Under the pieces are notes generated by a model, which saw only the letters and a list, made by a program, of their open reading frames with translations, was not told the origin of the DNA and searched no databases. A program made the translations under genes and the position numbers. Shown here piece after piece: positions 1-64,000 of a DNA stretch of 64,000 bases. This DNA comes from Alteriqipengyuania lutimaris (GTDB taxonomy: Bacteria > Pseudomonadota > Alphaproteobacteria > Sphingomonadales > Sphingomonadaceae), in assembly GCF_003363135.1 (NCBI RefSeq), contig NZ_QRBB01000001.1:2330501-2394500 (forward strand), in the 5' to 3' direction. Positions within the stretch are counted from its first letter, which is position 1. Each line of letters begins with the position of its first letter.

Positions 1-1548
1 GAGCATCACCCACGGCGCCTCGTGCGGGTGATAGCCCGCGGTGCCGTCGTCTTCCTCGGTCGAGGGGACGTGGTGCGCGACGCTTTCGCCAGAATCTTCC
101 TGCGCAGCCGGATTATGCTCGTCCGGCTCGTCGTGGCCATGGTGGACGGCATGCTGGATATGCTCGCTGGCGGCCCAGCGCGGCTTGCCCCAGAAGGTCA
201 GGAACATCAGACGCCAGGAGTAGAAGCTCGTGAGCAGGGCGGCGATGGCACCTGCCCAGAAGGCGAAGTTGGCTGCGCCCGTGCCGCGCGCGAAGGCGGC
301 TTCGAGGATCGCATCCTTCGAATAGAAGCCTGCGAAGCCGAACACACCGAGCACGCCGACGCCGGTGATCGCGAGCGTACCCGCCATCATCGCCCAGAAG
401 GTGATCGGGATGCGCTTACGCAGACCGCCGTAATAGCGCATGTCCTGCTCGTGGTGCATCGCGTGGATCACCGCGCCCGCGCCGAGGAACAGCAGCGCCT
501 TGAAGAAGGCGTGCGTGAAGAGATGGAACATCGCCACGCCGTAGGCACCAGCCCCCGCCGCGAAGAACATGTAGCCGAGCTGCGAGCAGGTCGAATAAGC
601 GATCACCCGCTTGATGTCCCACTGCGTGGTGCCGATGGTCGCCGCGAACAGCGCCGTCGCCCCGCCGATCACCGTGACGAAGGTCAGCGCGACCGGCGCG
701 GTCTCGAACATCGGCGACAGGCGGCAGACCATGAACACGCCCGCGGTCACCATGGTGGCGGCATGGATCAGCGCGGAGACCGGCGTCGGGCCTTCCATCG
801 CGTCGGGCAGCCAGGTGTGCAGGCCGAGCTGCGCCGACTTGCCCATCGCGCCGACGAACAGCAGCAGGCACAGGATATCCATCGTCATCAGGCGCATGCC
901 CATGAACGTGATCGAGCTGCCGCTCATCGCCGGAGCCATCTCGAGGATCTGCGGGATCGAGACCGTCCCGAACACGAGGAATGTCCCGAAAATGCCGAGC
1001 ATGAAGCCGAGGTCACCGACGCGGTTGACCACGAAGGCCTTGATCGCGGCGGCGCTGGCGCTGGGCTTCTTGTACCAGAAGCCGATCAGCAGGTAGGACG
1101 CGAGGCCGACGCCTTCCCACCCGAAGAACATCTGCACGAGGTTGTCCGCCGTCACGAGCATCAGCATCGCGAAGGTGAACAGGCTCAGATAGGCGAAGAA
1201 CCGCTGCTGGTCGGGGTCCTCGTCCATGTACCCCCAGGAGTAGAGGTGGACGAGCGCGGAGACGCTGGTGATGACCACCAGCATGACCGCGGTCAGCGTG
1301 TCGACCCGCAGCGCCCAGTCGAAGCTGAGGTCGCCCGAGCTGACCCATTGCAGCACGGTAACGACCTGCGCCTCTGCCGTGCCGCCGAGGAAACCAAGGA
1401 AGATCGGCCAGCTGAGCGCACAGGACACGAACAGCGCACCGGTGGTGATCGCCTTGGAAACGGTCTTGCCGAGCGCCCCGCCGAACAGCCCGGCGATAAT
1501 CGACGCGAGGAGGGGCAGGAATACGATGATGAGGATCGAAGACTGCAC
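1..1548 (-). CDS. nuoL: NADH-quinone oxidoreductase subunit L (partial)
   Basis: Antiporter-like membrane subunit of respiratory complex I, which carries out one of the proton-pumping steps in the inner membrane. Reading leftwards it begins with a GTG codon ([20 protein letters not shown]) 7 bases after the nuoK stop, and stays open for 516 codons to the window edge. The C-terminal part is missing because the window ends, not because the gene is broken. It contains the typical NuoL stretches [23 protein letters not shown] and many hydrophobic helices. No ATG gives a better start near the nuoK stop, so GTG is the simplest choice. nuoM and nuoN presumably follow to the left. Confidence 0.95.
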
Positions 1549-1555
1549 GGGTAGT

Positions 1556-1861
1556 TCAGCCCTTCATCCGGTTCACATCGTCGACCGCGATCGTGCCGCG
1601 ATCACGGAAGAAGATGACGAGGATAGCAAGCCCGATGGCCGCTTCGCCCGCCGCGACGGTGAGCACGAACATCGCAAAGATCTGCCCGGTTAGGTCACCC
1701 AGGAAGGCGCTGAAAGCGACGAGGTTGATGTTCACCGCCAGCAGGATCAGCTCGATCGCCATCAGGATGACGATCACGTTCTTGCGGTTGAGGAAGATGC
1801 CCAGCACGCCCAGCACGAACAGGATCGCGCTGACGATGATGTAATGTTCGATCCCAATCAT
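1556..1861 (-). CDS. nuoK: NADH-quinone oxidoreductase subunit K
   Basis: Small complex I membrane subunit of 101 residues, the usual length. It has three transmembrane helices with the conserved buried glutamate in the second ([13 protein letters not shown]) and a second glutamate in [11 protein letters not shown]. The ATG start ([10 protein letters not shown]) is preceded by AGGAG with about 10 bases spacing. A longer reading would translate the dispersed repeat between nuoJ and nuoK and is unlikely. It sits between nuoJ and nuoL in the standard order. Confidence 0.96.
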
Positions 1862-1880
1862 GAGCGCGCAGCTCCTTTGA

Positions 1881-1907
1881 TCCGCTCGCCCTGAGCTTGT
1901 CGAAGGG
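1881..1907. repeat. Dispersed palindromic repeat between nuoJ and nuoK
   Basis: The minus strand reads CCCTTCGACAAGCTCAGGG followed by CGAGCGGA, directly after the nuoJ stop codon. CCCT...AGGG and CTTCGACAAG/CTTGTCGAAG-type arms make it partly palindromic. A diverged copy of the core TGAGCTTGTCGA occurs at 31296-31317. From memory, this core is very frequent between genes in Sphingomonadales. Here it is inside a transcribed operon, so it will be part of the nuo mRNA. Confidence 0.6.
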
Positions 1908-2528
1908 TCACAGTTCGACCCCCTCACCCACGGTGGGCTGCTTGAGCTGCGTCGCTTCCTTCGGATTGCGACGCACCTGCCTGGTGATGTTCTGGTGGCC
2001 GCGCGTGGTCTTGAGGTCGCGGTGGGTCAGCACGATCGCGCCGATCATCGCCACCAGCAGGATCAGCCCCGCCGCTTCGAAGATGAAGATATATTCCGAA
2101 TAGAGCAGCGCACCGATATTCTCGATGTTGCTCTGCGCGAAGTCCGGTGCGTTCGCGCCCGTCGCAGTGCCCAGTTCCAGCGCGCCAGCATTGAGCGCGC
2201 CGATGCCGAGCACCAGCTCCGCCAGCAGAATCAGCGCGATGGCGATGCCCAGCGGGAAATTCTTGATAAACCCGGCCCGCATCTCAGCCATGTCGATGTC
2301 GAGCATCATGACCACGAACAGGAACAGCACGGCCACGGCACCGACATAGACGACGATCAGCAGCATCGCGATGAATTCGGCCCCCAGCAGCACCATGAGC
2401 CCCGCGGCGTTGAAGAACGCGAGGATCAGCCAAAGCACCGAGTGCACGGGATTGCGGCTCATGATCGTCAGCACGCCGCTGGCGATCACGAGAAACGCGA
2501 AGAGGTAAAAGGCGATGGCCTGGATCAT
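1908..2528 (-). CDS. nuoJ: NADH-quinone oxidoreductase subunit J
   Basis: Complex I membrane subunit of 206 residues with about five transmembrane helices. It starts [20 protein letters not shown] and carries the conserved [31 protein letters not shown] segment (TM3 region with the pi-bulge in homologues). The last ~40 residues ([20 protein letters not shown] and beyond) are polar and cytoplasmic. It lies 39 bases after nuoI and is followed by a repeat and nuoK. Confidence 0.96.
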
Positions 2529-2567
2529 GGCTTTTGAAGAGTGCCCCGAACGTGGTGTGTGGCGCGC

Positions 2568-3053
2568 CTAGCGGTAGGGCGCGTCGGCTTCAAGGTTGGC
2601 TGCGATGGCGCGTTCCCATTTGTCACCATTGGCGAGCAGCTTGGCCTTGTCATACAGCAATTCCTCGCGGGTTTCCGTGGAATATTCGAAGTTCGGACCC
2701 TCGACGATGGCATCCACCGGGCACGCTTCCTGGCAGAAACCGCAATAGATGCACTTGGTCATGTCGATGTCGTAGCGCGTCGTGCGGCGCGAACCGTCCG
2801 CGCGCGGCTCCGACTCGATGGTGATCGCCTGCGCGGGGCACACCGCCTCGCACAGCTTGCATGCAATGCAGCGCTCTTCCCCGTTGGGATAGCGGCGCAG
2901 CGCATGCTCGCCCCGGAACCGCGGCGAAACCGGGTTCTTCTCGTACGGATAGTTGATCGTGACCTTGGGCTTGAAAAGATACTTCAGGGTCAGCGCGTGG
3001 GCCTTCACGAACTCGTAGAGGGTAAAGGCCTTGATGGTCTGGGCGATGCTCAT
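2568..3053 (-). CDS. nuoI: NADH-quinone oxidoreductase subunit I
   Basis: Peripheral complex I subunit of 161 residues that carries two 4Fe-4S clusters (N6a and N6b) handing electrons towards NuoB. The two ferredoxin motifs are [12 protein letters not shown] (Cys62, 65, 68, 72) and [12 protein letters not shown] (Cys101, 104, 107, 111). The start codon overlaps the nuoH stop by four bases (ATGA), which suggests coupled translation. Length and motif spacing match the 8Fe ferredoxin-like subunits of alphaproteobacteria. Confidence 0.97.
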
Positions 3054-4096
3054 GAATAATGTCCGGTGGCCATCAGATAGCCGCTAATTACGAAAACGAA
3101 GATCAGGCTCATCGGCAGGAACACCTTCCAGCCGAGCCGCATCAGCTGGTCATAGCGATAGCGGGGCACGGTCCCCATCACCCAGCTGAACATGAAGAAG
3201 AAGAACAGCGTCTTGAGGAAGAACCAGATAAAACCGGGCACGTAGTACAGCGGTGCCCAGTCGATCGGGGGCAGCCAGCCGCCGAAGAACAGCAGCGTGT
3301 TGAGCGCGCACATCAACAGGATGTTGGCATATTCGCCCAGCCAGAACAGCGCGAAGGCCATGCTGGAATATTCGGTCTGGTAACCCGCGACCAGCTCGCT
3401 TTCCGCCTCGGTCAGGTCGAACGGCACACGCGCGGTTTCCGCGAGGCTGGAGATGAAGAACACCACCCACATCGGGAACAGCAGCAGGTTGAAATAATAG
3501 CCGTTGACGATGCCCAGCCCGTGGCCGCGCTGGCTCTCGACGATGTCGGTCAGGTTGAAGGTCCCCGCCCACAGCACGACGCAGATCAGGATGAAGCCGA
3601 TCGAGACTTCGTAGGAAATCATCTGCGCTGCGGCGCGCATGGCGGAGAAGAACGGGTATTTCGAGTTACTCGCCCAGCCCGCCATCACCACGCCGTAAAC
3701 CGACAGCGAACTGATCGCGAGGATGTAGAGCAGGCCGACATTGATGTCCGCCAGCACCCAGCCATCGGCGAAGGGCACCACAGCCCAAGCCGCCAGCGCC
3801 ACCGTGAAGGTGATGATCGGCGCGATGATGAAGATGCCCTTGTTCGCCGCGCTCGGAACGATGGTTTCCTGCAGGAAGACCTTCAAACCGTCGGCGAAGC
3901 TCTGCAGCAAGCCGAAGGGGCCGACCACGTTGGGGCCCTTGCGCAGCGCGATGGCGGCCCAGACCTTGCGGTCGATCAGGATGACGTAGGCCACCGCCAG
4001 CATCAGCGGCAGCGCGATCAGCAGGATGCCGATGATGGTCGCGATGAACCACGAGAACTCGTAGTTCAGGCCGAGGTTCTGGAAGAATTCGGTCAT
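3050..4096 (-). CDS. nuoH: NADH-quinone oxidoreductase subunit H
   Basis: Membrane subunit of 348 residues at the quinone-binding junction of complex I. The chosen start is [14 protein letters not shown], two bases after the stop of the upstream 83-residue gene; an ATG 63 bases further out lies inside that gene. It has eight or so transmembrane helices, the [21 protein letters not shown] loop and the [20 protein letters not shown] loop, both hallmarks of NuoH. Its stop overlaps the nuoI start. Confidence 0.97.
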
Positions 4097-4098
4097 GG

Positions 4099-4350
4099 TC
4101 AGGCTTTCCGGTCCATACGGTAAAGCAGGGCTGCGAAACCAAAGGGTATCGTGGCCCACCCGATCTTGCTGGCAAGATCTGAGATGAAAACGCTCAACGA
4201 AAGCAGGGTGTGCTCAATCCGCGTACCATCCGCGATTTGCTCTTGCGCAACTTGATACATCAGAATGGCATGACCGATTGAAACAATTGCGATTGCAACC
4301 GCCAACCACATCAAGATGTACGGAGCAGATTGAAGGATGCGCGCGCTCAT
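4099..4350 (-). CDS. Small membrane protein between nuoG and nuoH
   Basis: Not recognised. It encodes 83 residues starting [20 protein letters not shown]. The first predicted helix covers about residues 9-33 and a second, weaker one about residues 62-77 ([17 protein letters not shown]), with a polar stretch between them. The ATG overlaps the nuoG stop by four bases (ATGA) and the gene ends two bases before nuoH, so it is fully embedded in the complex I operon. Position and coupling imply co-expression with complex I. A role in assembly or as an accessory subunit is only inference. Confidence 0.75.
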
Positions 4351-6389
4351 TCCGCCGCCTCCAGCATCTCTTCGCCATGGACCAGTTCGGCCGAGCAGCG
4401 CTGCATCGTCTCGCTGGCGCGGGCGATGGGATTGGTCAGGTACGGGTCCGCAATCGGATAGCGAATCGCGCCCTTGGCCTTGGGCGTCTTCTTGCCCTTG
4501 GGCAGCTTGCCCAGATCGGCTAGGCCTTCCTCGCCAAGCGCGGGCACGGCTTCGATCATCGCCGACTGGAGCTGCGCGAAGCTGTCGAAGCCGACGGTGA
4601 CGCCGAAGGCATCGGCCAGCGCGCGCAGGATCGTCCAGTCCTCACGCGCGTCGCCGGGCGCGAACACCGCCTTCTCGGCGAACTGCACGCGGCCTTCGGT
4701 GTTGACGTAGGTCCCGTCTTTCTCCGCATAGGAGGCGGCGGGCAGGATGATATCCGCAGCATGTGCGCCCGCATCGCCGTGGTGGCCGATATAGACTTTC
4801 AGGCTCTTCTCGAACTTCGAATAGTCGAGCGAATCCGCGCCGAGCGACAGCAGCACGGCAGGCGCCGCGTCGACCAAATCCTCGATCCCGCCCTTCTGCG
4901 CATAGCCGAGCATCACCGCGCCCATGCGGGCGGCGGCGGTGTGGATGACATTGAAGCCGTTCCAGGCCTCTCCGTCTGCATCGCGCACGAGGTTCCACTC
5001 GTTCGCGAGCGCCAGTGCCGGGTGCAGCGCACCCGCCGCAAGCCCGCCGGGGCCGACAATGATGGCAGGCCGCGCGGCGTCCTTGAACGCGTCGGCAACA
5101 TGGCCGGGCAGGTCGTGCAGCAGGCCCGCATCCTCGCCCAGGAATTCGCAGTCGAAGGTCGTGTCCCACTCGGGCCCGATCAGGAAAATCTTCGCGCCGC
5201 GCTTGGCCGCCTTGCGCAGGCGTACATTGATCAGCGGCGCCTCGTGACGGACCTGGCTGCCCACGATCAGAATCGCGTCGGCCGTCTCGATACCGGCGAA
5301 GCCCGAATTGAAGCCGATCCCGGCGAGGCTGGTGCAATCGTAGTCGAGCCCGGTCTGGCGACCCTCGAGCTTGTCCGATCCCAGCTCGGCCAGCAGGCGC
5401 TTGGCGGCGAACATCGTCTCGCAGTCGACGAGATCGCCCGCGACCGCCGCGATCGAGCCTTCCCCGCCCTGCTTCGCGGCCTTCACGATGGCTTCGAACG
5501 CCTGTTCCCAGCTGGCACGCTGGAGCTTGCCCGCATTCTCACCACCCACGGCGCGCATCCATACCGCGTCGAGCCGGCGGCGCGTCAGCCCGTCGACCTG
5601 GTAGCGGCCCTTGTCGGACAGCCATTCCTCGTTGACGTCGTCGTTGATGCGGGGAAGCGCGCGCATGACCTCGCGGCCACGCGAGTGGAGCGAGATATTC
5701 GCGCCAACCGCGTCGGATACGTCGATGCTGAGCGTGCGCTTGAGCTCCCACGGCCGCGCCTCGTAGGCATAGGGGCGGCTGGTGAGCGCGCCGACCGGGC
5801 ACAGGTCGATCACGTTGGCTGAAAGCTCGTGGCTCGCCGCCTGCTCCAGATAGGTCGTGATCTGCATGTCTTCGCCGCGATAGAGCGCGCCGATTTCGTC
5901 CACGCCCGCGATTTCCTCGGAAAAGCGCACGCAGCGGGTGCAGTGGATGCAGCGGGTCATGATCGTCTTGATCAGCGGGCCCATGTACTTCTCGGTCACC
6001 GCGCGCTTGTTCTCGTGATAACGCGTCGCGCCGCGCCCGTAATACATCGCCTGGTCCTGCAGGTCGCACTCGCCGCCCTGGTCGCAGATCGGGCAATCGA
6101 GCGGGTGGTTGATCAGCAGGAACTCCATCACGCCTTCGCGCGCGGCACGCACCATTTCGCTGTCGGTGCGGATTTCCTGGCCCTCGGTGGCGGGCAGCGC
6201 ACAGCTCGCCTGCGGCTTGGGCGGCCCGGGCTTCACTTCGACCAGGCACATGCGGCAATTGCCCGCAATGCTCAGCCGCTCGTGATAGCAGAAACGCGGG
6301 ATCTCCTTGCCCGCAAGCTCGCACGCCTGCAGCACGGTCGCGCCGTCGGGCGCATCGATTTCCTGTCCGTCTACGGTGACTTTAGGCAT
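4347..6389 (-). CDS. nuoG: NADH-quinone oxidoreductase subunit G
   Basis: Large iron-sulfur subunit of complex I, 680 residues. The N-terminus carries a 2Fe-2S domain (Cys34, 45, 48, 63), then the HPLDCPICDQGGECDLQ motif (His95, Cys99, 102, 108) for cluster N5, and Cys147, 150, 153, 197 for a 4Fe-4S cluster. The rest is a molybdopterin-oxidoreductase-like domain without the N7 cysteine set near residue 220. The start ATG ([13 protein letters not shown]) overlaps the end of the upstream secreted-protein gene by eight bases, and its stop overlaps the next small gene. Confidence 0.97.
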   Translation of the reverse strand: MPKVTVDGQEIDAPDGATVLQACELAGKEIPRFCYHERLSIAGNCRMCLVEVKPGPPKPQASCALPATEGQEIRTDSEMVRAAREGVMEFLLINHPLDCPICDQGGECDLQDQAMYYGRGATRYHENKRAVTEKYMGPLIKTIMTRCIHCTRCVRFSEEIAGVDEIGALYRGEDMQITTYLEQAASHELSANVIDLCPVGALTSRPYAYEARPWELKRTLSIDVSDAVGANISLHSRGREVMRALPRINDDVNEEWLSDKGRYQVDGLTRRRLDAVWMRAVGGENAGKLQRASWEQAFEAIVKAAKQGGEGSIAAVAGDLVDCETMFAAKRLLAELGSDKLEGRQTGLDYDCTSLAGIGFNSGFAGIETADAILIVGSQVRHEAPLINVRLRKAAKRGAKIFLIGPEWDTTFDCEFLGEDAGLLHDLPGHVADAFKDAARPAIIVGPGGLAAGALHPALALANEWNLVRDADGEAWNGFNVIHTAAARMGAVMLGYAQKGGIEDLVDAAPAVLLSLGADSLDYSKFEKSLKVYIGHHGDAGAHAADIILPAASYAEKDGTYVNTEGRVQFAEKAVFAPGDAREDWTILRALADAFGVTVGFDSFAQLQSAMIEAVPALGEEGLADLGKLPKGKKTPKAKGAIRYPIADPYLTNPIARASETMQRCSAELVHGEEMLEAAE

Positions 6390-6918
6390 CTTGGAGACTT
6401 CCGTCGGAATTGATCAGAAAACAGTCGGCCTGCTTGGCAGGGAGCCGGCGCGGGCTCGGCGTGTCGAGTTCGAATTCAGTCCTGACGTAGCGACCATCGA
6501 CCTTCAGCGAACAGACGAAGGATTCCACGTCGGCATCGGTCGCTGCGATCTGCGCCGGGCGCGCATCGGTCAAAATCCGCTGCTTTGCGCGTTTCACCAT
6601 CGGGCTTATGGCATTGCGATCCCCTGCCGAAAGATGCTCGCCACATGCCGCATTGATCCGGTAATTGAGGGTTTCCTCCCCGTTCGCGAAAGGAATGCCG
6701 TCGTTCTTCGGCGCGTCCTTCTCGAAGCTTTGATACGCGACGAGGTTTGCAGCCGATACGGGGAGTTTTTCCCACGCGCAACTTGCCCACGCTTTCATCC
6801 CGGTCGCATCGTACATCGGGATGGAGACGCTGCGCGACGGCATGACAGTGATTTCCTGGGCGTCTTGCGCGCTCCCGAGACCGGCCAGCGATACCAGAAT
6901 GATGCCGAGGCCGATCAC
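6382..6918 (-). CDS. Secreted hypothetical protein between nuoF and nuoG
   Basis: Not recognised. The proposed GTG start overlaps the nuoF stop by four bases (GTGA) and gives 178 residues. The first 18 residues ([18 protein letters not shown]) look like a cleavable signal peptide with Ala-x-x cleavage near SAQ-D. The mature part is polar with four cysteines (SCAWEK, AACGEH, FVCSLK, ADCFLI), which would suit two disulfides in the periplasm. It ends eight bases inside nuoG. An exported protein encoded between two cytoplasmic complex I subunits is unusual; function is unknown. Confidence 0.75.
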
Positions 6919-8210
6919 TCCGCTGCCTCCTGCATCGCTTCGGCGCGCTCGGCGATGCGCCGCTCCAGCTCGGGGCGGAAATGCCGGATCAGCCCTTGGA
7001 TCGGCCATGCGGCGGCATCGCCCAGCGCGCAGATCGTGTGGCCTTCCACCTGCTTGGTCACGGTGTGGAGCATGTCGATCTCGTCGATGTCCGCATCGCC
7101 CGTCTCGAGCCGCTTCATCACGCGCCACATCCACCCGGTGCCCTCACGGCACGGCGTGCACTGGCCGCAGCTCTCGTGCTTGTAGAAGTACGAGATGCGA
7201 CTGATGGCACGCACGATATCGGTCGACTTGTCCATCACGATCACGGCGGCGGTGCCGAGGCCGCTGCCCAGTTCCTTCAACCCGTCGAAATCCATCGGGC
7301 AGTCCATGATCTGCTCGGCCGGGACCAGCGGCACGGACGAGCCGCCCGGGATCACCGCCAGCAGGTTGTCCCAACCGCCACGGATGCCACCGCAGTGCCG
7401 CTCGATCAGTTCGCGGAAGGGAATGCTCATCTCTTCCTCAACCACGCAGGGTTTCTCGACATGCCCGCTGATCTGGAACAGCTTGGTGCCAGAGTTCTTC
7501 TCGCGTCCGAAGCCGTCGAACCATGCCGGACCGCGCCGAAGGATCGTAGGTACGACCGCGATCGATTCGACATTGTTCACCGTCGTCGGACAGCCATAGA
7601 GGCCCGCACCCGCCGGGAACGGCGGCTTGAGGCGCGGCTGGCCCTTCTTGCCCTCGAGGCTTTCGATCAGCGCCGTTTCCTCGCCGCAAATGTAAGCGCC
7701 CGCGCCGCGATGGAGGAAGACGTCGTAGTCGTAGCCCGAACCGCAGGCGTTCTTCCCGATCAGACCGGCATCGTAAGCCTCGTCGATCGCGGCCTGCAGC
7801 GTCTCGGCCTCGCGAATATATTCGCCGCGGATGTAGATATAGGCGGCACGCGCGCGCATCGCGAAGCCCGCGACCAGCGCGCCCTCGATCAGCTTGTGCG
7901 GATCGTGGCGGATGATCTCGCGGTCCTTGCACGAACCCGGCTCGGATTCGTCGGCATTGATGACGAGGAAGCTCGGGCGGCCATCCTTGCTTTCCTTGGG
8001 CATGAAGGACCACTTCATGCCCGTCGGGAAGCCGGCACCGCCGCGCCCACGCAGACCGGACGCCTTCACGTCCTCGATGATCGCGTCCTGCCCCTTGGTC
8101 AGCAGCGCCTTGGTATCGTCCCAGTCGCCACGGGCCTGCGCGGCCTTCAGGCCCCAGTCCTGAAAACCGTAGAGGTTGGTGAAAATGCGGTCCTTGTCGG
8201 CGAGACTCAC
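6915..8210 (-). CDS. nuoF: NADH-quinone oxidoreductase subunit F
   Basis: NADH-binding flavoprotein subunit of complex I, 431 residues. It shows the FMN/NADH site [10 protein letters not shown] (about residues 55-64) and the 4Fe-4S ligands ESCGQCTPC (Cys348, 351, 354) with Cys394. The GTG start ([10 protein letters not shown]) lies in a GTGA overlap with the upstream 47-residue gene and has GGAG seven bases before it. A longer reading adds residues that belong to the small gene in another frame, so the GTG is preferred. Confidence 0.96.
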
Positions 8211-8350
8211 GACATAACTCCAAACACAACAAAGGCTGCCACGGCGAGGATGGCGAGCAGCGCGAGCGTCTTGAAAATCCCGCTCAGCACCTTCCACGCA
8301 ACAGCAACGACGATCAGCGCGACGATGATGGTGACGATGCTAAATTCCAT
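8207..8350 (-). CDS. Very small membrane protein before nuoF
   Basis: Not recognised. The gene encodes only 47 residues: it starts [20 protein letters not shown] and ends VVFGVMS. It is almost entirely hydrophobic, with two helices split by a short KVLSGIFK loop. Its stop overlaps the nuoF GTG start by four bases, and its start lies 11 bases inside the upstream 65-residue gene. The tight packing on both sides supports it being a real gene rather than chance. Confidence 0.65.
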
Positions 8351-8537
8351 CACGCACCCCCTCATCGGCATCATCTGCCCGCTTGCGGCTCATGAAAATC
8401 AGGCCCAGCCCCATGCACGGCAGGCCCAGACCGAAAAAGGCCGGGCCGAGCGTCAGCGCGAACGACACCGCCAAGGCAATCCCGATCGTCAGGAAAGCGA
8501 TGCCGAGCGCCGTTTTGTTACCAGACTCCGCGCTCAC
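8340..8537 (-). CDS. Small membrane protein, 65 residues, nuoE-nuoF gap
   Basis: Not recognised. It starts with GTG (MSAESGNKTALGIAFLTIGI) in a GTGA overlap with the upstream 56-residue gene. Two hydrophobic segments cover about residues 11-31 and 33-49, followed by a charged tail [16 protein letters not shown]. It is the middle gene of three consecutive small membrane-protein genes. Translation appears coupled throughout. Confidence 0.7.
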   Translation of the reverse strand: MSAESGNKTALGIAFLTIGIALAVSFALTLGPAFFGLGLPCMGLGLIFMSRKRADDADEGVRDGI

Positions 8538-8704
8538 TGCTCACTCTCTTTCTTGGACCGGGCCCCGAAGACACCGAAGCCTCCGAACAGGAAGCCCAGA
8601 ATGGCCCAGACCACCCAGTCGTCACCCTGAAGGAATTTGATCACCGCAAGCACCAGGAAGCAAATACCGACGAACGGGAAGCCTTTCTTGACCGCGCCGT
8701 CCAT
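8534..8704 (-). CDS. Small membrane protein, 56 residues, after nuoE
   Basis: Not recognised. The preferred ATG overlaps the last base of the nuoE stop region (TGATG) and has GGGGTGA six bases upstream; an ATG two codons earlier would leave too little room for that site. The product begins MDGAVKKGFPFVGICFLVLA, has two helices (residues ~8-24 and ~31-48) and a charged C-terminus ARSKKESEQ. It is the first of three small membrane-protein genes between nuoE and nuoF. Confidence 0.68.
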   Translation of the reverse strand: MDGAVKKGFPFVGICFLVLAVIKFLQGDDWVVWAILGFLFGGFGVFGARSKKESEQ

Positions 8705-9372
8705 CACCATTCACCCCGGTAATCGTGGTTCTCGGTGACCATTTCCTTGAGCGTGGTCGGCCCGCCGCTCGGCTCGGACGTGTGGCGGCCCGGCTCCTGT
8801 GTGCCCGTCTTGGGCTGTTCGCCCTTGGCCAGCGCATCGAGCACGGCGTCGAGCCGGTCGACCGTCAGGTCTTCGTAGTTGTCGTCGTTGATCTGGACCA
8901 TCGGCGCGGTTGCGCAATTGCCCATGCATTCGACTTCGGTCAGCGTCCACAGGCCGTCTTCGGACACCGCGCCCTTCTTCATGCCCCGCGCCTTGCACGC
9001 CGCGATGATGTCGTCGCTGCCGCGCAGCATGCACGGCGTCGTGCCGCATACCTGCACGTGGTACTTACCCACGGGCACGAGGTTGTACATGAAGTAGAAT
9101 GTCGCGACTTCGAGCACGCGGATCACCGGCATGTCGAGATAGCCTGCGACATACTCGATCACGGGCAGCGGCAGCCACCCCTGCGTATCGGTTTCCTCGC
9201 CGACCTGGCGCTGTGCAAGGTCGAGCAGCGGCATCACCGCCGACTTGCTGCGCCCTTCCGGGTAACGCGCAATGGCCTTCTTCGCCTTCGCCTCATACTC
9301 GGCGGAGAACGCGAAATTGCCCCAGCGCTCACGCAGTTCGGGGGTGTCGGGTGCGACGGAACGGTCAGCCAT
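8704..9372 (-). CDS. nuoE: NADH-quinone oxidoreductase subunit E
   Basis: 24-kDa-type subunit of complex I, 222 residues, thioredoxin-like with one 2Fe-2S cluster (N1a). The ligands are Cys109, Cys114, Cys149 and Cys153 (VCGTTPCMLRG, CMGNCATAP). The ATG start ([13 protein letters not shown]) has GGGAG seven bases upstream and lies eight bases inside the preceding small gene. The last ~35 residues (KTGTQEPGRHTSEPSGGP and on) are a polar tail as in other alphaproteobacterial NuoE proteins. Confidence 0.97.
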   Translation of the reverse strand: MADRSVAPDTPELRERWGNFAFSAEYEAKAKKAIARYPEGRSKSAVMPLLDLAQRQVGEETDTQGWLPLPVIEYVAGYLDMPVIRVLEVATFYFMYNLVPVGKYHVQVCGTTPCMLRGSDDIIAACKARGMKKGAVSEDGLWTLTEVECMGNCATAPMVQINDDNYEDLTVDRLDAVLDALAKGEQPKTGTQEPGRHTSEPSGGPTTLKEMVTENHDYRGEW

Positions 9373-9553
9373 TGGCAGTCTCCCGGCTCGAAGAACGCTT
9401 CGCAAGACCAAACGAAATCAATCCGACGAAGACGAGAGCCATCGAGTACACGAGCGAGGATTCCCAGAAACCAGCGATGTCGCCTACCAGATAAGCCATA
9501 AGGAAGAGGGCACAGATCAACCCACCCAATTCAAATGTGGTTCTCTTGCTCAC
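9365..9553 (-). CDS. Small membrane protein between nuoD and nuoE
   Basis: Not recognised. It starts with GTG ([20 protein letters not shown]) in a GTGA overlap with the nuoD stop and ends eight bases inside nuoE. The 62 residues form two helices (about 9-26 and 33-50) with a basic tail [12 protein letters not shown]. Like the other small genes here it has no cofactor motif. Role unknown, presumably linked to complex I by co-translation. Confidence 0.72.
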
Positions 9554-10767
9554 CGGTCACACTCCCCGAAGACGACGTCGATCGCGCCGAGGATGGCGGT
9601 GGCGTCGGCCAGCATGTGGCCCCTGGTCATCATGTCCATCGCCTGCAGGTGCGAGAACGCCGTCGGGCGGATCTTGCAGCGATAGGGTTTGTTCGACCCG
9701 TCGCTGACGAGGAAGACGCCGAACTCGCCCTTGGGGCTCTCGGTCGCGACGTAGACCTCGCCCGCGGGCACGTGGAAGCCTTCGGTGTAGAGCTTGAAGT
9801 GATGGATCAGCGCTTCCATCGACTGCTTCATCTCGCCGCGCTTGGGCGGCACCACCTTGCGGTCGTCGCTGGCGATCGGGCCCGAGGGCATTTCCGTCAG
9901 GCACTGCTTGATGATGCGCGCGCTCTGGTAGACTTCCTGCACGCGGACCATGAAGCGGTCGTAGCAGTCCGAATTGGTGCCAACCGGAATCTCGAAATCC
10001 ATCCGGTCGTACACGTCGTAGGGCTGCGACTTGCGCAGATCCCACGGCACGCCCGCCGCACGGATCAGCGGGCCCGAAAAGCCCCACTTGATCGCGTCTT
10101 CGCGGCTCACGACCGCGATATCGACATTGCGCTGCTTGAAGATGCGGTTGTCGGTGACAAGGCTCATCGCATCGCCGAACAGCTCGGGCAGCCGCCCCTC
10201 GATCCATTCGCCGATATCGACCAGCAGCTTCTCGGGCACGTCCTGATGCACACCGCCGGGGCGGAACCAGGCCGAATGCATGCGTGCGCCGCTGGCGCGT
10301 TCGAAGAAGTTCATGCAGTCTTCGCGCAGCTCGAACACCCACAGGTTGGGCGTCATCGCGCCGACATCCATCACATGCGCGCCGATGTTGAGCATGTGGT
10401 TGGAAATGCGGGTCAGCTCGGCGAACAGCACGCGCAGGTACTGCGCGCGGATCGGCACTTCGAGGTTGAGCAGCTTCTCGATCGCGAGCACGTAGCTGTG
10501 CTCCTGGCACAGCGGCGAGCAGTAATCGAGCCGGTCGAAATAGGGCAGCGCCTGCAGGTAGGTCTTGTGCTCGATCAGCTTTTCGGTGCCGCGGTGGAGC
10601 AGGCCGACATGCGGGTCCACACGCTCCACGATCTCGCCGTCGAGCTCCATCACCATGCGCAGCACGCCGTGGGCCGCAGGGTGCTGCGGCCCGAAATTGA
10701 TCGTGTAGTTCGTGATCTCGTCGTCGCCGGTGGTCGGCGATTCCTCGATCGTCAGTCCGTGTGCCAT
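9550..10767 (-). CDS. nuoD: NADH-quinone oxidoreductase subunit D
   Basis: 49-kDa-type subunit of complex I, 405 residues, forming much of the quinone site with NuoB. The start is [20 protein letters not shown], followed by the conserved [12 protein letters not shown] loop whose histidine contacts the quinone head group in homologues, and RGTEKLIE. It is separate from nuoC, unlike the fused NuoCD of enterobacteria. A lipoprotein gene lies 38 bases upstream. Confidence 0.97.
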
Positions 10768-10805
10768 AAGCTCCTGGCCTTCAATTTACCCGCGGGCCGT
10801 CATCA

Positions 10806-11345
10806 TCAGCCGCATGCCCATTTGCCACCGGCGAACTTGCGCTGCTGGCCATCGGCGGCGACGTAGAGATCGGCGGTACGCTGCGCATCGTTGCCCGCAG
10901 CGGGCACGACTTTCACCGTAACGCCTTCGGCCGACAGGGTCGGCCCTGCATAGATAGCCTCCAGCCCGCCTTCTTCCGCGGTCAGGTTGATCAGTTCGCC
11001 GCCCAGGCGGACGACGCCCTTGCCCATGACCGCCGGATCGTTCGGCGCGCCCGCCATCAGCATTTCCTGCGCATCGAGCGAAAAGGTACAACCGCCGTCG
11101 CGCGGCCCCAGATCGACCCGGGCGATATTGCCGAGTTTCTCGAGCGCCATCGGATCGGCCCCTTCGGGAACGACCGAGCTACGCGCCTCGGTGCTTTCGG
11201 CGGGTGCGACCGTGCCTTGCGGAGCGGGTGCTTCGCCATCGGCACCGACGCGCGCGGCGAAATCGTCACCGCCCTCGCCAGCGCTGTCGTTCTGCGAGCA
11301 GGCCGCGAGAAGGATCGCGGCCGAAACCATCAGCACTTTCTTCAT
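10806..11345 (-). CDS. Predicted lipoprotein between nuoC and nuoD
   Basis: Not recognised by family. The chosen start MKKVLMVSAAILLAACSQ gives a textbook signal peptide and lipobox (LAAC, Cys16) and has GGAG nine bases upstream. The mature part begins with a flexible acidic linker (about residues 18-60) and then a ~110-residue domain with two cysteines (GGCTFSLD and the terminal KWACG). Total length is 179 residues. It is in the same direction as the nuo genes with 53- and 38-base gaps, so it is probably co-transcribed. Function unknown. Confidence 0.75.
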   Translation of the reverse strand: MKKVLMVSAAILLAACSQNDSAGEGGDDFAARVGADGEAPAPQGTVAPAESTEARSSVVPEGADPMALEKLGNIARVDLGPRDGGCTFSLDAQEMLMAGAPNDPAVMGKGVVRLGGELINLTAEEGGLEAIYAGPTLSAEGVTVKVVPAAGNDAQRTADLYVAADGQQRKFAGGKWACG

Positions 11346-11398
11346 CGTTACCATCTCCAACATCCGATCAGCGCCTGCGGACACCCGCAGCCGGTCGA

Positions 11399-12259
11399 TC
11401 AATCCTTGTCCGCCGACTTGCCTTCAGGCTGCGTCGCGGCAGCAGTGTCCTTCGTGTCGCCCTTGCGTTCCGGGCGGTCCTTGCGGTCCTCGGTCGGCTC
11501 GGGTGCGGGGGTGCGATCCTCGCCGGTCATTTCCTCGGCCGGAGCGCCCTCGCTCACTTTCTCGTCGGCTTTCTCGTCCGTCTTCTTGCCCGCCCCGGTT
11601 TCCTTGGGGCTGTCGGTCGTCTTCGATTCGTCGACTGGCGGCGTATGCGCCTTCTCGTCGCCGGGCAGCACGTAATCCGCGCCTTCCCAGGGCGAGAGGA
11701 AGTCGAAGCTGCGCAGGTCCTGGGCGAGCTCGACCGGCTCGTAAACCACCCGCTGCTCTTCCTCTGAATAGCGCAGCTCGACATAGCCGGTCAGCGGGAA
11801 GTCCTTGCGGAAGGGATGCCCTTCGAAGCCGTAATCGGTCAGGATCCGCCGCAGGTCCATATTGCCCGCGAAGACCACGCCGTACAGGTCGAACACCTCA
11901 CGCTCGAGCCAGCCCGCATTGGGCCACAAGGTCGTGACCGTAGGCACGGGCGTCGCTTCGGCGGCGCTGACCTTGACCATGATGCGGCTGTTGAGCGTGA
12001 GCGAGAGCAGCATGTAGACCACCTCGAACCGTTCGGGACGGCTCGGATAGTCGACTCCGGCGATCTCCATCAGCTGCTGGTAGCCGTGATCGTCGCGCAG
12101 CACGCGCAGCGCATCTTCGATCCGATCGCGCTCGACCCGCAGCGATAGCTCGCCGTGCTCCTCGCGCGCCTCGACCAGCATCGCGCCGAGCGCGCCCGAA
12201 AGCGTATCCTTCAAGCCATCGATCCGGGTGAAGCGGGGGGCGGAGTGGAGGACGGTCAT
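11399..12259 (-). CDS. nuoC: NADH-quinone oxidoreductase subunit C with long charged tail
   Basis: 30-kDa-type subunit of complex I. The ATG ([16 protein letters not shown]) is preceded by GGGGAG with seven bases spacing. Residues 1 to about 205 match the family, including [15 protein letters not shown], the [19 protein letters not shown] signature and [10 protein letters not shown]-like end. About 80 further residues are a low-complexity tail rich in K, E, D, T and P, probably disordered. Total 286 residues compared with about 200 for compact homologues. Confidence 0.95.
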
Positions 12260-12274
12260 GCTAGCGCTCCCCAC

Positions 12275-12853
12275 TCATCGTTCCACCGTCCCGCTGCGGC
12301 GGATCTTCCGCTGCAGCTGCATCACGCCATAGAGCAGCGCTTCGGCGGTCGGCGGGCACCCGGGCACGTAGATGTCGACCGGCACGATCCGGTCGCAGCC
12401 GCGTACGACGCTGTAGGAATAGTGGTAATAGCCGCCGCCATTGGCGCACGACCCCATCGAAATGACATATTTCGGGTTCGACATCTGGTCGTAGACCTTG
12501 CGCAGCGCGGGGGCCATCTTGTTGCACAGCGTACCCGCGACGATCATCACGTCGCTCTGCCGCGGGCTCGCGCGCGGCGCGACACCGAAACGCTCCATGT
12601 CGTAGCGCGGCATATTGACGTGGATCATCTCCACCGCGCAGCACGCCAAACCGAACGTCATCCACCAGAGCGAGCCCGTGCGCGCCCACTGGAACAGGTC
12701 TTCGGTGCTGGTCAGCAGGAAGCCCTTGTCGTTCACTTCGGTCGAGAGAGCGTTGAAATATTCCTGATCCGGCGCGCGCACCTCGCCCGGCTTGGCCGTC
12801 GGCTGCAAGTGCGGGTCCCGCCCGGCAGGAGTGATGGTCTGATTATCGCTCAT
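12275..12853 (-). CDS. nuoB: NADH-quinone oxidoreductase subunit B
   Basis: PSST-type subunit of complex I, 192 residues, carrying cluster N2, the last iron-sulfur centre before quinone. The four ligands are visible: adjacent Cys71-Cys72 in GLACCAVEM, Cys136 in GSCANGGG and Cys166 in [10 protein letters not shown]. The first ~35 residues are a variable polar extension. It ends 15 bases before nuoC and starts 30 bases after nuoA. Confidence 0.97.
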
Positions 12854-12883
12854 GTCAATTCCACAACGCGCAAGCCGGCAGGA

Positions 12884-13258
12884 CTACTCCCACTCCAACG
12901 CGCCCTTTTTCCACTCGTAAGTCAGCCCGATCGCCAAAATCCCGAGAAAGCTCATCATAGCAAGCCAGCCCGTCCAGCCGGTCTCGTCCAGGCTTACCGC
13001 CCATGGGAAGAGGAAGGATGCCTCGAGATCGAAAATGATGAAGCTGATCGCAACGAGGTAGAAGCGCACGTCGAACTGGCTGCGCGGCTCTTCGAAGGCG
13101 GGAAAGCCGCATTCATACTCGCTCAGCTTCTCTGCCGTGGGGTTATGCGTGCCGGTCAGACGGCTGACACCCATCGGCAGGAACACGAAGACGCACGAGA
13201 TCGCCAGCGCCACGCCGAGGAACAGGAGGATGGGCAGATATTGTTCGAGATCGATCAC
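12884..13258 (-). CDS. nuoA: NADH-quinone oxidoreductase subunit A
   Basis: First gene of the complex I operon, 124 residues with three transmembrane helices. It contains the conserved loop [23 protein letters not shown], in which the cysteine corresponds to the active/deactive switch cysteine of homologues, followed by [14 protein letters not shown]. The start is [18 protein letters not shown]. The 155 bases upstream probably hold the operon promoter. Confidence 0.97.
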
Positions 13259-13413
13259 GTTTGATTCCAGAGAGCTGGCGATTCCGAAAGCAGGTCTTTC
13301 GGGGCACGCCTCTAGGCCTCAGGCCGCGAACGCGCAAGGGAGCCTGCGACGCAACTCCCCCCGCAATTCATGCAACATCCACGCCCGCGAAGCCGAAGGC
13401 GCACGCGATGCTT
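13259..13413 (-). promoter_or_regulatory. Leader region upstream of nuoA
   Basis: This 155-base non-coding stretch separates nuoA from the aldehyde dehydrogenase gene on the same strand, and it is the only sizeable gap upstream of the nuo operon. It probably holds the operon promoter. I cannot pick out a convincing -35/-10 pair, and no T-rich terminator for the dehydrogenase is visible. Confidence 0.35.
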
Positions 13414-14844
13414 CTATTTCAACTCGCGCTCGATCGCCTTCCTTGCCGTCTCGCCATAGGGCGGCTTGAGCCCGGCGAGCTTGGCGATGTCGATCTTGGG
13501 CTGTTGATAGGTGCTGCGTGCATGGCTGAATTCGCGGAACCCCTCCGGCCCGTGGTAGCAGCCGATGCCTGACGGGCCGACCCCGCCGAAGGGCATGTCG
13601 TCGACCGAAATGTGGAAGATGACGTCGTTGACGGTCACCCCGCCCGAGATCGTGCGATCGAGCACCCGCTCGCGCTCCTTGCTGTCGCCCCCGAAATAAT
13701 AGAGCCCCAGCGGACGGTCGTGATCGTTGATGTAGTCGATCGCCTCGTCCACCGCCTTGTAGGTCTTCACCGGCAGGACCGGCCCGAAGATCTCCTCCTG
13801 CATCGCCTTCATGTCGTCGGTGACGTTCCGCAGAATGGTGAGCGGCATCTTGCGTGTGTTCGCGCTGGCGAAGCTCTCGTTCGCGGGATTGACCACGATC
13901 GCCTCGGCTCCCTTCGACGTCGCATCGTCAACGAGGCCGCGCAGCCGGTCGAAATGCTTGTCGGAGATGATGGCGGTGTAATCTTCGTTGTCGAGCAGCG
14001 TCGGGTACATCTCGTGCACTCCCAGCTGGACGGCGGCGATCACGCCCTCTTCCTGATCTTCGGGCACCAGCAGATAGTCGGGCGCGAGGCATATCTGGCC
14101 GGCGTTGAGCATCTTGCCGAGCGCGATCCGCTCGCCGGCGCGGGTGAGGTCTGCGCCCTTGCCGATGATCGTCGGACTCTTCCCGCCCAGTTCAAGAGTC
14201 ACGGGCGTCAGGTTCTTCGCCGCCGCCTCCATCACCTTGCGCCCCGTTTCGGTCGAACCGGTGAAGACGAGGTGATCGAAGGGGAGCGAGGAGAACGCCT
14301 GCGCGACCTCGGGCCCGCCGGTGATGACGGTGACCTCGTCTTCGGCAAAGGCGTCCGCGATCAGTTCGCGCATCCGGTCGCTGGTTGCAGGTGTGAATTC
14401 GGACGGCTTGATCATCGCGCGATTGCCCGCCGCCAGCACCTGCATCAGCGGGCCAAAGGAGAGGTTTACGGGGAAATTCCACGGGCTCATGATGCCCACG
14501 ACGCCCTTGGGTTCGTAGCGCACTTCGGCCCTGGCCCCCATCAGGCCGAGCGGAAAGCGGACCGACCGCTTGTCCGGCGCGGCCCAGTGATCGAGGTTCT
14601 TGAGGCAGTATTTGCCGAAGCCGATGGTGCTGACGATATCCGTCATCATCGATCCTTCGTAGCTGCGGCTGCCGAAATCGGAGTTCATCGCCGCGGCAAG
14701 CGACTCGCCGTGCTCGGAAAGGATCGACATCGCCCGCTTGATCCGGTCGCGCCGGACCGAGAGCGCTTCGGGCCGCGCCGCCGCGAAGGCCCTGCGCTGC
14801 GCCTGCAGAATAGGCTCGAGGCTCTTTGGCGGGGTGTCGGGCAT
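13414..14844 (-). CDS. Coniferyl-aldehyde-type NAD(P) aldehyde dehydrogenase
   Basis: Oxidises an aldehyde to its acid with NAD(P). The 476-residue protein has the family landmarks: SPWNFP (oxyanion Asn123), FTGSTETGR cofactor loop, general base Glu218 in ELGGKSP and nucleophile Cys252 in NAGQICLAPDY. The Q-I-C-L-A-P-D-Y form and overall length are typical of coniferyl aldehyde dehydrogenases rather than the longer betaine or succinate-semialdehyde types. The start ATG has GGAGA about nine bases upstream. Actual substrate (phenylpropanoid or medium-chain aldehyde) cannot be told from sequence. Confidence 0.88.
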   Translation of the reverse strand: MPDTPPKSLEPILQAQRRAFAAARPEALSVRRDRIKRAMSILSEHGESLAAAMNSDFGSRSYEGSMMTDIVSTIGFGKYCLKNLDHWAAPDKRSVRFPLGLMGARAEVRYEPKGVVGIMSPWNFPVNLSFGPLMQVLAAGNRAMIKPSEFTPATSDRMRELIADAFAEDEVTVITGGPEVAQAFSSLPFDHLVFTGSTETGRKVMEAAAKNLTPVTLELGGKSPTIIGKGADLTRAGERIALGKMLNAGQICLAPDYLLVPEDQEEGVIAAVQLGVHEMYPTLLDNEDYTAIISDKHFDRLRGLVDDATSKGAEAIVVNPANESFASANTRKMPLTILRNVTDDMKAMQEEIFGPVLPVKTYKAVDEAIDYINDHDRPLGLYYFGGDSKERERVLDRTISGGVTVNDVIFHISVDDMPFGGVGPSGIGCYHGPEGFREFSHARSTYQQPKIDIAKLAGLKPPYGETARKAIERELK

Positions 14845-14939
14845 GTCTCGGCTCTCCGATTGTGTTTCTGTCTCACTCTACTACATCGAACGCGACATCA
14901 GCCAAACCGTTGCGACAGCAGAAAGGCACGCGAACCCTC

Positions 14940-16136
14940 ATGGCCCAGTTTTCCAAGGCAGACCCGATCGTCATCCTCTCCTACGCACGCACGCCCATGG
15001 GCGGCATGCAGGGCGCGCTGGCCGACGCCTCGGCGACCGATCTCGGCGCGACGGCGGTAAAGGCGGCGGTGGACCGCTCGGGCGTGCCGGTGGACAGCTT
15101 CGACCGCACTTATATGGGCTGCGTCCTGCCCGCCGGCCTCGGCCAGGCGCCCGCGCGCCAGGCATCGATCAAGGCGGGCCTGCCCAAGTCGGTCCAGGCG
15201 ACCACGGTCAACAAGGTCTGCGGCAGCGGCATGCAGACCGTCATCATGGGCTCCGAAGCGCTCGCGAGCGGTAGCGTCAACTATGTGGTCGCCGGCGGCA
15301 TGGAGAGCATGACCAATGCGCCGTACCTGCTGAAAAAGCACCGTTCGGGTGCGCGACTGGGCCACGACACCGCCTACGACCACATGTTCCTCGACGGGCT
15401 GGAAGATGCCTACGAGGAAGGCCGCGCGATGGGCACTTTCGCGCAGGAAACCGCCGACGAATACCAGCTGACGCGCGAGCAGATGGACGAGTATTCCATC
15501 GAATCGCTTCGCCGCGCCAATGCCGCGATCGAGAGCGGTGCCTTTGCTGACGAGGTCGTTCCGATCACCATCGTGACCCGCAAGGGCGAGACCGTGGTCG
15601 AGCACGACGAGCAGCCCGGCAAGGGCAAGCCCGACAATATCCCGAGCCTGCGCCCCGCTTTTGCCAAGGACGGCACGATTACCGCCGCGACCTCGTCGAG
15701 CATTTCGGACGGTGCCGCTGCCGTGGTCCTCACACGCGAAAGCGTGGCCAAGGAAAACGGCCAGACGCCCGTCGCGAAGATCGTCGCCCTTGCGGCGCAT
15801 GCACAGGAGCCTGCGAAGTTCACCGTGGCACCCATCGGTGCGATCGAGAAAGTGCTCGAACAGGCTGGCTGGTCGGCCGACGAAGTCGACCTGTGGGAAG
15901 TGAACGAAGCCTTCGCCTGCGTCGCCATGTTCGCGATGCGCGACATCGGCATACCGCACGAGAAGATCAACGTGAACGGCGGCGGCACCGCGCTGGGTCA
16001 CCCCATCGGCGCCAGCGGCACGCGGATCATCGTCACCCTGCTCAACGCGCTCAAGCAGCAGGGCAAGAAGAAGGGCATCGCGAGCCTGTGCATCGGCGGC
16101 GGCGAAGCCACGGCCGTTGCGGTGGAGATGATGTGA
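14940..16136 (+). CDS. Acetyl-CoA acetyltransferase (thiolase)
   Basis: Degradative/biosynthetic thiolase II that condenses or cleaves acetoacetyl-CoA. The 398-residue protein has the acyl-accepting Cys94 in NKVCGSGMQT, His354 in GGGTALGHPIGASG and the second catalytic Cys384 in SLCIGGGEATA. The start MAQFSKADPIVILSYARTP was chosen because homologues begin there; an upstream in-frame reading would overlap the divergent dehydrogenase gene. It is transcribed away from the aldehyde dehydrogenase gene, with a 95-base gap in between that must serve both. It stands alone rather than in a fatty-acid operon. Confidence 0.92.
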   Translation: MAQFSKADPIVILSYARTPMGGMQGALADASATDLGATAVKAAVDRSGVPVDSFDRTYMGCVLPAGLGQAPARQASIKAGLPKSVQATTVNKVCGSGMQTVIMGSEALASGSVNYVVAGGMESMTNAPYLLKKHRSGARLGHDTAYDHMFLDGLEDAYEEGRAMGTFAQETADEYQLTREQMDEYSIESLRRANAAIESGAFADEVVPITIVTRKGETVVEHDEQPGKGKPDNIPSLRPAFAKDGTITAATSSSISDGAAAVVLTRESVAKENGQTPVAKIVALAAHAQEPAKFTVAPIGAIEKVLEQAGWSADEVDLWEVNEAFACVAMFAMRDIGIPHEKINVNGGGTALGHPIGASGTRIIVTLLNALKQQGKKKGIASLCIGGGEATAVAVEMM

Positions 16137-16162
16137 CGACCGGCCGGAGCGGATGAAAGGCT

Positions 16163-16189
16163 GCAGGCGGGCCCCTATGGCTCGCCTGC
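16163..16189. terminator. Possible convergent terminator hairpin
   Basis: GCAGGCG and CGCCTGC form a 7-bp stem around a 13-base loop, between the thiolase stop and the last codons of the convergent SH3-protein gene. There is no T-run, so this is a weak call. It could serve either strand. Confidence 0.3.
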
Positions 16190-16645
16190 GCCCCACAGGC
16201 GGTCCGCCTCGACGAAGCCCGAGCGCTTTTCCACCGCGAATTCGCACCAGTTGTCGGCGCAGTCGCCAAGCTTGCCGACCACGCCCGGCTCGAGCCGCCA
16301 CTTGATCGCGGAGTCTATCGTTCCCGCGTCGCGCATCTCGGCAAGACCCTCGCCCGTCACGATCGCGCCGCGCGTGCGGCTCAGCAGGCGGGCGGCGATC
16401 CAGCCGCGCTCGCCGCTGGGGTCCTCGACCAGCCGCCACCCTTCGCGAAGGCGCACCACTTTTACCGGCAACCCCTTGCGCTTGTAGATCCACGCGATCC
16501 GGTATTCCGCGCTCGGTCCCACGCGCATGTTCGCTTCGGTGACGTCTATCGTCGCCCAATATGGCGTCTCGACATTCTGCCCCCCGGCGGGGCTGGCGAT
16601 CAGCAAGGCAAGGCCTGCGGCAAGCATGGTTGCGCGTTTCAGCAT
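16175..16645 (-). CDS. Exported SH3-like domain protein
   Basis: A 156-residue protein with signal peptide MLKRATMLAAGLALLIASPA (cleavage near GGQ). The mature part has two bacterial SH3-like repeats: the first around TEANMRVGPSAEYRIAWIY and GLPVKVVRLREGWRLVEDP with GERGWI, the second ending CADNWCEFAVEKRSGFVEAD. Such domains in exported proteins usually bind cell-wall peptides. A longer upstream reading (ATG 30 codons earlier) would bury the signal peptide, so the internal ATG was chosen. Two close cysteines (ADNWC region) may form a disulfide. Confidence 0.82.
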   Translation of the reverse strand: MLKRATMLAAGLALLIASPAGGQNVETPYWATIDVTEANMRVGPSAEYRIAWIYKRKGLPVKVVRLREGWRLVEDPSGERGWIAARLLSRTRGAIVTGEGLAEMRDAGTIDSAIKWRLEPGVVGKLGDCADNWCEFAVEKRSGFVEADRLWGAGEP

Positions 16646-16740
16646 GGCCGAATGAAGTACCGCAGAGGCCGCCGATCTGGCAAGCCGGGACAAGCCGTCG
16701 CTTGACCAGTTTTGCCCCACGCGCCAAGCACGCAAACTCT

Positions 16741-17757
16741 ATGGCCAGCGCATCTCAATCTCCCGCCCGCCGCATCGAAGGCACACCCCGCGTCATCGTT
16801 ACTCGCGCGCTCTCCCCCGACATCGAGGCGCGCATGGCGGAGCTGTTCGACTGCCGCTTCAACCCCAGCGACACGCCGCTTTCGCGCGAGCAGCTGCTGG
16901 CCGCGATGCGGGAGACCGACGTGCTGGTGCCCACCGTGACCGACCGGATCGATGCGGAGATGATCGCGAATGCGGGCGATCGTCTGCGCCTCATCGCCAG
17001 TTTCGGCGCGGGCACGGATCATCTCGATCTGGCCGCAGCGGCGAAGCGGCGCATCACCGTGACCAACACGCCCAGCGTATTCACCGAAGACACCGCCGAC
17101 TTGGCTTTGGCGCTGATCATCGGCGTGCCCCGGCGCATGCGCGAAGGCGTGGCGCTGGTCCGCAGCGGCGAGTGGACCGGCTGGGCGCCCACCGCGCTGC
17201 TCGGCCGCAAGCTGGCCGGCAAGACGCTGGGCATCGTCGGCATGGGCCGCATCGGCCAGGCCGTGGCGCATCGCGCCAAGGCCTTCGGGCTCGACATCGC
17301 CTACCACAACCGCAAGCGGCTGCCCGAAGCGGTCGAACGGATGTTTGGGGCCACCTATGTCGAAACCCTGGACGAGATGCTGGCGCAGGCCGACATCCTC
17401 ACCCTGCACTGCCCCGCCAACCCGGAAAGCCGCGGTATGCTGGACGCTGATGCGATCCGGCGCATGAAGCCGGGCGCGTTCCTCATCAACACCGCGCGCG
17501 GCGACCTGGTCGATCAGGAAGCGCTGATCGCGGCGCTCGAAAGCGGCCGTCTCGCGGGCGCGGGGCTGGACGTCTATCCGGACGAGCCGGACGTCGATCC
17601 GCGCCTGCTCGCCCACCCCAACGTGATGACCCTGCCCCATATCGGCAGCGCCACCGCCGAAGGCCGCGTCGCGTCGGGCGAGAAGGTGATCGCCAATATC
17701 CGCTTCTGGGCCGACGGCCACCGCCCGCCCGATCAGGTGCTCGACGCGCTCTTCTGA
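16741..17757 (+). CDS. D-2-hydroxyacid dehydrogenase (glyoxylate/hydroxypyruvate reductase type)
   Basis: NAD(P)-dependent reductase of 2-oxoacids, 338 residues. The nucleotide-binding motif is GMGRIG (167-172). The catalytic trio is Arg253 in NTARGDLVD, Glu282 in DVYPDEPDV and His300 in LPHIGSATAEGR. The match to the glyoxylate reductase branch is good because of FGAGTDHLDLAAA and LPHIGSAT. The ATG at the given start was chosen over an upstream in-frame reading that would run into the divergent SH3 gene. Substrate is inferred only. Confidence 0.88.
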   Translation: MASASQSPARRIEGTPRVIVTRALSPDIEARMAELFDCRFNPSDTPLSREQLLAAMRETDVLVPTVTDRIDAEMIANAGDRLRLIASFGAGTDHLDLAAAAKRRITVTNTPSVFTEDTADLALALIIGVPRRMREGVALVRSGEWTGWAPTALLGRKLAGKTLGIVGMGRIGQAVAHRAKAFGLDIAYHNRKRLPEAVERMFGATYVETLDEMLAQADILTLHCPANPESRGMLDADAIRRMKPGAFLINTARGDLVDQEALIAALESGRLAGAGLDVYPDEPDVDPRLLAHPNVMTLPHIGSATAEGRVASGEKVIANIRFWADGHRPPDQVLDALF

Positions 17758-17769
17758 GCCGATATCGCT

Positions 17770-17785
17770 GGGCACACCCGTCGCA
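17770..17785 (+). promoter_or_regulatory. Candidate sigma-54 promoter for the ammonium transporter
   Basis: The segment GGGCACACCCGTCGCA matches the -24/-12 consensus TGGCAC-N5-TTGCA: GGCAC, five bases, then TCGCA with the invariant GG and GC exactly 12 apart. Two positions differ from consensus. Ammonium transporter genes are commonly NtrC/sigma-54 controlled, which makes the position (about 85 bases before the start codon) sensible. Confidence 0.42.
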
Positions 17786-17869
17786 TCTCGCCGCACGCCT
17801 GACCCGATAAACCAATAATCCACCAAATATCGGGCATAGCGTGCGCAATCGGTGGATGGGACGGGGTAC

Positions 17870-19171
17870 ATGATGCGATCGGCACTGGCTTTGCTGACGG
17901 TGGTTTTTCTTGCGAGCGGGGCAAATGCGCAGGAGGTCGGCGCGCTCGTCACCAATAATACCGGCGACACCGCGTGGGTCCTCGCTGCATCGGCGCTGGT
18001 GCTGATGATGACGCTGCCGGGTCTCGTGCTGCTTTACGGCGGGCTCGTGCGGTCTAAGAACGTGCTCTCGGTCGCGCTGCAGACCGGCGCGGTCGCCAGT
18101 ATCGTATCGGTTCTGTGGATCGTTGTGGGCTACACGCTCGCTTTCGGCGACGTCGGCAATGGCTGGTTCGGCAACGGGCGCGCCTGGATGCTGATCGAAC
18201 TGACCAACTTGCGCGGCGGAACCACCGTGCCCGAAAGCACCTTCGTGCTGTTCCAGATGACCTTTGCCATGATTGCGCCCGCGCTGATGATCGGCGCATG
18301 GGTCGACCGCGCCCGGTTCAGCTGGGTCGTGATCTTTTGCGCCCTGTGGAGCGTCGCAGTCTACGCACCGGTCGCGCACTGGATCTGGGGCGGCGGCTGG
18401 CTAGCGAGCAGCTTCGGCACGGCGGACTTCGCAGGCGGCCTCGTGGTTCACACCACTGCGGGCGTTTCCGCACTCGTCGTTGCGGTCATGATGGGCCGGC
18501 GCCGGGGCTTTCCCGACAAGCCGCTGATCCCGCACGCTCCGGCCCTGACGATGGTCGGTGCGGCGCTGCTGTGGGTCGGATGGTTCGGCTTGACCGGCGG
18601 ATCGGCGATGGCGGCGACCGACGATGCGTCGAGCGCGATCATCAACACGCATGTCGCGGCCAGCGTCGCGGCGCTCGTCTGGCTGCTGATCGAGCGGATC
18701 AATTTCGGTAAGCCGACCGCGATCGGCTGGGCCACCGGCGCTGTCGCGGGGCTGGCGACGATCACGCCCGCAGCAGGCTACATCTCGCCCGGAGCCGCGA
18801 TCCTGTTCGGTGCGCTGGCGGCAGTGGTCTGTCACTTCGCGGTCCTTCAGGTGCGCAGGTGGGGCATCGACGATTCGCTCGACGTCTTCGCGGTGCACGG
18901 CGTCGGCGGCATCCTGGGCTCCCTCCTGCTGGGCCTGTTCATGTCGTCAGCGCTTGGCGGCACGGGTTATCCGGAAGGGGTGACGCCTGCCGGGCAGCTG
19001 GGTGCGCAGGCGCTGGGCGTAGCTGCAGTCGCGCTCTGGAGCGCAGTACTGACCGGGATCCTCGCGCTGGCGATCAACATCTTCTCCCCCATGCGGGTGA
19101 AAAAGAAGCACGAGATGGAAGGCCTCGACATCTCCAGCCACGGCGAGCGCGGCTGGCATTTCACCGACTAG
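17870..19171 (+). CDS. amt: Ammonium transporter (Amt family)
   Basis: Inner-membrane ammonium channel of 433 residues. It begins with a cleavable-looking signal (MMRSALALLTVVFLASGANAQ), as in AmtB, then about eleven helices. The twin histidines of the pore are His194 (GGLVVHTTAG) and His343 (FAVHGVGGILG), and LLYGGLVRSKNVLSV is the conserved early motif. A second in-frame ATG directly follows the first; a GTG 18 bases upstream is less likely. No glnK gene adjoins it, unlike the usual glnK-amtB pair. The last four bases overlap the convergent hydrolase gene. Confidence 0.94.
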   Translation: MMRSALALLTVVFLASGANAQEVGALVTNNTGDTAWVLAASALVLMMTLPGLVLLYGGLVRSKNVLSVALQTGAVASIVSVLWIVVGYTLAFGDVGNGWFGNGRAWMLIELTNLRGGTTVPESTFVLFQMTFAMIAPALMIGAWVDRARFSWVVIFCALWSVAVYAPVAHWIWGGGWLASSFGTADFAGGLVVHTTAGVSALVVAVMMGRRRGFPDKPLIPHAPALTMVGAALLWVGWFGLTGGSAMAATDDASSAIINTHVAASVAALVWLLIERINFGKPTAIGWATGAVAGLATITPAAGYISPGAAILFGALAAVVCHFAVLQVRRWGIDDSLDVFAVHGVGGILGSLLLGLFMSSALGGTGYPEGVTPAGQLGAQALGVAAVALWSAVLTGILALAINIFSPMRVKKKHEMEGLDISSHGERGWHFTD

Positions 19172-19902
19172 CTGCCGCCGCGAGGGGAATTCTCGCCGGT
19201 TTCCTCGTCGAGAATCGCGATCACCCGGCCGATCGAGGCGCGGCTGGCGGAAAATTCGAAATGCCGTTCGGGCACTTCGATCGCACGGTCGCACTCGCCC
19301 TCCTCCCCGCGCGAGCAGGCAGGTGCCACGACGCCATCCGCAGGCGACCAGATCGCGATGGTGCGCACCGGCGGCTTCTGGCGCGGATCGTCCGGCAGGG
19401 GCGGATCGTCGACCGTATGATCGTTGATCGCTTCATAGACGCGCCAGGCATTGTTCGCACGCCGGTCGCCCGAAAAGGGCGTGCCCAGCGTCATCACAAG
19501 CGCGACCTGTTCGGGATGGCGCTGCGCCAGAACGCGGGCGTAGAGGCCGCCGAGGCTGATCCCGACCAGCGCCACCTTCCGGCCCGTCTCGCGATAAATC
19601 TCGTCGAGCCGCGCCTCGGCGCGCGCGAAGATCTCCGGCGTCACTCCCGTGACAACACCCAACTGTGCGGGAAAGGCATCATAGCCCGAGGCGATCAGCG
19701 TGCGCCGCATCAGCGAGGTCGCCGGATCGCTCGAGAGGATACCCGGCAGCACGAGGACGGGCGGCCGTTCTTGATCGGATTTGGGCTGCCCATCGATCCG
19801 CACCCGCCGGATCGGGCTCGACCAGATCTTCGGCAGATTCGGCAATTCGCGCAGCCACGAGCCGAAGGACGGAGCCTGATGGTCGTCCTTTGGCTGGGGC
19901 AT
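19168..19902 (-). CDS. Alpha/beta hydrolase (lipase-like)
   Basis: A 244-residue serine hydrolase with the nucleophile elbow GISLGG (Ser116) after the strand GRKVALV, and an oxyanion segment VLVLPGILSSD. The likely acid is the Asp in SPADGVV and the His lies in ERHFEFSASR. The fold resembles PGAP1/triacylglycerol-lipase-like proteins found with lipid genes. There is no signal peptide. It starts four bases after the flavoprotein gene upstream and is probably in its operon. Substrate unknown. Confidence 0.8.
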   Translation of the reverse strand: MPQPKDDHQAPSFGSWLRELPNLPKIWSSPIRRVRIDGQPKSDQERPPVLVLPGILSSDPATSLMRRTLIASGYDAFPAQLGVVTGVTPEIFARAEARLDEIYRETGRKVALVGISLGGLYARVLAQRHPEQVALVMTLGTPFSGDRRANNAWRVYEAINDHTVDDPPLPDDPRQKPPVRTIAIWSPADGVVAPACSRGEEGECDRAIEVPERHFEFSASRASIGRVIAILDEETGENSPRGGS

Positions 19903-19906
19903 GCGA

Positions 19907-21313
19907 TCAGTCTCCGGTCAGAATCCTATCGACCAACTGCTTCACCGACGGGGTGAAGTTGTTCGAATAGAACGGGTCGGACTTGAACCTATACGCAGCA
20001 TGGCCTGCGAACATCAGGTTTTCGTCGACCGGCCCACCATGGGCGATATCCTGCAAAGTCTTCTGGATGCAGAAGCTGCGCGGATCGGCAAGGCGACCGG
20101 TCGTGTAATCGTCGTGGTCCTTCCAGCTCGAAAACTGGCAGTGGCTGAGGCAGCCCATGCAATCCTGCTGGTCCTTGCGGATGGTGTCGCGGCTGTCGGG
20201 CGTCACGAAAACCGCCGTGCCGTCTGGCGTCTTGAGCGCTTCGGTAAAGCCTTGCGCCATCCATTCGCGCGCCTTGGGCTTGTCCTCGGGCTTGACCCAG
20301 AAATTGCGCGCCTTGCCTTCGTCCGCCAGAGGCTCGGTGCCGTCTTCCTCGCCCTTCTTGAAGATCGGGATCTGCCGTTCGGAGCGGTGCATCAGGTCGT
20401 ACAGGAAGTCGTTCTTCACCGCGCTGGAATAGAAGCCCGTGGGGGAGAACTTGTGCAGCAACACGTCGCCTTCCTCGATCTCGCGCAGCGCGTCCTTCCA
20501 CTCCTGCGGGATCGGGCTTTCCTCGGTCAGGAGGGGCCGCGTGCCGAACTGGAAGGCGATCTGGCCGAGCTCTTCGTTGTCGATCCAGTTTTCCCATTCG
20601 CGCAGGTACCACACGCCGCCCGCCATCACGATCGGCACGCTTTCGGAAACGCCTTCCTTGCGCATGGTGGCGCGCAGGTCCTTGACGCGCGGATAGGGAT
20701 CCTGCGGCTCGCGCGGATTCTCGGCATTGGACAGGCCATTGTGGCCGCCAGCCAGCCACGGGTCTTCGTAGACCACCGCCGCCATCAGTTCGGGCACCTT
20801 GGAATAGCTGCGCTTCCACAGCGCGCGAAATGCGCGGGCGGAGCTGATGATCGGCAGGTAGCTGACGTTGTAGTGCTCCGCGATCTCGGCCAGCTTGTAA
20901 GGCATCCCTGCGCCGCAGGTGACGCCGGTCACCAGGCCGCGCGTCTTTTCGAGCACGCCTTCGAGCACGGCCTGCGCCCCGCCCATTTCCCACAGCACGT
21001 TGATGTTGATCGCGCCGTTTCCGCCCGCGATCTCGTGCGCCCGCTGAACCTGCGCCACCGCGCCATCGATGGCGTATCCGATCAGCTGCTCGTGCCGTTC
21101 CTTGCGGGTCAGCGCGTCGTAGACCTGGGGGACGATCTTGCCGTCGGCGTCGTAGCTGTCGGCATTGACCGCCGATACCGTGCCGATGCCGCCCGCCGCC
21201 GCCCATGCGCCCGAGCTCGCATGATTGGTCGCCGAAACGCCCTTTCCGCCTTCGATCAGGGGCCACACTTCGCGACCGCCATATTCGATCGGCCGCAGTC
21301 CTTTGAATGCCAT
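19907..21313 (-). CDS. Nitronate monooxygenase-like FMN protein with C-terminal Cys motif
   Basis: TIM-barrel flavin oxidoreductase of the nitronate monooxygenase / 2-nitropropane dioxygenase superfamily, 468 residues. The N-terminal part has GGKGVSATNHASSGAWAAAG, VTCGAGMPYKL, VVYEDPWLAGGHNG and PIVMAGGVWY, the phosphate-binding GG of the barrel, then FGTRPLLTEES. The last ~90 residues are extra and carry CMGCLSHC (Cys385, 388, 392) plus Cys415, which resembles an iron-sulfur or zinc site. It could be a distinct subfamily rather than a nitronate-oxidising enzyme. It precedes the hydrolase gene by four bases. Confidence 0.82.
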   Translation of the reverse strand: MAFKGLRPIEYGGREVWPLIEGGKGVSATNHASSGAWAAAGGIGTVSAVNADSYDADGKIVPQVYDALTRKERHEQLIGYAIDGAVAQVQRAHEIAGGNGAININVLWEMGGAQAVLEGVLEKTRGLVTGVTCGAGMPYKLAEIAEHYNVSYLPIISSARAFRALWKRSYSKVPELMAAVVYEDPWLAGGHNGLSNAENPREPQDPYPRVKDLRATMRKEGVSESVPIVMAGGVWYLREWENWIDNEELGQIAFQFGTRPLLTEESPIPQEWKDALREIEEGDVLLHKFSPTGFYSSAVKNDFLYDLMHRSERQIPIFKKGEEDGTEPLADEGKARNFWVKPEDKPKAREWMAQGFTEALKTPDGTAVFVTPDSRDTIRKDQQDCMGCLSHCQFSSWKDHDDYTTGRLADPRSFCIQKTLQDIAHGGPVDENLMFAGHAAYRFKSDPFYSNNFTPSVKQLVDRILTGD

Positions 21314-21343
21314 GAAACTTCCAGTTTGCTGAGGTACGAGCGC

Positions 21344-22102
21344 CTAGCCGGTCGCGATATTGCCTTCGGCGTTCGCGGCGCTCTCTTGCCCTGTACAGGG
21401 TGCGATTTCGTCAGGTTTCGGCCTTGTAGCGCCGCGACTGAATTGTGCAAAGTATCCCGACAGCTCGGGCGCCTGCTCGATCCGGTCGAGCCGGTAGCCG
21501 ACCCGCTCGAACTCGCAGGCAAGCAGCGCGGGCGCGATTCCGTGCCGGTCGGTCGGGCGGTCAATATCGACGACGATCACCTTGCCGTCTTCCTTCAGCG
21601 CCGGCCACAGGCGCCACAGGAAGGCATAGGGCTCCGCAACTTCGTGGTACATGTGCACCATGAAGACGCGGTCGAAACTTTCCAACGGCAGGTGCGGGTC
21701 ATCTCCGGCGCCGAGCGCAATCGAGACATTGTCGAGCCGCTCGCGCTCGACCCTGCGGCCAAGGCGTTCGAGGACCGAGCGATCGATGTCCTGTGCAAGG
21801 ACCCGCCCGCTCTCGCCCACCCGCTCCGCGAGGCGCACCGTGTAGTAACCCTCGCCAGCGCCGATATCGGCCACGGTCATGCCCGCGTCGATCGCCGCCA
21901 TGTCCATCACCAAGCGCGCCTCGCCCTGGCTGTCGCGCTTGGTTTCGGTGGAGAACTGGTTCGCGCCGAGTTCGGACACCGGGCGATCGGGTTCGGGGAA
22001 ATCGCGCGCGGTTTCGGGCCGGTCGCTCTCGTCCGCTGGCGGACTGCACGCGGCGAGGACCAGTGTCACACCCAGTAAGAGAGAGGATCCCGCCCGTTTC
22101 AT
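21344..22102 (-). CDS. Lipoprotein with SAM-dependent methyltransferase fold
   Basis: A 252-residue protein starting MKRAGSSLLLGVTLVLAACS, a lipoprotein signal with Cys19. After a ~35-residue linker comes a class I methyltransferase fold: motif I VADIGAGEGYYTVRLAERV (residues ~78-96), motif II around GRVLAQDID, then VSIALGAGDDPHLPLESFDRVFMVHMYHEV and the KEDGKVIVVDID strand. Exported methyltransferase-like lipoproteins are seen in proteobacteria, although S-adenosylmethionine is not expected outside the cytoplasm. It stands alone between the flavoprotein gene and prfB. Confidence 0.85.
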   Translation of the reverse strand: MKRAGSSLLLGVTLVLAACSPPADESDRPETARDFPEPDRPVSELGANQFSTETKRDSQGEARLVMDMAAIDAGMTVADIGAGEGYYTVRLAERVGESGRVLAQDIDRSVLERLGRRVERERLDNVSIALGAGDDPHLPLESFDRVFMVHMYHEVAEPYAFLWRLWPALKEDGKVIVVDIDRPTDRHGIAPALLACEFERVGYRLDRIEQAPELSGYFAQFSRGATRPKPDEIAPCTGQESAANAEGNIATG

Positions 22103-22154
22103 GCTGGCCGCCACTTAGCCGCGCAACCTGCAATTGGCAAAGCGGCTTTTCCGT

Positions 22155-23282
22155 CTATTCGACGTCTTCGACCTGGACCGCTTCGCCCGTTACCCGCTGC
22201 GCAAGCGCGGCGGAGATGAAGGGATCGATCGCGCCGTCGAGCACGTCGCCCGGGGCGGTCGAGGTTTCGCCCGTGCGCAGGTCCTTCACCATCTGGTAGG
22301 GCTGGAGGACATAGCTGCGAATCTGGTGGCCCCAGCCGATCTCGGTCTTCTCGGCATATTCGCCCGATGCCGCGGCCTCGCGCTCCGCCATCTCGCGTTC
22401 GAACAGGCGCGCTTTCAGCATGTTCATCGCGGTCGCGCGGTTCTTGTGCTGGCTGCGGTCGTTCTGGCTGGCGACGACGATCCCGGTCGGCTGGTGGGTG
22501 ATGCGGACCGCGGAATCGGTCGTGTTGACGTGCTGCCCGCCCGCGCCCGAGGCGCGGTAGGTATCGATCTTCAAATCGCTTTCGACGATCTCGATCTCGA
22601 TATCGTCGTCGATCACCGGATAGACCCAGACCGAGCTGAACGAAGTGTGCCGCCGTGCCGAGCTGTCGTAGGGGCTGATCCGCACCAGGCGGTGCACGCC
22701 GCTCTCGGTCTTGGCGTAACCATAGGCGTTCTCGCCCTTGATCAGCAGCGTCGCCGACTTGATCCCTGCGGCCTCGCCCGCCTGGTATTCGACCGTCTCG
22801 ACCTTGAACCCGCGCTTTTCCGCCCAGCGGGCGTACATCCGCATGAGCATTTCGGCCCAGTCCTGGCTCTCGGTGCCGCCGGCGCCCGCGTGGACTTCGA
22901 GATAGGCATCGTTGGCATCCGCCTCGCCCGAAAGGAGCGCCTGAACCTTGTCCGCATCGGCTCGGGCCGCCAGCTTTTCGAGACTGGCGAGTCCTTCGTT
23001 GATCGTATCGTCGTCGCCCTCGGCCTCGCCCAGTTCGATGAATTCGATTGCATCGGCCATCTCGGCCGAGATCGTGTTGACCGTGCCGATCGCGCTTTCG
23101 AGCCGCTTCTGTTCGCGCATGATCGCCTGCGCCTGCTTGGGATCGTCCCACAGGGTCGGGTCCTCGACCCGGGCGTTCAGCTCGTCGAGCTCGCGCAGCG
23201 CGCGCTCCCAGTCGAGCGACTGGCGCACCAGCGCCAGCGCAGCTTCGATCCGGTCGATATGGGCCTGCCCTTCGGCACGCAT
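22155..23282 (-). CDS. prfB: Peptide chain release factor 2
   Basis: Terminates translation at UGA and UAA codons. The 375-residue protein has GGQ (residues 248-250, [18 protein letters not shown]), which acts at the peptidyl-transferase centre. The stop-recognition tripeptide position reads SPY (203-205) where E. coli RF2 has SPF. The reading frame is continuous from the ATG ([19 protein letters not shown]), so the programmed +1 frameshift found in many prfB genes is absent. It lies 101 bases downstream of mrcA in the same direction. Confidence 0.95.
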
Positions 23283-23383
23283 AGGCTGATCTCTTTCACA
23301 AATTCGGCAAGAAACAGGGCCGGAAGCGCTAGGCGCGCAGGCGCGGCAAAGCAAGCCGGGCGACTGCGCCCGGCACGCAGCGC

Positions 23384-25876
23384 CTAGTAGATACCGCCCT
23401 GTTCCTCGACGAAGTTTTCCGGCGGCTCCTCGCGTTCGACGACCTGGTTCGCGGCGTTCTGCGCCCGCCGCGCCCGGCGTACGAGGTCGAGCAGTTCCTG
23501 CCGCTGCGCCGCTATCTCCGACGCGCGGGTGGAGCGCGGCGGCTCGGTGTCGGGCTTGAACGCCTCCCAGATGATCGCCGCATTCTCGTCCGTCGTGGGC
23601 CATGCGTCGTAGACGCGTCCGCCCGTGCGGCGATCGATCCGGACCATGCGCACGCCCGCAGGCGCAACCGGCGGGCTCGAACGCCAGCGATCGCGCGTGT
23701 CATCGATGAAGCTCTTCACGATCGGCGCGGCGATCGTGCCCCCTTGCGCATATCCGCCCATGTTGCGCGGCTGGTCGAAGCCCAGATAGGTGCCGACCAC
23801 CAGTTGCTGCGTACCGCCCACGAACCACACGTCCTTGGGGCCGGTGGTGGTGCCGGTCTTGCCGAACAGCGGCAGGCCCGTGCCGCGCAGCACCTTCGCG
23901 GTGCCCCGGGTGATCACGCCTTCCATGATATGCGTGATCTGGAAGGCGGTACGCGCGTCCATCGCCTGCCGCCCCATCGGGCCGAGGCGCGGCATGGCCG
24001 ACCCGTCGTATTCGGCCATGTTGCAACCTTCGCATGCGCGCTGGTCGGCGCGCCAGATCACCTTGCCGCGCCGGTCCTGAACATAATCGATCACGGTCGG
24101 ATCGTTGTAGCGGCCATGGTTGGCGAGCGTCGCGAAGGCATTGGTCATCTTCTCGACCGTGGTCTCGCCCGCGCCGAGCGCGAAGGCGATGTAGGGTTCG
24201 TAGGACCCGATCCCGACGCGTTCGTAGGTCTTGATGACGTTGGGCATGCCCGCATCGTTCGCGATGTTGGCGGTCATCACGTTCTGCGAATTCTCGAGCC
24301 CGTAGCGCAGCGTATAGGTGCCGGCACGCCCGCCGCGAACGCATTTCTGGCCAAGTTGGCGGCCCTGATAGGCACAGAAGCTGCTGTTATCGACCTGCGT
24401 GGCCGGGGTCATGCCCTGGTCCAGCCCGGTCGCATAGACGAAGGCCTTGACCGTGGAGCCCGGCTGACGATTGGCCTGCGTCGCGCGGTTGAAGCTTTCG
24501 AGGCGGCTGTCCCAGCCCCCCTGCATCGCCATGATGCGCCCCGTCTGCGGGTCTTCCACCACGATCCCGCCCGACGCCTCGGGGATGACCGCGAGCCGCC
24601 AGCTATTGCCCGAAGGACGCACCGCGACCACGTCGCCCGGCTGCAGCGAACCCGGCGCCCCAGTGAGCGTGGCGGTCTCGCCGTCGGAAAAGCCGATCGC
24701 ACCCGAGCCGGTGAAGACGGCCACGCGCCAGTCTTCGTAATTGATGCCGATATTGGCGCTCGCAAGCTGGCTGGTCAGATCGCCCTTGTCGGGATTGAGG
24801 GTCGCGACCGGGCCGCTCCACCCTCGTCCGCCGTGATAGCGCAGCATGCCCTCGCGCAGCGCATCGCGCGCGGCATCCTGGTATTCGAGGTCGAGCGAGG
24901 TGCGCACCCACAGGCCGCCGGCATAGACGCTGTTGGGCCCGTCGTCCGATGTTTCACCGAACCGGTCGAGCAACTGGCGGCGCACTTCCTCGATGAAATA
25001 GCCCGCGTCGGCATTGCGGATGTTCGACGCACCGGAGGTCAGGCCCAGGGGCTCGTTCTGTGCGGCACGAACAGCCTCGGGGGTCGCCCAGCCATTATCC
25101 TCCATCTGGCCGAGCACCCAGTTGCGGCGCGATATCGCCAGCTCCTCGTAACGCTCGCGGCCATAGCGTTCGGGCGCTTTGGGGAGGATCGCAAGGAACG
25201 CCATTTCGTGCAGGTCGAGGTCGCCGACATCCTTGTCGAAATAGGCACGCGCCGCCGCCTGCACGCCGAAGCTGCGCCGGCCGAGCGGAATTTCGTTGAG
25301 ATAGAGCGTCAGGATTTCCTGCTTGCTCAAAGTCTGTTCGATCCGCCGCGCGACGAGCATCTCGCGCAGCTTGCGCGTCACCGAATATTCGTCGCTCAGA
25401 AGCACGTTCTTGGCGACCTGCTGGGTGATCGTCGAGCCGCCCACCGCGCGTTCGTCGGTCCCTGCCTTGCGCGCATAGTCGAGCACCGCATTCGCGGTCC
25501 CGGTGATGTCGACGCCATTATGGCTCCAGAAGGTTTCATCTTCGGCGGAAAGGAAGGCGTTGATCAGCGGGGTCGGGAAATCGACGAAGTTGAGCTGCAC
25601 GCGGCGATCGCGCGCGTAGCTGCCCACGATTTCGCCATCCGCGCCGCGAACCACCGTGGGCAGCGGCGTCTCGTAATCCTGCAGTGCGGCCGCATCGGGC
25701 AAGTCGCGTCCGATCAGGAACCATGCGATCGCGATGAGCAGCAGGAAAGCGGCCGTGCCATAGACGATCCAGCGCACGGCCCAGTTGTCGCGCCAGGTCT
25801 TCCTGAACTGGGCGAAGGCGTCGGATCCATCGCGCTGGATCCGGTAGCGAATATGTTCGACGGAGATTTCGGTCAT
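23384..25876 (-). CDS. mrcA: Penicillin-binding protein 1A
   Basis: Bifunctional peptidoglycan synthase in the inner membrane, 830 residues. After a cytoplasmic start and one helix (about 35-55) comes the glycosyltransferase domain with [13 protein letters not shown] (catalytic Glu112) and [12 protein letters not shown]. The transpeptidase has STVK (Ser474, Lys477), SQN (530-532) and KTGT (673-676). A small CEGCNM loop lies between the last two motifs. The C-terminus is proline/arginine rich. It follows an amidase gene and precedes prfB, an order typical of sphingomonads. Confidence 0.96.
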
Positions 25877-25941
25877 GATGCGAGCGTGCCCTTAGCATGG
25901 CCTTTGCGCGGACTGCCATAACCAATGGTGAACATGACCGG

Positions 25942-26817
25942 TTAGGGGCGATCGCTGGACTGGCGGGCGAAGAACACGCGGATCGACTGTGCCACGAAAG
26001 CGGCAATCTCCTGGCGTCCCTCGGGCGAGGCGAGCTTTCCCGCATCCTCTTCATTGGTGAGGAAACCGACTTCGAAAAGGACCGCAGGCACATCGGGCGC
26101 GCGCAGCACCGCGAGCGCTGCGGAACGCTGCGCCTGCGAATGAAAGCGGTGCTCGCCCTGCCCTTCCCGCTCGATCAGCTGGCCGAACTCGCGGCTCGTT
26201 TCCTGCACGCGGCGCTGCGAAAGCTCCACCAAGATGTCGTTCACCGGATCGCTCTGGTTGCGCACGACCACTCCGTTGAGCAGGTCCGCGTTGTTTTCGC
26301 GGTTGGCGAAGCGTGCCGCCGCCTCGCTCGAGGCTTCGGTCGACAAGGTGTAGACGCTGGCGCCCGAAGCCGTGTCGATATCGCCCGCACTGTCGGCATG
26401 GATCGAGATGAACAGGTCGGCATTCATCCGGCGGGCGATCTCGGGCCGCTCCTGAAGCACGAGGAAGGTGTCGTCCTCGCGCGTCAGCGCTACGCGAATG
26501 CCGCCTTCCTCCAGCAGCCGGTCCTTCACCGCCAGCGCAAGGTCGAGCACCAGGTCCTTCTCCCGCCGACCGCCGGATACCGCGCCCGGGTCCTTCCCGC
26601 CATGGCCCGGATCGATCAGGACCAAAGGACGCGAATTGTCCGGCGGGCCGTAGATCGTGGGCAGGTCGATCGGCTGGCCGGCTTCGGGAAGGACCAGGCT
26701 GATGACATAGTCGCGGCCCAGGTGCGGCACGGGGATCGTCAGGCCGAAAGCGTATAATCCGCCCACCACAGCAACGGGCAGCAGGAAGATCGCCAGGATT
26801 TGAAAGAAGCGCGCCAT
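25942..26817 (-). CDS. N-acetylmuramoyl-L-alanine amidase (AmiC type)
   Basis: Zinc amidase that cuts the peptide from MurNAc in peptidoglycan. With the chosen start (MARFFQILAIFLLPVAVVGG) it has 291 residues, one N-terminal signal or anchor helix, and the Amidase_3 ligands His72 (IDPGHGGKDPGA), Glu86 (RREKDLV) and His140 (ISIHADS). The catalytic glutamate is Glu249 in AVLFEVGFLTNEED. An in-frame ATG 25 codons further upstream is possible, but it would put a basic segment before the helix. It is read divergently from rne and just ahead of mrcA. Confidence 0.9.
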   Translation of the reverse strand: MARFFQILAIFLLPVAVVGGLYAFGLTIPVPHLGRDYVISLVLPEAGQPIDLPTIYGPPDNSRPLVLIDPGHGGKDPGAVSGGRREKDLVLDLALAVKDRLLEEGGIRVALTREDDTFLVLQERPEIARRMNADLFISIHADSAGDIDTASGASVYTLSTEASSEAAARFANRENNADLLNGVVVRNQSDPVNDILVELSQRRVQETSREFGQLIEREGQGEHRFHSQAQRSAALAVLRAPDVPAVLFEVGFLTNEEDAGKLASPEGRQEIAAFVAQSIRVFFARQSSDRP

Positions 26818-27289
26818 CGCGCGGCGGCTTCTAAATTGCCGCGCGCCCCCAGCGCAATAGAGTTGCCGCGCCTTGCGCACGATGCTAGCCATAACGGGTC
26901 ACGAGGCGCGAGCCCCTTTACAAGGGTCGGATTTATCCCACCCGCTGGGCTGAAGCGATCGCGACGAACACACAGCCACTCGGGCCGAATGCCCGTGCGG
27001 TGTCCGAACATGATAACAGGTTGATGCGACCAATGCGCACTCCACGCCAACTCGAAACCGACGGGCCCTCCGGCCTGACGGGCGAGCGTTGGGCGAGGGC
27101 CAGAGAATTGGCAGACGCGCGCATGGTGGCAGACACATTCGCTTCCCGCAGGCCCCGCAAGCGGCCGGCGACGGATTTCCCATCCCGCTCAGGCCGCAGC
27201 GCCGGGCGACTTTTCATCACAGATAACGCGTTTCGCCGCGACCGGCCCCCAAGGCAGCTACGGTGCGCGAGGCGCGTGGAGACTTATAC
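26818..27289. promoter_or_regulatory. Divergent intergenic region between amidase and rne
   Basis: This is the longest non-coding stretch in the window, about 470 bases (397 if the longer amidase reading is used). It must hold the promoters for the amidase operon and for RNase E. The rne mRNA may have a long leader here, as expected if rne is autoregulated as in enterobacteria. I see a 5-bp CCCTT/AAGGG hairpin at 26914-26926 and a possible -10-like TATCAT on the minus strand near 27010, but nothing decisive. Small readings inside it look like chance. Confidence 0.4.
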
Positions 27290-30277
27290 ATGGCACAGCG
27301 CATGCTCATCGATGCGCGCCACACGGAAGAAACCCGTGTGGCCGTTCTCAAAGGCAACCGGATAGAAGAATTCGACTTCGAGTCGGCCGAACACAAGCAG
27401 ATCAAGGGCAATATCTACCTGGCGAAAGTGACGCGGGTCGAACCTTCGCTTCAGGCGGCCTTCGTCGATTTCGGTGGCAACCGCCACGGCTTCCTCGCCT
27501 TCAGCGAGATCCATCCGGATTATTACCAGATCCCGAAGGAAGACCGCGACGCACTGCTCGCCGAAGAGGCGGAAGCCGCCGAAGAGGAAGAGCGGCTTCG
27601 TGACGAGGAAGAAGATGCCGGGCACATGCCGGGCGAAGAATACGACGCGGAAGACGACGAAAGTTCCGAAGCGCTGGCCGAAGACCTCGCCGAAGACGGG
27701 CTCGAGGAAATCGACACGTCGGACAAGGACAAGGTCTCCACGATCGAGGAAGGCCAGCTTTCCTCGGACGACGACGACGATTCCGACGACGATGATTCCG
27801 ATGAAGAATCCTCGGGCAACAACGGCAACCGCCGCGGTCGCGGGGGCCGTCGCGGTCGCGGTGGCCCGCGCCGCCAGGGTTCGGGCAAGGGTGGCAATTC
27901 GAGCCGCGCCAAGCAGGTCGACGAGGCACGCGCCCGTCGCCAGGCACTGCGTCGCCGGTACAAGATCCAGGACGTCATCCAGCGCCGCCAGGTGCTGCTG
28001 GTGCAGGTCGTCAAGGAAGAGCGCGGCAACAAGGGCGCGGCGCTGACCACCTATCTCAGCCTCGCCGGGCGCTACACGGTGCTAATGCCCAACAGCAGCC
28101 ACGGCGGCGGCATTTCGCGCAAGATTTCCAGCGCGAGCGACCGCAAGCGGCTCAAGCAGATCGTCGGCGACCTCAACCTGCCCCGCACCATGGGCCTCAT
28201 CGTGCGTACCGCGGGCCTCAGCCGCACCAAGACCGAGATCAAGCGCGACTTCGATTACCTCGCGCGACTGTGGGACGAGATCCGCGAGCGCACGCTCGGC
28301 TCCAGCGCGCCATCTTTGATCCACTCGGACAGCGACCTGATCAAGCGCGCGATCCGCGACATCTATAATCGCGAGATCGAGGAGGTCGTGGTCGAAGGCG
28401 AAGCGGGCTACAAATCCGCCAAGTCCTTCATGAAACTGCTGATGCCCAGCCACGCGCGGCGGGTGAAACCCTATTCCGATCCGGTGCCGCTGTTCCAGCG
28501 CTACGGCGCCGAAGACCAGCTGCGCGCGATGTACGAGCCGGTCGTCCAGCTCAAATCGGGCGGCTACCTTGTGATCAACCCGACCGAGGCGCTGGTGTCG
28601 ATCGACATCAACTCAGGGAGGTCGACGAAGGAGCACGGGATCGAGCAGACGGCGGTCGCCACGAACCTCGAAGCGGCGAAGGAAATCGCCCGCCAGCTGC
28701 GGCTGCGCGACATGGCGGGCCTCGTCGTGATCGACTTCATCGACATGGAGTACAACAACAACGTCCGGAAGGTGGAGCGTGCGATGAAGGACGCGCTCAA
28801 GAACGACCGGGCTCGCATCCAGGTCGGCCGCATTTCCGGCTTCGGCCTGATGGAAATGAGCCGCCAGCGCCTCCGCACCGGCGTGCTCGAAGCCACGACC
28901 CGCGAGTGCCCGCATTGCGACGGCACCGGCCTCGTGCGCACCGCGTCGAGCGCGGGGCTTTCCGCGCTGCGCCTGATCGAGGACGAGGCAGCCAAGGGCA
29001 AGGGCACGATCATCACCCTGTCGGCCAGCACCGAAGCGGCGGTTTACCTGCTGAATTCCAAGCGCGCCGACCTGGTCGAGATCGAAGAACGCTACGGCGT
29101 CAAGGTCGAGATAGTGCCTGAGGGCGAGGACGAAGGCGCGAAGATGAGCGTCTCCAGCTCCGGCCCGAAACCCGCCGAAGCGCCCAAGTTCGAACCGATC
29201 GTGATCGAGGACGACGCCGAAATCGATAGCGACGACAGCGACGACGAGGATGACGACGGCGACGAGCGCGAGGAACGCGGCAACCGTGGTCGCGGCGGCA
29301 ACTCGGGCGACGACAATGACGATGACGGCCGCCCGAAGAAGAAGCGCAGGCGCCGGCGTGGCGGTCGCGGTCGCAACAAGAACCGCGACAATGCGGGCGA
29401 TGACGACAACAACGACCACAGCGACGACCAGAACGATGGCGACGCATCGAACAACCAGGATCGCTCGGACGAGAAATCGGGCGACGACGGCGACGATGAA
29501 AAGCCGCGCAAGCGCCGCAGCCGCGGGGGTCGCGGTCGTCGCAAGAAGCAGGACGACAACACTGCGAACGAAGGCCAGGAAGGCGTGTCCGAGCATGTCG
29601 TAGACGACATGGCCGTGGTCGCCGGGCCCGACGATGCACCCGCGACAGCGGATGCCGCCACGGCCGAGGACGAAGCGCCCAAGGACAAGCCGAAGCGCCG
29701 TTCGCGTGCGAAGAAGGCCGATGCTCCGGCCGATCAGACTGGCAGCGATCAGACTGGGAGCGATCAGGCCGACAACGCCGGAGGCGAGGAGAAGCCCGCG
29801 CCCAAGAAGCGTCGCAGCCGCGCCAAGAAGGCGGATGATGCCGGTGGCGAAGCGACGGCCGAGCAGACGAGCGACGACCCGGCCGGCGACAAGCCCAAGC
29901 CGCGCCGGCGCACGACCAAGAAGGCCGAGGATGCCGAGGCTGCGGGGGGTGAGGACGCAGCGCCTGCCAAGCCGCGCGCACCGCGCAAGTCCACGGCAAA
30001 AGCGACCGCCAAGTCGTCGAGCAAGCCTGCTGCCAAGGCCGAAACGAAAGAGCAGCTGACCGACGACATCGCCGTTGTTGCAGGCCCCGAAAGCACCCCT
30101 GCCGATCCGCAGGAAGCCTCGGACAAGCAGGCCTCGGCGCAGAAAAGTGCGGACACGAGCGAGGCACCGTCCCCCGCCAATGATGCCCCCCCTGCGGATA
30201 CGTCCACGGATGGCGGCGAGGATCGCGACAGCGACGGCAAGCCGCGCCGTGGCTGGTGGCAGCGTACGTTCGGATAA
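27290..30277 (+). CDS. rne: Ribonuclease E
   Basis: Endoribonuclease that starts mRNA decay and processes rRNA, scaffold of the degradosome. The 995-residue protein begins MAQRMLIDARHTEETRVAVL with GGAG nine bases upstream. The S1 domain starts at about residue 35 and is split by a ~110-residue acidic then RG-rich insert (residues ~85-195) before YKIQDVIQRRQVLLVQVVKEE. Catalytic aspartates lie in ALVSIDINSGR and GLVVIDFIDM; the Zn-link is CPHCDGTG. The C-terminal ~350 residues are disordered, alternating acidic DDD blocks and RRRR blocks, with a repeated DD(M/I)AVVAGP motif near residues 773 and 925. Confidence 0.96.
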   Translation: MAQRMLIDARHTEETRVAVLKGNRIEEFDFESAEHKQIKGNIYLAKVTRVEPSLQAAFVDFGGNRHGFLAFSEIHPDYYQIPKEDRDALLAEEAEAAEEEERLRDEEEDAGHMPGEEYDAEDDESSEALAEDLAEDGLEEIDTSDKDKVSTIEEGQLSSDDDDDSDDDDSDEESSGNNGNRRGRGGRRGRGGPRRQGSGKGGNSSRAKQVDEARARRQALRRRYKIQDVIQRRQVLLVQVVKEERGNKGAALTTYLSLAGRYTVLMPNSSHGGGISRKISSASDRKRLKQIVGDLNLPRTMGLIVRTAGLSRTKTEIKRDFDYLARLWDEIRERTLGSSAPSLIHSDSDLIKRAIRDIYNREIEEVVVEGEAGYKSAKSFMKLLMPSHARRVKPYSDPVPLFQRYGAEDQLRAMYEPVVQLKSGGYLVINPTEALVSIDINSGRSTKEHGIEQTAVATNLEAAKEIARQLRLRDMAGLVVIDFIDMEYNNNVRKVERAMKDALKNDRARIQVGRISGFGLMEMSRQRLRTGVLEATTRECPHCDGTGLVRTASSAGLSALRLIEDEAAKGKGTIITLSASTEAAVYLLNSKRADLVEIEERYGVKVEIVPEGEDEGAKMSVSSSGPKPAEAPKFEPIVIEDDAEIDSDDSDDEDDDGDEREERGNRGRGGNSGDDNDDDGRPKKKRRRRRGGRGRNKNRDNAGDDDNNDHSDDQNDGDASNNQDRSDEKSGDDGDDEKPRKRRSRGGRGRRKKQDDNTANEGQEGVSEHVVDDMAVVAGPDDAPATADAATAEDEAPKDKPKRRSRAKKADAPADQTGSDQTGSDQADNAGGEEKPAPKKRRSRAKKADDAGGEATAEQTSDDPAGDKPKPRRRTTKKAEDAEAAGGEDAAPAKPRAPRKSTAKATAKSSSKPAAKAETKEQLTDDIAVVAGPESTPADPQEASDKQASAQKSADTSEAPSPANDAPPADTSTDGGEDRDSDGKPRRGWWQRTFG

Positions 30278-30303
30278 CGAACCGCGCGTGACCCGAGAGA
30301 AAC

Positions 30304-30333
30304 TGCGGGGTGGCACCAGGGTGCCGCCCCGCA
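30304..30333 (+). terminator. Strong hairpin after rne
   Basis: TGCGGGGTGGCAC and GTGCCGCCCCGCA pair over 13 bp with one G-T pair and a CAGG loop. It lies 27 bases after the rne stop and 40 bases before the dehalogenase start. There is no following T-run, so it may stop RNA decay or attenuate read-through rather than act as a classic terminator. Confidence 0.5.
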
Positions 30334-30372
30334 CCACTCCGGACGACAGGCACGAGTAAGGAAGCGCACGCC

Positions 30373-31269
30373 ATGGCCCTGGTCCACCGCACACCCGACC
30401 ATCGCTTCTCGAACCTGCCAGACTACCCCTTCAGGCCGCACTACTACACGACGCGCGAGGGCCTGCGGATCCACTACGTCGACGAAGGCCCGATCGACGC
30501 GACGCCGGTGCTGATGATGCATGGCGAGCCGAGCTGGAGCTATCTCTATCGGCACATGATCGGGCCCGTCGTGGAGGCTGGCTACCGCGTGCTCGCGCCC
30601 GACCTCGTCGGCTTCGGCAAGTCCGACAAGCTCACCAAAAAAAGCGAATATTCCTACGCCCTCCACGTCGCATGGATGCGCGACTGGCTCACCGCGCAGC
30701 GGCTCGAAAACATCGTGCTCGTCTGCCAGGACTGGGGGTCGCTGGTCGGTCTTCGGCTGGTGGCTGACCTGCCTGAAAAATTCGCCGCCGTGGTCCTTTC
30801 GAACGGGGGTCTGCCGGCGGGCGAAACGCCTCCCCCTGCCTTCGACAAGTGGCGCAGGTTCTCGCGCTACAGCCCGGTCTTTCCCATAGGCAGGATCGTC
30901 CAGCGGGCCACCATGCGCGAGCTGAGCAAGGCAGAGGTCGCGGCCTACGACGCACCCTTCCCCACCCGCGCGAGCAAGGCGGGCGCGCGCATCTTTCCGT
31001 CGCTCGTGCCGCTGGGCGACAATGAGGCGGTGCCCGATCAGGAGCGGGCGTGGAAGAAGCTGGCGACCTTCGACAAGCCCTTCACCTGCGCCTTTTCGGA
31101 CAAGGACCCGATCACGCGTGGCGGCGATGCGAAGTTCAGGCAAGAGGTTCCGGGGGCGAGGGACAACCCGCTGCACCGCACGCTGACGGGCCACCACTTC
31201 ATCCAGGAAGACGACTCGGAAGAATTCGTGGCGGCGATCCTCGATACGGCCAGGCGCGCAGGGGTTTAG
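30373..31269 (+). CDS. dhmA: Haloalkane dehalogenase, subfamily I
   Basis: Hydrolyses carbon-halogen bonds of haloalkanes by an alkyl-enzyme intermediate in the cytoplasm. In the 298-residue alpha/beta hydrolase, MMHGEPSWSYLYRHM gives the oxyanion and first halide site. The nucleophile is Asp120 in CQDWGS with halide-binding Trp121 next to it. A likely acid is the Asp pair in FSDKDPITRGGD, and the catalytic histidine lies in TGHHFIQED (His275). Trp160 is a candidate second halide residue. The long N-terminal RTPDHRFSNLPDYPF is typical of the DhlA/DhmA branch. True substrates are unknown, and no other haloalkane-degradation gene adjoins it. Confidence 0.88.
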   Translation: MALVHRTPDHRFSNLPDYPFRPHYYTTREGLRIHYVDEGPIDATPVLMMHGEPSWSYLYRHMIGPVVEAGYRVLAPDLVGFGKSDKLTKKSEYSYALHVAWMRDWLTAQRLENIVLVCQDWGSLVGLRLVADLPEKFAAVVLSNGGLPAGETPPPAFDKWRRFSRYSPVFPIGRIVQRATMRELSKAEVAAYDAPFPTRASKAGARIFPSLVPLGDNEAVPDQERAWKKLATFDKPFTCAFSDKDPITRGGDAKFRQEVPGARDNPLHRTLTGHHFIQEDDSEEFVAAILDTARRAGV

Positions 31270-31295
31270 GACGGGGCAACACCTGAAGAACCGAT

Positions 31296-31317
31296 CGCCG
31301 TGAGCTTGTCGAGGCCC
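31296..31317. repeat. Diverged copy of the nuoJ-nuoK repeat
   Basis: The plus strand reads CGCCGTGAGCTTGTCGAGG, sharing TGAGCTTGTCGA with the repeat at 1881-1907 in the 106-base gap between two convergent genes. Its outer arms are degenerate. Confidence 0.5.
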
Positions 31318-31375
31318 ACTAGCGCATTGGCTTGACGAAAAGCCCGCTCATCCTGCGGCTTTCGTGCACCCGTCT

Positions 31376-32110
31376 CTAGAAGCGCACCCGCTTGCCCGCC
31401 CAGTCGAACATGTATCCGCTATCGTCCGGCGTCAACCCGTCGAGCACGTCCAGCAGGTTGCTCGCCGCCTCGGCGGGCGCCGTCAGCTGCCCCTCGGGCA
31501 AATTGGCCTGAAACGGCTCGGACAGCGGCGTATTGACCGTACCCGGATGCAACGCGACGCACACCGCCTCCTGATGCGTGCGGCCAAGCTCGATCGCGAA
31601 ATTGCGCACCAGCATGTTGAGCGCGGCCTTGCTCGCCCGGTAGGAATGCCATCCGCCGATCCCGTTGTCGCCGATCGACCCGACCCGCGCGGAAAGCGCG
31701 GCGAACACGGCGCGCCGGTCGCGCGGAAGGAGGGGCAGGAAATGCTTGGCTACCAGCGCGGGGCCGATGGTGTTGAGGTGGAAGACGCGCGCCATCGCTT
31801 CGGCGTCGATCTGCCTGTAGCTGCGCTCCGGCCCGTTACCGTCCGGCAGGGTGAGGACCCCGCTCGCGACAATCACGCAGTCCAGCGGTTGTGCGCCCGC
31901 CGCCTGCGCGGCCGCCGCGATACTGCCTTCCTTGTCGAGATCGAAACGCACCCATTGCGCCCCTGTCGGCAGCCGTTCGGGCCGCGTGCGCGATGCCGCG
32001 AACACGGTCTTCGCACCGCGTTCCATCAGCCCTTCGACCAGTGCCGATCCGATGCCGCCGCTCGCGCCGACGATCATTGCTCGATCGATTGCCTGTCCTA
32101 CCACCGCCAT
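31376..32110 (-). CDS. Short-chain dehydrogenase/reductase
   Basis: NAD(P)-dependent oxidoreductase of the classical SDR fold, 244 residues. The nucleotide-binding loop is GASGGIG (15-21), LNTIGP is the NNAG-like strand, and the catalytic residues are Ser140, Tyr157 and Lys161 in SARVGSIG...YRASKAALN. The sequence resembles the C-factor / cell-cell-signalling SDR group more than fatty-acid FabG. The ATG MAVVGQAIDRAMIVG was chosen because it places the glycine loop near residue 15, as usual. Substrate unknown. It diverges from sdhB. Confidence 0.85.
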   Translation of the reverse strand: MAVVGQAIDRAMIVGASGGIGSALVEGLMERGAKTVFAASRTRPERLPTGAQWVRFDLDKEGSIAAAAQAAGAQPLDCVIVASGVLTLPDGNGPERSYRQIDAEAMARVFHLNTIGPALVAKHFLPLLPRDRRAVFAALSARVGSIGDNGIGGWHSYRASKAALNMLVRNFAIELGRTHQEAVCVALHPGTVNTPLSEPFQANLPEGQLTAPAEAASNLLDVLDGLTPDDSGYMFDWAGKRVRF

Positions 32111-32211
32111 ATGGTCTAAACTCGCATTTTGATGTCTTTGCCTGTCGACCCAGCATCCCGTTGCGTTGCGCCTTCCAACCCGATCAGGGCCCCGGTTCTT
32201 TTCTTCCCCTG

Positions 32212-32232
32212 GACACTGTGTCAGGTGTGTCA
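32212..32232. promoter_or_regulatory. Operator-like repeats upstream of sdhB
   Basis: GACACTGTGTC is a perfect 11-base palindrome, and TGTGTCA-GG-TGTGTCA is a direct repeat overlapping its right half. It lies about 100 bases before the sdhB start, in the divergent gap with the short-chain dehydrogenase. The protein that would bind is unknown. Confidence 0.35.
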
Positions 32233-32330
32233 CGCCAGATCGCACCGCCGGGCCCAAGACAGCCTTTAGTGCCCTTGCACCTTGCGCCGCAGACGCTAGG
32301 TGGAACCCAAGCAGAATTCAGGACTGAACC

Positions 32331-33116
32331 ATGGCCACTTTCACGCTCCCCAAGAACTCCAAGATCCGCGCGAAAGGCGAGACGCATACTGCCGCCGAAG
32401 GCGCAGTCCGGGTCAAGAAGTTCAAGATCTACCGCTACAACCCCGACAGCGGCGAGAACCCGCGCTACGATCGGTTCGAGGTGGATCTGGATGCGTGCGG
32501 GCCAATGGTCCTCGATGCCCTGTTCAAGATCAAGAACGAGATCGACCCGACGCTGACCTTCCGCCGTTCATGCCGCGAAGGCATCTGCGGGTCCTGCGCG
32601 ATGAACATCAACGGGTCCAACGCGCTCGCCTGCACCACCGCGATCGACGATCTGGGCGGCGAAATCCGCATCACCCCGCTTCCGCACATGGAGGTGGTGA
32701 AGGACCTCGTCCCCGATTTCACGCATTTCTACGCGCAATACGCATCGATCCGCCCTTGGCTGCAGACCGTCACCCCGACGCCGAGCGGCAAGGAACGCCT
32801 GCAGAGCCCGGAAGAGCGCGAGAACCTCGACGGCCTGTATGAGTGCATCCTGTGCGCCTGCTGCTCGACCGCGTGCCCGAGCTACTGGTGGAATTCCGAC
32901 AAATTCCTCGGCCCGGCGATCCTGCTGCAGGCCTATCGCTGGCTGGCGGACAGTCGCGACGAGATGACCGGTGAACGGCTCGACCAGCTGGAAGACCCGT
33001 ACCGCCTCTATCGCTGCCACACGATCATGAACTGCGCGAACGTGTGCCCCAAGGGCCTCAGCCCGGCGAAGGCGATCGCCGAAACCAAGAAGATGATGGC
33101 CGAACGCGCAATCTGA
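32331..33116 (+). CDS. sdhB: Succinate dehydrogenase iron-sulfur subunit
   Basis: Carries electrons from FAD in SdhA to quinone in complex II. The 261-residue protein has the 2Fe-2S ligands [10 protein letters not shown]...C (Cys81, 86, 89, 101), then [12 protein letters not shown] (Cys173, 176, 179, 183) and Cys230, 236, 240 for the 4Fe-4S and 3Fe-4S clusters. sdhA, sdhC and sdhD are not next to it: upstream is a divergent gene and downstream are a thioesterase and zapE. So sdhB is separated from the rest of its complex. Confidence 0.97.
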
Positions 33117-33584
33117 ATGAAAACGATTTTTGCGCCGGTCGACTACCGCCCGATCCCGGGCGAGGACGGCTGGTTCACCTGGAACCTCAAGGACGAGACG
33201 CGCTATAACGGCGCGGTGCTCGGCCCGCTCAAGGTCCGCCACGAGGCCGACGGGGACCGCCCGCGCACCCGGCTGCGGATGATCCCGCAGCATATGCACA
33301 CCAACATCCAGGACATCGTCCATGGCGCGGTGACGCTTGGCCTGATCGACATCGCGCTGTTCGCAGGCGCCCAGACGCTGGGCAAGGGGCACGACGGCCC
33401 GATGGTGACGGTCGAGCTCTCCACGCAATTCGTGGGGGCCGGCGATCCGACCCGGCCGCTCGACGCGGTGAGCGAGCTGGTGCGCGAGACCGGCAAGCTC
33501 GCCTTCGTGCGCGGCGAGGTGGTGCAGGACGACGATATCGTCGCCGCCTATTCGGGCATCCTGCGCAAACTTTCCCGCCGATAA
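33117..33584 (+). CDS. PaaI-type hotdog-fold thioesterase
   Basis: A 155-residue protein of the PaaI/4-hydroxybenzoyl-CoA thioesterase fold, probably hydrolysing an acyl-CoA. The hotdog helix region MHTNIQDIVHGAVTLGLIDIALFAGA contains the H-G-A-x3-G-x2-D motif, and TVELSTQFVGAGDP is the strand pair. It begins at the base after the sdhB stop (TGA ATG), so it is co-translated with it. The N-terminus (MKTIFAPVDYRPIPGEDGWF) is slightly extended. Substrate unknown. Confidence 0.83.
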   Translation: MKTIFAPVDYRPIPGEDGWFTWNLKDETRYNGAVLGPLKVRHEADGDRPRTRLRMIPQHMHTNIQDIVHGAVTLGLIDIALFAGAQTLGKGHDGPMVTVELSTQFVGAGDPTRPLDAVSELVRETGKLAFVRGEVVQDDDIVAAYSGILRKLSRR

Positions 33585-33592
33585 ACCGTTCG

Positions 33593-34708
33593 ATGACCAG
33601 CGTTCTTACCCGATACGAAGAGCTCCTCGCCACGAAGGAGCTGAAGCCCGACGAGGACCAGCGCGCGGCCGTGGCCGAGCTGGAGCGCGTACAGCGCGAG
33701 CTCGAAGCCGGGAGCGCGCGCAAGGGGCTGCTCGGCGGGTTGCTGGGCAAGAAGCCGCAACCCGTGCGCGGCCTCTACATGTGGGGCGGCGTCGGACGCG
33801 GAAAGTCCATGCTGATGGACCTGTTCTTCGAATGCCTCGACATCGGGAAGAAGCGGCGGGTGCATTTTCACGCCTTCATGCTCGAAGTCGACGCGATGAT
33901 CGCCGAGGAGCGCGCTGCGAAGGAGGAAGGTCCCGTCCGCCGCGTCGCCGCGCGGATTGCCGAGGATGTTCGGTGCCTCGCCTTCGACGAGATGGTGGTC
34001 AACAACACCGCCGATGCCGCGATCATGGCACGGCTGTTCACGCCGCTGATCGAGGATCACGGCGTCACCATCGTGACAACGAGCAACCGCCCTCCCCACG
34101 ATCTCTACAAGGACGGGCTCAACCGATCGCTGTTCCTGCCCTTCATCGACCTGATCGAGCGCGAACTCGACACGCTCTCTTTGAACGGGCCGACCGATTA
34201 CCGTCTCGACCGGCTGGGCGGGCTCGAAACCTGGCACACCCCGCTCGGCGACCGCTCGACCGCGCAGGTGCGCGAGGCGTTCTTCCGCCTGACCGACTAC
34301 GAACCCGAAGACGCGGCGCACGTGCCCAGCAGCGAACTCGACCTGGGCGGCGGGCGCACGCTCCATGTGCCCAAGAGTCTGAAGGGCGTCGGCGTGTTCA
34401 GCTTCAAGCGGCTATGCGGAGAAAATCGCGGAGCGTCGGACTATCTGGCGGTCGCGCGCGCCTTTCACACGGTGATCGTCGTCGGCGTCCCCCTGCTCAG
34501 CCCCGAAAACCGCAACGAGGCGATCCGCTTCACCAAGCTGATCGACGCGCTTTACGAGCACAAGGTGAAGCTGTTCGCGACCGCCGCGGCCGAGCCCGAA
34601 GCGCTCTACCCAACCGGCGACGGCAGCTTCGAGTTCGACCGCACCGTCAGCCGCCTGCGCGAAATGCAAAGCGACGAGTACATGGCCAGGGGGCACGGGC
34701 CCGAGTGA
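33593..34708 (+). CDS. zapE: Cell division protein ZapE (AFG1-like ATPase)
   Basis: AFG1-family ATPase that in E. coli acts on the Z ring under low oxygen. The 371-residue protein has Walker A GGVGRGKSM (Lys71), Walker B CLAFDEM (Asp132-Glu133), the sensor stretch VTTSNRPPHDLYKDGLNRSLF and the AFG1 signature RVHFHAFMLEVD. It follows the thioesterase by eight bases and ends the sdhB operon. Confidence 0.93.
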   Translation: MTSVLTRYEELLATKELKPDEDQRAAVAELERVQRELEAGSARKGLLGGLLGKKPQPVRGLYMWGGVGRGKSMLMDLFFECLDIGKKRRVHFHAFMLEVDAMIAEERAAKEEGPVRRVAARIAEDVRCLAFDEMVVNNTADAAIMARLFTPLIEDHGVTIVTTSNRPPHDLYKDGLNRSLFLPFIDLIERELDTLSLNGPTDYRLDRLGGLETWHTPLGDRSTAQVREAFFRLTDYEPEDAAHVPSSELDLGGGRTLHVPKSLKGVGVFSFKRLCGENRGASDYLAVARAFHTVIVVGVPLLSPENRNEAIRFTKLIDALYEHKVKLFATAAAEPEALYPTGDGSFEFDRTVSRLREMQSDEYMARGHGPE

Positions 34709-34716
34709 CGCAGTGG

Positions 34717-34737
34717 ACGGCCTCGCGGCCGTATTTG
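34717..34737 (+). terminator. Possible terminator after zapE
   Basis: ACGGCC, loop TCGC, GGCCGT gives a six-bp stem followed by ATTTG. It begins nine bases after the zapE stop. The T-run is short, so confidence is low. Confidence 0.35.
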
Positions 34738-34808
34738 AACCGGCGGCGCAAGCCACATCGGCTCTCGATCCTGCGGCCGTTCACTCAGTTTGGGGGGTTG
34801 TGCGTCGC

Positions 34809-35735
34809 TCAGGCCACCTCGGCCGGCTGCTGCGCGGCGCGACGCTGCTTCTCGGCCAGGCGGCCCATCAGCTTCAGGTCACGCTCGGTCAGCTTGAGCG
34901 CGGTATCGGCCCAGATTTCGGTAATCTCGGTCAGTTCGAGCAGCGAGAGATCCCAGCTTCGCTTGGTAGCCATGCGCGAGCCAAGCAGGCCGGCGTGCCG
35001 CCGCGAGTTTTTCTCTATAAAGGACTGCACCGCCGCCTCCCCGGCGCCGTCGGGCACGACTTCGTGAATGAGGCCGAGCCCGAGCATTTCATCGGCGCTC
35101 AGGCTCTTGCCCGACGTAATGAGCCGTTCGGCGGCGATGCTGCCGAGCTGGCGGCTGAGAAAGGCGTGCGCCCCCATGCCCGGGAACAGGCCGAACAGAA
35201 TCTCGGGCAAGCCGAAACTCGCGCTCTCTTCAGCGATGATGAAGTCGAAGGACAGCAGCGCCTCGAGCCCGCCGCCCAGCGCGTCCCCCTGCACCAGGCC
35301 GATTGTCACGAGCGGAAGGCCCAGCGTGTTGATGTTTCGGTGAAGGATACGACAGCAACGATGCCCGTATTCGACCAGCGACGCACGGTCGCCAGCAATG
35401 ATGAGTTCGCGGAACAGCGCCAGATCGCCGCCGTAGCAGAAGACGCCCGGCGCGTGGCTGCCCAGGACGAGGAACCGCAGGTCGTCTGGGCCGAAATTCG
35501 CTTCGATCAGGTCCTGCCAGCGTTCGAAATCGAGGAGCATCGAAGGGGTGAAGCTGGGCCGCCCCTTGGGCACCATGTGGGTCCACAAGGACTTCGTGTC
35601 CGCATCATATTCGACCCTCAACTCGCGCAGCCCGAACAGCTCCGGAGAAATCGAGGGGCCGCCCCGGGCGACCATCGCCTCCCCCGACTCGTCGAGGATG
35701 ATGTGCTGCTCGAAATCGGTGCTGACCCGGTTCAT
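34809..35735 (-). CDS. rpfF: RpfF-like crotonase, possible diffusible-signal-factor synthase
   Basis: Crotonase-fold enzyme of 308 residues. RpfF makes DSF-type cis-2-unsaturated fatty acid signals from acyl-ACP by dehydration and thioester cleavage. The diagnostic core QGDALGGGLEALLSFDFIIAEE followed by FGLPEILFGLFPGMGAHAFLSRQ is here. The two catalytic glutamates fall at Glu158 and Glu178, exactly the 20-residue spacing of Glu141 and Glu161 in Xanthomonas RpfF. The start ATG is preceded by GGGGG. No rpfC or rpfG adjoins it. The enzyme could also be a plain enoyl-CoA hydratase/isomerase relative, but the core favours RpfF. Confidence 0.8.
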   Translation of the reverse strand: MNRVSTDFEQHIILDESGEAMVARGGPSISPELFGLRELRVEYDADTKSLWTHMVPKGRPSFTPSMLLDFERWQDLIEANFGPDDLRFLVLGSHAPGVFCYGGDLALFRELIIAGDRASLVEYGHRCCRILHRNINTLGLPLVTIGLVQGDALGGGLEALLSFDFIIAEESASFGLPEILFGLFPGMGAHAFLSRQLGSIAAERLITSGKSLSADEMLGLGLIHEVVPDGAGEAAVQSFIEKNSRRHAGLLGSRMATKRSWDLSLLELTEITEIWADTALKLTERDLKLMGRLAEKQRRAAQQPAEVA

Positions 35736-35786
35736 TGCGACCCCCGCTAGATACCGCGTGACGCAAGTGCCGGTCACGTAAGGGGA

Positions 35787-35815
35787 ATCTAAACATGGCG
35801 TGAACTTCGTATCAA
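35787..35815 (-). promoter_or_regulatory. Candidate sigma-70-like promoter of rpfF-like gene
   Basis: On the minus strand TTGATA is followed after 17 bases by TTAGAT. The surrounding stretch is unusually A+T rich for this genome, and it lies 52-80 bases before the RpfF-like start. A 7-base inverted repeat CCCATTC/GAATGGG at 35833-35861 lies just upstream, next to the amidotransferase stop. Confidence 0.35.
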
Positions 35816-35887
35816 CTTTTTATTTACCAAATCCCATTCTGGGAATTATTTTTGGAATGGGTGGCGTATAAATGTTGCCCGAAAGAC

Positions 35888-37786
35888 TCACGAATTCGGG
35901 GTCAGATGGCCCAAACTCCGATCAAGCATGAGGAGCTGCCAGAGCTCGCGCGCATGGTCCCTGCGGCCCGCAATGTGGTCCTCCGCCAGTGCTGACAGGC
36001 TGTCCGGATCGAACCACCCGCTATCGAGCAGTCGCTCGCTGCGCACCGCCGTGCGTGCAACTTCGCTCAGCTCGTTGCGGAACCATTGCGAGAGCGGCAG
36101 GACGAAGCCCTGCTTGGCGCGATAAAGAATGTCGTCGGGCAGGTGGCCCGTCATCGCGCGCTTGATAGCGAACTTGCCCTGCCCCCTGCGGACCCGCCGG
36201 GCTTGCGGAAGCCTGGCCGCGAATTCGACGAGCCTGTGGTCGAGCAGGGGTTCGCGCGCTTCGAGGCTTACCGCCATGCTGGTCCGATCGACCTTGGTCA
36301 GGATATCGCCGGGAAGCCAGAATTTGAGATCGGCATATTGCGCGCGATCGAGGCCGTTGCGCGCCGGCGCGTCGCGCATCAGGTCGACCAAGGGCTGTTC
36401 GGCGCGATAGCCACCGAGTTCGCGCCTCATCTGCGGCGAGAATATCCGCGCGCGCATGGCCCGGGGCATGATCGAGAGGGCGCTGGCGTAGGCCTCCTCC
36501 CCCGACATCGCGAGTGCCTGCAGCGTCGCCTTCGCACGCAAGGGGCGCGGCGCCCAGTCGGCCTTGGGATAGAGCGCGGCAAGCGATCCGAACATCGCGC
36601 GCCGCATGCCGAGAGGCAGGATGTCGCGCGCACGCTCCTCCCCCGCATGGAAGATGTGCCGGCGATAGCCTGCGAAAGCTTCGTCCGCGCCGTCGCCCGA
36701 CAGGGCGACCGTCACATGCTGCCGGGCAAGCGCGCAGACCTCCGCCGTCGGCAGCGCCGATGCATCGGCGAAGGGCTCGTCGAACATGGGCGCAAGCGTA
36801 TCGATCCGGTCGAACATCGCGGGATCGACGATCCGCTCGTGATGGTCGGTCGCGAAACGCTCTGCGATCAGGCGGGCATGCGCGGTCTCGTCGAGATCGG
36901 GCACATCGAACCCGATCGAGCAGGTCGTCACCGGCCGCTCCGCAATCTCCGCCATCATCGCGACGACCGTCGAACTGTCGACCCCGCCCGAAAGGAATGC
37001 GCCGATGGGAACGTCGCTGACCATGCGCGAGCTTACGGCGCCGCGCAGCCGCTCTCGCAGCGCGTCGACTTCGTCCGCTTCGTGCATCCGGTGGCGATCG
37101 GCGAAGGAGATGTCGTACCAGCATACCGACGGGCGCGGCGCCGTGCCATGCTCGATGATGCGGTAATGGCCCGCCGGCAACTTTTCCACCGACGAAAAGA
37201 TCGACCTGTGATCGGGCACATAACCCCAGGCGAAGTAATCCTCGATCGCGAGCGGATCCACTTTCCGGTCGAGCGCCGGGTGCGCCATCAGGCCCTTGAG
37301 CTCGGAGGCGAAAGCGAAGGTGCCGTCGGGCAGAGTGGCGGTGAACAGCGGCTTCACGCCGAACCGGTCGCGCGCGAGGAACAGCGAGCGCCTCTCGCGG
37401 TCGTAGATCGCGAAGGCGAACATGCCGTTCAGGCGGTCGAGGCAGCCCGTTCCCCACTCGCGCCACGCGGCAAGGAGGACTTCGGTATCGCCCTCGGTCG
37501 CGAAACGATGGCCGAGCTGCCCCAACTGGCGCCGCAGGGCGCGGTAATTGTAGATCTCGCCATTGAACACGATGACCGCGCGATCGTCGCGCGAATGCAT
37601 CGGCTGCGGCGATCCATCCACGTCGATGATCGAAAGCCGGCGGTGGGCGAGGCCGACGCCGTCTGCCCGCCACAGGCCCGCACCATCGGGGCCGCGATGG
37701 ACCATCGCATCGCGCATCCGGCAAAGCGTGTCGCCATCGATTGGCGCCTGCGCCTGGCGAGCGAAAAGTCCAGCGATGCCGCACAT
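35888..37786 (-). CDS. XrtA-associated amidotransferase (asparagine-synthase type)
   Basis: Asparagine-synthase-like enzyme of 632 residues found in exosortase-A polysaccharide loci, where it is thought to amidate a sugar or precursor. It starts MCGIAGLFAR, so the N-terminal glutaminase nucleophile is Cys2, followed by NGEIYNYRALRRQL. The synthase domain has the PP-loop SGGVDSS (266-272). The gene is 10 bases downstream of xrtA. It is not needed for asparagine supply as far as this window shows; its acceptor is unknown. Confidence 0.88.
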   Translation of the reverse strand: MCGIAGLFARQAQAPIDGDTLCRMRDAMVHRGPDGAGLWRADGVGLAHRRLSIIDVDGSPQPMHSRDDRAVIVFNGEIYNYRALRRQLGQLGHRFATEGDTEVLLAAWREWGTGCLDRLNGMFAFAIYDRERRSLFLARDRFGVKPLFTATLPDGTFAFASELKGLMAHPALDRKVDPLAIEDYFAWGYVPDHRSIFSSVEKLPAGHYRIIEHGTAPRPSVCWYDISFADRHRMHEADEVDALRERLRGAVSSRMVSDVPIGAFLSGGVDSSTVVAMMAEIAERPVTTCSIGFDVPDLDETAHARLIAERFATDHHERIVDPAMFDRIDTLAPMFDEPFADASALPTAEVCALARQHVTVALSGDGADEAFAGYRRHIFHAGEERARDILPLGMRRAMFGSLAALYPKADWAPRPLRAKATLQALAMSGEEAYASALSIMPRAMRARIFSPQMRRELGGYRAEQPLVDLMRDAPARNGLDRAQYADLKFWLPGDILTKVDRTSMAVSLEAREPLLDHRLVEFAARLPQARRVRRGQGKFAIKRAMTGHLPDDILYRAKQGFVLPLSQWFRNELSEVARTAVRSERLLDSGWFDPDSLSALAEDHIAGRRDHARELWQLLMLDRSLGHLTPNS

Positions 37787-37796
37787 GCGAAGCGCC

Positions 37797-39353
37797 CTAC
37801 CGTGCGGTCGCTGCTTCGACCAGAGCGGCAGGGCCACCGGACCGGGCATGGAACCGGCGAAGCAACCCCTCGGCCTGCTCCTCCGAAGCCCCGTCGGCGG
37901 TCGACAGAATGACCAGCCAGCGCGGTTCGGCCCGCAAGGCCAGCCTGTCGCCCAGGTCGATCAGGCGGAAGGCGAGCGTGTTGGCGGTCGATTGGCCGCC
38001 CGCGACGTAGCTGGTCCAGGCCATGCGATGCTCGGTCGCGCTCCGGACCAGTTCCTCGCCCATCATGCCCTCTGCTGCCGATACGGCCCTTACCCGCCGC
38101 CAGGGTGTGTTCTGGGGCACCGCACCTTCGGCAGAGGCGGTTGGATCGGCATCCCCGTCATAGGCCGCAAGATAGAGATCGACCGACTGTCCCTCAGGAT
38201 CGCGATAAATCAGATGCAGCCGCTCGCTGGCCGCCGCGCCAAGCGGCTGCCAGTTCGTGCGCATCTGGGTCTCGACCAGCGTCCAGCCAGGTACATCGGG
38301 GCCGGCAAGTGCTGCGCGGTCGTACGTGCCCGAGCGCGCCAGTCCGCTCCACAGCCCCGCCAGCGCGATCAGGGCGACCAGTACCGGGACGAGCGTGCTG
38401 GCGCGCAGATGCGGCCGGTCGATCGCGAGGACAAGCCGATGATCCACCCAGCGGCCCGCGCAGCGCCCCTCCGCCTCGGGATCGCGGTCGAACCAGCGCC
38501 AGGCGAGCGCCATCACCAGCGCGACGACGAGGGCGAAGAACACCCAGCCATAGACGATGTGATCGATCCCGCCCGCGCGCTCTGCACCGACATATTGCGC
38601 GATGGCAATGGTCCCCCATGCACGCACGCCATTGGCGAGGATCGGGACGACGAGGCACAGCGCCAGCAGCGCGATGCGGTGCGGCCAGCGGGTCATCCCG
38701 ACCTTGGCCGCGAGCACGCCCAGCGTCAGCATGGCGACGACGAACTGAACCCCCGCGCAGGCCTCTGCCACTTCGAAAAGTCCGGCAGGCGTATCGATGA
38801 ATATCCCGTCGATCTGCGCTGGGATGCCGCTCAGGTGCGTCAGCGCAATCACCATCTCTGCGGTGAGCATCTGCAGGGGCGTGACGATCTCCTCGCCGAA
38901 GGGCACGAGAAAGGCGGCAAAGGCCAGCGGGAAGGCGAGTACCGCGCCCGCGCGCAGGCCGAGCACTGCCAGCACCGCGCACTGGAGCACCAGCACTGCA
39001 CCGGCCTGCGCCAACAGGTCGAGCGAGGTGAGCGTGCCCACGAGCCAGACGAACAGCGCGCCCGCGACCATGCCCAGTCCCGGCAGCCATGCTTGCGGCG
39101 CGATCCCCGCCAGCGCCTCGCGGCGGTTCCAGACCAGCCAGCCGATGATCGGGGGAACGAAGAGGATGTGTTGATAGGTCGAAACCGTGAACCACTGACG
39201 CGCCATGTCGACCCATTGTGGCATGGTAAGCAGCAGCGCGCTTCCCCAAGCGAACGCCAGCCAGCCCAGCGCGCGCGGCCACGCGGCGGGCAGGCCGCCA
39301 AGAACCTGCGCCACCGGTCTGCGGCTGCGCTTGGGGATCGCCTCAGGCGGCAT
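37797..39353 (-). CDS. xrtA: Exosortase A fused to EpsI domain
   Basis: Membrane transpeptidase of the XrtA type, which sorts PEP-CTERM proteins, fused to an EpsI domain. Residues 1 to about 300 form roughly eight helices with the catalytic triad Cys199 (EACAGVQF), Arg244 (NGVRAW) and His265 (DHIVYGW). Residues from about 330 to 518 make the EpsI part (GTYDRAALAGPDVPGWTLV onwards). In many loci these are two separate genes. The ATG overlaps the glycosyltransferase end by 11 bases. No PEP-CTERM substrate is seen in this window. Confidence 0.93.
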   Translation of the reverse strand: MPPEAIPKRSRRPVAQVLGGLPAAWPRALGWLAFAWGSALLLTMPQWVDMARQWFTVSTYQHILFVPPIIGWLVWNRREALAGIAPQAWLPGLGMVAGALFVWLVGTLTSLDLLAQAGAVLVLQCAVLAVLGLRAGAVLAFPLAFAAFLVPFGEEIVTPLQMLTAEMVIALTHLSGIPAQIDGIFIDTPAGLFEVAEACAGVQFVVAMLTLGVLAAKVGMTRWPHRIALLALCLVVPILANGVRAWGTIAIAQYVGAERAGGIDHIVYGWVFFALVVALVMALAWRWFDRDPEAEGRCAGRWVDHRLVLAIDRPHLRASTLVPVLVALIALAGLWSGLARSGTYDRAALAGPDVPGWTLVETQMRTNWQPLGAAASERLHLIYRDPEGQSVDLYLAAYDGDADPTASAEGAVPQNTPWRRVRAVSAAEGMMGEELVRSATEHRMAWTSYVAGGQSTANTLAFRLIDLGDRLALRAEPRWLVILSTADGASEEQAEGLLRRFHARSGGPAALVEAATAR

Positions 39354-40566
39354 CGCGTACCGAGCCCGCGGCCAGCGGCCGGAGCAACTCGCCCAATCCG
39401 GCGAGCATCGCGGGCCAGCTCTGCTCGGCTTCCACGAAGCGGCGCGCCGCCTCGCCCATCGCCCGACGCTTCGCGCGATCATCGCATAGTGCGAGCGCGC
39501 GACCGATCATCATCCGGTCGCCCTCTGCCACCGCGAAATGCACACCATCATCGCCGTCGATACCGGTCGCGGCCTCGGGCGAGAGCAGCACGGGCTTGGC
39601 CATCGCCATCGCTTCGAGGACCTTGTTCTGGATCCCGCGCGCGATGGTGAGCGGCGCGGTAACGATATCGGCCTGCATCAGGTAGGGCCTGACATCGGGG
39701 ACCTCGCCCCACACGGTCACGCCGTCGTGGCGCCCGAGCGCCTTGACCGCAGCGGTGGGCGCGCGGCCCACGATGTGGAATTCGGCGCGGGCGTGGATGT
39801 CCCGGATCCCCGGCAGGATGCGATGAACCATGCGCTCCACCGCCTCAACATTGGGCGCGTAGTCCATCTGGCCGGTAAAGACGAAATTGGGCCCCTGCCC
39901 GTAGAGCGTCGGCTGCGGCTTGAGGCTCTCGGGCGCGAAGAACTGGGCGTCGATCCCGTTGCGCATCACCCTGAGGTCGATCTGGTTCATGCTGGTCACG
40001 CGCGTGCGAAACAGGTTCGCCTCGTTCTCGCTGATCAGCAGCGTCGTGTCCGCCGCGCGGGCGAAGCGCTCTTCCGCCGATGCCAGCTTGCGCCCTTCCC
40101 GTGCATTGACCCAGGCCTTGGGCCCGTGGCCCGCTTTGCCGTAGGCTTCGAACTTGGCGCTATCGACATCGCACAGGTCGAGCACGGTCCGCCCCGGGAA
40201 ATGCGGCGGGACATATTGCGCCATCTGGCCCGAGAAGACGTAGATCGCGTCGATCGGGCGGTAATGCAGCACCTGCTCGACCCAATCTCGCAGACCATCA
40301 TGCGCGAAGGCGGTGAGGCTGACGGGCTGCCCGCGCACCATCGCCTCGGCGGCGGCGAGCACATCGGACTTGCGATGCGGCACGAGGAAATGGCTCGCGG
40401 CGATCCCGCCGAGAAACTGGTCTCCGTAGCCCGAATTGTCGTCGAACGTGCCGACATGCACCTTTCCCAGCGCCGCGAGCGCGCGCAGCACGTGGTAGGA
40501 ACGGATCTTGTCCCCGCGGTCGGGCGGAAACGGCACGCGGTGCGCAAGGAAGAGTGTCTCGCCCAT
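39343..40566 (-). CDS. XrtA-associated glycosyltransferase
   Basis: A 407-residue GT4-like sugar transferase of the kind found in PEP-CTERM/XrtA loci. It begins MGETLFLAHRVPFPPDRGDKIRSYH and carries a C-terminal GT-B fold with NFVFTGQMDYAPNVEAVERM, VPDVRPYLMQADIVTAPLTIARGIQNKVLEAMA and KPVLLSPEAATGI. It lies in an ATGA overlap with the FemAB gene and ends inside xrtA. The donor sugar is unknown. A longer upstream reading overlaps the FemAB coding region and is not supported. Confidence 0.88.
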   Translation of the reverse strand: MGETLFLAHRVPFPPDRGDKIRSYHVLRALAALGKVHVGTFDDNSGYGDQFLGGIAASHFLVPHRKSDVLAAAEAMVRGQPVSLTAFAHDGLRDWVEQVLHYRPIDAIYVFSGQMAQYVPPHFPGRTVLDLCDVDSAKFEAYGKAGHGPKAWVNAREGRKLASAEERFARAADTTLLISENEANLFRTRVTSMNQIDLRVMRNGIDAQFFAPESLKPQPTLYGQGPNFVFTGQMDYAPNVEAVERMVHRILPGIRDIHARAEFHIVGRAPTAAVKALGRHDGVTVWGEVPDVRPYLMQADIVTAPLTIARGIQNKVLEAMAMAKPVLLSPEAATGIDGDDGVHFAVAEGDRMMIGRALALCDDRAKRRAMGEAARRFVEAEQSWPAMLAGLGELLRPLAAGSVRDAA

Positions 40567-41645
40567 CAGGCCAGCCCTCTTGCGATGATCGGTCCGATGC
40601 GATTGGCGACCGGCAGTGGGAGCTTCTTCCACGCCTCTATCTTGCGCGAGAAAGCATCGCTGGTCGGATCGACGTCGCGCGCTTCCTCGCCCGGCGCGGT
40701 CCAGCGCGAATAGGCGAGCGGCTGCGGCTCGAAACCCCAGTTCTTCTTGTAATGGTAAGGACCGCTCGCGGCTTTCGAGCGGCCGAAGTCGAACCGCGTG
40801 CAGTTTTTCTCGGCCCGCGCGTGACACATCAGCGCGTAGTACATCCGCTCGTTCGCGCGGGTTTCGCGTGCGCGCCAGACGCCGCCGCCCCAGAAGGGGT
40901 ATGCCGCCCCGTCGTGATAGAAGGTGAGCACGCTGGCGAGCGGTGCCTCCCCCTCCCACACGGTCAGGATATCGGCACGATCATCGAAGCCGCGCAGCAT
41001 GGCATCGAACAGCGCGCGCGGGAAAACCGGCGTGCCGAGGTTGCGAACGCTGGCGGCGTAGCAGGCGTAATGCGCAGCGCGATCGGCTTCCTTCGTCCCG
41101 ACCGTTACGGTGAAATCGCCCTTCAGGCTCTTGCGGACTTCGGCGCGCTGCTTGCGCGGGATGGCAAGCAGTTGCGCTTCGTCGTCAACCGCCAGATCGC
41201 TCACGAAACCAAAGTGCTTGCCGGTAATCTCGTCCCATCCCGCGGGGGTTTCGCCACCGCGCAGTTCGACTTCCGCGCAGGATTGGCGCTGCGCCAGCTC
41301 CGCGGCGGCGCGTGCGAGATGGCGCGCAACGCCCGGTTCGCTCGCGAGAATTCCGCCATCGACGGCGAACCCGCTCGACACCAGCGCGCGCCCGAACAGC
41401 GGCGAGTGCACCATCGTCAGCGGCAGCCAGCCGACGATGCGTCCAGCGCGCCGTGCGACCAGCCCGCAGGCCTGCTGGCCGGTGCCCCGCTCGACCGCAA
41501 TCAACCATTCGGGCAGGTGAAAGGGGCTCGCCGCGTTATCCTGCACGAAGTGCGCGATGCGGCGGGCCTGTTCCTCGTCGTGCATATCGGCGAGCGAGAT
41601 CGTCACATCTTCTTCGAAGTGATCGGGGGCGAAAGGCGCATTCAT
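40566..41645 (-). CDS. FemAB-family protein of the XrtA system
   Basis: A 359-residue GNAT/FemAB-type acyl- or aminoacyltransferase. It begins MNAPFAPDHFEEDVTISLAD and has FHLPEWLIAVERGTGQQACGLVARR near the N-terminus, then ERMYYALMCHARAEKNCTRFDFGRSK and GPYHYKKNWGFEPQPLAY at the C-terminus. The related proteins in exosortase loci probably transfer an amino acid to a polysaccharide or protein. It shares a four-base overlap with the deacetylase upstream and the glycosyltransferase downstream. Confidence 0.87.
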   Translation of the reverse strand: MNAPFAPDHFEEDVTISLADMHDEEQARRIAHFVQDNAASPFHLPEWLIAVERGTGQQACGLVARRAGRIVGWLPLTMVHSPLFGRALVSSGFAVDGGILASEPGVARHLARAAAELAQRQSCAEVELRGGETPAGWDEITGKHFGFVSDLAVDDEAQLLAIPRKQRAEVRKSLKGDFTVTVGTKEADRAAHYACYAASVRNLGTPVFPRALFDAMLRGFDDRADILTVWEGEAPLASVLTFYHDGAAYPFWGGGVWRARETRANERMYYALMCHARAEKNCTRFDFGRSKAASGPYHYKKNWGFEPQPLAYSRWTAPGEEARDVDPTSDAFSRKIEAWKKLPLPVANRIGPIIARGLA

Positions 41646-42544
41646 GCCGCCTCGCTTACGTCCGGTGCGATGGCAGCCTGCGCAATGGCATCGACCCTGC
41701 CCCATGCGAAATCGCCAAACAGGCGTTCGAGCTTGCCCTCCATGGCGGAGAGATTGGTGTAATGGCGCAGGCGCGAACGCAGCGGCGCGTCGGCGACCTG
41801 CGGCTGGCCTGGATCGACCTCCCACGGGTGGAAATAGAAGATCGCAGGCGCGCCTTCCTCGCGGTTCACCTGCGCAATCGCCCAGCGAGTGAAACCGTAA
41901 GGCAACGTCCGGAAGAAGCCGCCCCCGCCGGCTGCCAGCCTGCGACCGCGCAATATTGCGGTGGTCACGGGCAGTTCGACGAGATCCGCGCCCTCGACCG
42001 GGCGGAAGGCGAAACGCGGGGCGTCGCGCCAGCCGTAGTGATCGTGCGCGATCGGCGCCACGCTGGAAGAATAGGCATAGCCTTGCGCAGCCAGTTCCTC
42101 GTGCGCCCAGGGATTGCGCGCATCGATGGAGAAGCTGGGCGCGCGATAGCCGGTCACCGCCTGCCCGCTCGCGTCCTCGAGGATGGCGCGCGACTTGCGC
42201 AGGTCTTCCGCAAATTCGTTGCGGCTGAAGGTGAAAACGCGCTGGTGGTCGTAGCCATGGCTGGCGATCTCGTGGCCCGCATCGGCAATCTTGCGGATGG
42301 ATTGCGGCGTGCGCTCGGCGATCCAGCCGAGCGTGAAGAAGGTCGCCTTGACCCCTGCCCGCTCGAACAGCGCGAGGATCGCTTCAACATTGCGCTCGAC
42401 CCGCAGTTCGCAGCCATCCCAGTCGGCGCGCGGGATGGTGTTCTCGAACGCACCGACCTGAAACCAGTCCTCGACATCGACCGACAGGCCGTTGACGACG
42501 GCTCCTTGCGGCATCTGCGGATGCTGGGCGGGCGCGAGATCCAT
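41642..42544 (-). CDS. XrtA-associated polysaccharide deacetylase
   Basis: A 300-residue NodB-fold deacetylase that would remove acetyl groups from the polysaccharide. The metal-site motif is SVDVEDWFQ (Asp23/Asp26) with SHGYDHQRV (His96, His100), and YRAPSFSIDARNPW and HPWEVDPGQP are conserved further on. No signal peptide is evident, so it may work on lipid-linked precursors in the cytoplasm or be exported with its locus. It starts two bases after the ATPase stop. Confidence 0.9.
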   Translation of the reverse strand: MDLAPAQHPQMPQGAVVNGLSVDVEDWFQVGAFENTIPRADWDGCELRVERNVEAILALFERAGVKATFFTLGWIAERTPQSIRKIADAGHEIASHGYDHQRVFTFSRNEFAEDLRKSRAILEDASGQAVTGYRAPSFSIDARNPWAHEELAAQGYAYSSSVAPIAHDHYGWRDAPRFAFRPVEGADLVELPVTTAILRGRRLAAGGGGFFRTLPYGFTRWAIAQVNREEGAPAIFYFHPWEVDPGQPQVADAPLRSRLRHYTNLSAMEGKLERLFGDFAWGRVDAIAQAAIAPDVSEAA

Positions 42545-42546
42545 GG

Positions 42547-43746
42547 TCAGGCGGCCCGGTCTTCTCTCGGACGGTCCTCCTTGCCGAGCCATTCGATCAG
42601 CAGTTGCAGCAGATAACGAACGCTCTGCTCCTGATCCTCGAGCCGGGCTTCGAGCGTGGCGACCCGGTTCGCAAGATCGCCATCGCCGCGCGGAGTCCCC
42701 TCGATCGCGCGCGACAGCGTGGCGATGGCGGTGCGCAGCTCGTCCATATCGGTGCCCCTCGGTACCGAGGGGGCGGAACCGGAAGAGGCCTGCTGGCGCG
42801 AAGGTTCGGCTGCGGGATCATCATCGCGCGGCGCGGGTGCCGGCGCTGGCGTCGGCGCAGGCGCTGGAGCGCGCGAACGATCGGCAGCGCGATTGGCGAA
42901 GGGGCGCTTGTCCTCCTCGCCCTCTTCCGAACGCGCATCGCGCGCCATTTCCTCGACCACGTCTGCCAGCATGGCGCAGTCGATCTGGCTGCGCTGCTCG
43001 ACCGCGCCCATCAGCAGCAGGCGGGTGGCGATCTGGTTGACCCGGCGCGGGATACCGCCGCTCGCCTCGTGAATCGCAGGGAATATCTTGGGATCGAAGG
43101 ACGGGTAGCCCTTCCAGTTCACCAGTCCGAGGCGATGTTCGATATAGGGCGCCACTTCCTGCACCTCCATCGGGGTCAGGTGGTGCGCCGCGATCACGCG
43201 CTGGCGAAGCTGCTCCAGCCGGTCGTGCCGGGCGAGCGTCTGCTTGAACTCGGGCTGGCCGAGCAGGAGCTGCTGCAACAGCGGGTGCGAACCGAGCTGG
43301 AAATTGCTCATCATCCGCAGCTCTTCGAGCGCCTCGAAGCTCAGGTTCTGGGCCTCGTCCACCACCAGCAGGCACCGCCGGCCATCACGCGCTTCCTCGT
43401 GCAGGAAGGATTCGATCGCGCCCAGCGCGCTCGCCTTGTCCTGCCCCGCGACGTTCAGGCCGAAACTCTGCGCCACCAAGTGCACCAGTTCGCCGCCGTC
43501 CAGATTGCTGGTGACCACCTGGCCTACCGTCATCTGTTCCGGGTCCACTTTCTTCATCAGGTGCGCGACCATCGTCGACTTGCCCGAGCCGATCTCGCCG
43601 GTGATGACAATAAAGCCCTCGCCCTGCGCCATCCCGTAGCCGAGATAGCTCAGCGCCTTTCGATGCGTGATGCTTTCGAAATAGAACGCCGGGTCCGGCG
43701 TCAGCTGGAATGGGCGGCCCGAGAAACCGTAATACTGGTCGAACAT
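42547..43746 (-). CDS. XrtA-associated AAA ATPase
   Basis: A 399-residue ExeA/GspA-like ATPase of the PEP-CTERM/XrtA loci. Walker A is GEIGSGKS (Lys56), Walker B is LLVVDEAQN (Asp129-Glu130), and the start MFDQYYGFSGRPFQLTPDP is characteristic. After about residue 270 there is a proline/alanine linker (PAPAPTPAPAPAP) and a C-terminal coiled-coil-like segment. It probably drives or couples polysaccharide export. Confidence 0.9.
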   Translation of the reverse strand: MFDQYYGFSGRPFQLTPDPAFYFESITHRKALSYLGYGMAQGEGFIVITGEIGSGKSTMVAHLMKKVDPEQMTVGQVVTSNLDGGELVHLVAQSFGLNVAGQDKASALGAIESFLHEEARDGRRCLLVVDEAQNLSFEALEELRMMSNFQLGSHPLLQQLLLGQPEFKQTLARHDRLEQLRQRVIAAHHLTPMEVQEVAPYIEHRLGLVNWKGYPSFDPKIFPAIHEASGGIPRRVNQIATRLLLMGAVEQRSQIDCAMLADVVEEMARDARSEEGEEDKRPFANRAADRSRAPAPAPTPAPAPAPRDDDPAAEPSRQQASSGSAPSVPRGTDMDELRTAIATLSRAIEGTPRGDGDLANRVATLEARLEDQEQSVRYLLQLLIEWLGKEDRPREDRAA

Positions 43747-43772
43747 GGTGGGGTAAGGATCCTGGGTCGGGG

Positions 43773-45539
43773 TTAAAAGTCGTAACGCAGGCCGACGAGG
43801 GCCGAGGCGTTGGTTTCGTCGAGCGCATCGCTGTCGATCGTATCGACGGAAATGGCCGCGCGGGCGGAGAGGTTGCTGAACAGCGTGCGGCTGTAGGCCG
43901 CCGATGCACCGAGCAGCAGCGCGTCGTTCAGTTCGCTCGATCCCTGGTCGAGATGGCTGGCATAGCCGTTCAGGCTGAAGGAAGAGAACGCGTCGACCGG
44001 CGCACCGAGGCCGACATAGGCGTAGTAGGACTGGTCGACCGCGCCGTTGCCGGCCGCCAGTGCGGTGCCCTCGGCACCGAAGAAGCTGCGGCGGTCGTAG
44101 CCGACGGCAAGGCTCGTCGAAATGCGGCCCGACGACGTCGCATAGGCCAGCTGGCCGCCGCGATTGCGGAACACGGCGCCGCGCACGGACGACAGGGCAC
44201 CGCCCAGACAGCTCGCGGAGCCTTCCGCACCCGTGCCGCTGACGCAGCCGGTGAAGTCGCCGGTCAGCGAATTGCGCGAGGCAGTGAAGCCGGTTGGCAG
44301 GTTGGCGAGCGAATTGGTGATCGTGCCGCCGAAGCCGCTGACCTGATCGTAGACCGAAGCGTTGACCGAAGTGCGCGAGCTCGCCTGCCAGCCGAAGCTG
44401 CCGTAATAGGTATCGCTGTCGTAACGGCGGCCGTAATGCGCCTCGAACTGCGTGCGGCGCGAGGGTTTCCAGACGACGCCGACGTCCCAGATCAGCCCCT
44501 CGGTCTCGAAGGCGATCTGGCGCGGTGCGCTGTTATCGGTCTGGACGCGGCCACTGGCGTCGAGCACCGGATTGCCGGCCCCGTCGCGCACGACGTCGCG
44601 ATTGGAAATCTCGACATATTCGTAACCGACCCCGCCCACGGCGGCGAAGCCGGGGGCAAGCGGCACGGTGATATCCCCGCGGCCATAGACATCGCGCACG
44701 CGCTGGTCGGAAAAGGAGACCTCCTCCTGAAAAGCACCCGCGCCCATCGCGACGCCGACCGGCAGGACCGCGCCCGGGGCGACGCCGACGCGGGCATTGG
44801 CGGAATGGACGAAGCTTTCCTGTGCCACGTCGTCGACGGTCAGCGTATCGTCGACCACACCGACGGCAGGCTCTTCGATCCGGTTATACCCGAAGCGGTA
44901 GGAGGCGGACACGTCCGCCGCGCCGACCTTGGTCGACAGGGCGGGGCCCGCATAGCCGGAATAGATGCGGGCCTCCCTGTCGCGGTCGAGCGGCTGGCCG
45001 CTCGCGAGAGCCGCGCCCCCGCCTGCATCGGTCCGCGTCCGTGCAGCCAGACCGCCCGCCTCGACCGTGAAGCCCGGAGCAAGCGCTGCATAGCCGCGCG
45101 CCACCCCGGAAATATTGTCGCTATCCGCGTAATCGTCGCCGTAGCTGATCACCCGGTCGTAACGCAGCGAGACCGAACCGCCGCCGCGTCGCCCCTGGAC
45201 CGAAGCATCGACCCCGGCAGCAAGATCGGCGAAGGCCGCATCCTCGTCACCCGGCTCGATCTGGCGGGTGTAGGTCTGGTTGGCTTCGATATAGGGAGAG
45301 ACATGCAACCGCTGGCGGACCGGAGCATCTGCGGGCCTGCGCGGCTCGCCGTATGCACCGTCGCCCCCGGCTTGTTCGCCTTGGGTGCCCATCGAATCGC
45401 CATAGGCGGAAGCCTGCGCGTTAGCGGTAGCGCCACCGCCGGTCACTTCGTCGTCGCTCCAGACGTACTGCGCATGCGCAGGCACGGGCAGCAGGGCGCC
45501 GGCGCCGAGCAGGGCAGCGATCACTGGCAGGCGGTTCAT
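43773..45539 (-). CDS. XrtA-associated outer-membrane beta-barrel protein
   Basis: A 588-residue exported protein with signal peptide MNRLPVIAALLGAGALLPVPAHA and long alternating beta-strand segments ending in LVGLRYDF, with the terminal Phe typical of outer-membrane barrels. It belongs to the putative outer-membrane family that accompanies exosortase-A polysaccharide genes, perhaps the export pore. The ATG was chosen because it starts the signal peptide and follows GAGG; the upstream MRTSA is optional. It is 11 bases downstream of the autokinase gene. Confidence 0.87.
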   Translation of the reverse strand: MNRLPVIAALLGAGALLPVPAHAQYVWSDDEVTGGGATANAQASAYGDSMGTQGEQAGGDGAYGEPRRPADAPVRQRLHVSPYIEANQTYTRQIEPGDEDAAFADLAAGVDASVQGRRGGGSVSLRYDRVISYGDDYADSDNISGVARGYAALAPGFTVEAGGLAARTRTDAGGGAALASGQPLDRDREARIYSGYAGPALSTKVGAADVSASYRFGYNRIEEPAVGVVDDTLTVDDVAQESFVHSANARVGVAPGAVLPVGVAMGAGAFQEEVSFSDQRVRDVYGRGDITVPLAPGFAAVGGVGYEYVEISNRDVVRDGAGNPVLDASGRVQTDNSAPRQIAFETEGLIWDVGVVWKPSRRTQFEAHYGRRYDSDTYYGSFGWQASSRTSVNASVYDQVSGFGGTITNSLANLPTGFTASRNSLTGDFTGCVSGTGAEGSASCLGGALSSVRGAVFRNRGGQLAYATSSGRISTSLAVGYDRRSFFGAEGTALAAGNGAVDQSYYAYVGLGAPVDAFSSFSLNGYASHLDQGSSELNDALLLGASAAYSRTLFSNLSARAAISVDTIDSDALDETNASALVGLRYDF

Positions 45540-45550
45540 GGCGGAGGTCC

Positions 45551-46642
45551 TCATCCGTAATAGCTCCCGAAACGGCGTCCGCTTGGGCTGAAATTCGCGC
45601 CATTGAGCACCAGCTTGATGTCCGGGCAGGCGCCGAGAAGCTGTGCGGCATCTTCCAGCGCGCTCTTGGCGGTGCGATCGGCACGCGCGATCAAGATCGT
45701 CTGGCCGACATGCTTCGCGATTTCGGCCGCGGGCGATGCGGCCAGCGCGGGCGGGCTGTCGACCAGCACGATCCGGTTCGGTGCCTGCGCGGTCAGCCGT
45801 TCGAAGATTTCTGCGGTGCGACGGCTGGAAAGCGCCTCGCTCGCATGGCTTGCCTGGCGGCCGGGAGGCAGCAGCCAGAGGCCTGCGATATCGGTCTTGA
45901 GCACGTGCGCTTCGACGCGGCTTTCCGCATCGGCCAGCACATCCATCAGCCCGGGCCGATCGGGCAGGCCGAACACCGCCTTGACCGAAGGGTTGGCGAT
46001 GTCGGCATCGATCAGTACCACTTCGAGATCGCGCTCCGCGGCCAGCGACAGCGCGAGATTGACCGCGCAGAAAGTCTTCCCTTCGTTCTCGTGCGGCGAT
46101 GTGACGAGAACGCGCCGCGACAGCGCCGATCCGCCCAGTCGTGCGGTTTCGAGCACCTGACGCTTCACGATGCGGAACTCCTCCGCCAAGGCGGACGCCT
46201 GCCCGTGGGGATCGATGAAGCCGCGCTCTCGCAGGTTGTTGAAATCGACCTCCACGCTCTCGCCACTGAGGGCGATGGGGTTCGCGCGCCCTTCGATCAC
46301 CGCGGGCGGCGGCGCGGAGGGTTGCGCGGCAACCGGCAGCGCGCTTTCGACAGGGGGTTCAATCTCGGAATGCGCGGGTTCGACTTCGGTCGGAACCGGA
46401 GCGGGCGCGGGTGCGGGTGCGGCAGAAGGTGCATGCGCGCTGTCGGGCTGGCGCTGCTCACGCCGCAGCGGCCGCGCGCGCTTCATCGGCACGTCGTCGA
46501 AGCTTCGCGGCATCGGAGCCGCGCCGAGATCGTTGAGCCCGAAGGCGCCGCTTGCCCGTTCGAGCAGAGAGCTGCGGTCCGGGCGTTCATCCCCGCGCTT
46601 ATCCTCGTCCCGAGGCGGCTTGATGGGTCGGTGTTCGGTCAT
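45551..46642 (-). CDS. XrtA-associated tyrosine autokinase
   Basis: A BY-kinase-like 363-residue ATPase that normally pairs with the chain-length determinant. The first ~120 residues are a proline-rich low-complexity region. The P-loop reads SPHENEGKT (Lys189, Thr190), the Walker A' motif VVLIDADIANPS, and Walker B RIVLVDSPPAL. The C-terminus ends GRRFGSYYG, with only two adjacent tyrosines available for autophosphorylation. It starts 10 bases after the chain-length gene. Confidence 0.9.
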   Translation of the reverse strand: MTEHRPIKPPRDEDKRGDERPDRSSLLERASGAFGLNDLGAAPMPRSFDDVPMKRARPLRREQRQPDSAHAPSAAPAPAPAPVPTEVEPAHSEIEPPVESALPVAAQPSAPPPAVIEGRANPIALSGESVEVDFNNLRERGFIDPHGQASALAEEFRIVKRQVLETARLGGSALSRRVLVTSPHENEGKTFCAVNLALSLAAERDLEVVLIDADIANPSVKAVFGLPDRPGLMDVLADAESRVEAHVLKTDIAGLWLLPPGRQASHASEALSSRRTAEIFERLTAQAPNRIVLVDSPPALAASPAAEIAKHVGQTILIARADRTAKSALEDAAQLLGACPDIKLVLNGANFSPSGRRFGSYYG

Positions 46643-46652
46643 GTCAGCCCCC

Positions 46653-48161
46653 TCACGCCACCACCTGGCCGACCTGGACGAACTCGATGCCCAGCAGGAT
46701 GACGAGCAGCCCGGCCAACGCGGCGGTGCTTACGTAGAAGAGGCGCAGCTGCCGCGCTTCGGCAGCCTTGCGGGCGGGTGGGACAATCCTGCTGATCGTG
46801 CCCGCCACCGGCAGGCCGAGCGACTTGCTCAGCCCCGAACTGGTCGAGAACGTGGAACGCAGCATGGTCAGCGCGATCGCCGTGCCCAGCCCCGCGCCCA
46901 CGCCGAGCACCATCACCGCCAGCAGCAGCAGCGGCCGGTTCGGCGCGGCGGGGCGCGTCGAGACGGCGGGTGCATCGATGATGTCGAAGCGGAACGAACT
47001 GCGCTCGCTTTCAACCTGGCTGCGCAGCTCCATCTCCTCGCGATCCTTGAGCAATTCGTCGTACTTGTTCTTGAGGACCTCGTAATCGCGCCCGATCCGC
47101 TTGGCTTCGGCAGCCAGGCCGGGTTCGCTCGCCTGGTCGGCGATCGTCATCGACATGTCGGCCTGCAGCGCAGCCTTGCGCGCCAGCAACGCCTGCACGG
47201 TCGCCTGGCGATCCGCACGCAGCGAGACGAGCGAGCTGTAGGCGGGATTGGGAATGCCCCCCGCACTGCCGCCGCCGCCCGACTGGCGCAGCAACTGGAC
47301 CTGCCGCAGCGCGGTCTGCATGTCCGGATGGTTGTTCTTGAGCCCACGGGCACGCAGCTGCGCGACCTGCGCTTCGGCCTGGTCGAGCGCGCTGCCCCCG
47401 CCTGCCCCGCCGGGCAGGGTCTGCGGCGTACCCGCAAGCTGCCCGGTAATCTGCGCGAGCGCGCTCTGCGCCGCCGCAAGATCCGCCTCGACTCCGCGCA
47501 TTTCGGAACGTGCGTTTTGCAGGCGAGACGAAATCGCCTCCGAGCCGCCGATCAGTTCAGGATGCTCGGCCTCGAATGCGGTGCGCCGTGCTTCCGCCTC
47601 TTCGAGTTCGCTGGCGCGTTGGTCCAGCTGGCGGTCGAGCATGGCCACGGCCTCGTTCACCTCGCCCCGCGTGCCCTCCACATTCGCCTCTCGGAAAATC
47701 TCGAGCAGCTTGTCCACGACGTCGCGCGCCAGTTGCGCGTTCTCGTTGTCGGTCAGGTGGCCTTCGCTCATATACGCGGTGATTTCGAAGAGATTGTCGT
47801 CCTCGCTGCGCACCTGCACCTTCTTCGCAAGACTGGCGATCGCGTTTTCCATGTCGCGCGGCGTGTTTACGCCCTCGCCCAGCCGGGTCGCTTCAACGAC
47901 CTGTCCCAGCGTCGAGGCGCTCGCCATCCGCTGGCGAACCCGCACGATGTCGTTCATGTCGCTGCCCGCGATGCCGATCTGCTTGGACAGCATATCGTCG
48001 AGCTGGATGAAGATGCGCGCCTGGCTTTCGTAGGTGTTCGGGATCGTGGCGACGAACAGCCAGCCCGTCAGGCACACGGCCCATGCGACGCCCAGTACCA
48101 GCCACTTGCGGCTCCAGGCGGAATAGAGCGCTGCGCGCACTTCATCGAAGAGTTCGTTCAC
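46653..48161 (-). CDS. XrtA-associated polysaccharide chain-length determinant
   Basis: Wzz-like inner-membrane protein of 502 residues. The GTG start (MNELFDEVRAALYSAWSRKW) precedes a helix at about 18-37, then a long periplasmic coiled coil (EVNEAVAMLDRQLDQRASELEEAEAR), an Asn-His-Pro motif (KNNHPDMQTALRQV) and a C-terminal helix pair ending LLGIEFVQVGQVVA. A longer upstream reading overlaps the export gene in another frame, so the GTG is preferred. It acts with the downstream autokinase. Confidence 0.91.
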   Translation of the reverse strand: MNELFDEVRAALYSAWSRKWLVLGVAWAVCLTGWLFVATIPNTYESQARIFIQLDDMLSKQIGIAGSDMNDIVRVRQRMASASTLGQVVEATRLGEGVNTPRDMENAIASLAKKVQVRSEDDNLFEITAYMSEGHLTDNENAQLARDVVDKLLEIFREANVEGTRGEVNEAVAMLDRQLDQRASELEEAEARRTAFEAEHPELIGGSEAISSRLQNARSEMRGVEADLAAAQSALAQITGQLAGTPQTLPGGAGGGSALDQAEAQVAQLRARGLKNNHPDMQTALRQVQLLRQSGGGGSAGGIPNPAYSSLVSLRADRQATVQALLARKAALQADMSMTIADQASEPGLAAEAKRIGRDYEVLKNKYDELLKDREEMELRSQVESERSSFRFDIIDAPAVSTRPAAPNRPLLLLAVMVLGVGAGLGTAIALTMLRSTFSTSSGLSKSLGLPVAGTISRIVPPARKAAEARQLRLFYVSTAALAGLLVILLGIEFVQVGQVVA

Positions 48162-48175
48162 GTGCGTCAGGCCCC

Positions 48176-48817
48176 CTAGAACGCGCTTTCGGGGATGATG
48201 ATGACGTCGCCGGGTGCGAGCATCACGTTGGCGTCGCTGTCGCCGCGCCGCAGCAGGTCGGACAGGCGCAGCGAATATTCGCGCTGGCGGCCGAGACGCG
48301 GATCGAAGCGGATCAGCTTGGCCCGGTTGCCCGCGGCAAATTCGCTCAGGCCACCAACTGCAATCATCGCGTCGAGCACCGTCATATTCGCACGGTAGGG
48401 GATCGACGCGGGCTTTTCGGTCGCGCCGATAATCCGCACCTGCTGGCTGAAGGTGCCTGCGAACTTGGTCACGATGACCGAGACGATCGGCTGTTCGATG
48501 AATTGCGACAGGTGCAGGCGGATATCCTCCTGCAGCATGGCCGGGGTCTTGCCCACGGCGGGCATATCGGTGACGAGCGGGATCGTGATCCGACCGTCGG
48601 GCCGCACCTGAATATTGGTCGCGCCCAGCTCCGGGTTGCGCCACACGTGGATCGACAATTCGTCGAGCGGGCCGATCACATATTCCTGACTCGGACCTTC
48701 CTGCGTCGCCACGAAATCCGCCGGAGGCAGTTCGGGGCCACCGCCGCCCATGCATCCTGCAAGCGCGACAAGGCCGAGGATTAGCGCCGAAAACTTCGCA
48801 ATTGCGCGATTGCGCAT
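48176..48817 (-). CDS. XrtA-associated polysaccharide export lipoprotein (Wza-like)
   Basis: A 213-residue outer-membrane auxiliary protein. MRNRAIAKFSALILGLVALAGC gives a lipoprotein signal (Cys22), and a GGAAGG site lies upstream. The mature part has YVIGPLDELSIHVWRNPEL, the polysaccharide-export domain, then GRITIPLVTDMPAVGKTP and a SLBB segment with VRIIGATEKPASIPYRANMTVLDAM. It is the first gene of the leftward polysaccharide operon. The chain-length gene begins 15 bases after its stop. Confidence 0.9.
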   Translation of the reverse strand: MRNRAIAKFSALILGLVALAGCMGGGGPELPPADFVATQEGPSQEYVIGPLDELSIHVWRNPELGATNIQVRPDGRITIPLVTDMPAVGKTPAMLQEDIRLHLSQFIEQPIVSVIVTKFAGTFSQQVRIIGATEKPASIPYRANMTVLDAMIAVGGLSEFAAGNRAKLIRFDPRLGRQREYSLRLSDLLRRGDSDANVMLAPGDVIIIPESAF

Positions 48818-49024
48818 GGGATAGATCCTTCCGTTAGTGTCGACCCGACGGCGCGCCCGCGGGGTGCGCACGCCTTCCTGTCCGACGATTTGGGATCTTT
48901 CCTCGTCAAAAAGGGTGAATATCCCGTTAGCTAAGGGACTTGTCTTGCGCCGTTCCCGATACGGGACGGGCAGGCACGAAGTGTTAACGGGGCTTTGTCT
49001 TCAGCGCGCTTCGAACAACGACGC
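48818..49024 (-). promoter_or_regulatory. Leader region between decarboxylase and polysaccharide export gene
   Basis: This 207-base gap follows the decarboxylase stop and precedes the export lipoprotein. It contains CGTTCCCGATACGGGACG, an imperfect inverted repeat, near 48951-48968, and a minus-strand TTGACG at 48904-48909 that could be a -35 element. I find no TGGCAC-N5-TTGC site, although sigma-54 (PrsR) control is typical for such loci. Confidence 0.35.
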
Positions 49025-50275
49025 TCACACCAGCATCTCGATCGCCGGTCCCTGCCCGAGGAAGTGCATCGGGCTAGCGCTCGCGCCGTAGGCCCCGGCG
49101 CAGAACACCGCGACGAGATCGCCCACCTCGGCGCGCGGCAACTCGGCCTTGTCGGACAGGCGATCCAGCGGCGTACACAGGCAGCCGACAACATTCGCAA
49201 TTTCAGTGGGTTGCTCGCCATACCTGGTAGCAATTGCGAGGGGGTAGTTGCGCCGGACCACCGCCCCGAAATTGCCCGATGCCGCCAGTTGGTGATGGAG
49301 GCCGCCATCGGTGATCAGAAAAATCTCGCCATGGCTTTCCTTCCGGTCGACGATCTGGGTCAGATATACTCCCGCCTCGCCCACCAGATAGCGCCCCAGT
49401 TCGATCGCCATCTCGGTCTCGGCGAGTTCGTCGGGCAAATTCGCAAGCCTCTCGCCCAGCGCCGCACCGACCGCCGCGATATCGAGCGGCTCGTTGCCTG
49501 CAAAATAGGGAATGCCGAAACCGCCGCCGAGATTGAGCGCGGGGCACGCACGTCCCACTTCCCGAGCAATCCGCGCGGCGAGATCGAGCACATGGCCCTG
49601 CGTCTCGATCACCGCGTCGGCCTCCAGAGTCTGGCTACCGGTATAGATGTGCAGCCCGCGCCATTCGGCCCCGCCCTCGATCAACGTGGCGATCAGCGCG
49701 GGCACGCGCTGTGCGTCGAGCCCGAACTGCTTGGCCCCGCCGCCCATCTTCATGCCCGATCCGCGCATGTCGAAATCGGGGTTCACCCGCACCGCGATCT
49801 TGGGCCGAACGCCGAGCTCCCGCCCGATTTCGAGCGCACGCGCACCCTCGGTCTCGCTTTCGCAGTTGAGCGTCACGCCCGCTTCTATGGCAGCGCGGAT
49901 CTCGCGCGGGCGCTTGCCCGGACCGGCGAAGCTGATGTGCGTGCCGTCGATCCCGACACCTTGCAGGATCGCGAGTTCGCCGCCCGAGGCGAGGTCGAAC
50001 CCGTCGACCAGCCCCGCCATGTGGGCGATCACATCGGGATGTGGGTTGGCCTTGACCGCGTAATGGATCGCGAGGCTTTCGGGCATTGCTGCGCGCAACG
50101 CGGCCATGCGCGCGTCGAGCATGGCGCGCGAATAGACGAACAGCGGCGTGTCGCCTGCTTCGTCGACCAGATCGCTCACCTTGCGCCCGCCTATGGCAAG
50201 CTCGCCATCGAGCGTCTCGAACCCTGCGGGAATCGGGCCGAGGGGCTTGGGGGCGTTTGCGTCACGCCTGCTCAT
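49025..50275 (-). CDS. XrtA-associated PLP-dependent decarboxylase
   Basis: A 416-residue decarboxylase of the diaminopimelate/ornithine type. The PLP lysine is Lys75 in IHYAVKANPHPDV, with GFDLASGGELAIL, GLHIYTGSQ and LNLGGGFGIPYFA as family features and VFCAGAYGASASPMHF at the end. The start MSRRDANAPKPLGPI overlaps the ligase stop by four bases (ATGA). Its substrate is unknown; it sits with a ligase and carrier protein rather than with lysine genes. Confidence 0.9.
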   Translation of the reverse strand: MSRRDANAPKPLGPIPAGFETLDGELAIGGRKVSDLVDEAGDTPLFVYSRAMLDARMAALRAAMPESLAIHYAVKANPHPDVIAHMAGLVDGFDLASGGELAILQGVGIDGTHISFAGPGKRPREIRAAIEAGVTLNCESETEGARALEIGRELGVRPKIAVRVNPDFDMRGSGMKMGGGAKQFGLDAQRVPALIATLIEGGAEWRGLHIYTGSQTLEADAVIETQGHVLDLAARIAREVGRACPALNLGGGFGIPYFAGNEPLDIAAVGAALGERLANLPDELAETEMAIELGRYLVGEAGVYLTQIVDRKESHGEIFLITDGGLHHQLAASGNFGAVVRRNYPLAIATRYGEQPTEIANVVGCLCTPLDRLSDKAELPRAEVGDLVAVFCAGAYGASASPMHFLGQGPAIEMLV

Positions 50276-51798
50276 GCCGCCAGCCTTTCGCTGATTTCGC
50301 GGTACAGCGCGGTGCGGTCGATCTTGCCATTAGGATTGACCGGCAGCGCATCGCGCCACTCGATCGCATGGGGTTGCATGAAGCTCGGCAGATCGCGCTT
50401 GAGCGCGGTACGCAGAGCATCGGGCGCATCCCCGCCCTGGTCTCCGCGAACCACCAGATGGACCGCCTGGCCAAGCTTCTCGTCGGCGACACCGAAGGCG
50501 ACCGCATCGCTCACCAGTCCCGTCGCCAGCGCCGCATCCTCGATTTCCTGCGGGCAAATGCGGTTGCCCGCACTCTTGATCATCGCATCGCGCCGCCCGA
50601 CGAAATAGAGCAGCCCGTCGGCATCGCGCTTCACATAGTCGCCCGACCAGACCGCCGTGCCGCCATAATGCGAATGGGCGGGCGCAGGGCGATATCGCTC
50701 CGCCGTGCGCTCCGCATCCTGCCAGTACCCTTGCGCGACCAGCGGCCCGCAATGGACGAGCTCGCCTTCCTCGCCCGGCTCGGCAGGCCCGCCCGCATCG
50801 TTCACCACCAGCACTTCCGCAAAGGGCACTGCGCGGCCCATCGATGTGGGATGCGTGGCGACCAGCGCGGGATCGAGGAAGGTCGAGCGGAACGCCTCGG
50901 TCAGGCCGTACATCGGGTAGATATCCGCCTGAGGCCACCTGTCACGCATCGCACCGATCAGGTCCGGCGTCAGCGCACCGCCCGAATTGGTCAGGCGCTT
51001 GAGGCTCGTCCCCTCGCCATCCCACTTCGCTTCGACCAGCTGGCGCCACAGCGGTGGCACGGCGGCGAGCGTCGTCGCGTCATGCTTTGCCACCGCCTTG
51101 GTGACGTCGCGCGGCATCAGATAGTCGAGCGGGGCGACGCAGCCGCCTGCATACCATGTCGAAAGCAGCTGATTCTGCCCGTAATCGAAGGCGAGCGGCA
51201 GTACGGCAAGCGTCACGTCGTCGCTGCGCAGCTTCAGGTAATGCGCCACGCTGACTGCGCCCAGCCACATGTTCGCGTGGCTGAGCACCACGCCCTTGGG
51301 CTTGCCGGTCGAACCAGAGGTATAGAGGATCGCGGCGACCGACTGCGGGTCGGCAGCCGACTTTGGCAGCGGATCGAAGGCGCGCGAAGCCTCCAGCGCG
51401 TCCGCCTCTTCCATGATCGCGCAACCTTCGGGCACGTCGCCGTCTTCCAGCGTCGCCAGCCGCGCGGGTGTGCCGATCAGCAGGCTCGCGCCGCTATCGA
51501 CGATGATGTGCGCCACCTGCGCGCGCTTGAGCATCGGGTTGACCGGCACGTGGATCAGTCCCGCCCGCGCTGCGGCCAGCGGCAGCAGACAGGTCAGCTC
51601 GCCCTTCGCTGCCCACGAGGCGACCCGCCCGCCGTCCTGCCCGATTTGCATGCGCAGCCATGCCGCCAGCCGACCGACACGTGTTCTTAAGTCGGCATGC
51701 GTAAGGGTGCCGTCACGCAATGCCAGCGCCGGATCGGCATCCGCGCCACGCTCGGTCAGATGGTCGAGCGGGTAGAGGGTCGGATCGGGCTGGGTCAT
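50272..51798 (-). CDS. XrtA-associated acyl-CoA ligase (AMP-forming)
   Basis: ANL-superfamily enzyme of 508 residues that would adenylate a carboxylic or amino acid. The AMP motif is ILYTSGSTGKPKGV (around 157-170), later PMYGLTEAFRSTFLDP and GDYVKRDADG, and the catalytic lysine lies in NPNGKIDR (Lys492). With the carrier protein to the right it may load an acyl or aminoacyl group onto ACP. It diverges from the GNAT gene with a 62-base gap. Confidence 0.9.
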   Translation of the reverse strand: MTQPDPTLYPLDHLTERGADADPALALRDGTLTHADLRTRVGRLAAWLRMQIGQDGGRVASWAAKGELTCLLPLAAARAGLIHVPVNPMLKRAQVAHIIVDSGASLLIGTPARLATLEDGDVPEGCAIMEEADALEASRAFDPLPKSAADPQSVAAILYTSGSTGKPKGVVLSHANMWLGAVSVAHYLKLRSDDVTLAVLPLAFDYGQNQLLSTWYAGGCVAPLDYLMPRDVTKAVAKHDATTLAAVPPLWRQLVEAKWDGEGTSLKRLTNSGGALTPDLIGAMRDRWPQADIYPMYGLTEAFRSTFLDPALVATHPTSMGRAVPFAEVLVVNDAGGPAEPGEEGELVHCGPLVAQGYWQDAERTAERYRPAPAHSHYGGTAVWSGDYVKRDADGLLYFVGRRDAMIKSAGNRICPQEIEDAALATGLVSDAVAFGVADEKLGQAVHLVVRGDQGGDAPDALRTALKRDLPSFMQPHAIEWRDALPVNPNGKIDRTALYREISERLAA

Positions 51799-51845
51799 GA
51801 GAGGGAGTGTCGGGCCTCGTGAAAGCGGAGACCGGTGGCTATCAC

Positions 51846-51852
51846 AAGGAGG
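51846..51852 (+). promoter_or_regulatory. Strong ribosome binding site that sets the GNAT start
   Basis: AAGGAGG is a perfect Shine-Dalgarno sequence, eight bases before a GTG codon. Because longer in-frame starts lack such a site, the GTG at 51861 is taken as the true start. Confidence 0.6.
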
Positions 51853-51860
51853 TTACCAAT

Positions 51861-52829
51861 GTGCAAGGCGCAGACGATGCGCCGGGCGCATATGCGTGGA
51901 CTTCGCCCTTCGCGCGGCCCGAATGGTTGGCGCTGCTGACCGAGGCGCGCACAGGCGCCTTCACCGTGCATGCAAATGACCCGGGCGGCGCTGCCAGTCT
52001 CGCCCTGTGCCGCACGGACGGGCGCGTGGAGGCATTGCGCAACTGGTACGCCTTCACCTGGCATCCGGAGGTATCGCCCGGCCCGCAAGGCGATGCCGCG
52101 CTTGAGAGGATCGCCCAAGACTTGAAGCGCGAAGCCCCGCGCGTCACGCTCTGGCCCCTGCCCGACGAGGATGGCGCCGCAACGCGGCTCGCCCACGCCT
52201 TCCGCAAGGCCGGCTGGGTGGTCGCGCTGACCCAGTGCGACGAAAATCATGTGCTGCCGGTGAAAGGCCGAAGCTTTGCCGAATATTGGGAGAGCCGCCC
52301 CGGGCGCATGCGCACGACCCTGAAGCGCAAGGCCAAGAAGGTCGAGGTCGAAATAGTCGAGCATTTCGATCCAAACCTCTGGAATGCATACGAAACCATC
52401 TACGCCAAGAGCTGGAAGCCGAGCGAGGACGAACCCGATCTGCTGCGCCGCTTCGCGCAGGCCGAAGGCGCGGCGGGACGCATTCGACTGGGCGTAGCGC
52501 ATGCCGACGGCATACCTGTCGCGGCGCAATTCTGGACGGTCGAGAATGGCGTCGCCTACATCCACAAGCTTGCGCACCTCAAAAGCGCCAAGCCAATTTC
52601 GCCGGGCACGACGCTTTCGGCAGCGCTGTTCGAGCATGTCATCGACCGCGACCATGTCGATCTGGTCGACTTCGGCACGGGCAATGATGCCTACAAGGCC
52701 GACTGGATGGAGATGGTGCGCCCCCGCTACCGGCTCGACGCGCTCGACCCGCGCCAGCCGCGCGCCTGGCTGCCGCTGGCGAAGAGCGCGGTTCGCGCCG
52801 TCCTTGCCAGCGTGCGGGCCCAGCGCTAG
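51861..52829 (+). CDS. GNAT-fold acyltransferase (XrtA locus)
   Basis: A 322-residue acyltransferase-like protein of the GNAT/FemAB fold. Recognisable parts are FHVLPVKGRSF-like core VLPVKGRSFAEYWESRPGRMRTTLKRKAKK and AQFWTVENGVAYIHKLAHL, then LVDFGTGNDAYKADWMEMV at the end, typical of BioF2-like GNAT domains. The GTG start is chosen from its AAGGAGG site. It is read away from the ligase-decarboxylase pair and leads into the carrier protein, so it is probably part of the same pathway. Acyl donor and acceptor are unknown. Confidence 0.8.
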   Translation: MQGADDAPGAYAWTSPFARPEWLALLTEARTGAFTVHANDPGGAASLALCRTDGRVEALRNWYAFTWHPEVSPGPQGDAALERIAQDLKREAPRVTLWPLPDEDGAATRLAHAFRKAGWVVALTQCDENHVLPVKGRSFAEYWESRPGRMRTTLKRKAKKVEVEIVEHFDPNLWNAYETIYAKSWKPSEDEPDLLRRFAQAEGAAGRIRLGVAHADGIPVAAQFWTVENGVAYIHKLAHLKSAKPISPGTTLSAALFEHVIDRDHVDLVDFGTGNDAYKADWMEMVRPRYRLDALDPRQPRAWLPLAKSAVRAVLASVRAQR

Positions 52830-52867
52830 GGCCACGGCCAATTTTCATTGGCGTCAGACTAAGGCTC

Positions 52868-53173
52868 ATGACTGCACAAACATCCCAGCCGGCGGACCGG
52901 ACCGGCCCCGCGCGCTCCACCATCGACCAGACGCTGCGCGCGATCCTGCGCGACGTGCTAGGCCTGTCCGAGGCGCGCACGGCAGAGCTCAAGCCCGAGA
53001 GCGGCTTGTTCGGCCACCTGCCCGAACTCGACAGCCAGGCGGTTGCCGACCTGCTGACCGAGATGGAAGACCGGTTCGACATCGTGATCGAGGACGACGA
53101 AATCGACGGCGACCATCTCGAGACCTATGGCGGCCTCCTCGCCCTCGCCGAAGCGAAGACTGTCGCTTCGTAA
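52868..53173 (+). CDS. Acyl carrier protein
   Basis: A 101-residue ACP. The phosphopantetheine site is Ser56 in PELDSQAVADLL, slightly changed from the usual D-S-L, in the helix II context LFGHLPELDSQAVADLLTEME. The protein is acidic (DEIDGDHLE). The N-terminal 20 residues are a polar extension. It lies among exosortase-associated genes and is not part of the fatty-acid cluster, so it likely serves the ligase nearby. Confidence 0.88.
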   Translation: MTAQTSQPADRTGPARSTIDQTLRAILRDVLGLSEARTAELKPESGLFGHLPELDSQAVADLLTEMEDRFDIVIEDDEIDGDHLETYGGLLALAEAKTVAS

Positions 53174-53185
53174 CATGTCCGCCAC

Positions 53186-53902
53186 GTGAGCACCCCCATC
53201 AAGTTCGTCGAATGGCCGTGCCCTGAAACGAACGGCCGCGACACGGATGGCCGGACCCGCACCGAAGCTGCACTGGTCTTCGATGGCGGGCGCACGGCGC
53301 GTCTGATGGTGATCCCGCCGCTGTTCGAGGAAGCCAACAAGCTGCGGCACACGCTCGTCGAAGTGATGCGCCGGCTCGATGTTGCGGGGATCGACGGCGT
53401 CCTGCCCGACCTGCCCGGCTGCAACGAGAGCCTCGCCCCGCTTGCCGAGCAGACGCTCGACGGCTGGCGTACGGCGGCGCGCGCAGCGGCGGAGCATTTC
53501 CACGCTACCGCCGTGCTGACAGTACGCGGGGGCGCTCTTTTAAGGCCTGCGGGCTTGCCCGGGTGGGACTATGCGCCGCAGGACGGCGGAGAAGTGCTAC
53601 GCTCGATGGTCCGCGCACGGCTGATCGCCAGCAAAGAAGCGGGTGCGCAGGAAACCCGTGAAGACATCGAGGCACTGGGGTGCACGCAGGGCGCCACGCT
53701 CGCCGGATGGCAGATCGGACCGCACATGTTTGCCGCGCTGAAGGCGGCAGAGCTTCCACCGCGCGAGGACGGCGTCGCCCTGATCGATCAGGAGGCCGTC
53801 GGGGGCCGCCCGCCATGGCTGCGCGCCGAACCAGATTACGATCCTGCCCAGGCCGATGCGATCGCCGCGATCATCGCGGTCGCGATGAGGCAGGCCGAAT
53901 GA
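53186..53902 (+). CDS. Exosortase A-associated hydrolase 2-like protein
   Basis: A 238-residue alpha/beta-hydrolase-like protein with IPPLFEEANKLRHTLVEVMR, which fits the locus hydrolase 2 family (PPFAEEMNK in relatives). The nucleophile elbow is not a normal G-x-S-x-G: the nearest candidate strand reads VLTVRGGALL, so it may be inactive as a hydrolase or use other chemistry. The start is GTG (MSTPIKFVEWPCPE), because the nearby ATG is followed by an in-frame stop. It overlaps hydrolase 1 by four bases. Confidence 0.78.
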   Translation: MSTPIKFVEWPCPETNGRDTDGRTRTEAALVFDGGRTARLMVIPPLFEEANKLRHTLVEVMRRLDVAGIDGVLPDLPGCNESLAPLAEQTLDGWRTAARAAAEHFHATAVLTVRGGALLRPAGLPGWDYAPQDGGEVLRSMVRARLIASKEAGAQETREDIEALGCTQGATLAGWQIGPHMFAALKAAELPPREDGVALIDQEAVGGRPPWLRAEPDYDPAQADAIAAIIAVAMRQAE

Positions 53903-54687
53903 GCCGTCTGCACCTCACCTTCGCCTGCGAGGGCAGCACGCTGGCGGCGACGCTGGACACTGCCCCGCTGACCACCGGGCTGCTGCTGGTCAGCGGGGGC
54001 AACGAGCTGCGCAGCGGTGCCTTCCGGGGTCAGGCGCGGCTCGCGCAGACTATCGCCAAGCGCGGTTTCCCCGTCTTCCGTTACGATCGCCGCGGGGTCG
54101 GCGACAGCGAAGGCGTCAATCTCGGCTTTTCGGATTCCGAAGCCGATATTCGCGCCGCGCTGGAGGCATTTCAAGCCATCGCGCCGCAGCTCAAGCGCGT
54201 GATCGGCCTGGGCAATTGCGACGCGGCCAGCGCGCTGATGCTGGCGGGCGGCGCGGGCTGCGACGGGCTGGTCCTGTCCAATCCCTGGACCATCGAGGAC
54301 CATGCCGGGGGCAGCGGCGACTCCATGCCGCCGCCACAGGCGATCCGCGCGCGCTATCTAGAAAAGCTGGGCAATCCGCGCGAGGTCGCGCGGCTGCTGC
54401 GCGGAGGCGTGGACATGCGCAAGCTTGCCGGCGGGATTATGCGCGCCGCGCGCCCCGCCCCCGCAGCCAACGACCTCGCGACGCGGATGCAGGAAGGGCT
54501 CGCGCGGTTCGACGGGCCGACGCGTATCCTGCTCGCCAGTGCGGACCGAACCGCGCAGGCCTTCGAAGGGGCATGGCCCAGGGACGACGTCCGCCTCGTC
54601 CGCTGCGAAGGCGCGAGCCACGCGTTTGTCGAGCCGCATGCGCGCGAGTGGCTGGAGGCGAGAATCCTCGAAGCCCTGCGGGCCTAA
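53899..54687 (+). CDS. Exosortase A-associated hydrolase 1
   Basis: A 262-residue alpha/beta hydrolase. The start MSRLHLTFACEGSTLAATL overlaps the previous stop by ATGA. Landmarks are LLLVSGGNELRSGAFRGQARLAQ, FRYDRRGVGDSEG and the elbow IGLGNCDAASALML. The elbow has Cys where serine hydrolases have Ser, as in the family of locus hydrolase 1 (GLCDAAS in relatives). The likely acid and base lie in LLASADRTAQAF and CEGASHAFVEP. Its last four bases overlap the convergent RNA methyltransferase. Confidence 0.85.
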   Translation: MSRLHLTFACEGSTLAATLDTAPLTTGLLLVSGGNELRSGAFRGQARLAQTIAKRGFPVFRYDRRGVGDSEGVNLGFSDSEADIRAALEAFQAIAPQLKRVIGLGNCDAASALMLAGGAGCDGLVLSNPWTIEDHAGGSGDSMPPPQAIRARYLEKLGNPREVARLLRGGVDMRKLAGGIMRAARPAPAANDLATRMQEGLARFDGPTRILLASADRTAQAFEGAWPRDDVRLVRCEGASHAFVEPHAREWLEARILEALRA

Positions 54688-55892
54688 TCGCGCAGGAAAA
54701 GGCTCGCCAGTTCGACATGGGTCGACCAGCGGAACTGGCCGACGGGGCGCAGTTCGGCGAGGCGGAAGCCCGCATCCGCGAGGCGCCGCGCATCGCGTGC
54801 CCAGCTTTGCGGATTGCAGCTGATATAGGCGACGCGCGTGGCGGTGCTCTGCGCAATCTGGTCGACCTCGCTGCGCGCACCGGCGCGCGGAGGGTCAAGC
54901 AGAATGGCGCCGAATTTCGAGATCTCGGCAGCGGTCAGCGGGTCACGGAACAGGTCGCGATGCAGGGCGTGAACCGGCCTGCCCGACTGCCGCGCCGCCG
55001 CCTGGCAGGCGAGATGCGCAGCCCGGTCCGCCTCGGCCGCAAGCACCTTGCCCGGCCCGCCGAGCGCAAAGGCGAAGGTGCCCAGCCCCGCGAACAGGTC
55101 CGCCACGACCCCGTGACCCGCGCACCATTCCTTCGCCGCCGAAACAAGTGCCGCTTCGCCGTCGGAGGTCGGCTGGAGGAAGGCCCCATGCGGAAAGGCA
55201 ACCGGAACGCCGCCGATCGTGACCATCGCAGGGCTCGGCTCCCACACCGGTTCGGGCCCGTAACCTTCATCGATAGAAAGCCGTGCAAGGCCCTGTTCCC
55301 GCGCGAAATCGAGCAGCGCCTCGGTCTGTGCCAGCCCGTCGGGCGCAATGCCCTTGATCTCGACTGCAACGCCGCTGTCGATCCGCGTAAGCTGGATATC
55401 GGCGGCGAGCTTGCCCTGCCAGTGGCCCAGAAGAGCGCGAAGCGGCGCGACCAGCGCGAAGAGTTCGGGCGAGAGGATATGGCATTCCGCCATGTCGACG
55501 ATCCGGTGCGATCCGCCCTCGCGAAAGCCGATCACGATCTTCTTGCCGATCCGCGCAACGTGCAGCGTGGCGCGGCGGCGGCTGCGCGGCGGCGAGAGAT
55601 GCGGGGGCGCCAGCACTTCGGGCTCCAGTCCCTGCGACTCCGCGGCAAAGCGCACGCGCTCGCTCACGAACTGGGCGAGCGCCGCATCGTCGGCATGCTG
55701 GAGCTCGCACCCGCCGCATTGCGGGAAGTGCCGACAGGGCGGATCGACATGATGCGGGCCGGGAATGATCTCCCCGTCCGCATCGATCGCATCGCCCGGC
55801 ACCGCGCCCGCGACATGCCTGCCGCCTTCGGTCAACCCGTCGCCCTTGGCGGCGATGCGGACGACCGGGTCTGCCTGACCGGTCTGGCTCAC
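54684..55892 (-). CDS. RNA (uracil-5-) methyltransferase, RumA type
   Basis: A 402-residue SAM-dependent methyltransferase that makes m5U in rRNA or tRNA. The iron-sulfur ligands are visible as PCRHFPQCGGC (Cys53, 59, 62) and a cysteine in DMAECHILSP. The methylation fold includes VVADLFAGLGTFAFAL, LLDPPRAGAR, nucleophile Cys359 in YISCNPQSWARD and the general base Glu394 in HVELASL. The GTG start (MSQTGQADPV) overlaps the hydrate-repair stop by four bases. Whether it acts on 23S U1939 or U747 or tRNA is not clear. Confidence 0.85.
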   Translation of the reverse strand: MSQTGQADPVVRIAAKGDGLTEGGRHVAGAVPGDAIDADGEIIPGPHHVDPPCRHFPQCGGCELQHADDAALAQFVSERVRFAAESQGLEPEVLAPPHLSPPRSRRRATLHVARIGKKIVIGFREGGSHRIVDMAECHILSPELFALVAPLRALLGHWQGKLAADIQLTRIDSGVAVEIKGIAPDGLAQTEALLDFAREQGLARLSIDEGYGPEPVWEPSPAMVTIGGVPVAFPHGAFLQPTSDGEAALVSAAKEWCAGHGVVADLFAGLGTFAFALGGPGKVLAAEADRAAHLACQAAARQSGRPVHALHRDLFRDPLTAAEISKFGAILLDPPRAGARSEVDQIAQSTATRVAYISCNPQSWARDARRLADAGFRLAELRPVGQFRWSTHVELASLFLRD

Positions 55893-57259
55893 AGGAAATC
55901 CGCCAATGCAGGATGGACCGCCTCGGCCAGCATGGCGGCGGTGAAGCCCGGCCCCGCCCGCCGTGCCGCCGCCCCATGCAGATAGACCGCCTCGATGGTA
56001 GCCCGAGAGATGTCTTCGACTGCGGCAAGTCGCGCGGTGGCGATCCCGGCGAGCACGTCGCCCGAGCCCGCGACCGAGAGCCAGCGCGACGAGGCGGGGA
56101 AGAACCGGACCTGTCCGTCCTGCGCGAGCAGCGTATCGGCACCCTTGGCGAGCACTGCGCAGCGCGCTGCCTCCCCCAGCGCCAGGGCGCGAGCGCGCTT
56201 GGTTTCGCCCTCGACTCCGAACGCCTCGCACAATTGCGCCAGCTCGCCTTCATGCGGGGTCAAGAGGATCGGCGTATCGAGACCTTCCAGCATCGCAGGT
56301 TCGATCAGGTGGAGCGCATCGGCATCGAGGACCAGCGGCTTGCCGCAGGCGAGCGCAGATCTCAGCCGCGCGCGCGCGGTATCGTCGCGCCCCAGCCCCG
56401 GGCCGACCAGCACCGCCGAAATGCGCTCGTCCCCAAGCGCATCGTCCAGCTTCGAATCATCGCGCACCAGGTCGGGCGGATGGCCCGGATGGTCGTGTTC
56501 GCTCATCCATTTGACATAGCCCGCGCCGGAAAGCGCAGCGGCCTGCGAGGCAAGCAGGCTCGCGCCCGGCATAGCGCCGCCAACCACAGCCACCAGACCG
56601 CGCGTGTACTTGTGCGCGGCGAAGGCCGGAGGCGCGATGCCCGGACGTCCGGCGACGCGCAATCCGCTCTGCCGGTCCGGCACTCCAATTGGTACGAGCC
56701 GCGCAGCTCCGATCTTTTCAAGCGAGGCGCCTGAAAAATGCGCTGATTTCCAAGCGCCGAAGGCAAGTGTCAGGCCGAATGGGGGCAGCGCCTCGGGACC
56801 GCTGCCGGTGTCGGCATCGACACCACTCGGAACATCGAAAGCGACTGCGTGGGTGTGATTCGCTGCCAGCGCACCGATGGCCGACAGCAGGTCGTCCGAC
56901 GGAGGCCGCGACAGCCCGATCCCGAACAGCGCATCGACGAAGACCGTGCCGGAGACACCTTCCGCACTTTCCATGACGGGACCGGAGAACCGATCCGCCG
57001 CGCGGCGGGCGAGCTCGGACTTCGGCGCGATCGGTGCGACCACGCGCACCTCGAGCCCGCGGCTCTTCAGCGCCTGCGCCGCCACATAGCCGTCGCCGCC
57101 ATTATTGCCGGGCCCGCACAGCACCGTGACCGAGCCACCCGCCGCAAGGCGAGCAATCCAGTCCGCGGCGCCCTGCCCGGCGCGCTGCATGAGGTCCCAT
57201 TCCGCGATCCCGCTATCGACCAGCGCCGCCTCGGCGGCGCGCATCTGCTCGACCGTCAA
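55889..57259 (-). CDS. nnr: Bifunctional NAD(P)H-hydrate epimerase/dehydratase
   Basis: Repairs hydrated NAD(P)H. The N-terminal epimerase (residues 1 to ~210) has MQRAGQGAADW, CGPGNNGGDGYVAAQAL and FDVPSGVDADTG. The C-terminal ADP-dependent dehydratase has KYTRGLVAVVGGAMPGAS, VGPGLGRDD, LVLDADALHLI, TPHEGELAQL and AGSGDVLAGI. The start is uncertain: a TTG codon (MTVEQMRAAEAALV, 456 residues) or the ATG five codons on. The upstream small gene ends eight bases before. Confidence 0.92.
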   Translation of the reverse strand: MTVEQMRAAEAALVDSGIAEWDLMQRAGQGAADWIARLAAGGSVTVLCGPGNNGGDGYVAAQALKSRGLEVRVVAPIAPKSELARRAADRFSGPVMESAEGVSGTVFVDALFGIGLSRPPSDDLLSAIGALAANHTHAVAFDVPSGVDADTGSGPEALPPFGLTLAFGAWKSAHFSGASLEKIGAARLVPIGVPDRQSGLRVAGRPGIAPPAFAAHKYTRGLVAVVGGAMPGASLLASQAAALSGAGYVKWMSEHDHPGHPPDLVRDDSKLDDALGDERISAVLVGPGLGRDDTARARLRSALACGKPLVLDADALHLIEPAMLEGLDTPILLTPHEGELAQLCEAFGVEGETKRARALALGEAARCAVLAKGADTLLAQDGQVRFFPASSRWLSVAGSGDVLAGIATARLAAVEDISRATIEAVYLHGAAARRAGPGFTAAMLAEAVHPALADFL

Positions 57260-57266
57260 GACCTGA

Positions 57267-57695
57267 TCAGTCGGCGGTGGCGGGGAAGCGGTATCGGTTT
57301 CCGGCGATGGAGATTTCGAGCGTGTCACCGCTGAGCATTTGGTCCACCTTCTCCGCGCCTGCAACCGCTGCGAGGCCGGAACCGTCGGCAAGCACCGCGA
57401 AAAGCCGGAATCCGCCATTGGGATGGAATACTGCAAGCCATTCTTCGCCATCGACGGTGCGCGGCTCGACCGTGCAGGTGTCCGCAAAGCTGCCTGCGCC
57501 GTTCAGCGCGCAGGCGATGGAGTAGCGATCGTCGCCACCGGCAGCATCGCCGGATGGATCGTCAGCGAGAGAAGCCGAGGCATCCGGTCGGTCGGAATTG
57601 GTGCCGGCGACCAATGCGATGGCATCGCCGCCGCAGGTCACCAGTAGCGCCGCGAGCCCGGCCACGACGAATGCGGCAGCAATTTTTGTCCACAT
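57267..57695 (-). CDS. Small secreted or anchored hypothetical protein
   Basis: Not recognised. The 142-residue protein has an N-terminal hydrophobic segment (MWTKIAAAFVVAGLAALLVT) followed by a C-G-G that could be a weak lipobox, then an acidic linker and a compact C-terminal part with two cysteines (ACALNG, DTCTVEP). It is just upstream of the hydrate-repair gene and ends eight bases before it, suggesting one operon. Its role is unknown. Confidence 0.7.
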   Translation of the reverse strand: MWTKIAAAFVVAGLAALLVTCGGDAIALVAGTNSDRPDASASLADDPSGDAAGGDDRYSIACALNGAGSFADTCTVEPRTVDGEEWLAVFHPNGGFRLFAVLADGSGLAAVAGAEKVDQMLSGDTLEISIAGNRYRFPATAD

Positions 57696-57799
57696 GGCCC
57701 CTCGCGATCCTGGCTTGGCGTCTCCTGAAACCCGGAGGAGAAAGACCTTAGCGGCAAATGGTAAGCAGGGCCTTTACGCTGATTCCTGGCCCACAAGGC

Positions 57800-58537
57800 T
57801 CAGCGCGGGCCAAGCGCGGCGAGTACCTGCTGGGCGACCTGGGCAATACGTTCCGCCCACACCGCCTGGTGGCTCTTGCGGGCGACGAGATCCTGCCGCA
57901 CCTCGATCGTCAGGTAGGGGATGCCGTTGGCCTCTGCGTGCCGGTCCATCGTCGCATTGAGCTGCTTGCCCGAATAGGGTTCGTTATCGCCCACGGTGAA
58001 ACCCATGTCGGTGAAGCTGTCGATGGCGATCCGCGCGGCCGAATCGTCCTGGTTGTAGAGCAGGCCGACGTCCCACGGGCGCTCTTCCCCGGTCGACCCC
58101 ATGATGGGCGTGAAGCTGTGGATCGCGAGAATCAGGGCAGGCCGCGCCTCGGCAACCATCTCGGCGAAAGCCTCGTGATAGGGCCGGTGATACTCGGCGA
58201 TCCGCCGTTCGACGTCGGCGCCGATATTGCCGGGGATCGTGTGCCCGTCGCTGCTGGTCACGACCAGCGCATCGTCGCCCTCGTTGCGGTGGAGATCGAT
58301 GACGAGACGGCTGACAGTGGCAACCTGCGCCGGGATGCCGTGCTTTCGCGCCAGCCGCTCGGCGATGCCTGCCGTGCCGATGTCGATCGCGATGTGCTTG
58401 TCCATCAATTCGGCAGGAATGCCCAGCTCGATGTCGTCGGGTACGCGGTTGCTGGCATGGTCGGCAACGGCGATGATCCCGCCGCGCGTCATGCGTCCTT
58501 GGGGCGTTCCGAAACGGAGAAAAGGTGCGTCTGTCAT
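57800..58537 (-). CDS. N-formylglutamate amidohydrolase-like protein
   Basis: A 245-residue zinc-dependent amidohydrolase of the N-formylglutamate amidohydrolase (HutG) family, which in histidine breakdown releases formate and glutamate. Family features are VADHASNRVPDD near the start, RLVIDLHRNEGDDALV, ILAIHSFTPIM and LTIEVRQDLV. No other hut gene lies nearby, so its real substrate is open. It begins five bases after the ispE stop. Confidence 0.85.
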   Translation of the reverse strand: MTDAPFLRFGTPQGRMTRGGIIAVADHASNRVPDDIELGIPAELMDKHIAIDIGTAGIAERLARKHGIPAQVATVSRLVIDLHRNEGDDALVVTSSDGHTIPGNIGADVERRIAEYHRPYHEAFAEMVAEARPALILAIHSFTPIMGSTGEERPWDVGLLYNQDDSAARIAIDSFTDMGFTVGDNEPYSGKQLNATMDRHAEANGIPYLTIEVRQDLVARKSHQAVWAERIAQVAQQVLAALGPR

Positions 58538-58542
58538 GGCCG

Positions 58543-59349
58543 CTATCTAAGGGCGGTGGCCATGCTCCACCAGTCCGGATGCGCTTTCGCGATCGCTTCG
58601 GCCGCCCGGTCGCGGTCATTCGCGTCCGGGAAAAGCGCGAAACAGGTCGCGCCGGAGCCGGACATGCGAGCCAGCAGGGGGTCGGTGGCGCGTAGCGCGT
58701 CGAGCACATCGGCGATGACCGGGCAGATCGAGATGGCAGGCGCTTCGAGGTCGTTGCGGCCATTCAGCGCGATTGCGCGCGCCGTGCCTTCGGCCAGCGC
58801 GCCGCGATCCTGGCCATCCCATGCCTTGAAAACTGGCCCGGTGCTGAGCGCGACGCGAGGATTGACCAGCAGCACGGGCGTTCCGGCAAGGTCGTTGTCG
58901 AGCGGCGCGAGATCCTCGCCCACTCCGCGTCCCACCGCCATTTCCGAGCGGACGCACACCGGCACATCCGCGCCGAGGTCCAGCGCGCGGGCTTTCCAGT
59001 CGGCGGGCAGGCCATGGGCATTCTCGATCAGCCGGAAAACCGCGCCCGCATCGGCCGAGCCCCCGCCCAGCCCCGCCGCGACGGGCAGGTTCTTTTCGAG
59101 CGTGATCGCAAGGCCACCGGGATGCGGCAGCGCGCTCAGTGCCCGCGCGACGAGGTTGTCACCCGGGTCGCCGACATTGCCGCCGAACTCGCCGACAGTG
59201 CGCACTTCGTCGCGCGCCGTCGGCTCAGCGCTCAGCACATCGCCATGCTCGCAAAAGGCGAACAGCGTCTTGAGCTCATGATAGCCATCCTCGCGCCGCT
59301 GGCGGACATGCAGCGCAAGGTTGAGCTTGGCGTAGGCCGTTTCGCGCAT
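58543..59349 (-). CDS. ispE: 4-diphosphocytidyl-2-C-methyl-D-erythritol kinase
   Basis: GHMP kinase of the methylerythritol phosphate isoprenoid route, 268 residues. The ATP site is LPVAAGLGGGSADAGAVFRL, the N-terminal signature MRETAYAKLNLALHVRQRREDGYHEL, and the C-terminal ARMSGSGATCFALF. The ATG is preceded by GGGGAGAGGG. It follows a repeat element that separates it from the ETF-ubiquinone oxidoreductase gene. Confidence 0.95.
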   Translation of the reverse strand: MRETAYAKLNLALHVRQRREDGYHELKTLFAFCEHGDVLSAEPTARDEVRTVGEFGGNVGDPGDNLVARALSALPHPGGLAITLEKNLPVAAGLGGGSADAGAVFRLIENAHGLPADWKARALDLGADVPVCVRSEMAVGRGVGEDLAPLDNDLAGTPVLLVNPRVALSTGPVFKAWDGQDRGALAEGTARAIALNGRNDLEAPAISICPVIADVLDALRATDPLLARMSGSGATCFALFPDANDRDRAAEAIAKAHPDWWSMATALR

Positions 59350-59354
59350 CAAAG

Positions 59355-59485
59355 CCCTCTCCCCTCGAGGGGAGAGGGTTGGGAGAGGGGTGCGCTGCGC
59401 CTGCAATCCTTCAAACCCCTCTCAACTATGCTTAGCGAGCAGGCTCGCAAGGCTCCGTATCCCTCCCCGAACGGGGCGAGAGAAG
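59355..59485. repeat. Composite intergenic repeat element
   Basis: This ~130-base non-coding block starts with a perfect 24-base palindrome (CCCTCTCCCCTC followed by GAGGGGAGAGGG, 59355-59378). It then has GGGAGAGGGG and an opposing CCCCTCTC (a second inverted pair), followed by GCGAGC-AG-GCTCGC and CCCCGAACGGGG small hairpins. The arrangement is like the miniature repeats scattered through Sphingomonadales genomes. It sits between ETF-QO and ispE. Confidence 0.6.
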
Positions 59486-59559
59486 TCGTCCCGGAAGGAC
59501 TTGGGGGACCAGATACGAGAGCCATCAATGACGAGGACGGGCTTGGCAGGCAGCCCGCA

Positions 59560-61206
59560 TCACATATTCGGATAGTTCGGCCCGCCGCCGCCTTCTGGCA
59601 CGGTCCAGACGATGTTCTGGTTCGGGTCCTTGATGTCGCAGGTCTTGCAGTGGACGCAGTTCTGGGCGTTGATCACGAACTTGTCCTCGCCCGTGTCCTC
59701 GTCCTTCACCCATTCGTAGACGCCCGCGGGGCAGTAGCGCTGCGAGAGGCCGGCATAGACGCCCAATTCGCTTTGCTTCTGCAGTTCCATGTCCAGCACC
59801 TTGAGGTGCTTGGGCTGGTCTTCCGCGTGATTGGTGAAGCTGTAGGCGACGCTCGTCAGCTTATCGAAGCTGATTTCGCCGTCGGGCTTGGGATAGACGA
59901 TCGGGTCGTGCAGGTCGGCGCGCTGCGTGTGCTTGTAGTCGGGCGTGTGCTTGAGCGTGAACGGCAGGCCGATCTTCAGCGTGCGCATCCACATGTCGAT
60001 CCCGGCCATCACGGTGCCGATGTCGCCACCCAGCTTGGCAATCGCGGGCTGGGCGTTCTTCACCTTCTTGAGCTCGGTCGCGATCCAGCTGGTCCGCACC
60101 GCCTCTTCGTATTCGTCGAGCTGGGTGTGTTCCTTGCCCGCCGCGATCGCCGCCGCCACGCTTTCGGCCGCCAGCATCCCGCTCTTCATCGCGGTATGGC
60201 TGCCCTTGATCCGCGGTACGTTGACGAAGCCTGCCGAGCAGCCGACCAGCGCGCCGCCGGGGAAGGCGAGCTGCGGCACGCTCTGCCAGCCGCCTTCGTT
60301 GATCACGCGCGCGCCATAGGCCACGCGCTTGCCGCCCTCGATGATCGCGCAGATATCGGGGTGGTGCTTCCAGCGCTGGAATTCCTGGTAGGGCGAGAGA
60401 TAGGGGTTCGCGTAGTCGAGCGCGACCACGAAGCCCAATGCGACCTGGTTGTCGCCGATATGGTAGAGGAAGCCGCCGCCCCAGCTGTCATTGTCGAGCG
60501 GCCAGCCCTGCGTGTGGATCACCCGGCCCGGAACGTGCTTCTCGGGATCGATCTCCCACAGCTCCTTCATGCCGAGGCCGTAGGTCTGCGGCTGGCAGTC
60601 CTTCTCGAGGTCGTACTTCGCCTTGAGCTGCTTGGTCAGGCTGCCACGCGCGCCTTCGGCGAACAGCGTGTACTTGGCATGGATTTCCATGCCCGGCTGC
60701 CAGTCGTCCTTCTTCGAGCCGTCTTCCGCGATACCCATGTCCGCAGTGGCGACGCCGGTGACGGCGCCCGTCTCGTCATAGAGAATTTCGGCGGCGGGGA
60801 AGCCGGGGAACACCATCACGCCCATGCTTTCCGCCTGCTCACCCAGCCAGCGGGTGAGGTTGGCGAGGCTGCCGGCATAATTGCCCTTGTTGCTCATCAG
60901 CGGGGGCATGAGGGCATGCGGCATGGGGAACTTGCCGTTCTTGCGCAGCATCCAGTGCCAGTTGTCGGTCACGGGCACTTCGCCGATCGGGCAGTCCATC
61001 TCCTGCCAGTTCGGGAACAGTTCGCTGAGCGCCTTGGGATCGTGCACGACGCCCGAAAGGATATGCGCGCCGATCTCCGAACCTTTCTCGAGAACGATGA
61101 CTTCGAGCTCTTCGTTGATCTGCTTGAGACGGATGGCTGCGGCCAGCCCGGCGGGCCCGCCACCAACCACCAGCACGTCGCACGGCATGGATTCGCGTTC
61201 GGTCAT
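59560..61206 (-). CDS. etfQO: Electron-transfer flavoprotein-ubiquinone oxidoreductase
   Basis: Passes electrons from ETF to ubiquinone. The 548-residue protein starts MTERESMPCDVLVVGGGPAG, the FAD dinucleotide fold, contains GCSAGFVNVPRIKGSHTAMKSG for quinone/FAD contact, and ends with a 4Fe-4S domain whose ligands include YCPAGVYEW and NCVHCKTCDIKDP. An AAGGGGACT site precedes the ATG. It is divergent from the glycosylase-like gene. Confidence 0.96.
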   Translation of the reverse strand: MTERESMPCDVLVVGGGPAGLAAAIRLKQINEELEVIVLEKGSEIGAHILSGVVHDPKALSELFPNWQEMDCPIGEVPVTDNWHWMLRKNGKFPMPHALMPPLMSNKGNYAGSLANLTRWLGEQAESMGVMVFPGFPAAEILYDETGAVTGVATADMGIAEDGSKKDDWQPGMEIHAKYTLFAEGARGSLTKQLKAKYDLEKDCQPQTYGLGMKELWEIDPEKHVPGRVIHTQGWPLDNDSWGGGFLYHIGDNQVALGFVVALDYANPYLSPYQEFQRWKHHPDICAIIEGGKRVAYGARVINEGGWQSVPQLAFPGGALVGCSAGFVNVPRIKGSHTAMKSGMLAAESVAAAIAAGKEHTQLDEYEEAVRTSWIATELKKVKNAQPAIAKLGGDIGTVMAGIDMWMRTLKIGLPFTLKHTPDYKHTQRADLHDPIVYPKPDGEISFDKLTSVAYSFTNHAEDQPKHLKVLDMELQKQSELGVYAGLSQRYCPAGVYEWVKDEDTGEDKFVINAQNCVHCKTCDIKDPNQNIVWTVPEGGGGPNYPNM

Positions 61207-61291
61207 AGTCCCCTTAAAGCCCTTTCCCGGCTGATTTTGCGTTTGTTCCGACTTGATTGCCTGCGCGCCACAGGTCAAGACCTGCCTTGGA

Positions 61292-62098
61292 ATGGCCGAT
61301 CTTTCCACCCAGCCCGCCGCGATCCGTGAAGCGTTCCTCGCCAGCCTCGACTGGTGGCGGGAGGCAGGCGTGGAAGAGCATGTCTCCGATACGCCTTCGG
61401 GGTGGCTCAAATCGCGCGAAGAGGCTGCACCGGGGCCCACCGCCGTAGAAGAAACCGCAATTGCCCCTGCCCCTGCTGCCGAACCGGTTCGCAAGGGCGC
61501 GCTATCGCGCTTCCTCGCCGATGCCGACAGGGCCAGCCACCCGGGCGATCCGGGCGAATGGCCCGAAAGCCTCGAAAAGTTTCGGACCTGGTGGATGGAA
61601 AGCGACCAGGTCGACGCGCCGGGCGCTTTTCCGCGCGTCGCGCCGCACGGACTGTCACAGGCCGAGGCCATGCTGGTGATCGACCAGCCGCAGGCGAACG
61701 ACGAAGGCACGCTGCTGGGCGGACCTGCGGGAACGCTCGCGAACAACATGCTGCGAGCGATGGGCATCGCACAGGACGAGCGCTATGTCGCCAGCCTGCT
61801 GCCGCGCCACACGCTGCGGCCCGACTGGAAGGCGGTAGGCGAAGCGGGATATGGCAAGCTGCTGCTCCACCACATCGCGCTCGCCGCCCCGAAGCGGTTG
61901 ATCGTGTGCGGAGAACGCATCTGGTCGCTGCTGGCGCACGAAACGGCGCAGGATCCGGGAGCGTTAACCATTAGCGCCGGTGAGTTTGGTAATGTCCCGG
62001 CCTTCGCGATACCGGATTTGCCGACCCTCCTGCGCAATCCGGCCAAGCGCGCCCAAACCTGGACCCGATGGCTCGACTGGAACGAAAGCCCCCGATGA
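61292..62098 (+). CDS. Uracil-DNA-glycosylase-like protein
   Basis: A 268-residue protein with a C-terminal half resembling the family-4 UDG fold: VIDQPQANDEGTLLGGPAGTLANNMLRAMGI corresponds to motif 1, and YVASLLPRHTLRPDW, LIVCGERIWSLLA and the conserved helix follow. However, the motif-1 G-E-A-P-G and the four iron-sulfur cysteines are missing, so glycosylase activity is doubtful. The N-terminal 100 residues are a poorly conserved, partly disordered region (EEAAPGPTAVEETAIAPAP). It is in an ATGA overlap with the transglycosylase. Confidence 0.65.
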   Translation: MADLSTQPAAIREAFLASLDWWREAGVEEHVSDTPSGWLKSREEAAPGPTAVEETAIAPAPAAEPVRKGALSRFLADADRASHPGDPGEWPESLEKFRTWWMESDQVDAPGAFPRVAPHGLSQAEAMLVIDQPQANDEGTLLGGPAGTLANNMLRAMGIAQDERYVASLLPRHTLRPDWKAVGEAGYGKLLLHHIALAAPKRLIVCGERIWSLLAHETAQDPGALTISAGEFGNVPAFAIPDLPTLLRNPAKRAQTWTRWLDWNESPR

Positions 62099-63843
62099 AA
62101 CGCATTCTCTTTCCGCTGGCAGCCATGCTCGCCCCCCTCGCCAGCGCTACGCCCGCCCTCGCGCAAAACTCCGCCGCCGACTATTTCCGTGCGCGCGCCG
62201 CCAGCTCCAACATCCCGCAGGTGCTGACCGAGAGCGATCGCCAGTTCTATGCGCAGGTCTTCGCCGCGCTCGAAAGCGGTAACTGGGGCGAGGTCGAGAC
62301 CCTGCTCGCGCAGCGCGGCGACGAGCCGCTCAAGCTGGTGGCGCAGGCGGAATACTACCTCGATGCCAACAGCCCGCGGATCGAGCTGCCTGCGCTGCAG
62401 GAATGGCTCGCGAAGGGAAGCCAGCTCCCGCAGGCACAGCAGATCACGGACCTTGCCCTCAAGCGGGGTCTGATGAGCGCACCCTACCTTCCGCAGGAGC
62501 AGAGCTTCCTCCCGCAAGGCTATGCCAGCAAGCGCATCCTGCCGCGCGATACCGACGACGGCACGATGCCGGGCGACATCAAGGCCGCGATTCTCGACCG
62601 GATCAGCAACGACGATCCCGATGGCGCACGCGTGCTGCTCGACGGCGTCGATGCCGGGCTGAGCAGCGAAGCACGGGCCGAATGGCGCCGCCGCGTCGCG
62701 TGGAGCTACTACATCGAGAACGACGATGCTGCCGCGCTCGCCATGGCGCGCACCGTACGCGATGGTTCGGGGCCCTGGGTCCCCGAGGGCGACTGGGTGA
62801 TCGGCATTGCGGCATGGCGGATGGGCGATTGCGCCACTGCCGCCGACGGCTTCGACCGTGCCGCTGCGACCGCGATCAATCCCGAGCTTTCGGCTGCCAG
62901 CTATTACTGGGCAAGCCGCGCCTATGTCCGCTGTCGCCAGCCCGAGAAAGCCGCCGAGAAGCTGCGCGGTGCGGCGATGATGGACGAGACGCTCTATGGC
63001 ATGCTCGCCCGCGAACAGCTGGGGCAGGCCCTGCCACGCGCGGGTGAGACGCCCGACCTCGACGAGGCCGACTGGCGGCGCCTGAACGGAGAGGCGAACG
63101 TCCGGGTCGCCGTCGCGCTGGCGCAGATCGGGCAGGACGACCTGGCCGACGAAGTGCTGCGCCACCAGGCGCGGATCGGCGATCCCTCGCAATTCACGGC
63201 CCTGTCGCGCCTCGCGCGCGAGCTGGGCCTGCCCTCCACCCAGTTGTGGATGGCGCACAACGCGCCGCGCGGCGGCACACCTGACCCGGCGCTGCGTTTC
63301 CCCGTGGCGCGGTGGGAGCCGGTGACCGGCTGGCAGGTGGACCCCGCGCTCGCCTATGCGCACGCCTTGCAGGAATCGAACTTCCGCGCCTCGGTCGTCA
63401 GCCCCGCTGGCGCGCGCGGGCTGATGCAGATCATGCCCGCCGCGGCGCAAGACCACGGCCCCAGCCTCGGCATCACCGGCAATCCGCGTGCGCTCAACCA
63501 GCCCGGCGTCAATCTCGCCTTCGGCCAGCGGCATCTGCAGATGCTGCGTGATCATCCCTCAACCGAGGGCAAGCTGCCCAAGATCATGGCCGCCTATAAT
63601 GCCGGACTGTCGCCGGTCGGGCGATGGAACACCGAGGTTCGCGACCAGGGCGACCCACTGCTCTACATGGAATCGATCCCCTATTGGGAAACCCGCGGCT
63701 ATGTGGCGATCGTCACACGTAACTACTGGATGTACGAGCGGCAGGCGGCCGCGCCCTCGCCCAGCCGGCAGGCGCTCGCCATGAACCGCTGGCCGGGCTT
63801 CCCCGAGGCCGCTCCGCCCTCGCAACGCTTCACGCAGCGCTGA
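62095..63843 (+). CDS. Soluble lytic transglycosylase
   Basis: Periplasmic enzyme that cuts peptidoglycan glycan strands. The 582-residue protein has a signal peptide (MKRILFPLAAMLAPLASATPALAQ), a long helical superhelix domain and a C-terminal SLT catalytic domain. In the SLT domain the acid is Glu427 in HALQESNFRASVVSPAGARGLMQIMPAAA, followed by NLAFGQRHL and MAAYNAG. It starts within the stop of the upstream gene. Length matches Slt70-like enzymes. Confidence 0.93.
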   Translation: MKRILFPLAAMLAPLASATPALAQNSAADYFRARAASSNIPQVLTESDRQFYAQVFAALESGNWGEVETLLAQRGDEPLKLVAQAEYYLDANSPRIELPALQEWLAKGSQLPQAQQITDLALKRGLMSAPYLPQEQSFLPQGYASKRILPRDTDDGTMPGDIKAAILDRISNDDPDGARVLLDGVDAGLSSEARAEWRRRVAWSYYIENDDAAALAMARTVRDGSGPWVPEGDWVIGIAAWRMGDCATAADGFDRAAATAINPELSAASYYWASRAYVRCRQPEKAAEKLRGAAMMDETLYGMLAREQLGQALPRAGETPDLDEADWRRLNGEANVRVAVALAQIGQDDLADEVLRHQARIGDPSQFTALSRLARELGLPSTQLWMAHNAPRGGTPDPALRFPVARWEPVTGWQVDPALAYAHALQESNFRASVVSPAGARGLMQIMPAAAQDHGPSLGITGNPRALNQPGVNLAFGQRHLQMLRDHPSTEGKLPKIMAAYNAGLSPVGRWNTEVRDQGDPLLYMESIPYWETRGYVAIVTRNYWMYERQAAAPSPSRQALAMNRWPGFPEAAPPSQRFTQR

Positions 63844-63850
63844 CCGGAGA

Positions 63851-64000
63851 ATGGGTATCGACGAAACCCGCACCTTCCAGCCCATCGGCATCGCGCTGGT
63901 AACGGTGTCGGACACGCGCGATGCGTCGACGGACACGTCGGGCGATATCCTCGAGGCGCGCGTGCGCGAAGCCGGGCACGATCTGGTCGAACGCACGATC
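63851..64000 (+). CDS. moaB: Molybdenum cofactor biosynthesis protein B (partial)
   Basis: The first 50 codons of a MoaB/MogA-type protein: MGIDETRTFQPIGIALVTVSDT with the adenylylation-fold motif VTVSDTRDASTDTSGDILEARVREAGH. The gene runs off the right edge. The ATG is eight bases after the transglycosylase stop with GGAG immediately before it. It may be moaB or mog; the truncated length does not decide. Confidence 0.88.
   Translation, partial: MGIDETRTFQPIGIALVTVSDTRDASTDTSGDILEARVREAGHDLVERTI

Follow-up and report, generated by a model that had tools for sequence, protein, structure and literature searches.

A probable carrier-protein cassette and a candidate XrtA-linked transfer arm beside an exosortase A block in Alteriqipengyuania lutimaris

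Decarboxylation of amino acids held on an acyl carrier protein (ACP) is known from the biosynthesis of vicenistatin, bolagladin and butirosin. According to the available part of PMC11284099, the VinN/VinL/VinO system of vicenistatin combines an AMP-forming ligase, a free-standing ACP and a PLP decarboxylase that acts on the ACP-bound amino acid, and the product, once VinM has aminoacylated it and VinK has transferred it, serves to prime a polyketide synthase. For the BolO/BolC/BolN system of bolagladin, in a proteobacterium, the accessible sections of PMC7756342 propose that aspartate is loaded on a free ACP to give beta-alanyl-ACP, which is N-acylated and then enters a nonribosomal peptide; a link to an exosortase or a polysaccharide is not stated in those sections. 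In the BtrK/BtrI system of butirosin, the substrate is glutamate, and BtrK is an L-glutamyl-ACP decarboxylase (PMC7857480, in the portion available).

At exosortase A loci, the NCBIfam families TIGR03098, TIGR03099, TIGR03100 and TIGR03101 carry context-based names without a stated reaction. N-acyl amino acid synthases are, reportedly, linked to PEP-CTERM/exosortase loci as well, as the title of Craig et al. 2011 has it; they resemble the genes described here as acyltransferases at exosortase loci and differ in their long-chain N-acyl products.

The window analyzed here is a stretch of 64,000 nucleotides from A. lutimaris (NZ_QRBB01000001.1, positions 2,330,501 to 2,394,500), which contains an XrtA/PEP-CTERM block and six further genes (Table 1). 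NCBIfam models assigned to the block an amidotransferase, XrtA, a glycosyltransferase, a FemAB protein, a deacetylase, an ATPase, and chain-length and export proteins, with poorer matches for an outer-membrane protein (weak) and a tyrosine kinase (below cut-off). All six frames named in the original prediction were present and fitted their families, except that HYD1 starts at 53899 and not at 53680. The DEC/LIG and HYD2/HYD1 pairs overlap by 4 nt. A 62-base divergent gap, as first described, requires GNAT to begin at GTG 51861, a codon with a good ribosome site; since the YH[D/K] motif common to GNAT homologues is encoded upstream of that codon, a start at GTG 51807 and a gap of 8 bases are likelier. 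HYD1, GNAT, ACP, LIG and DEC adjoin one another in relatives of the window and the gene order is kept, indicating that the grouping is far from chance.

Table 1. Coordinates and assignments of the features in the window
Feature	Position	Strand	Assignment
DEC	49025..50275	-	Alanine-racemase-fold PLP decarboxylase, BtrK-like, TIGR03099; K75, motif LCTPLD
LIG	50272..51798	-	AMP-forming ligase, TIGR03098; VinN-like pocket D205/S272/R304
GNAT	51807..52829	+	FemAB-like Acetyltransf_6 protein, PF13480
ACP	52868..53173	+	Free-standing acyl carrier protein, PF00550; phosphopantetheine serine in ELDS
HYD2	53186..53902	+	Alpha/beta-hydrolase-like; Arg at nucleophile position; weak TIGR03101
HYD1	53899..54687	+	Alpha/beta-hydrolase fold, TIGR03100; Cys-Asp-His triad predicted from sequence (C107, D216, H241)
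XrtA/PEP-CTERM block	35888..48871	-	NCBIfam scans

We propose, with a probability of about 0.5 for the explanation as a whole, that the genes encode a carrier-protein cassette making an amine-bearing beta-aminoacyl thioester, together with an XrtA-linked transfer arm, such that HYD1, HYD2 and GNAT would form the arm beside a core of LIG, ACP and DEC. As its pocket and homology suggest, LIG would activate an amino-dicarboxylic acid, L-aspartate being the likeliest, by adenylating its side-chain carboxyl and would load it on ACP. DEC, in view of its kinship with BtrK and the precedent of VinO, would then decarboxylate the amino acid on ACP at its free alpha-carboxylate, so that the resulting beta-alanyl-ACP carries a free primary amine. 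In XrtA genomes, the Cys of HYD1 would accept the acyl group, with the nucleophile-less HYD2 and, in some genomes, the FemAB-like GNAT as partners, and HYD1 would pass it to an acceptor that the locus itself produces. This acceptor would probably be an amino sugar, either in the exopolysaccharide or in the lipid-linked precursor of that polymer; the transfer step is suggested by the genomic context, the co-occurrence pattern and the invariant residues. The direct observations behind the proposal are co-occurrence, conserved residues and the order of the genes. The loading and decarboxylation steps are likely, a role of HYD1 as XrtA-linked transferase falls a little short of an even chance, and the polysaccharide as acceptor is a more tentative suggestion still. 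The succession of ACP loading, decarboxylation and transfer put forward in the original prediction is the best reading of the sequences. Our literature search found no experimentally known substrate, product or acceptor for this module, and among the matches listed for beta-alanyl groups in polysaccharides nothing was relevant.

LIG, DEC and HYD1 are members of their NCBIfam families by curated cut-off, with 611.7 bits against TIGR03098 (cut-off 592.35), 574.3 bits against TIGR03099 (cut-off 478.45) and 224.9 bits against TIGR03100 (cut-off 168.45), respectively. Among PDB sequences, the closest solved structure to DEC was BtrK (2j66/7ru7) with 247 bits, compared to 155 bits for LysA, and the motifs LCTPxD and GAYGxSxSPxHFLG are common to DEC and BtrK. 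DEC is thus probably a PLP decarboxylase of the carrier-bound type, by its kinship with BtrK. Assignment of DEC to LysA of the lysine pathway was rejected, as the TIGR01048 score (237 bits) lies below the cut-off of 297.9 and BtrK is nearer. Two more relatives of the superfamily are encoded elsewhere in the genome. As a PLP decarboxylase requires a free alpha-amino acid head, the substrate bound to ACP would have to be attached through its side chain.

The pocket segment of LIG matched VinN (3wv4/3wvn) best among PDB sequences, with 38 bits and a runner-up at 30, and LIG residues D205, S272 and R304 aligned to D230, S299 and R331 of VinN, which recognize the alpha-amino and alpha-carboxyl groups according to the available part of PMC7756342. 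In 39 LIG homologues, D205 and R304 were each conserved in 39/39, while position 272 was Ser in 28, Thr in 10 and Ala in 1. At full length, multi-domain peptide synthetases led the PDB rows, LgrA with 225 bits across two domains and 8xjz with 201 bits, and VinN scored 165 bits. The LIG substrate is most likely an amino-dicarboxylic acid held via its side-chain carboxyl, with aspartate as the best candidate; the 'amino or acyl acid' suggested earlier can be narrowed in this way by the BtrK kinship and the VinN-like pocket. A sphingolipid-type fatty acyl-ACP ligase (AasR/AcpR) was considered for LIG and rejected, as the pocket is VinN-like and the main text of PMC9386255, as far as available, does not contain the word decarboxylase. 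ACP matched PF00550 with 25 bits and, in the PDB, 2lki best with 51 bits, and its phosphopantetheine Ser was found in 37/37 alignment rows. At one related locus (L095), there is an overlap between the ACP gene and a gene resembling aminoglycoside N-acetyltransferases. The core agrees with known carrier-protein chemistry. Among the 21 window proteins scanned, there was no second aminoacylation enzyme, no VinK-type transferase and no polyketide synthase or NRPS acceptor; in place of VinM and VinK, the window encodes HYD1 with its Cys, the pseudo-hydrolase HYD2 and GNAT.

The distribution of the genes was studied in two genome samples, 398 from the phylum and 84 from the family. All 27 phylum-sample genomes in which both XrtA and DEC exceeded their cut-offs contained HYD1, compared to one weak case in the other 371. 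G335 has a weak HYD1 match of 113 bits. In the family sample, where HYD1 was counted at E 1e-20 (54 genomes; 51 over cut-off) and DEC at E 1e-100 (73; 71 over cut-off), HYD1 occurred in 52/54 XrtA+ versus 2/30 XrtA- genomes (Fisher p 1e-17, genomes counted as independent of kinship), and the two XrtA- genomes with HYD1 (G417 and G460) are incomplete or fragmented. A phylogenetic independent-pairs test of the XrtA block against HYD1, with 5 usable pairs on a tree built from the 430 C-terminal residues of the DEC frames, was not significant; in this test, L082 was scored as HYD1-absent though HYD1 lies elsewhere in its genome. Of the best 80 loci by identity, 16 were without HYD1, and nine of these that are short or end before the HYD1 place (L106, L110, L124, L134, L137, L139, L153, L157 and L174) were left out, leaving 7; for named loci, XrtA was searched at the locus only. 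Loci L132 and L075 apparently belong to one genome, as their DEC is identical and their contigs are equally long. The expected co-occurrence of all six genes with XrtA was borne out for HYD1, which tracks XrtA almost perfectly, but not for GNAT, which exceeded 100 bits in only 11/26 HYD1 loci of the phylum set (64/64 in the sphingomonad set). Nor are the genes always together in XrtA genomes, as the module or parts of it can lie far from XrtA (G349, G318 and G102); in G318, a distance of 25 kb separates HYD1 from XrtA, and HYD1 is also remote from DEC.

The core is not an obligate exosortase companion. DEC was found in 19/30 family genomes without XrtA over cut-off, which is 19/73 of the family DEC genomes (11 of the 30 carry an exosortase-like match under cut-off), and 3/30 DEC genomes of the phylum sample were without XrtA over cut-off. 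In Sinorhizobium and Aureimonas, the core likewise lies in polysaccharide loci, and the stretches around it carry no annotated exosortase; copies outside XrtA loci sit among glycosyltransferases, deacetylases and O-antigen genes. Hence the claim that exosortase loci are the only known setting of these families is not supported, the less so as the source sections cited above describe their chemistry in vicenistatin, butirosin and bolagladin biosynthesis. At three more distant core loci (L093, L097 and L098), no polysaccharide gene was seen among the scanned neighbours; a protein of 289-295 residues adjoining LIG in the rhizobial loci matched no Pfam model at E 0.1, and tblastn of DEC, LIG, ACP and XrtA against a 45-kb NC_003078 stretch gave no match. 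LIG and DEC are kept in 18 relatives without XrtA and HYD1, so their product must have another use there. A decaying leftover was rejected for the core of XrtA-less relatives, in which D205, R304, K75, C367, D371 and the ACP Ser were intact in 10/10 rows (S272 being Thr in 3). The dN/dS of DEC and LIG was 0.08-0.16 in five XrtA-less pairs and 0.04-0.20 in five XrtA+ pairs, although several pairs were close to saturation at synonymous sites and one XrtA+ DEC pair yielded no value.

The core might be a carrier-bound route to free beta-alanine, in which aspartate is loaded and decarboxylated and a thioesterase releases the product for pantothenate and CoA in sphingomonads without panD. We consider this unlikely as the function of the core, yet it is a live rival because panD was missing from the DEC+ family genomes tested: it was found in 0/36 distinct DEC+ genomes (19 + 17) versus 4/11 DEC- genomes, among them G417, which is 67% complete (Fisher p 0.002, kinship ignored). 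panC was present in 8/8 DEC+ genomes tested, including G000. In Table A2 of PMC7142369, as far as available, Erythrobacter sp. SD-21 has KPHMT (PanB) and PS (PanC) and scores 0 for ADC, GAD, PYD2, PYD3, AAM and GabT, although GAD is scored 1 in two further Erythrobacter strains. The SD-21 locus (L118) retains ACP-LIG-DEC and an ATPase gene, with no HYD and no other gene of the XrtA block, and the dN/dS of DEC and LIG in XrtA-less pairs is in line with such a use. However, 7/11 DEC- relatives are also without panD and 4 of 6 of these tested have panC, so other beta-alanine routes must exist; in the other tested set, panD was missing from 19/25 module-less genomes too, and G010, outside the family, has panD alongside sub-cut-off DEC and LIG relatives. 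Production of the ACP itself requires CoA. Beta-alanine did not rescue a bolN mutant in the accessible text of PMC7756342, indicating that the bolagladin product stays on its carrier. Beta-alanine supply also leaves the tracking of XrtA by HYD1 unexplained.

The proposed transfer arm includes HYD1 and HYD2. C107, D216 and H241 of HYD1 were each found in 26/26 rows and were invariant in a second alignment. HYD2 scored 39 bits against TIGR03101, far below the cut-off of 202.75, although its place in the gene order agrees with that in relatives; Arg occupies its nucleophile position in 25/26 rows, the exception (L102, Ser, 25 bits) being a spurious match. The HYD2-HYD1 profile match stops just short of the HYD1 Cys, and the Cys and the Arg are at corresponding places. 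The Ser nucleophile of a serine alpha/beta-hydrolase is thus absent from HYD1 (Cys in 26/26) and from HYD2 (Arg in all 25 genuine rows), which makes the earlier label of two hydrolase-like proteins misleading. Nevertheless, the closest solved relatives of the HYD1 profile are ordinary hydrolases (MHETase, S33), so HYD1 may merely hydrolyze the thioester. HYD1 and HYD2 could be editing thioesterases that clear mis-loaded ACP, leaving transfer to GNAT or the FemAB protein of the XrtA locus; matches of the HYD1 profile include esterases as well as hydrolases. The GNAT profile matched that FemAB protein at 84% over 259 columns, suggesting a FemAB fold, and FemAB is present in GNAT-less HYD1 loci such as L085, L086, L088 and L089. 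Window GNAT matched no NCBIfam model at E 0.001; it is FemAB-like and not universal in HYD1 loci. Against editing, which seems just as unlikely as beta-alanine supply, the invariant residue of HYD1 is Cys and not Ser, and a Cys nucleophile fits transfer better than hydrolysis; moreover, 18 XrtA-less relatives with DEC and LIG manage without HYD1.

The core might instead follow butirosin, loading glutamate or a different amino acid so that a gamma-aminobutyryl or some other group results. Of all solved decarboxylases, BtrK, which works on a glutamyl carrier, is nearest to DEC in sequence; however, the 42 PDB matches of DEC include no VinO-named chain, so this nearness does not rank VinO against BtrK. 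The butirosin loading ligase is of another kind than LIG. The LIG pocket follows VinN, described as 3-methylaspartate-specific in the source portion available. The sequence does not decide between aspartate, 3-methylaspartate and glutamate, and we regard the butirosin-like product as rather improbable. LIG is a member of the large acyl-CoA ligase superfamily, but an ordinary fatty acyl-ACP ligase joined by operon drift to an unrelated decarboxylase is scarcely credible, as LIG and DEC are present or absent together (LIG in 20/20 DEC+ versus 0/11 DEC- relatives tested, and over cut-off in 29/30 DEC genomes, the thirtieth, G126, reaching 549 versus 592 bits).

XrtA is thought to be sortase-like, and a sortase needs an amine nucleophile, which in Staphylococcus is the glycine bridge made by FemABX. 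It is conceivable, though improbable, that exosortase A couples its protein substrates to an amine supplied by the module. This would account for HYD1 occurring almost only with XrtA and being missing without it, and for a FemAB-like protein and a deacetylase in the locus; by itself, it does not explain the XrtA genomes without the module (8/35 in the phylum sample). If true, a beta-alanyl group formed by decarboxylation on ACP and placed by HYD1 and HYD2 on the polysaccharide or its lipid carrier would offer the primary amine for protein attachment. Under the preferred reading of a core with a transfer arm, families that databases name by neighbourhood alone would gain a concrete chemistry and fall into two parts, a beta-aminoacyl-ACP core that is portable and a transfer arm linked to XrtA. 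The target of protein attachment by exosortase A and the product of its companion genes would become accessible to specific enzyme and labelling tests, and sphingomonads without panD may possess a carrier-protein route to beta-alanine.

The original prediction had placed six genes here, namely a PLP decarboxylase (DEC), an AMP-forming ligase (LIG), a GNAT protein, an acyl carrier protein (ACP) and two alpha/beta-hydrolase-like proteins (HYD2 and HYD1). All six reading frames were present, and DEC, LIG and HYD1 were confirmed by curated family scores. HYD2 scored far below its own family cut-off, yet it lies at the usual position in the gene order, and GNAT and ACP matched general models only. 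Overlaps of 4 nt were found between DEC and LIG and between HYD2 and HYD1, the last of which starts at 53899. For GNAT, a strong ribosome site speaks for GTG 51861 as the start, but because the YH[D/K] motif of GNAT homologues is located upstream of that codon, GTG 51807 was preferred. The genome holding the window (G000) is 3.29 Mb, and the identity of DEC to its counterparts at loci L104 (91%) and L103 (90%) places the window near Alteriqipengyuania and Erythrobacter. The crotonase family gene beside the exosortase A (XrtA) block had PRK08788 as its best NCBIfam model and was also RpfF-like (186 bits).

Features of the window and of compared loci (window coordinates unless a locus number is given)
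Feature	Position	Strand	Source or remark
Crotonase family gene flanking the XrtA block	34809-35777		
Standard XrtA/PEP-CTERM block	35888-48871	minus	NCBIfam scans
XrtA block member: TIGR03108 amidotransferase		minus	NCBIfam
XrtA block member: XrtA with EpsI-like tail		minus	NCBIfam
XrtA block member: TIGR03087 glycosyltransferase		minus	NCBIfam
XrtA block member: TIGR03019 FemAB protein		minus	NCBIfam
XrtA block member: TIGR03006 deacetylase		minus	NCBIfam
XrtA block member: TIGR03015 ATPase		minus	NCBIfam
XrtA block member: TIGR03016 outer-membrane protein, weak match		minus	NCBIfam
XrtA block member: TIGR03018 kinase, below cut-off		minus	NCBIfam
XrtA block members: TIGR03007 and TIGR03027		minus	NCBIfam
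Six-gene module	49025-54687		next after the XrtA block
ACP	52868-53173		
289-295-residue protein before LIG	L183:6499-7386, L185:5521-6390, L068:7790-8677		polysaccharide loci, no exosortase annotated
Stretch with a B12-binding/radical SAM protein between DEC and ACP and an AAC(3)-like gene overlapping ACP	L095:11582-14307		
Core beside chalcone/stilbene-synthase-like gene	L069:6032-8224		XrtA-less genome G396

Across the 398 genomes sampled from the phylum, scores over the curated cut-off were obtained for XrtA in 35, DEC in 30, LIG in 29 and HYD1 in 26 (28 at E 1e-30). DEC and XrtA occurred together in 27 genomes, and HYD1 was found in 27/27, that of G126 falling marginally under the cut-off (166 vs 168); outside these, HYD1 was detected in G335 alone, as a weak match of 113 bits. 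None of the three genomes with DEC and without XrtA over the cut-off (G107, G396 and G155, the last with a weaker exosortase match under the XrtA cut-off) had HYD1, nor did any of those with XrtA and without DEC over the cut-off (G303, G376, G007, G015, G267, G340, G368 and G375). The module or its parts lay distant from XrtA in G349, G318 and G102. In G318, HYD1 stood far from DEC, at a distance of 25 kb from XrtA, and this one genome is consistent with HYD1 going with XrtA.

In the family sample of 84 genomes, XrtA exceeded the cut-off in 54, HYD1 was found in 54 at E 1e-20 (51 over cut-off) and DEC in 73 at E 1e-100 (71 over cut-off). HYD1 was present in 52/54 genomes with XrtA vs 2/30 without it, and DEC in 54/54 vs 19/30 (Fisher tests, phylogeny ignored). 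The HYD1 exceptions were G441 and G466, with XrtA and no HYD1, and G417 and G460, incomplete or fragmented genomes with HYD1 and no XrtA. LIG accompanied DEC in all 18 XrtA-less genomes tested (G460 left out) as well as in G441 and G466, and was found in 0/11 genomes without DEC.

HYD1 was present at 64 of the best 80 named loci; nine of the other 16 end before its place, leaving seven (L111, L116, L118, L119, L132, L143 and L164). These keep ACP, LIG and DEC, but XrtA and the glycan genes are absent from the locus, as are GNAT and both HYD genes. A TIGR03015-type ATPase gene is retained beside DEC at the XrtA-less L116, L118 and L143, and ATPase and deacetylase genes at L132. Six of the seven loci have common outer neighbours; at L075, from the lineage of L132, these correspond to the genes that flank the module and XrtA block in the window, with an AFG1/ZapE-type ATPase next to a crotonase at one end and an RlmD-like gene at the other. 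Mapped on the DEC tree, the HYD-less state requires seven changes, at least five of them forced by well-supported branches, in a count that takes in L068 and L082, the genome of L082 carrying HYD1 elsewhere. An independent-pairs test with five usable pairs was not significant (mean 2.3 as expected, 0 against, 2.7 no difference). Retention of catalytic residues, together with low dN/dS, points to a functional core of LIG, ACP and DEC at these loci.

Among PDB sequences, DEC scored 247 bits with BtrK (2j66, 7ru7) and 155 with the best LysA. The motifs LCTPxD and GAYGxSxSPxHFLG are common to DEC and BtrK, and one LysA sequence from the same PDB listing reads ICETGD at the LCTPxD place. Full-length LIG had multi-domain peptide synthetases on top, with 225 bits for LgrA (over two domains, the better 132) and 201 for 8xjz; VinN scored 165. 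The 138-residue pocket segment of LIG matched VinN first (38 bits; next 30). LIG D205, S272 and R304 align with VinN chain positions 246, 315 and 347, which are D230, S299 and R331 assuming chain numbering 16 above that of the protein. D205 and R304 were kept in 39/39 homologues, among which position 272 was S in 28, T in 10 and A in 1. The best PDB match of ACP was 2lki (51 bits), deposited as a putative uncharacterized protein, which may be a structure from this ACP family.

A PLP decarboxylase requires a free alpha-amino acid head, so the carrier-bound substrate would have to hang by its side-chain carboxyl, and conversion of aspartate to beta-alanyl-ACP would therefore be the simplest reading of LIG, ACP and DEC. 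This order would parallel the one stated in passages of PMC11284099, where VinN loads VinL and VinO then decarboxylates the loaded carrier.

It is also conceivable, though unlikely, that the core is a carrier-bound supply of free beta-alanine in sphingomonads without panD. The distribution of panD, found in 0/36 distinct DEC-positive family genomes vs 4/11 DEC-negative ones, and in a wider list in 0/30 module genomes vs 6/25 others, is in line with such a role, as is the presence of panC in 16/18 genomes tested, including 8/8 with DEC. However, panD was also missing from 19/25 non-module genomes, panC was kept by 4/6 relatives tested that have neither DEC nor panD, and one of the six panD genomes (G010) also has sub-cut-off DEC and LIG relatives. 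Table A2 of PMC7142369 lists PanB and PanC but no ADC, GAD, PYD2, PYD3, AAM or GabT for Erythrobacter sp. SD-21, a strain whose module locus carries no XrtA gene, whereas it lists GAD for two other Erythrobacter strains. Free beta-alanine supply would, moreover, leave HYD1 unexplained.

Under the preferred reading, beta-alanyl-ACP would be passed on by an XrtA-linked arm of HYD1, HYD2 and GNAT. The nucleophile elbow of HYD1 carries Cys in 26/26 alignment rows, as conserved as the D and H of its likely triad (26/26). HYD2 has Arg at the nucleophile position in 25/26 rows, the remaining row being a spurious 25-bit match, and this R114 is invariant in alignment A3; the profile alignment of HYD1 and HYD2 (95.6%) stops immediately before C107 and R114, respectively. 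By profile comparison, GNAT and the FemAB protein of the XrtA locus have a common fold (84% over 259 columns). GNAT stood alongside HYD1 at 11/26 loci in the phylum set and 64/64 in the sphingomonad set.

Relatives of DEC were also found in 70 plasmid records at E 1e-40, of which 30 were listed and three contexts inspected. On Sinorhizobium meliloti ml45 pSymB, LIG, DEC and an ACP frame have glycosyltransferase, deacetylase and O-antigen ligase genes around them; the gene table of this 19-kb stretch, which is incomplete, shows no exosortase. The pSymB LIG-DEC piece was present in 27 Sinorhizobium records at megablast level, and S. meliloti Rm41 is one of its carriers; NC_003078 (strain 1021) was absent from them, and the piece thus appears strain-variable. 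The context on Aureimonas pAU20a resembles that of pSymB and has an O-antigen translocase, and the Sphingomonas parapaucimobilis plasmid carries an ordinary XrtA locus without GNAT. Directly before LIG, both pSymB and pAU20a, as well as G107 (no XrtA match at E 1e-20), encode a protein of 289-295 residues, 57-60% identical, with no Pfam match at E 0.1.

Glycosyltransferases were nearby at L100, L101 and L094, and at L095 an aminoglycoside 3-N-acetyltransferase-like (AAC(3)-like) gene has a 4-nt overlap with that of ACP. A B12-binding/radical SAM protein is also encoded at L095. No polysaccharide genes were found among the five neighbours scanned at each of L098, L093, L097 and L069, and these neighbourhoods speak against a universal polysaccharide role for the core. 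A consumer differing between contexts would suit a core that supplies an aminoacyl donor. At L069, the core adjoins a pyridine nucleotide-disulphide oxidoreductase gene in addition to the chalcone/stilbene-synthase-like gene.

Among the matches listed, the titles and opening abstract lines of the open-access exosortase/PEP-CTERM literature gave no function for the module, subscription papers lying outside this search, and the main text of the 2006 PEP-CTERM paper (PMC1569441) mentions none of decarboxylase, ligase, acyl, hydrolase, GNAT or asparagine. No description of the putative XrtA-linked transfer arm was found in the literature searched. The module is real and conserved, and its core is probably a known kind of chemistry in a new setting.
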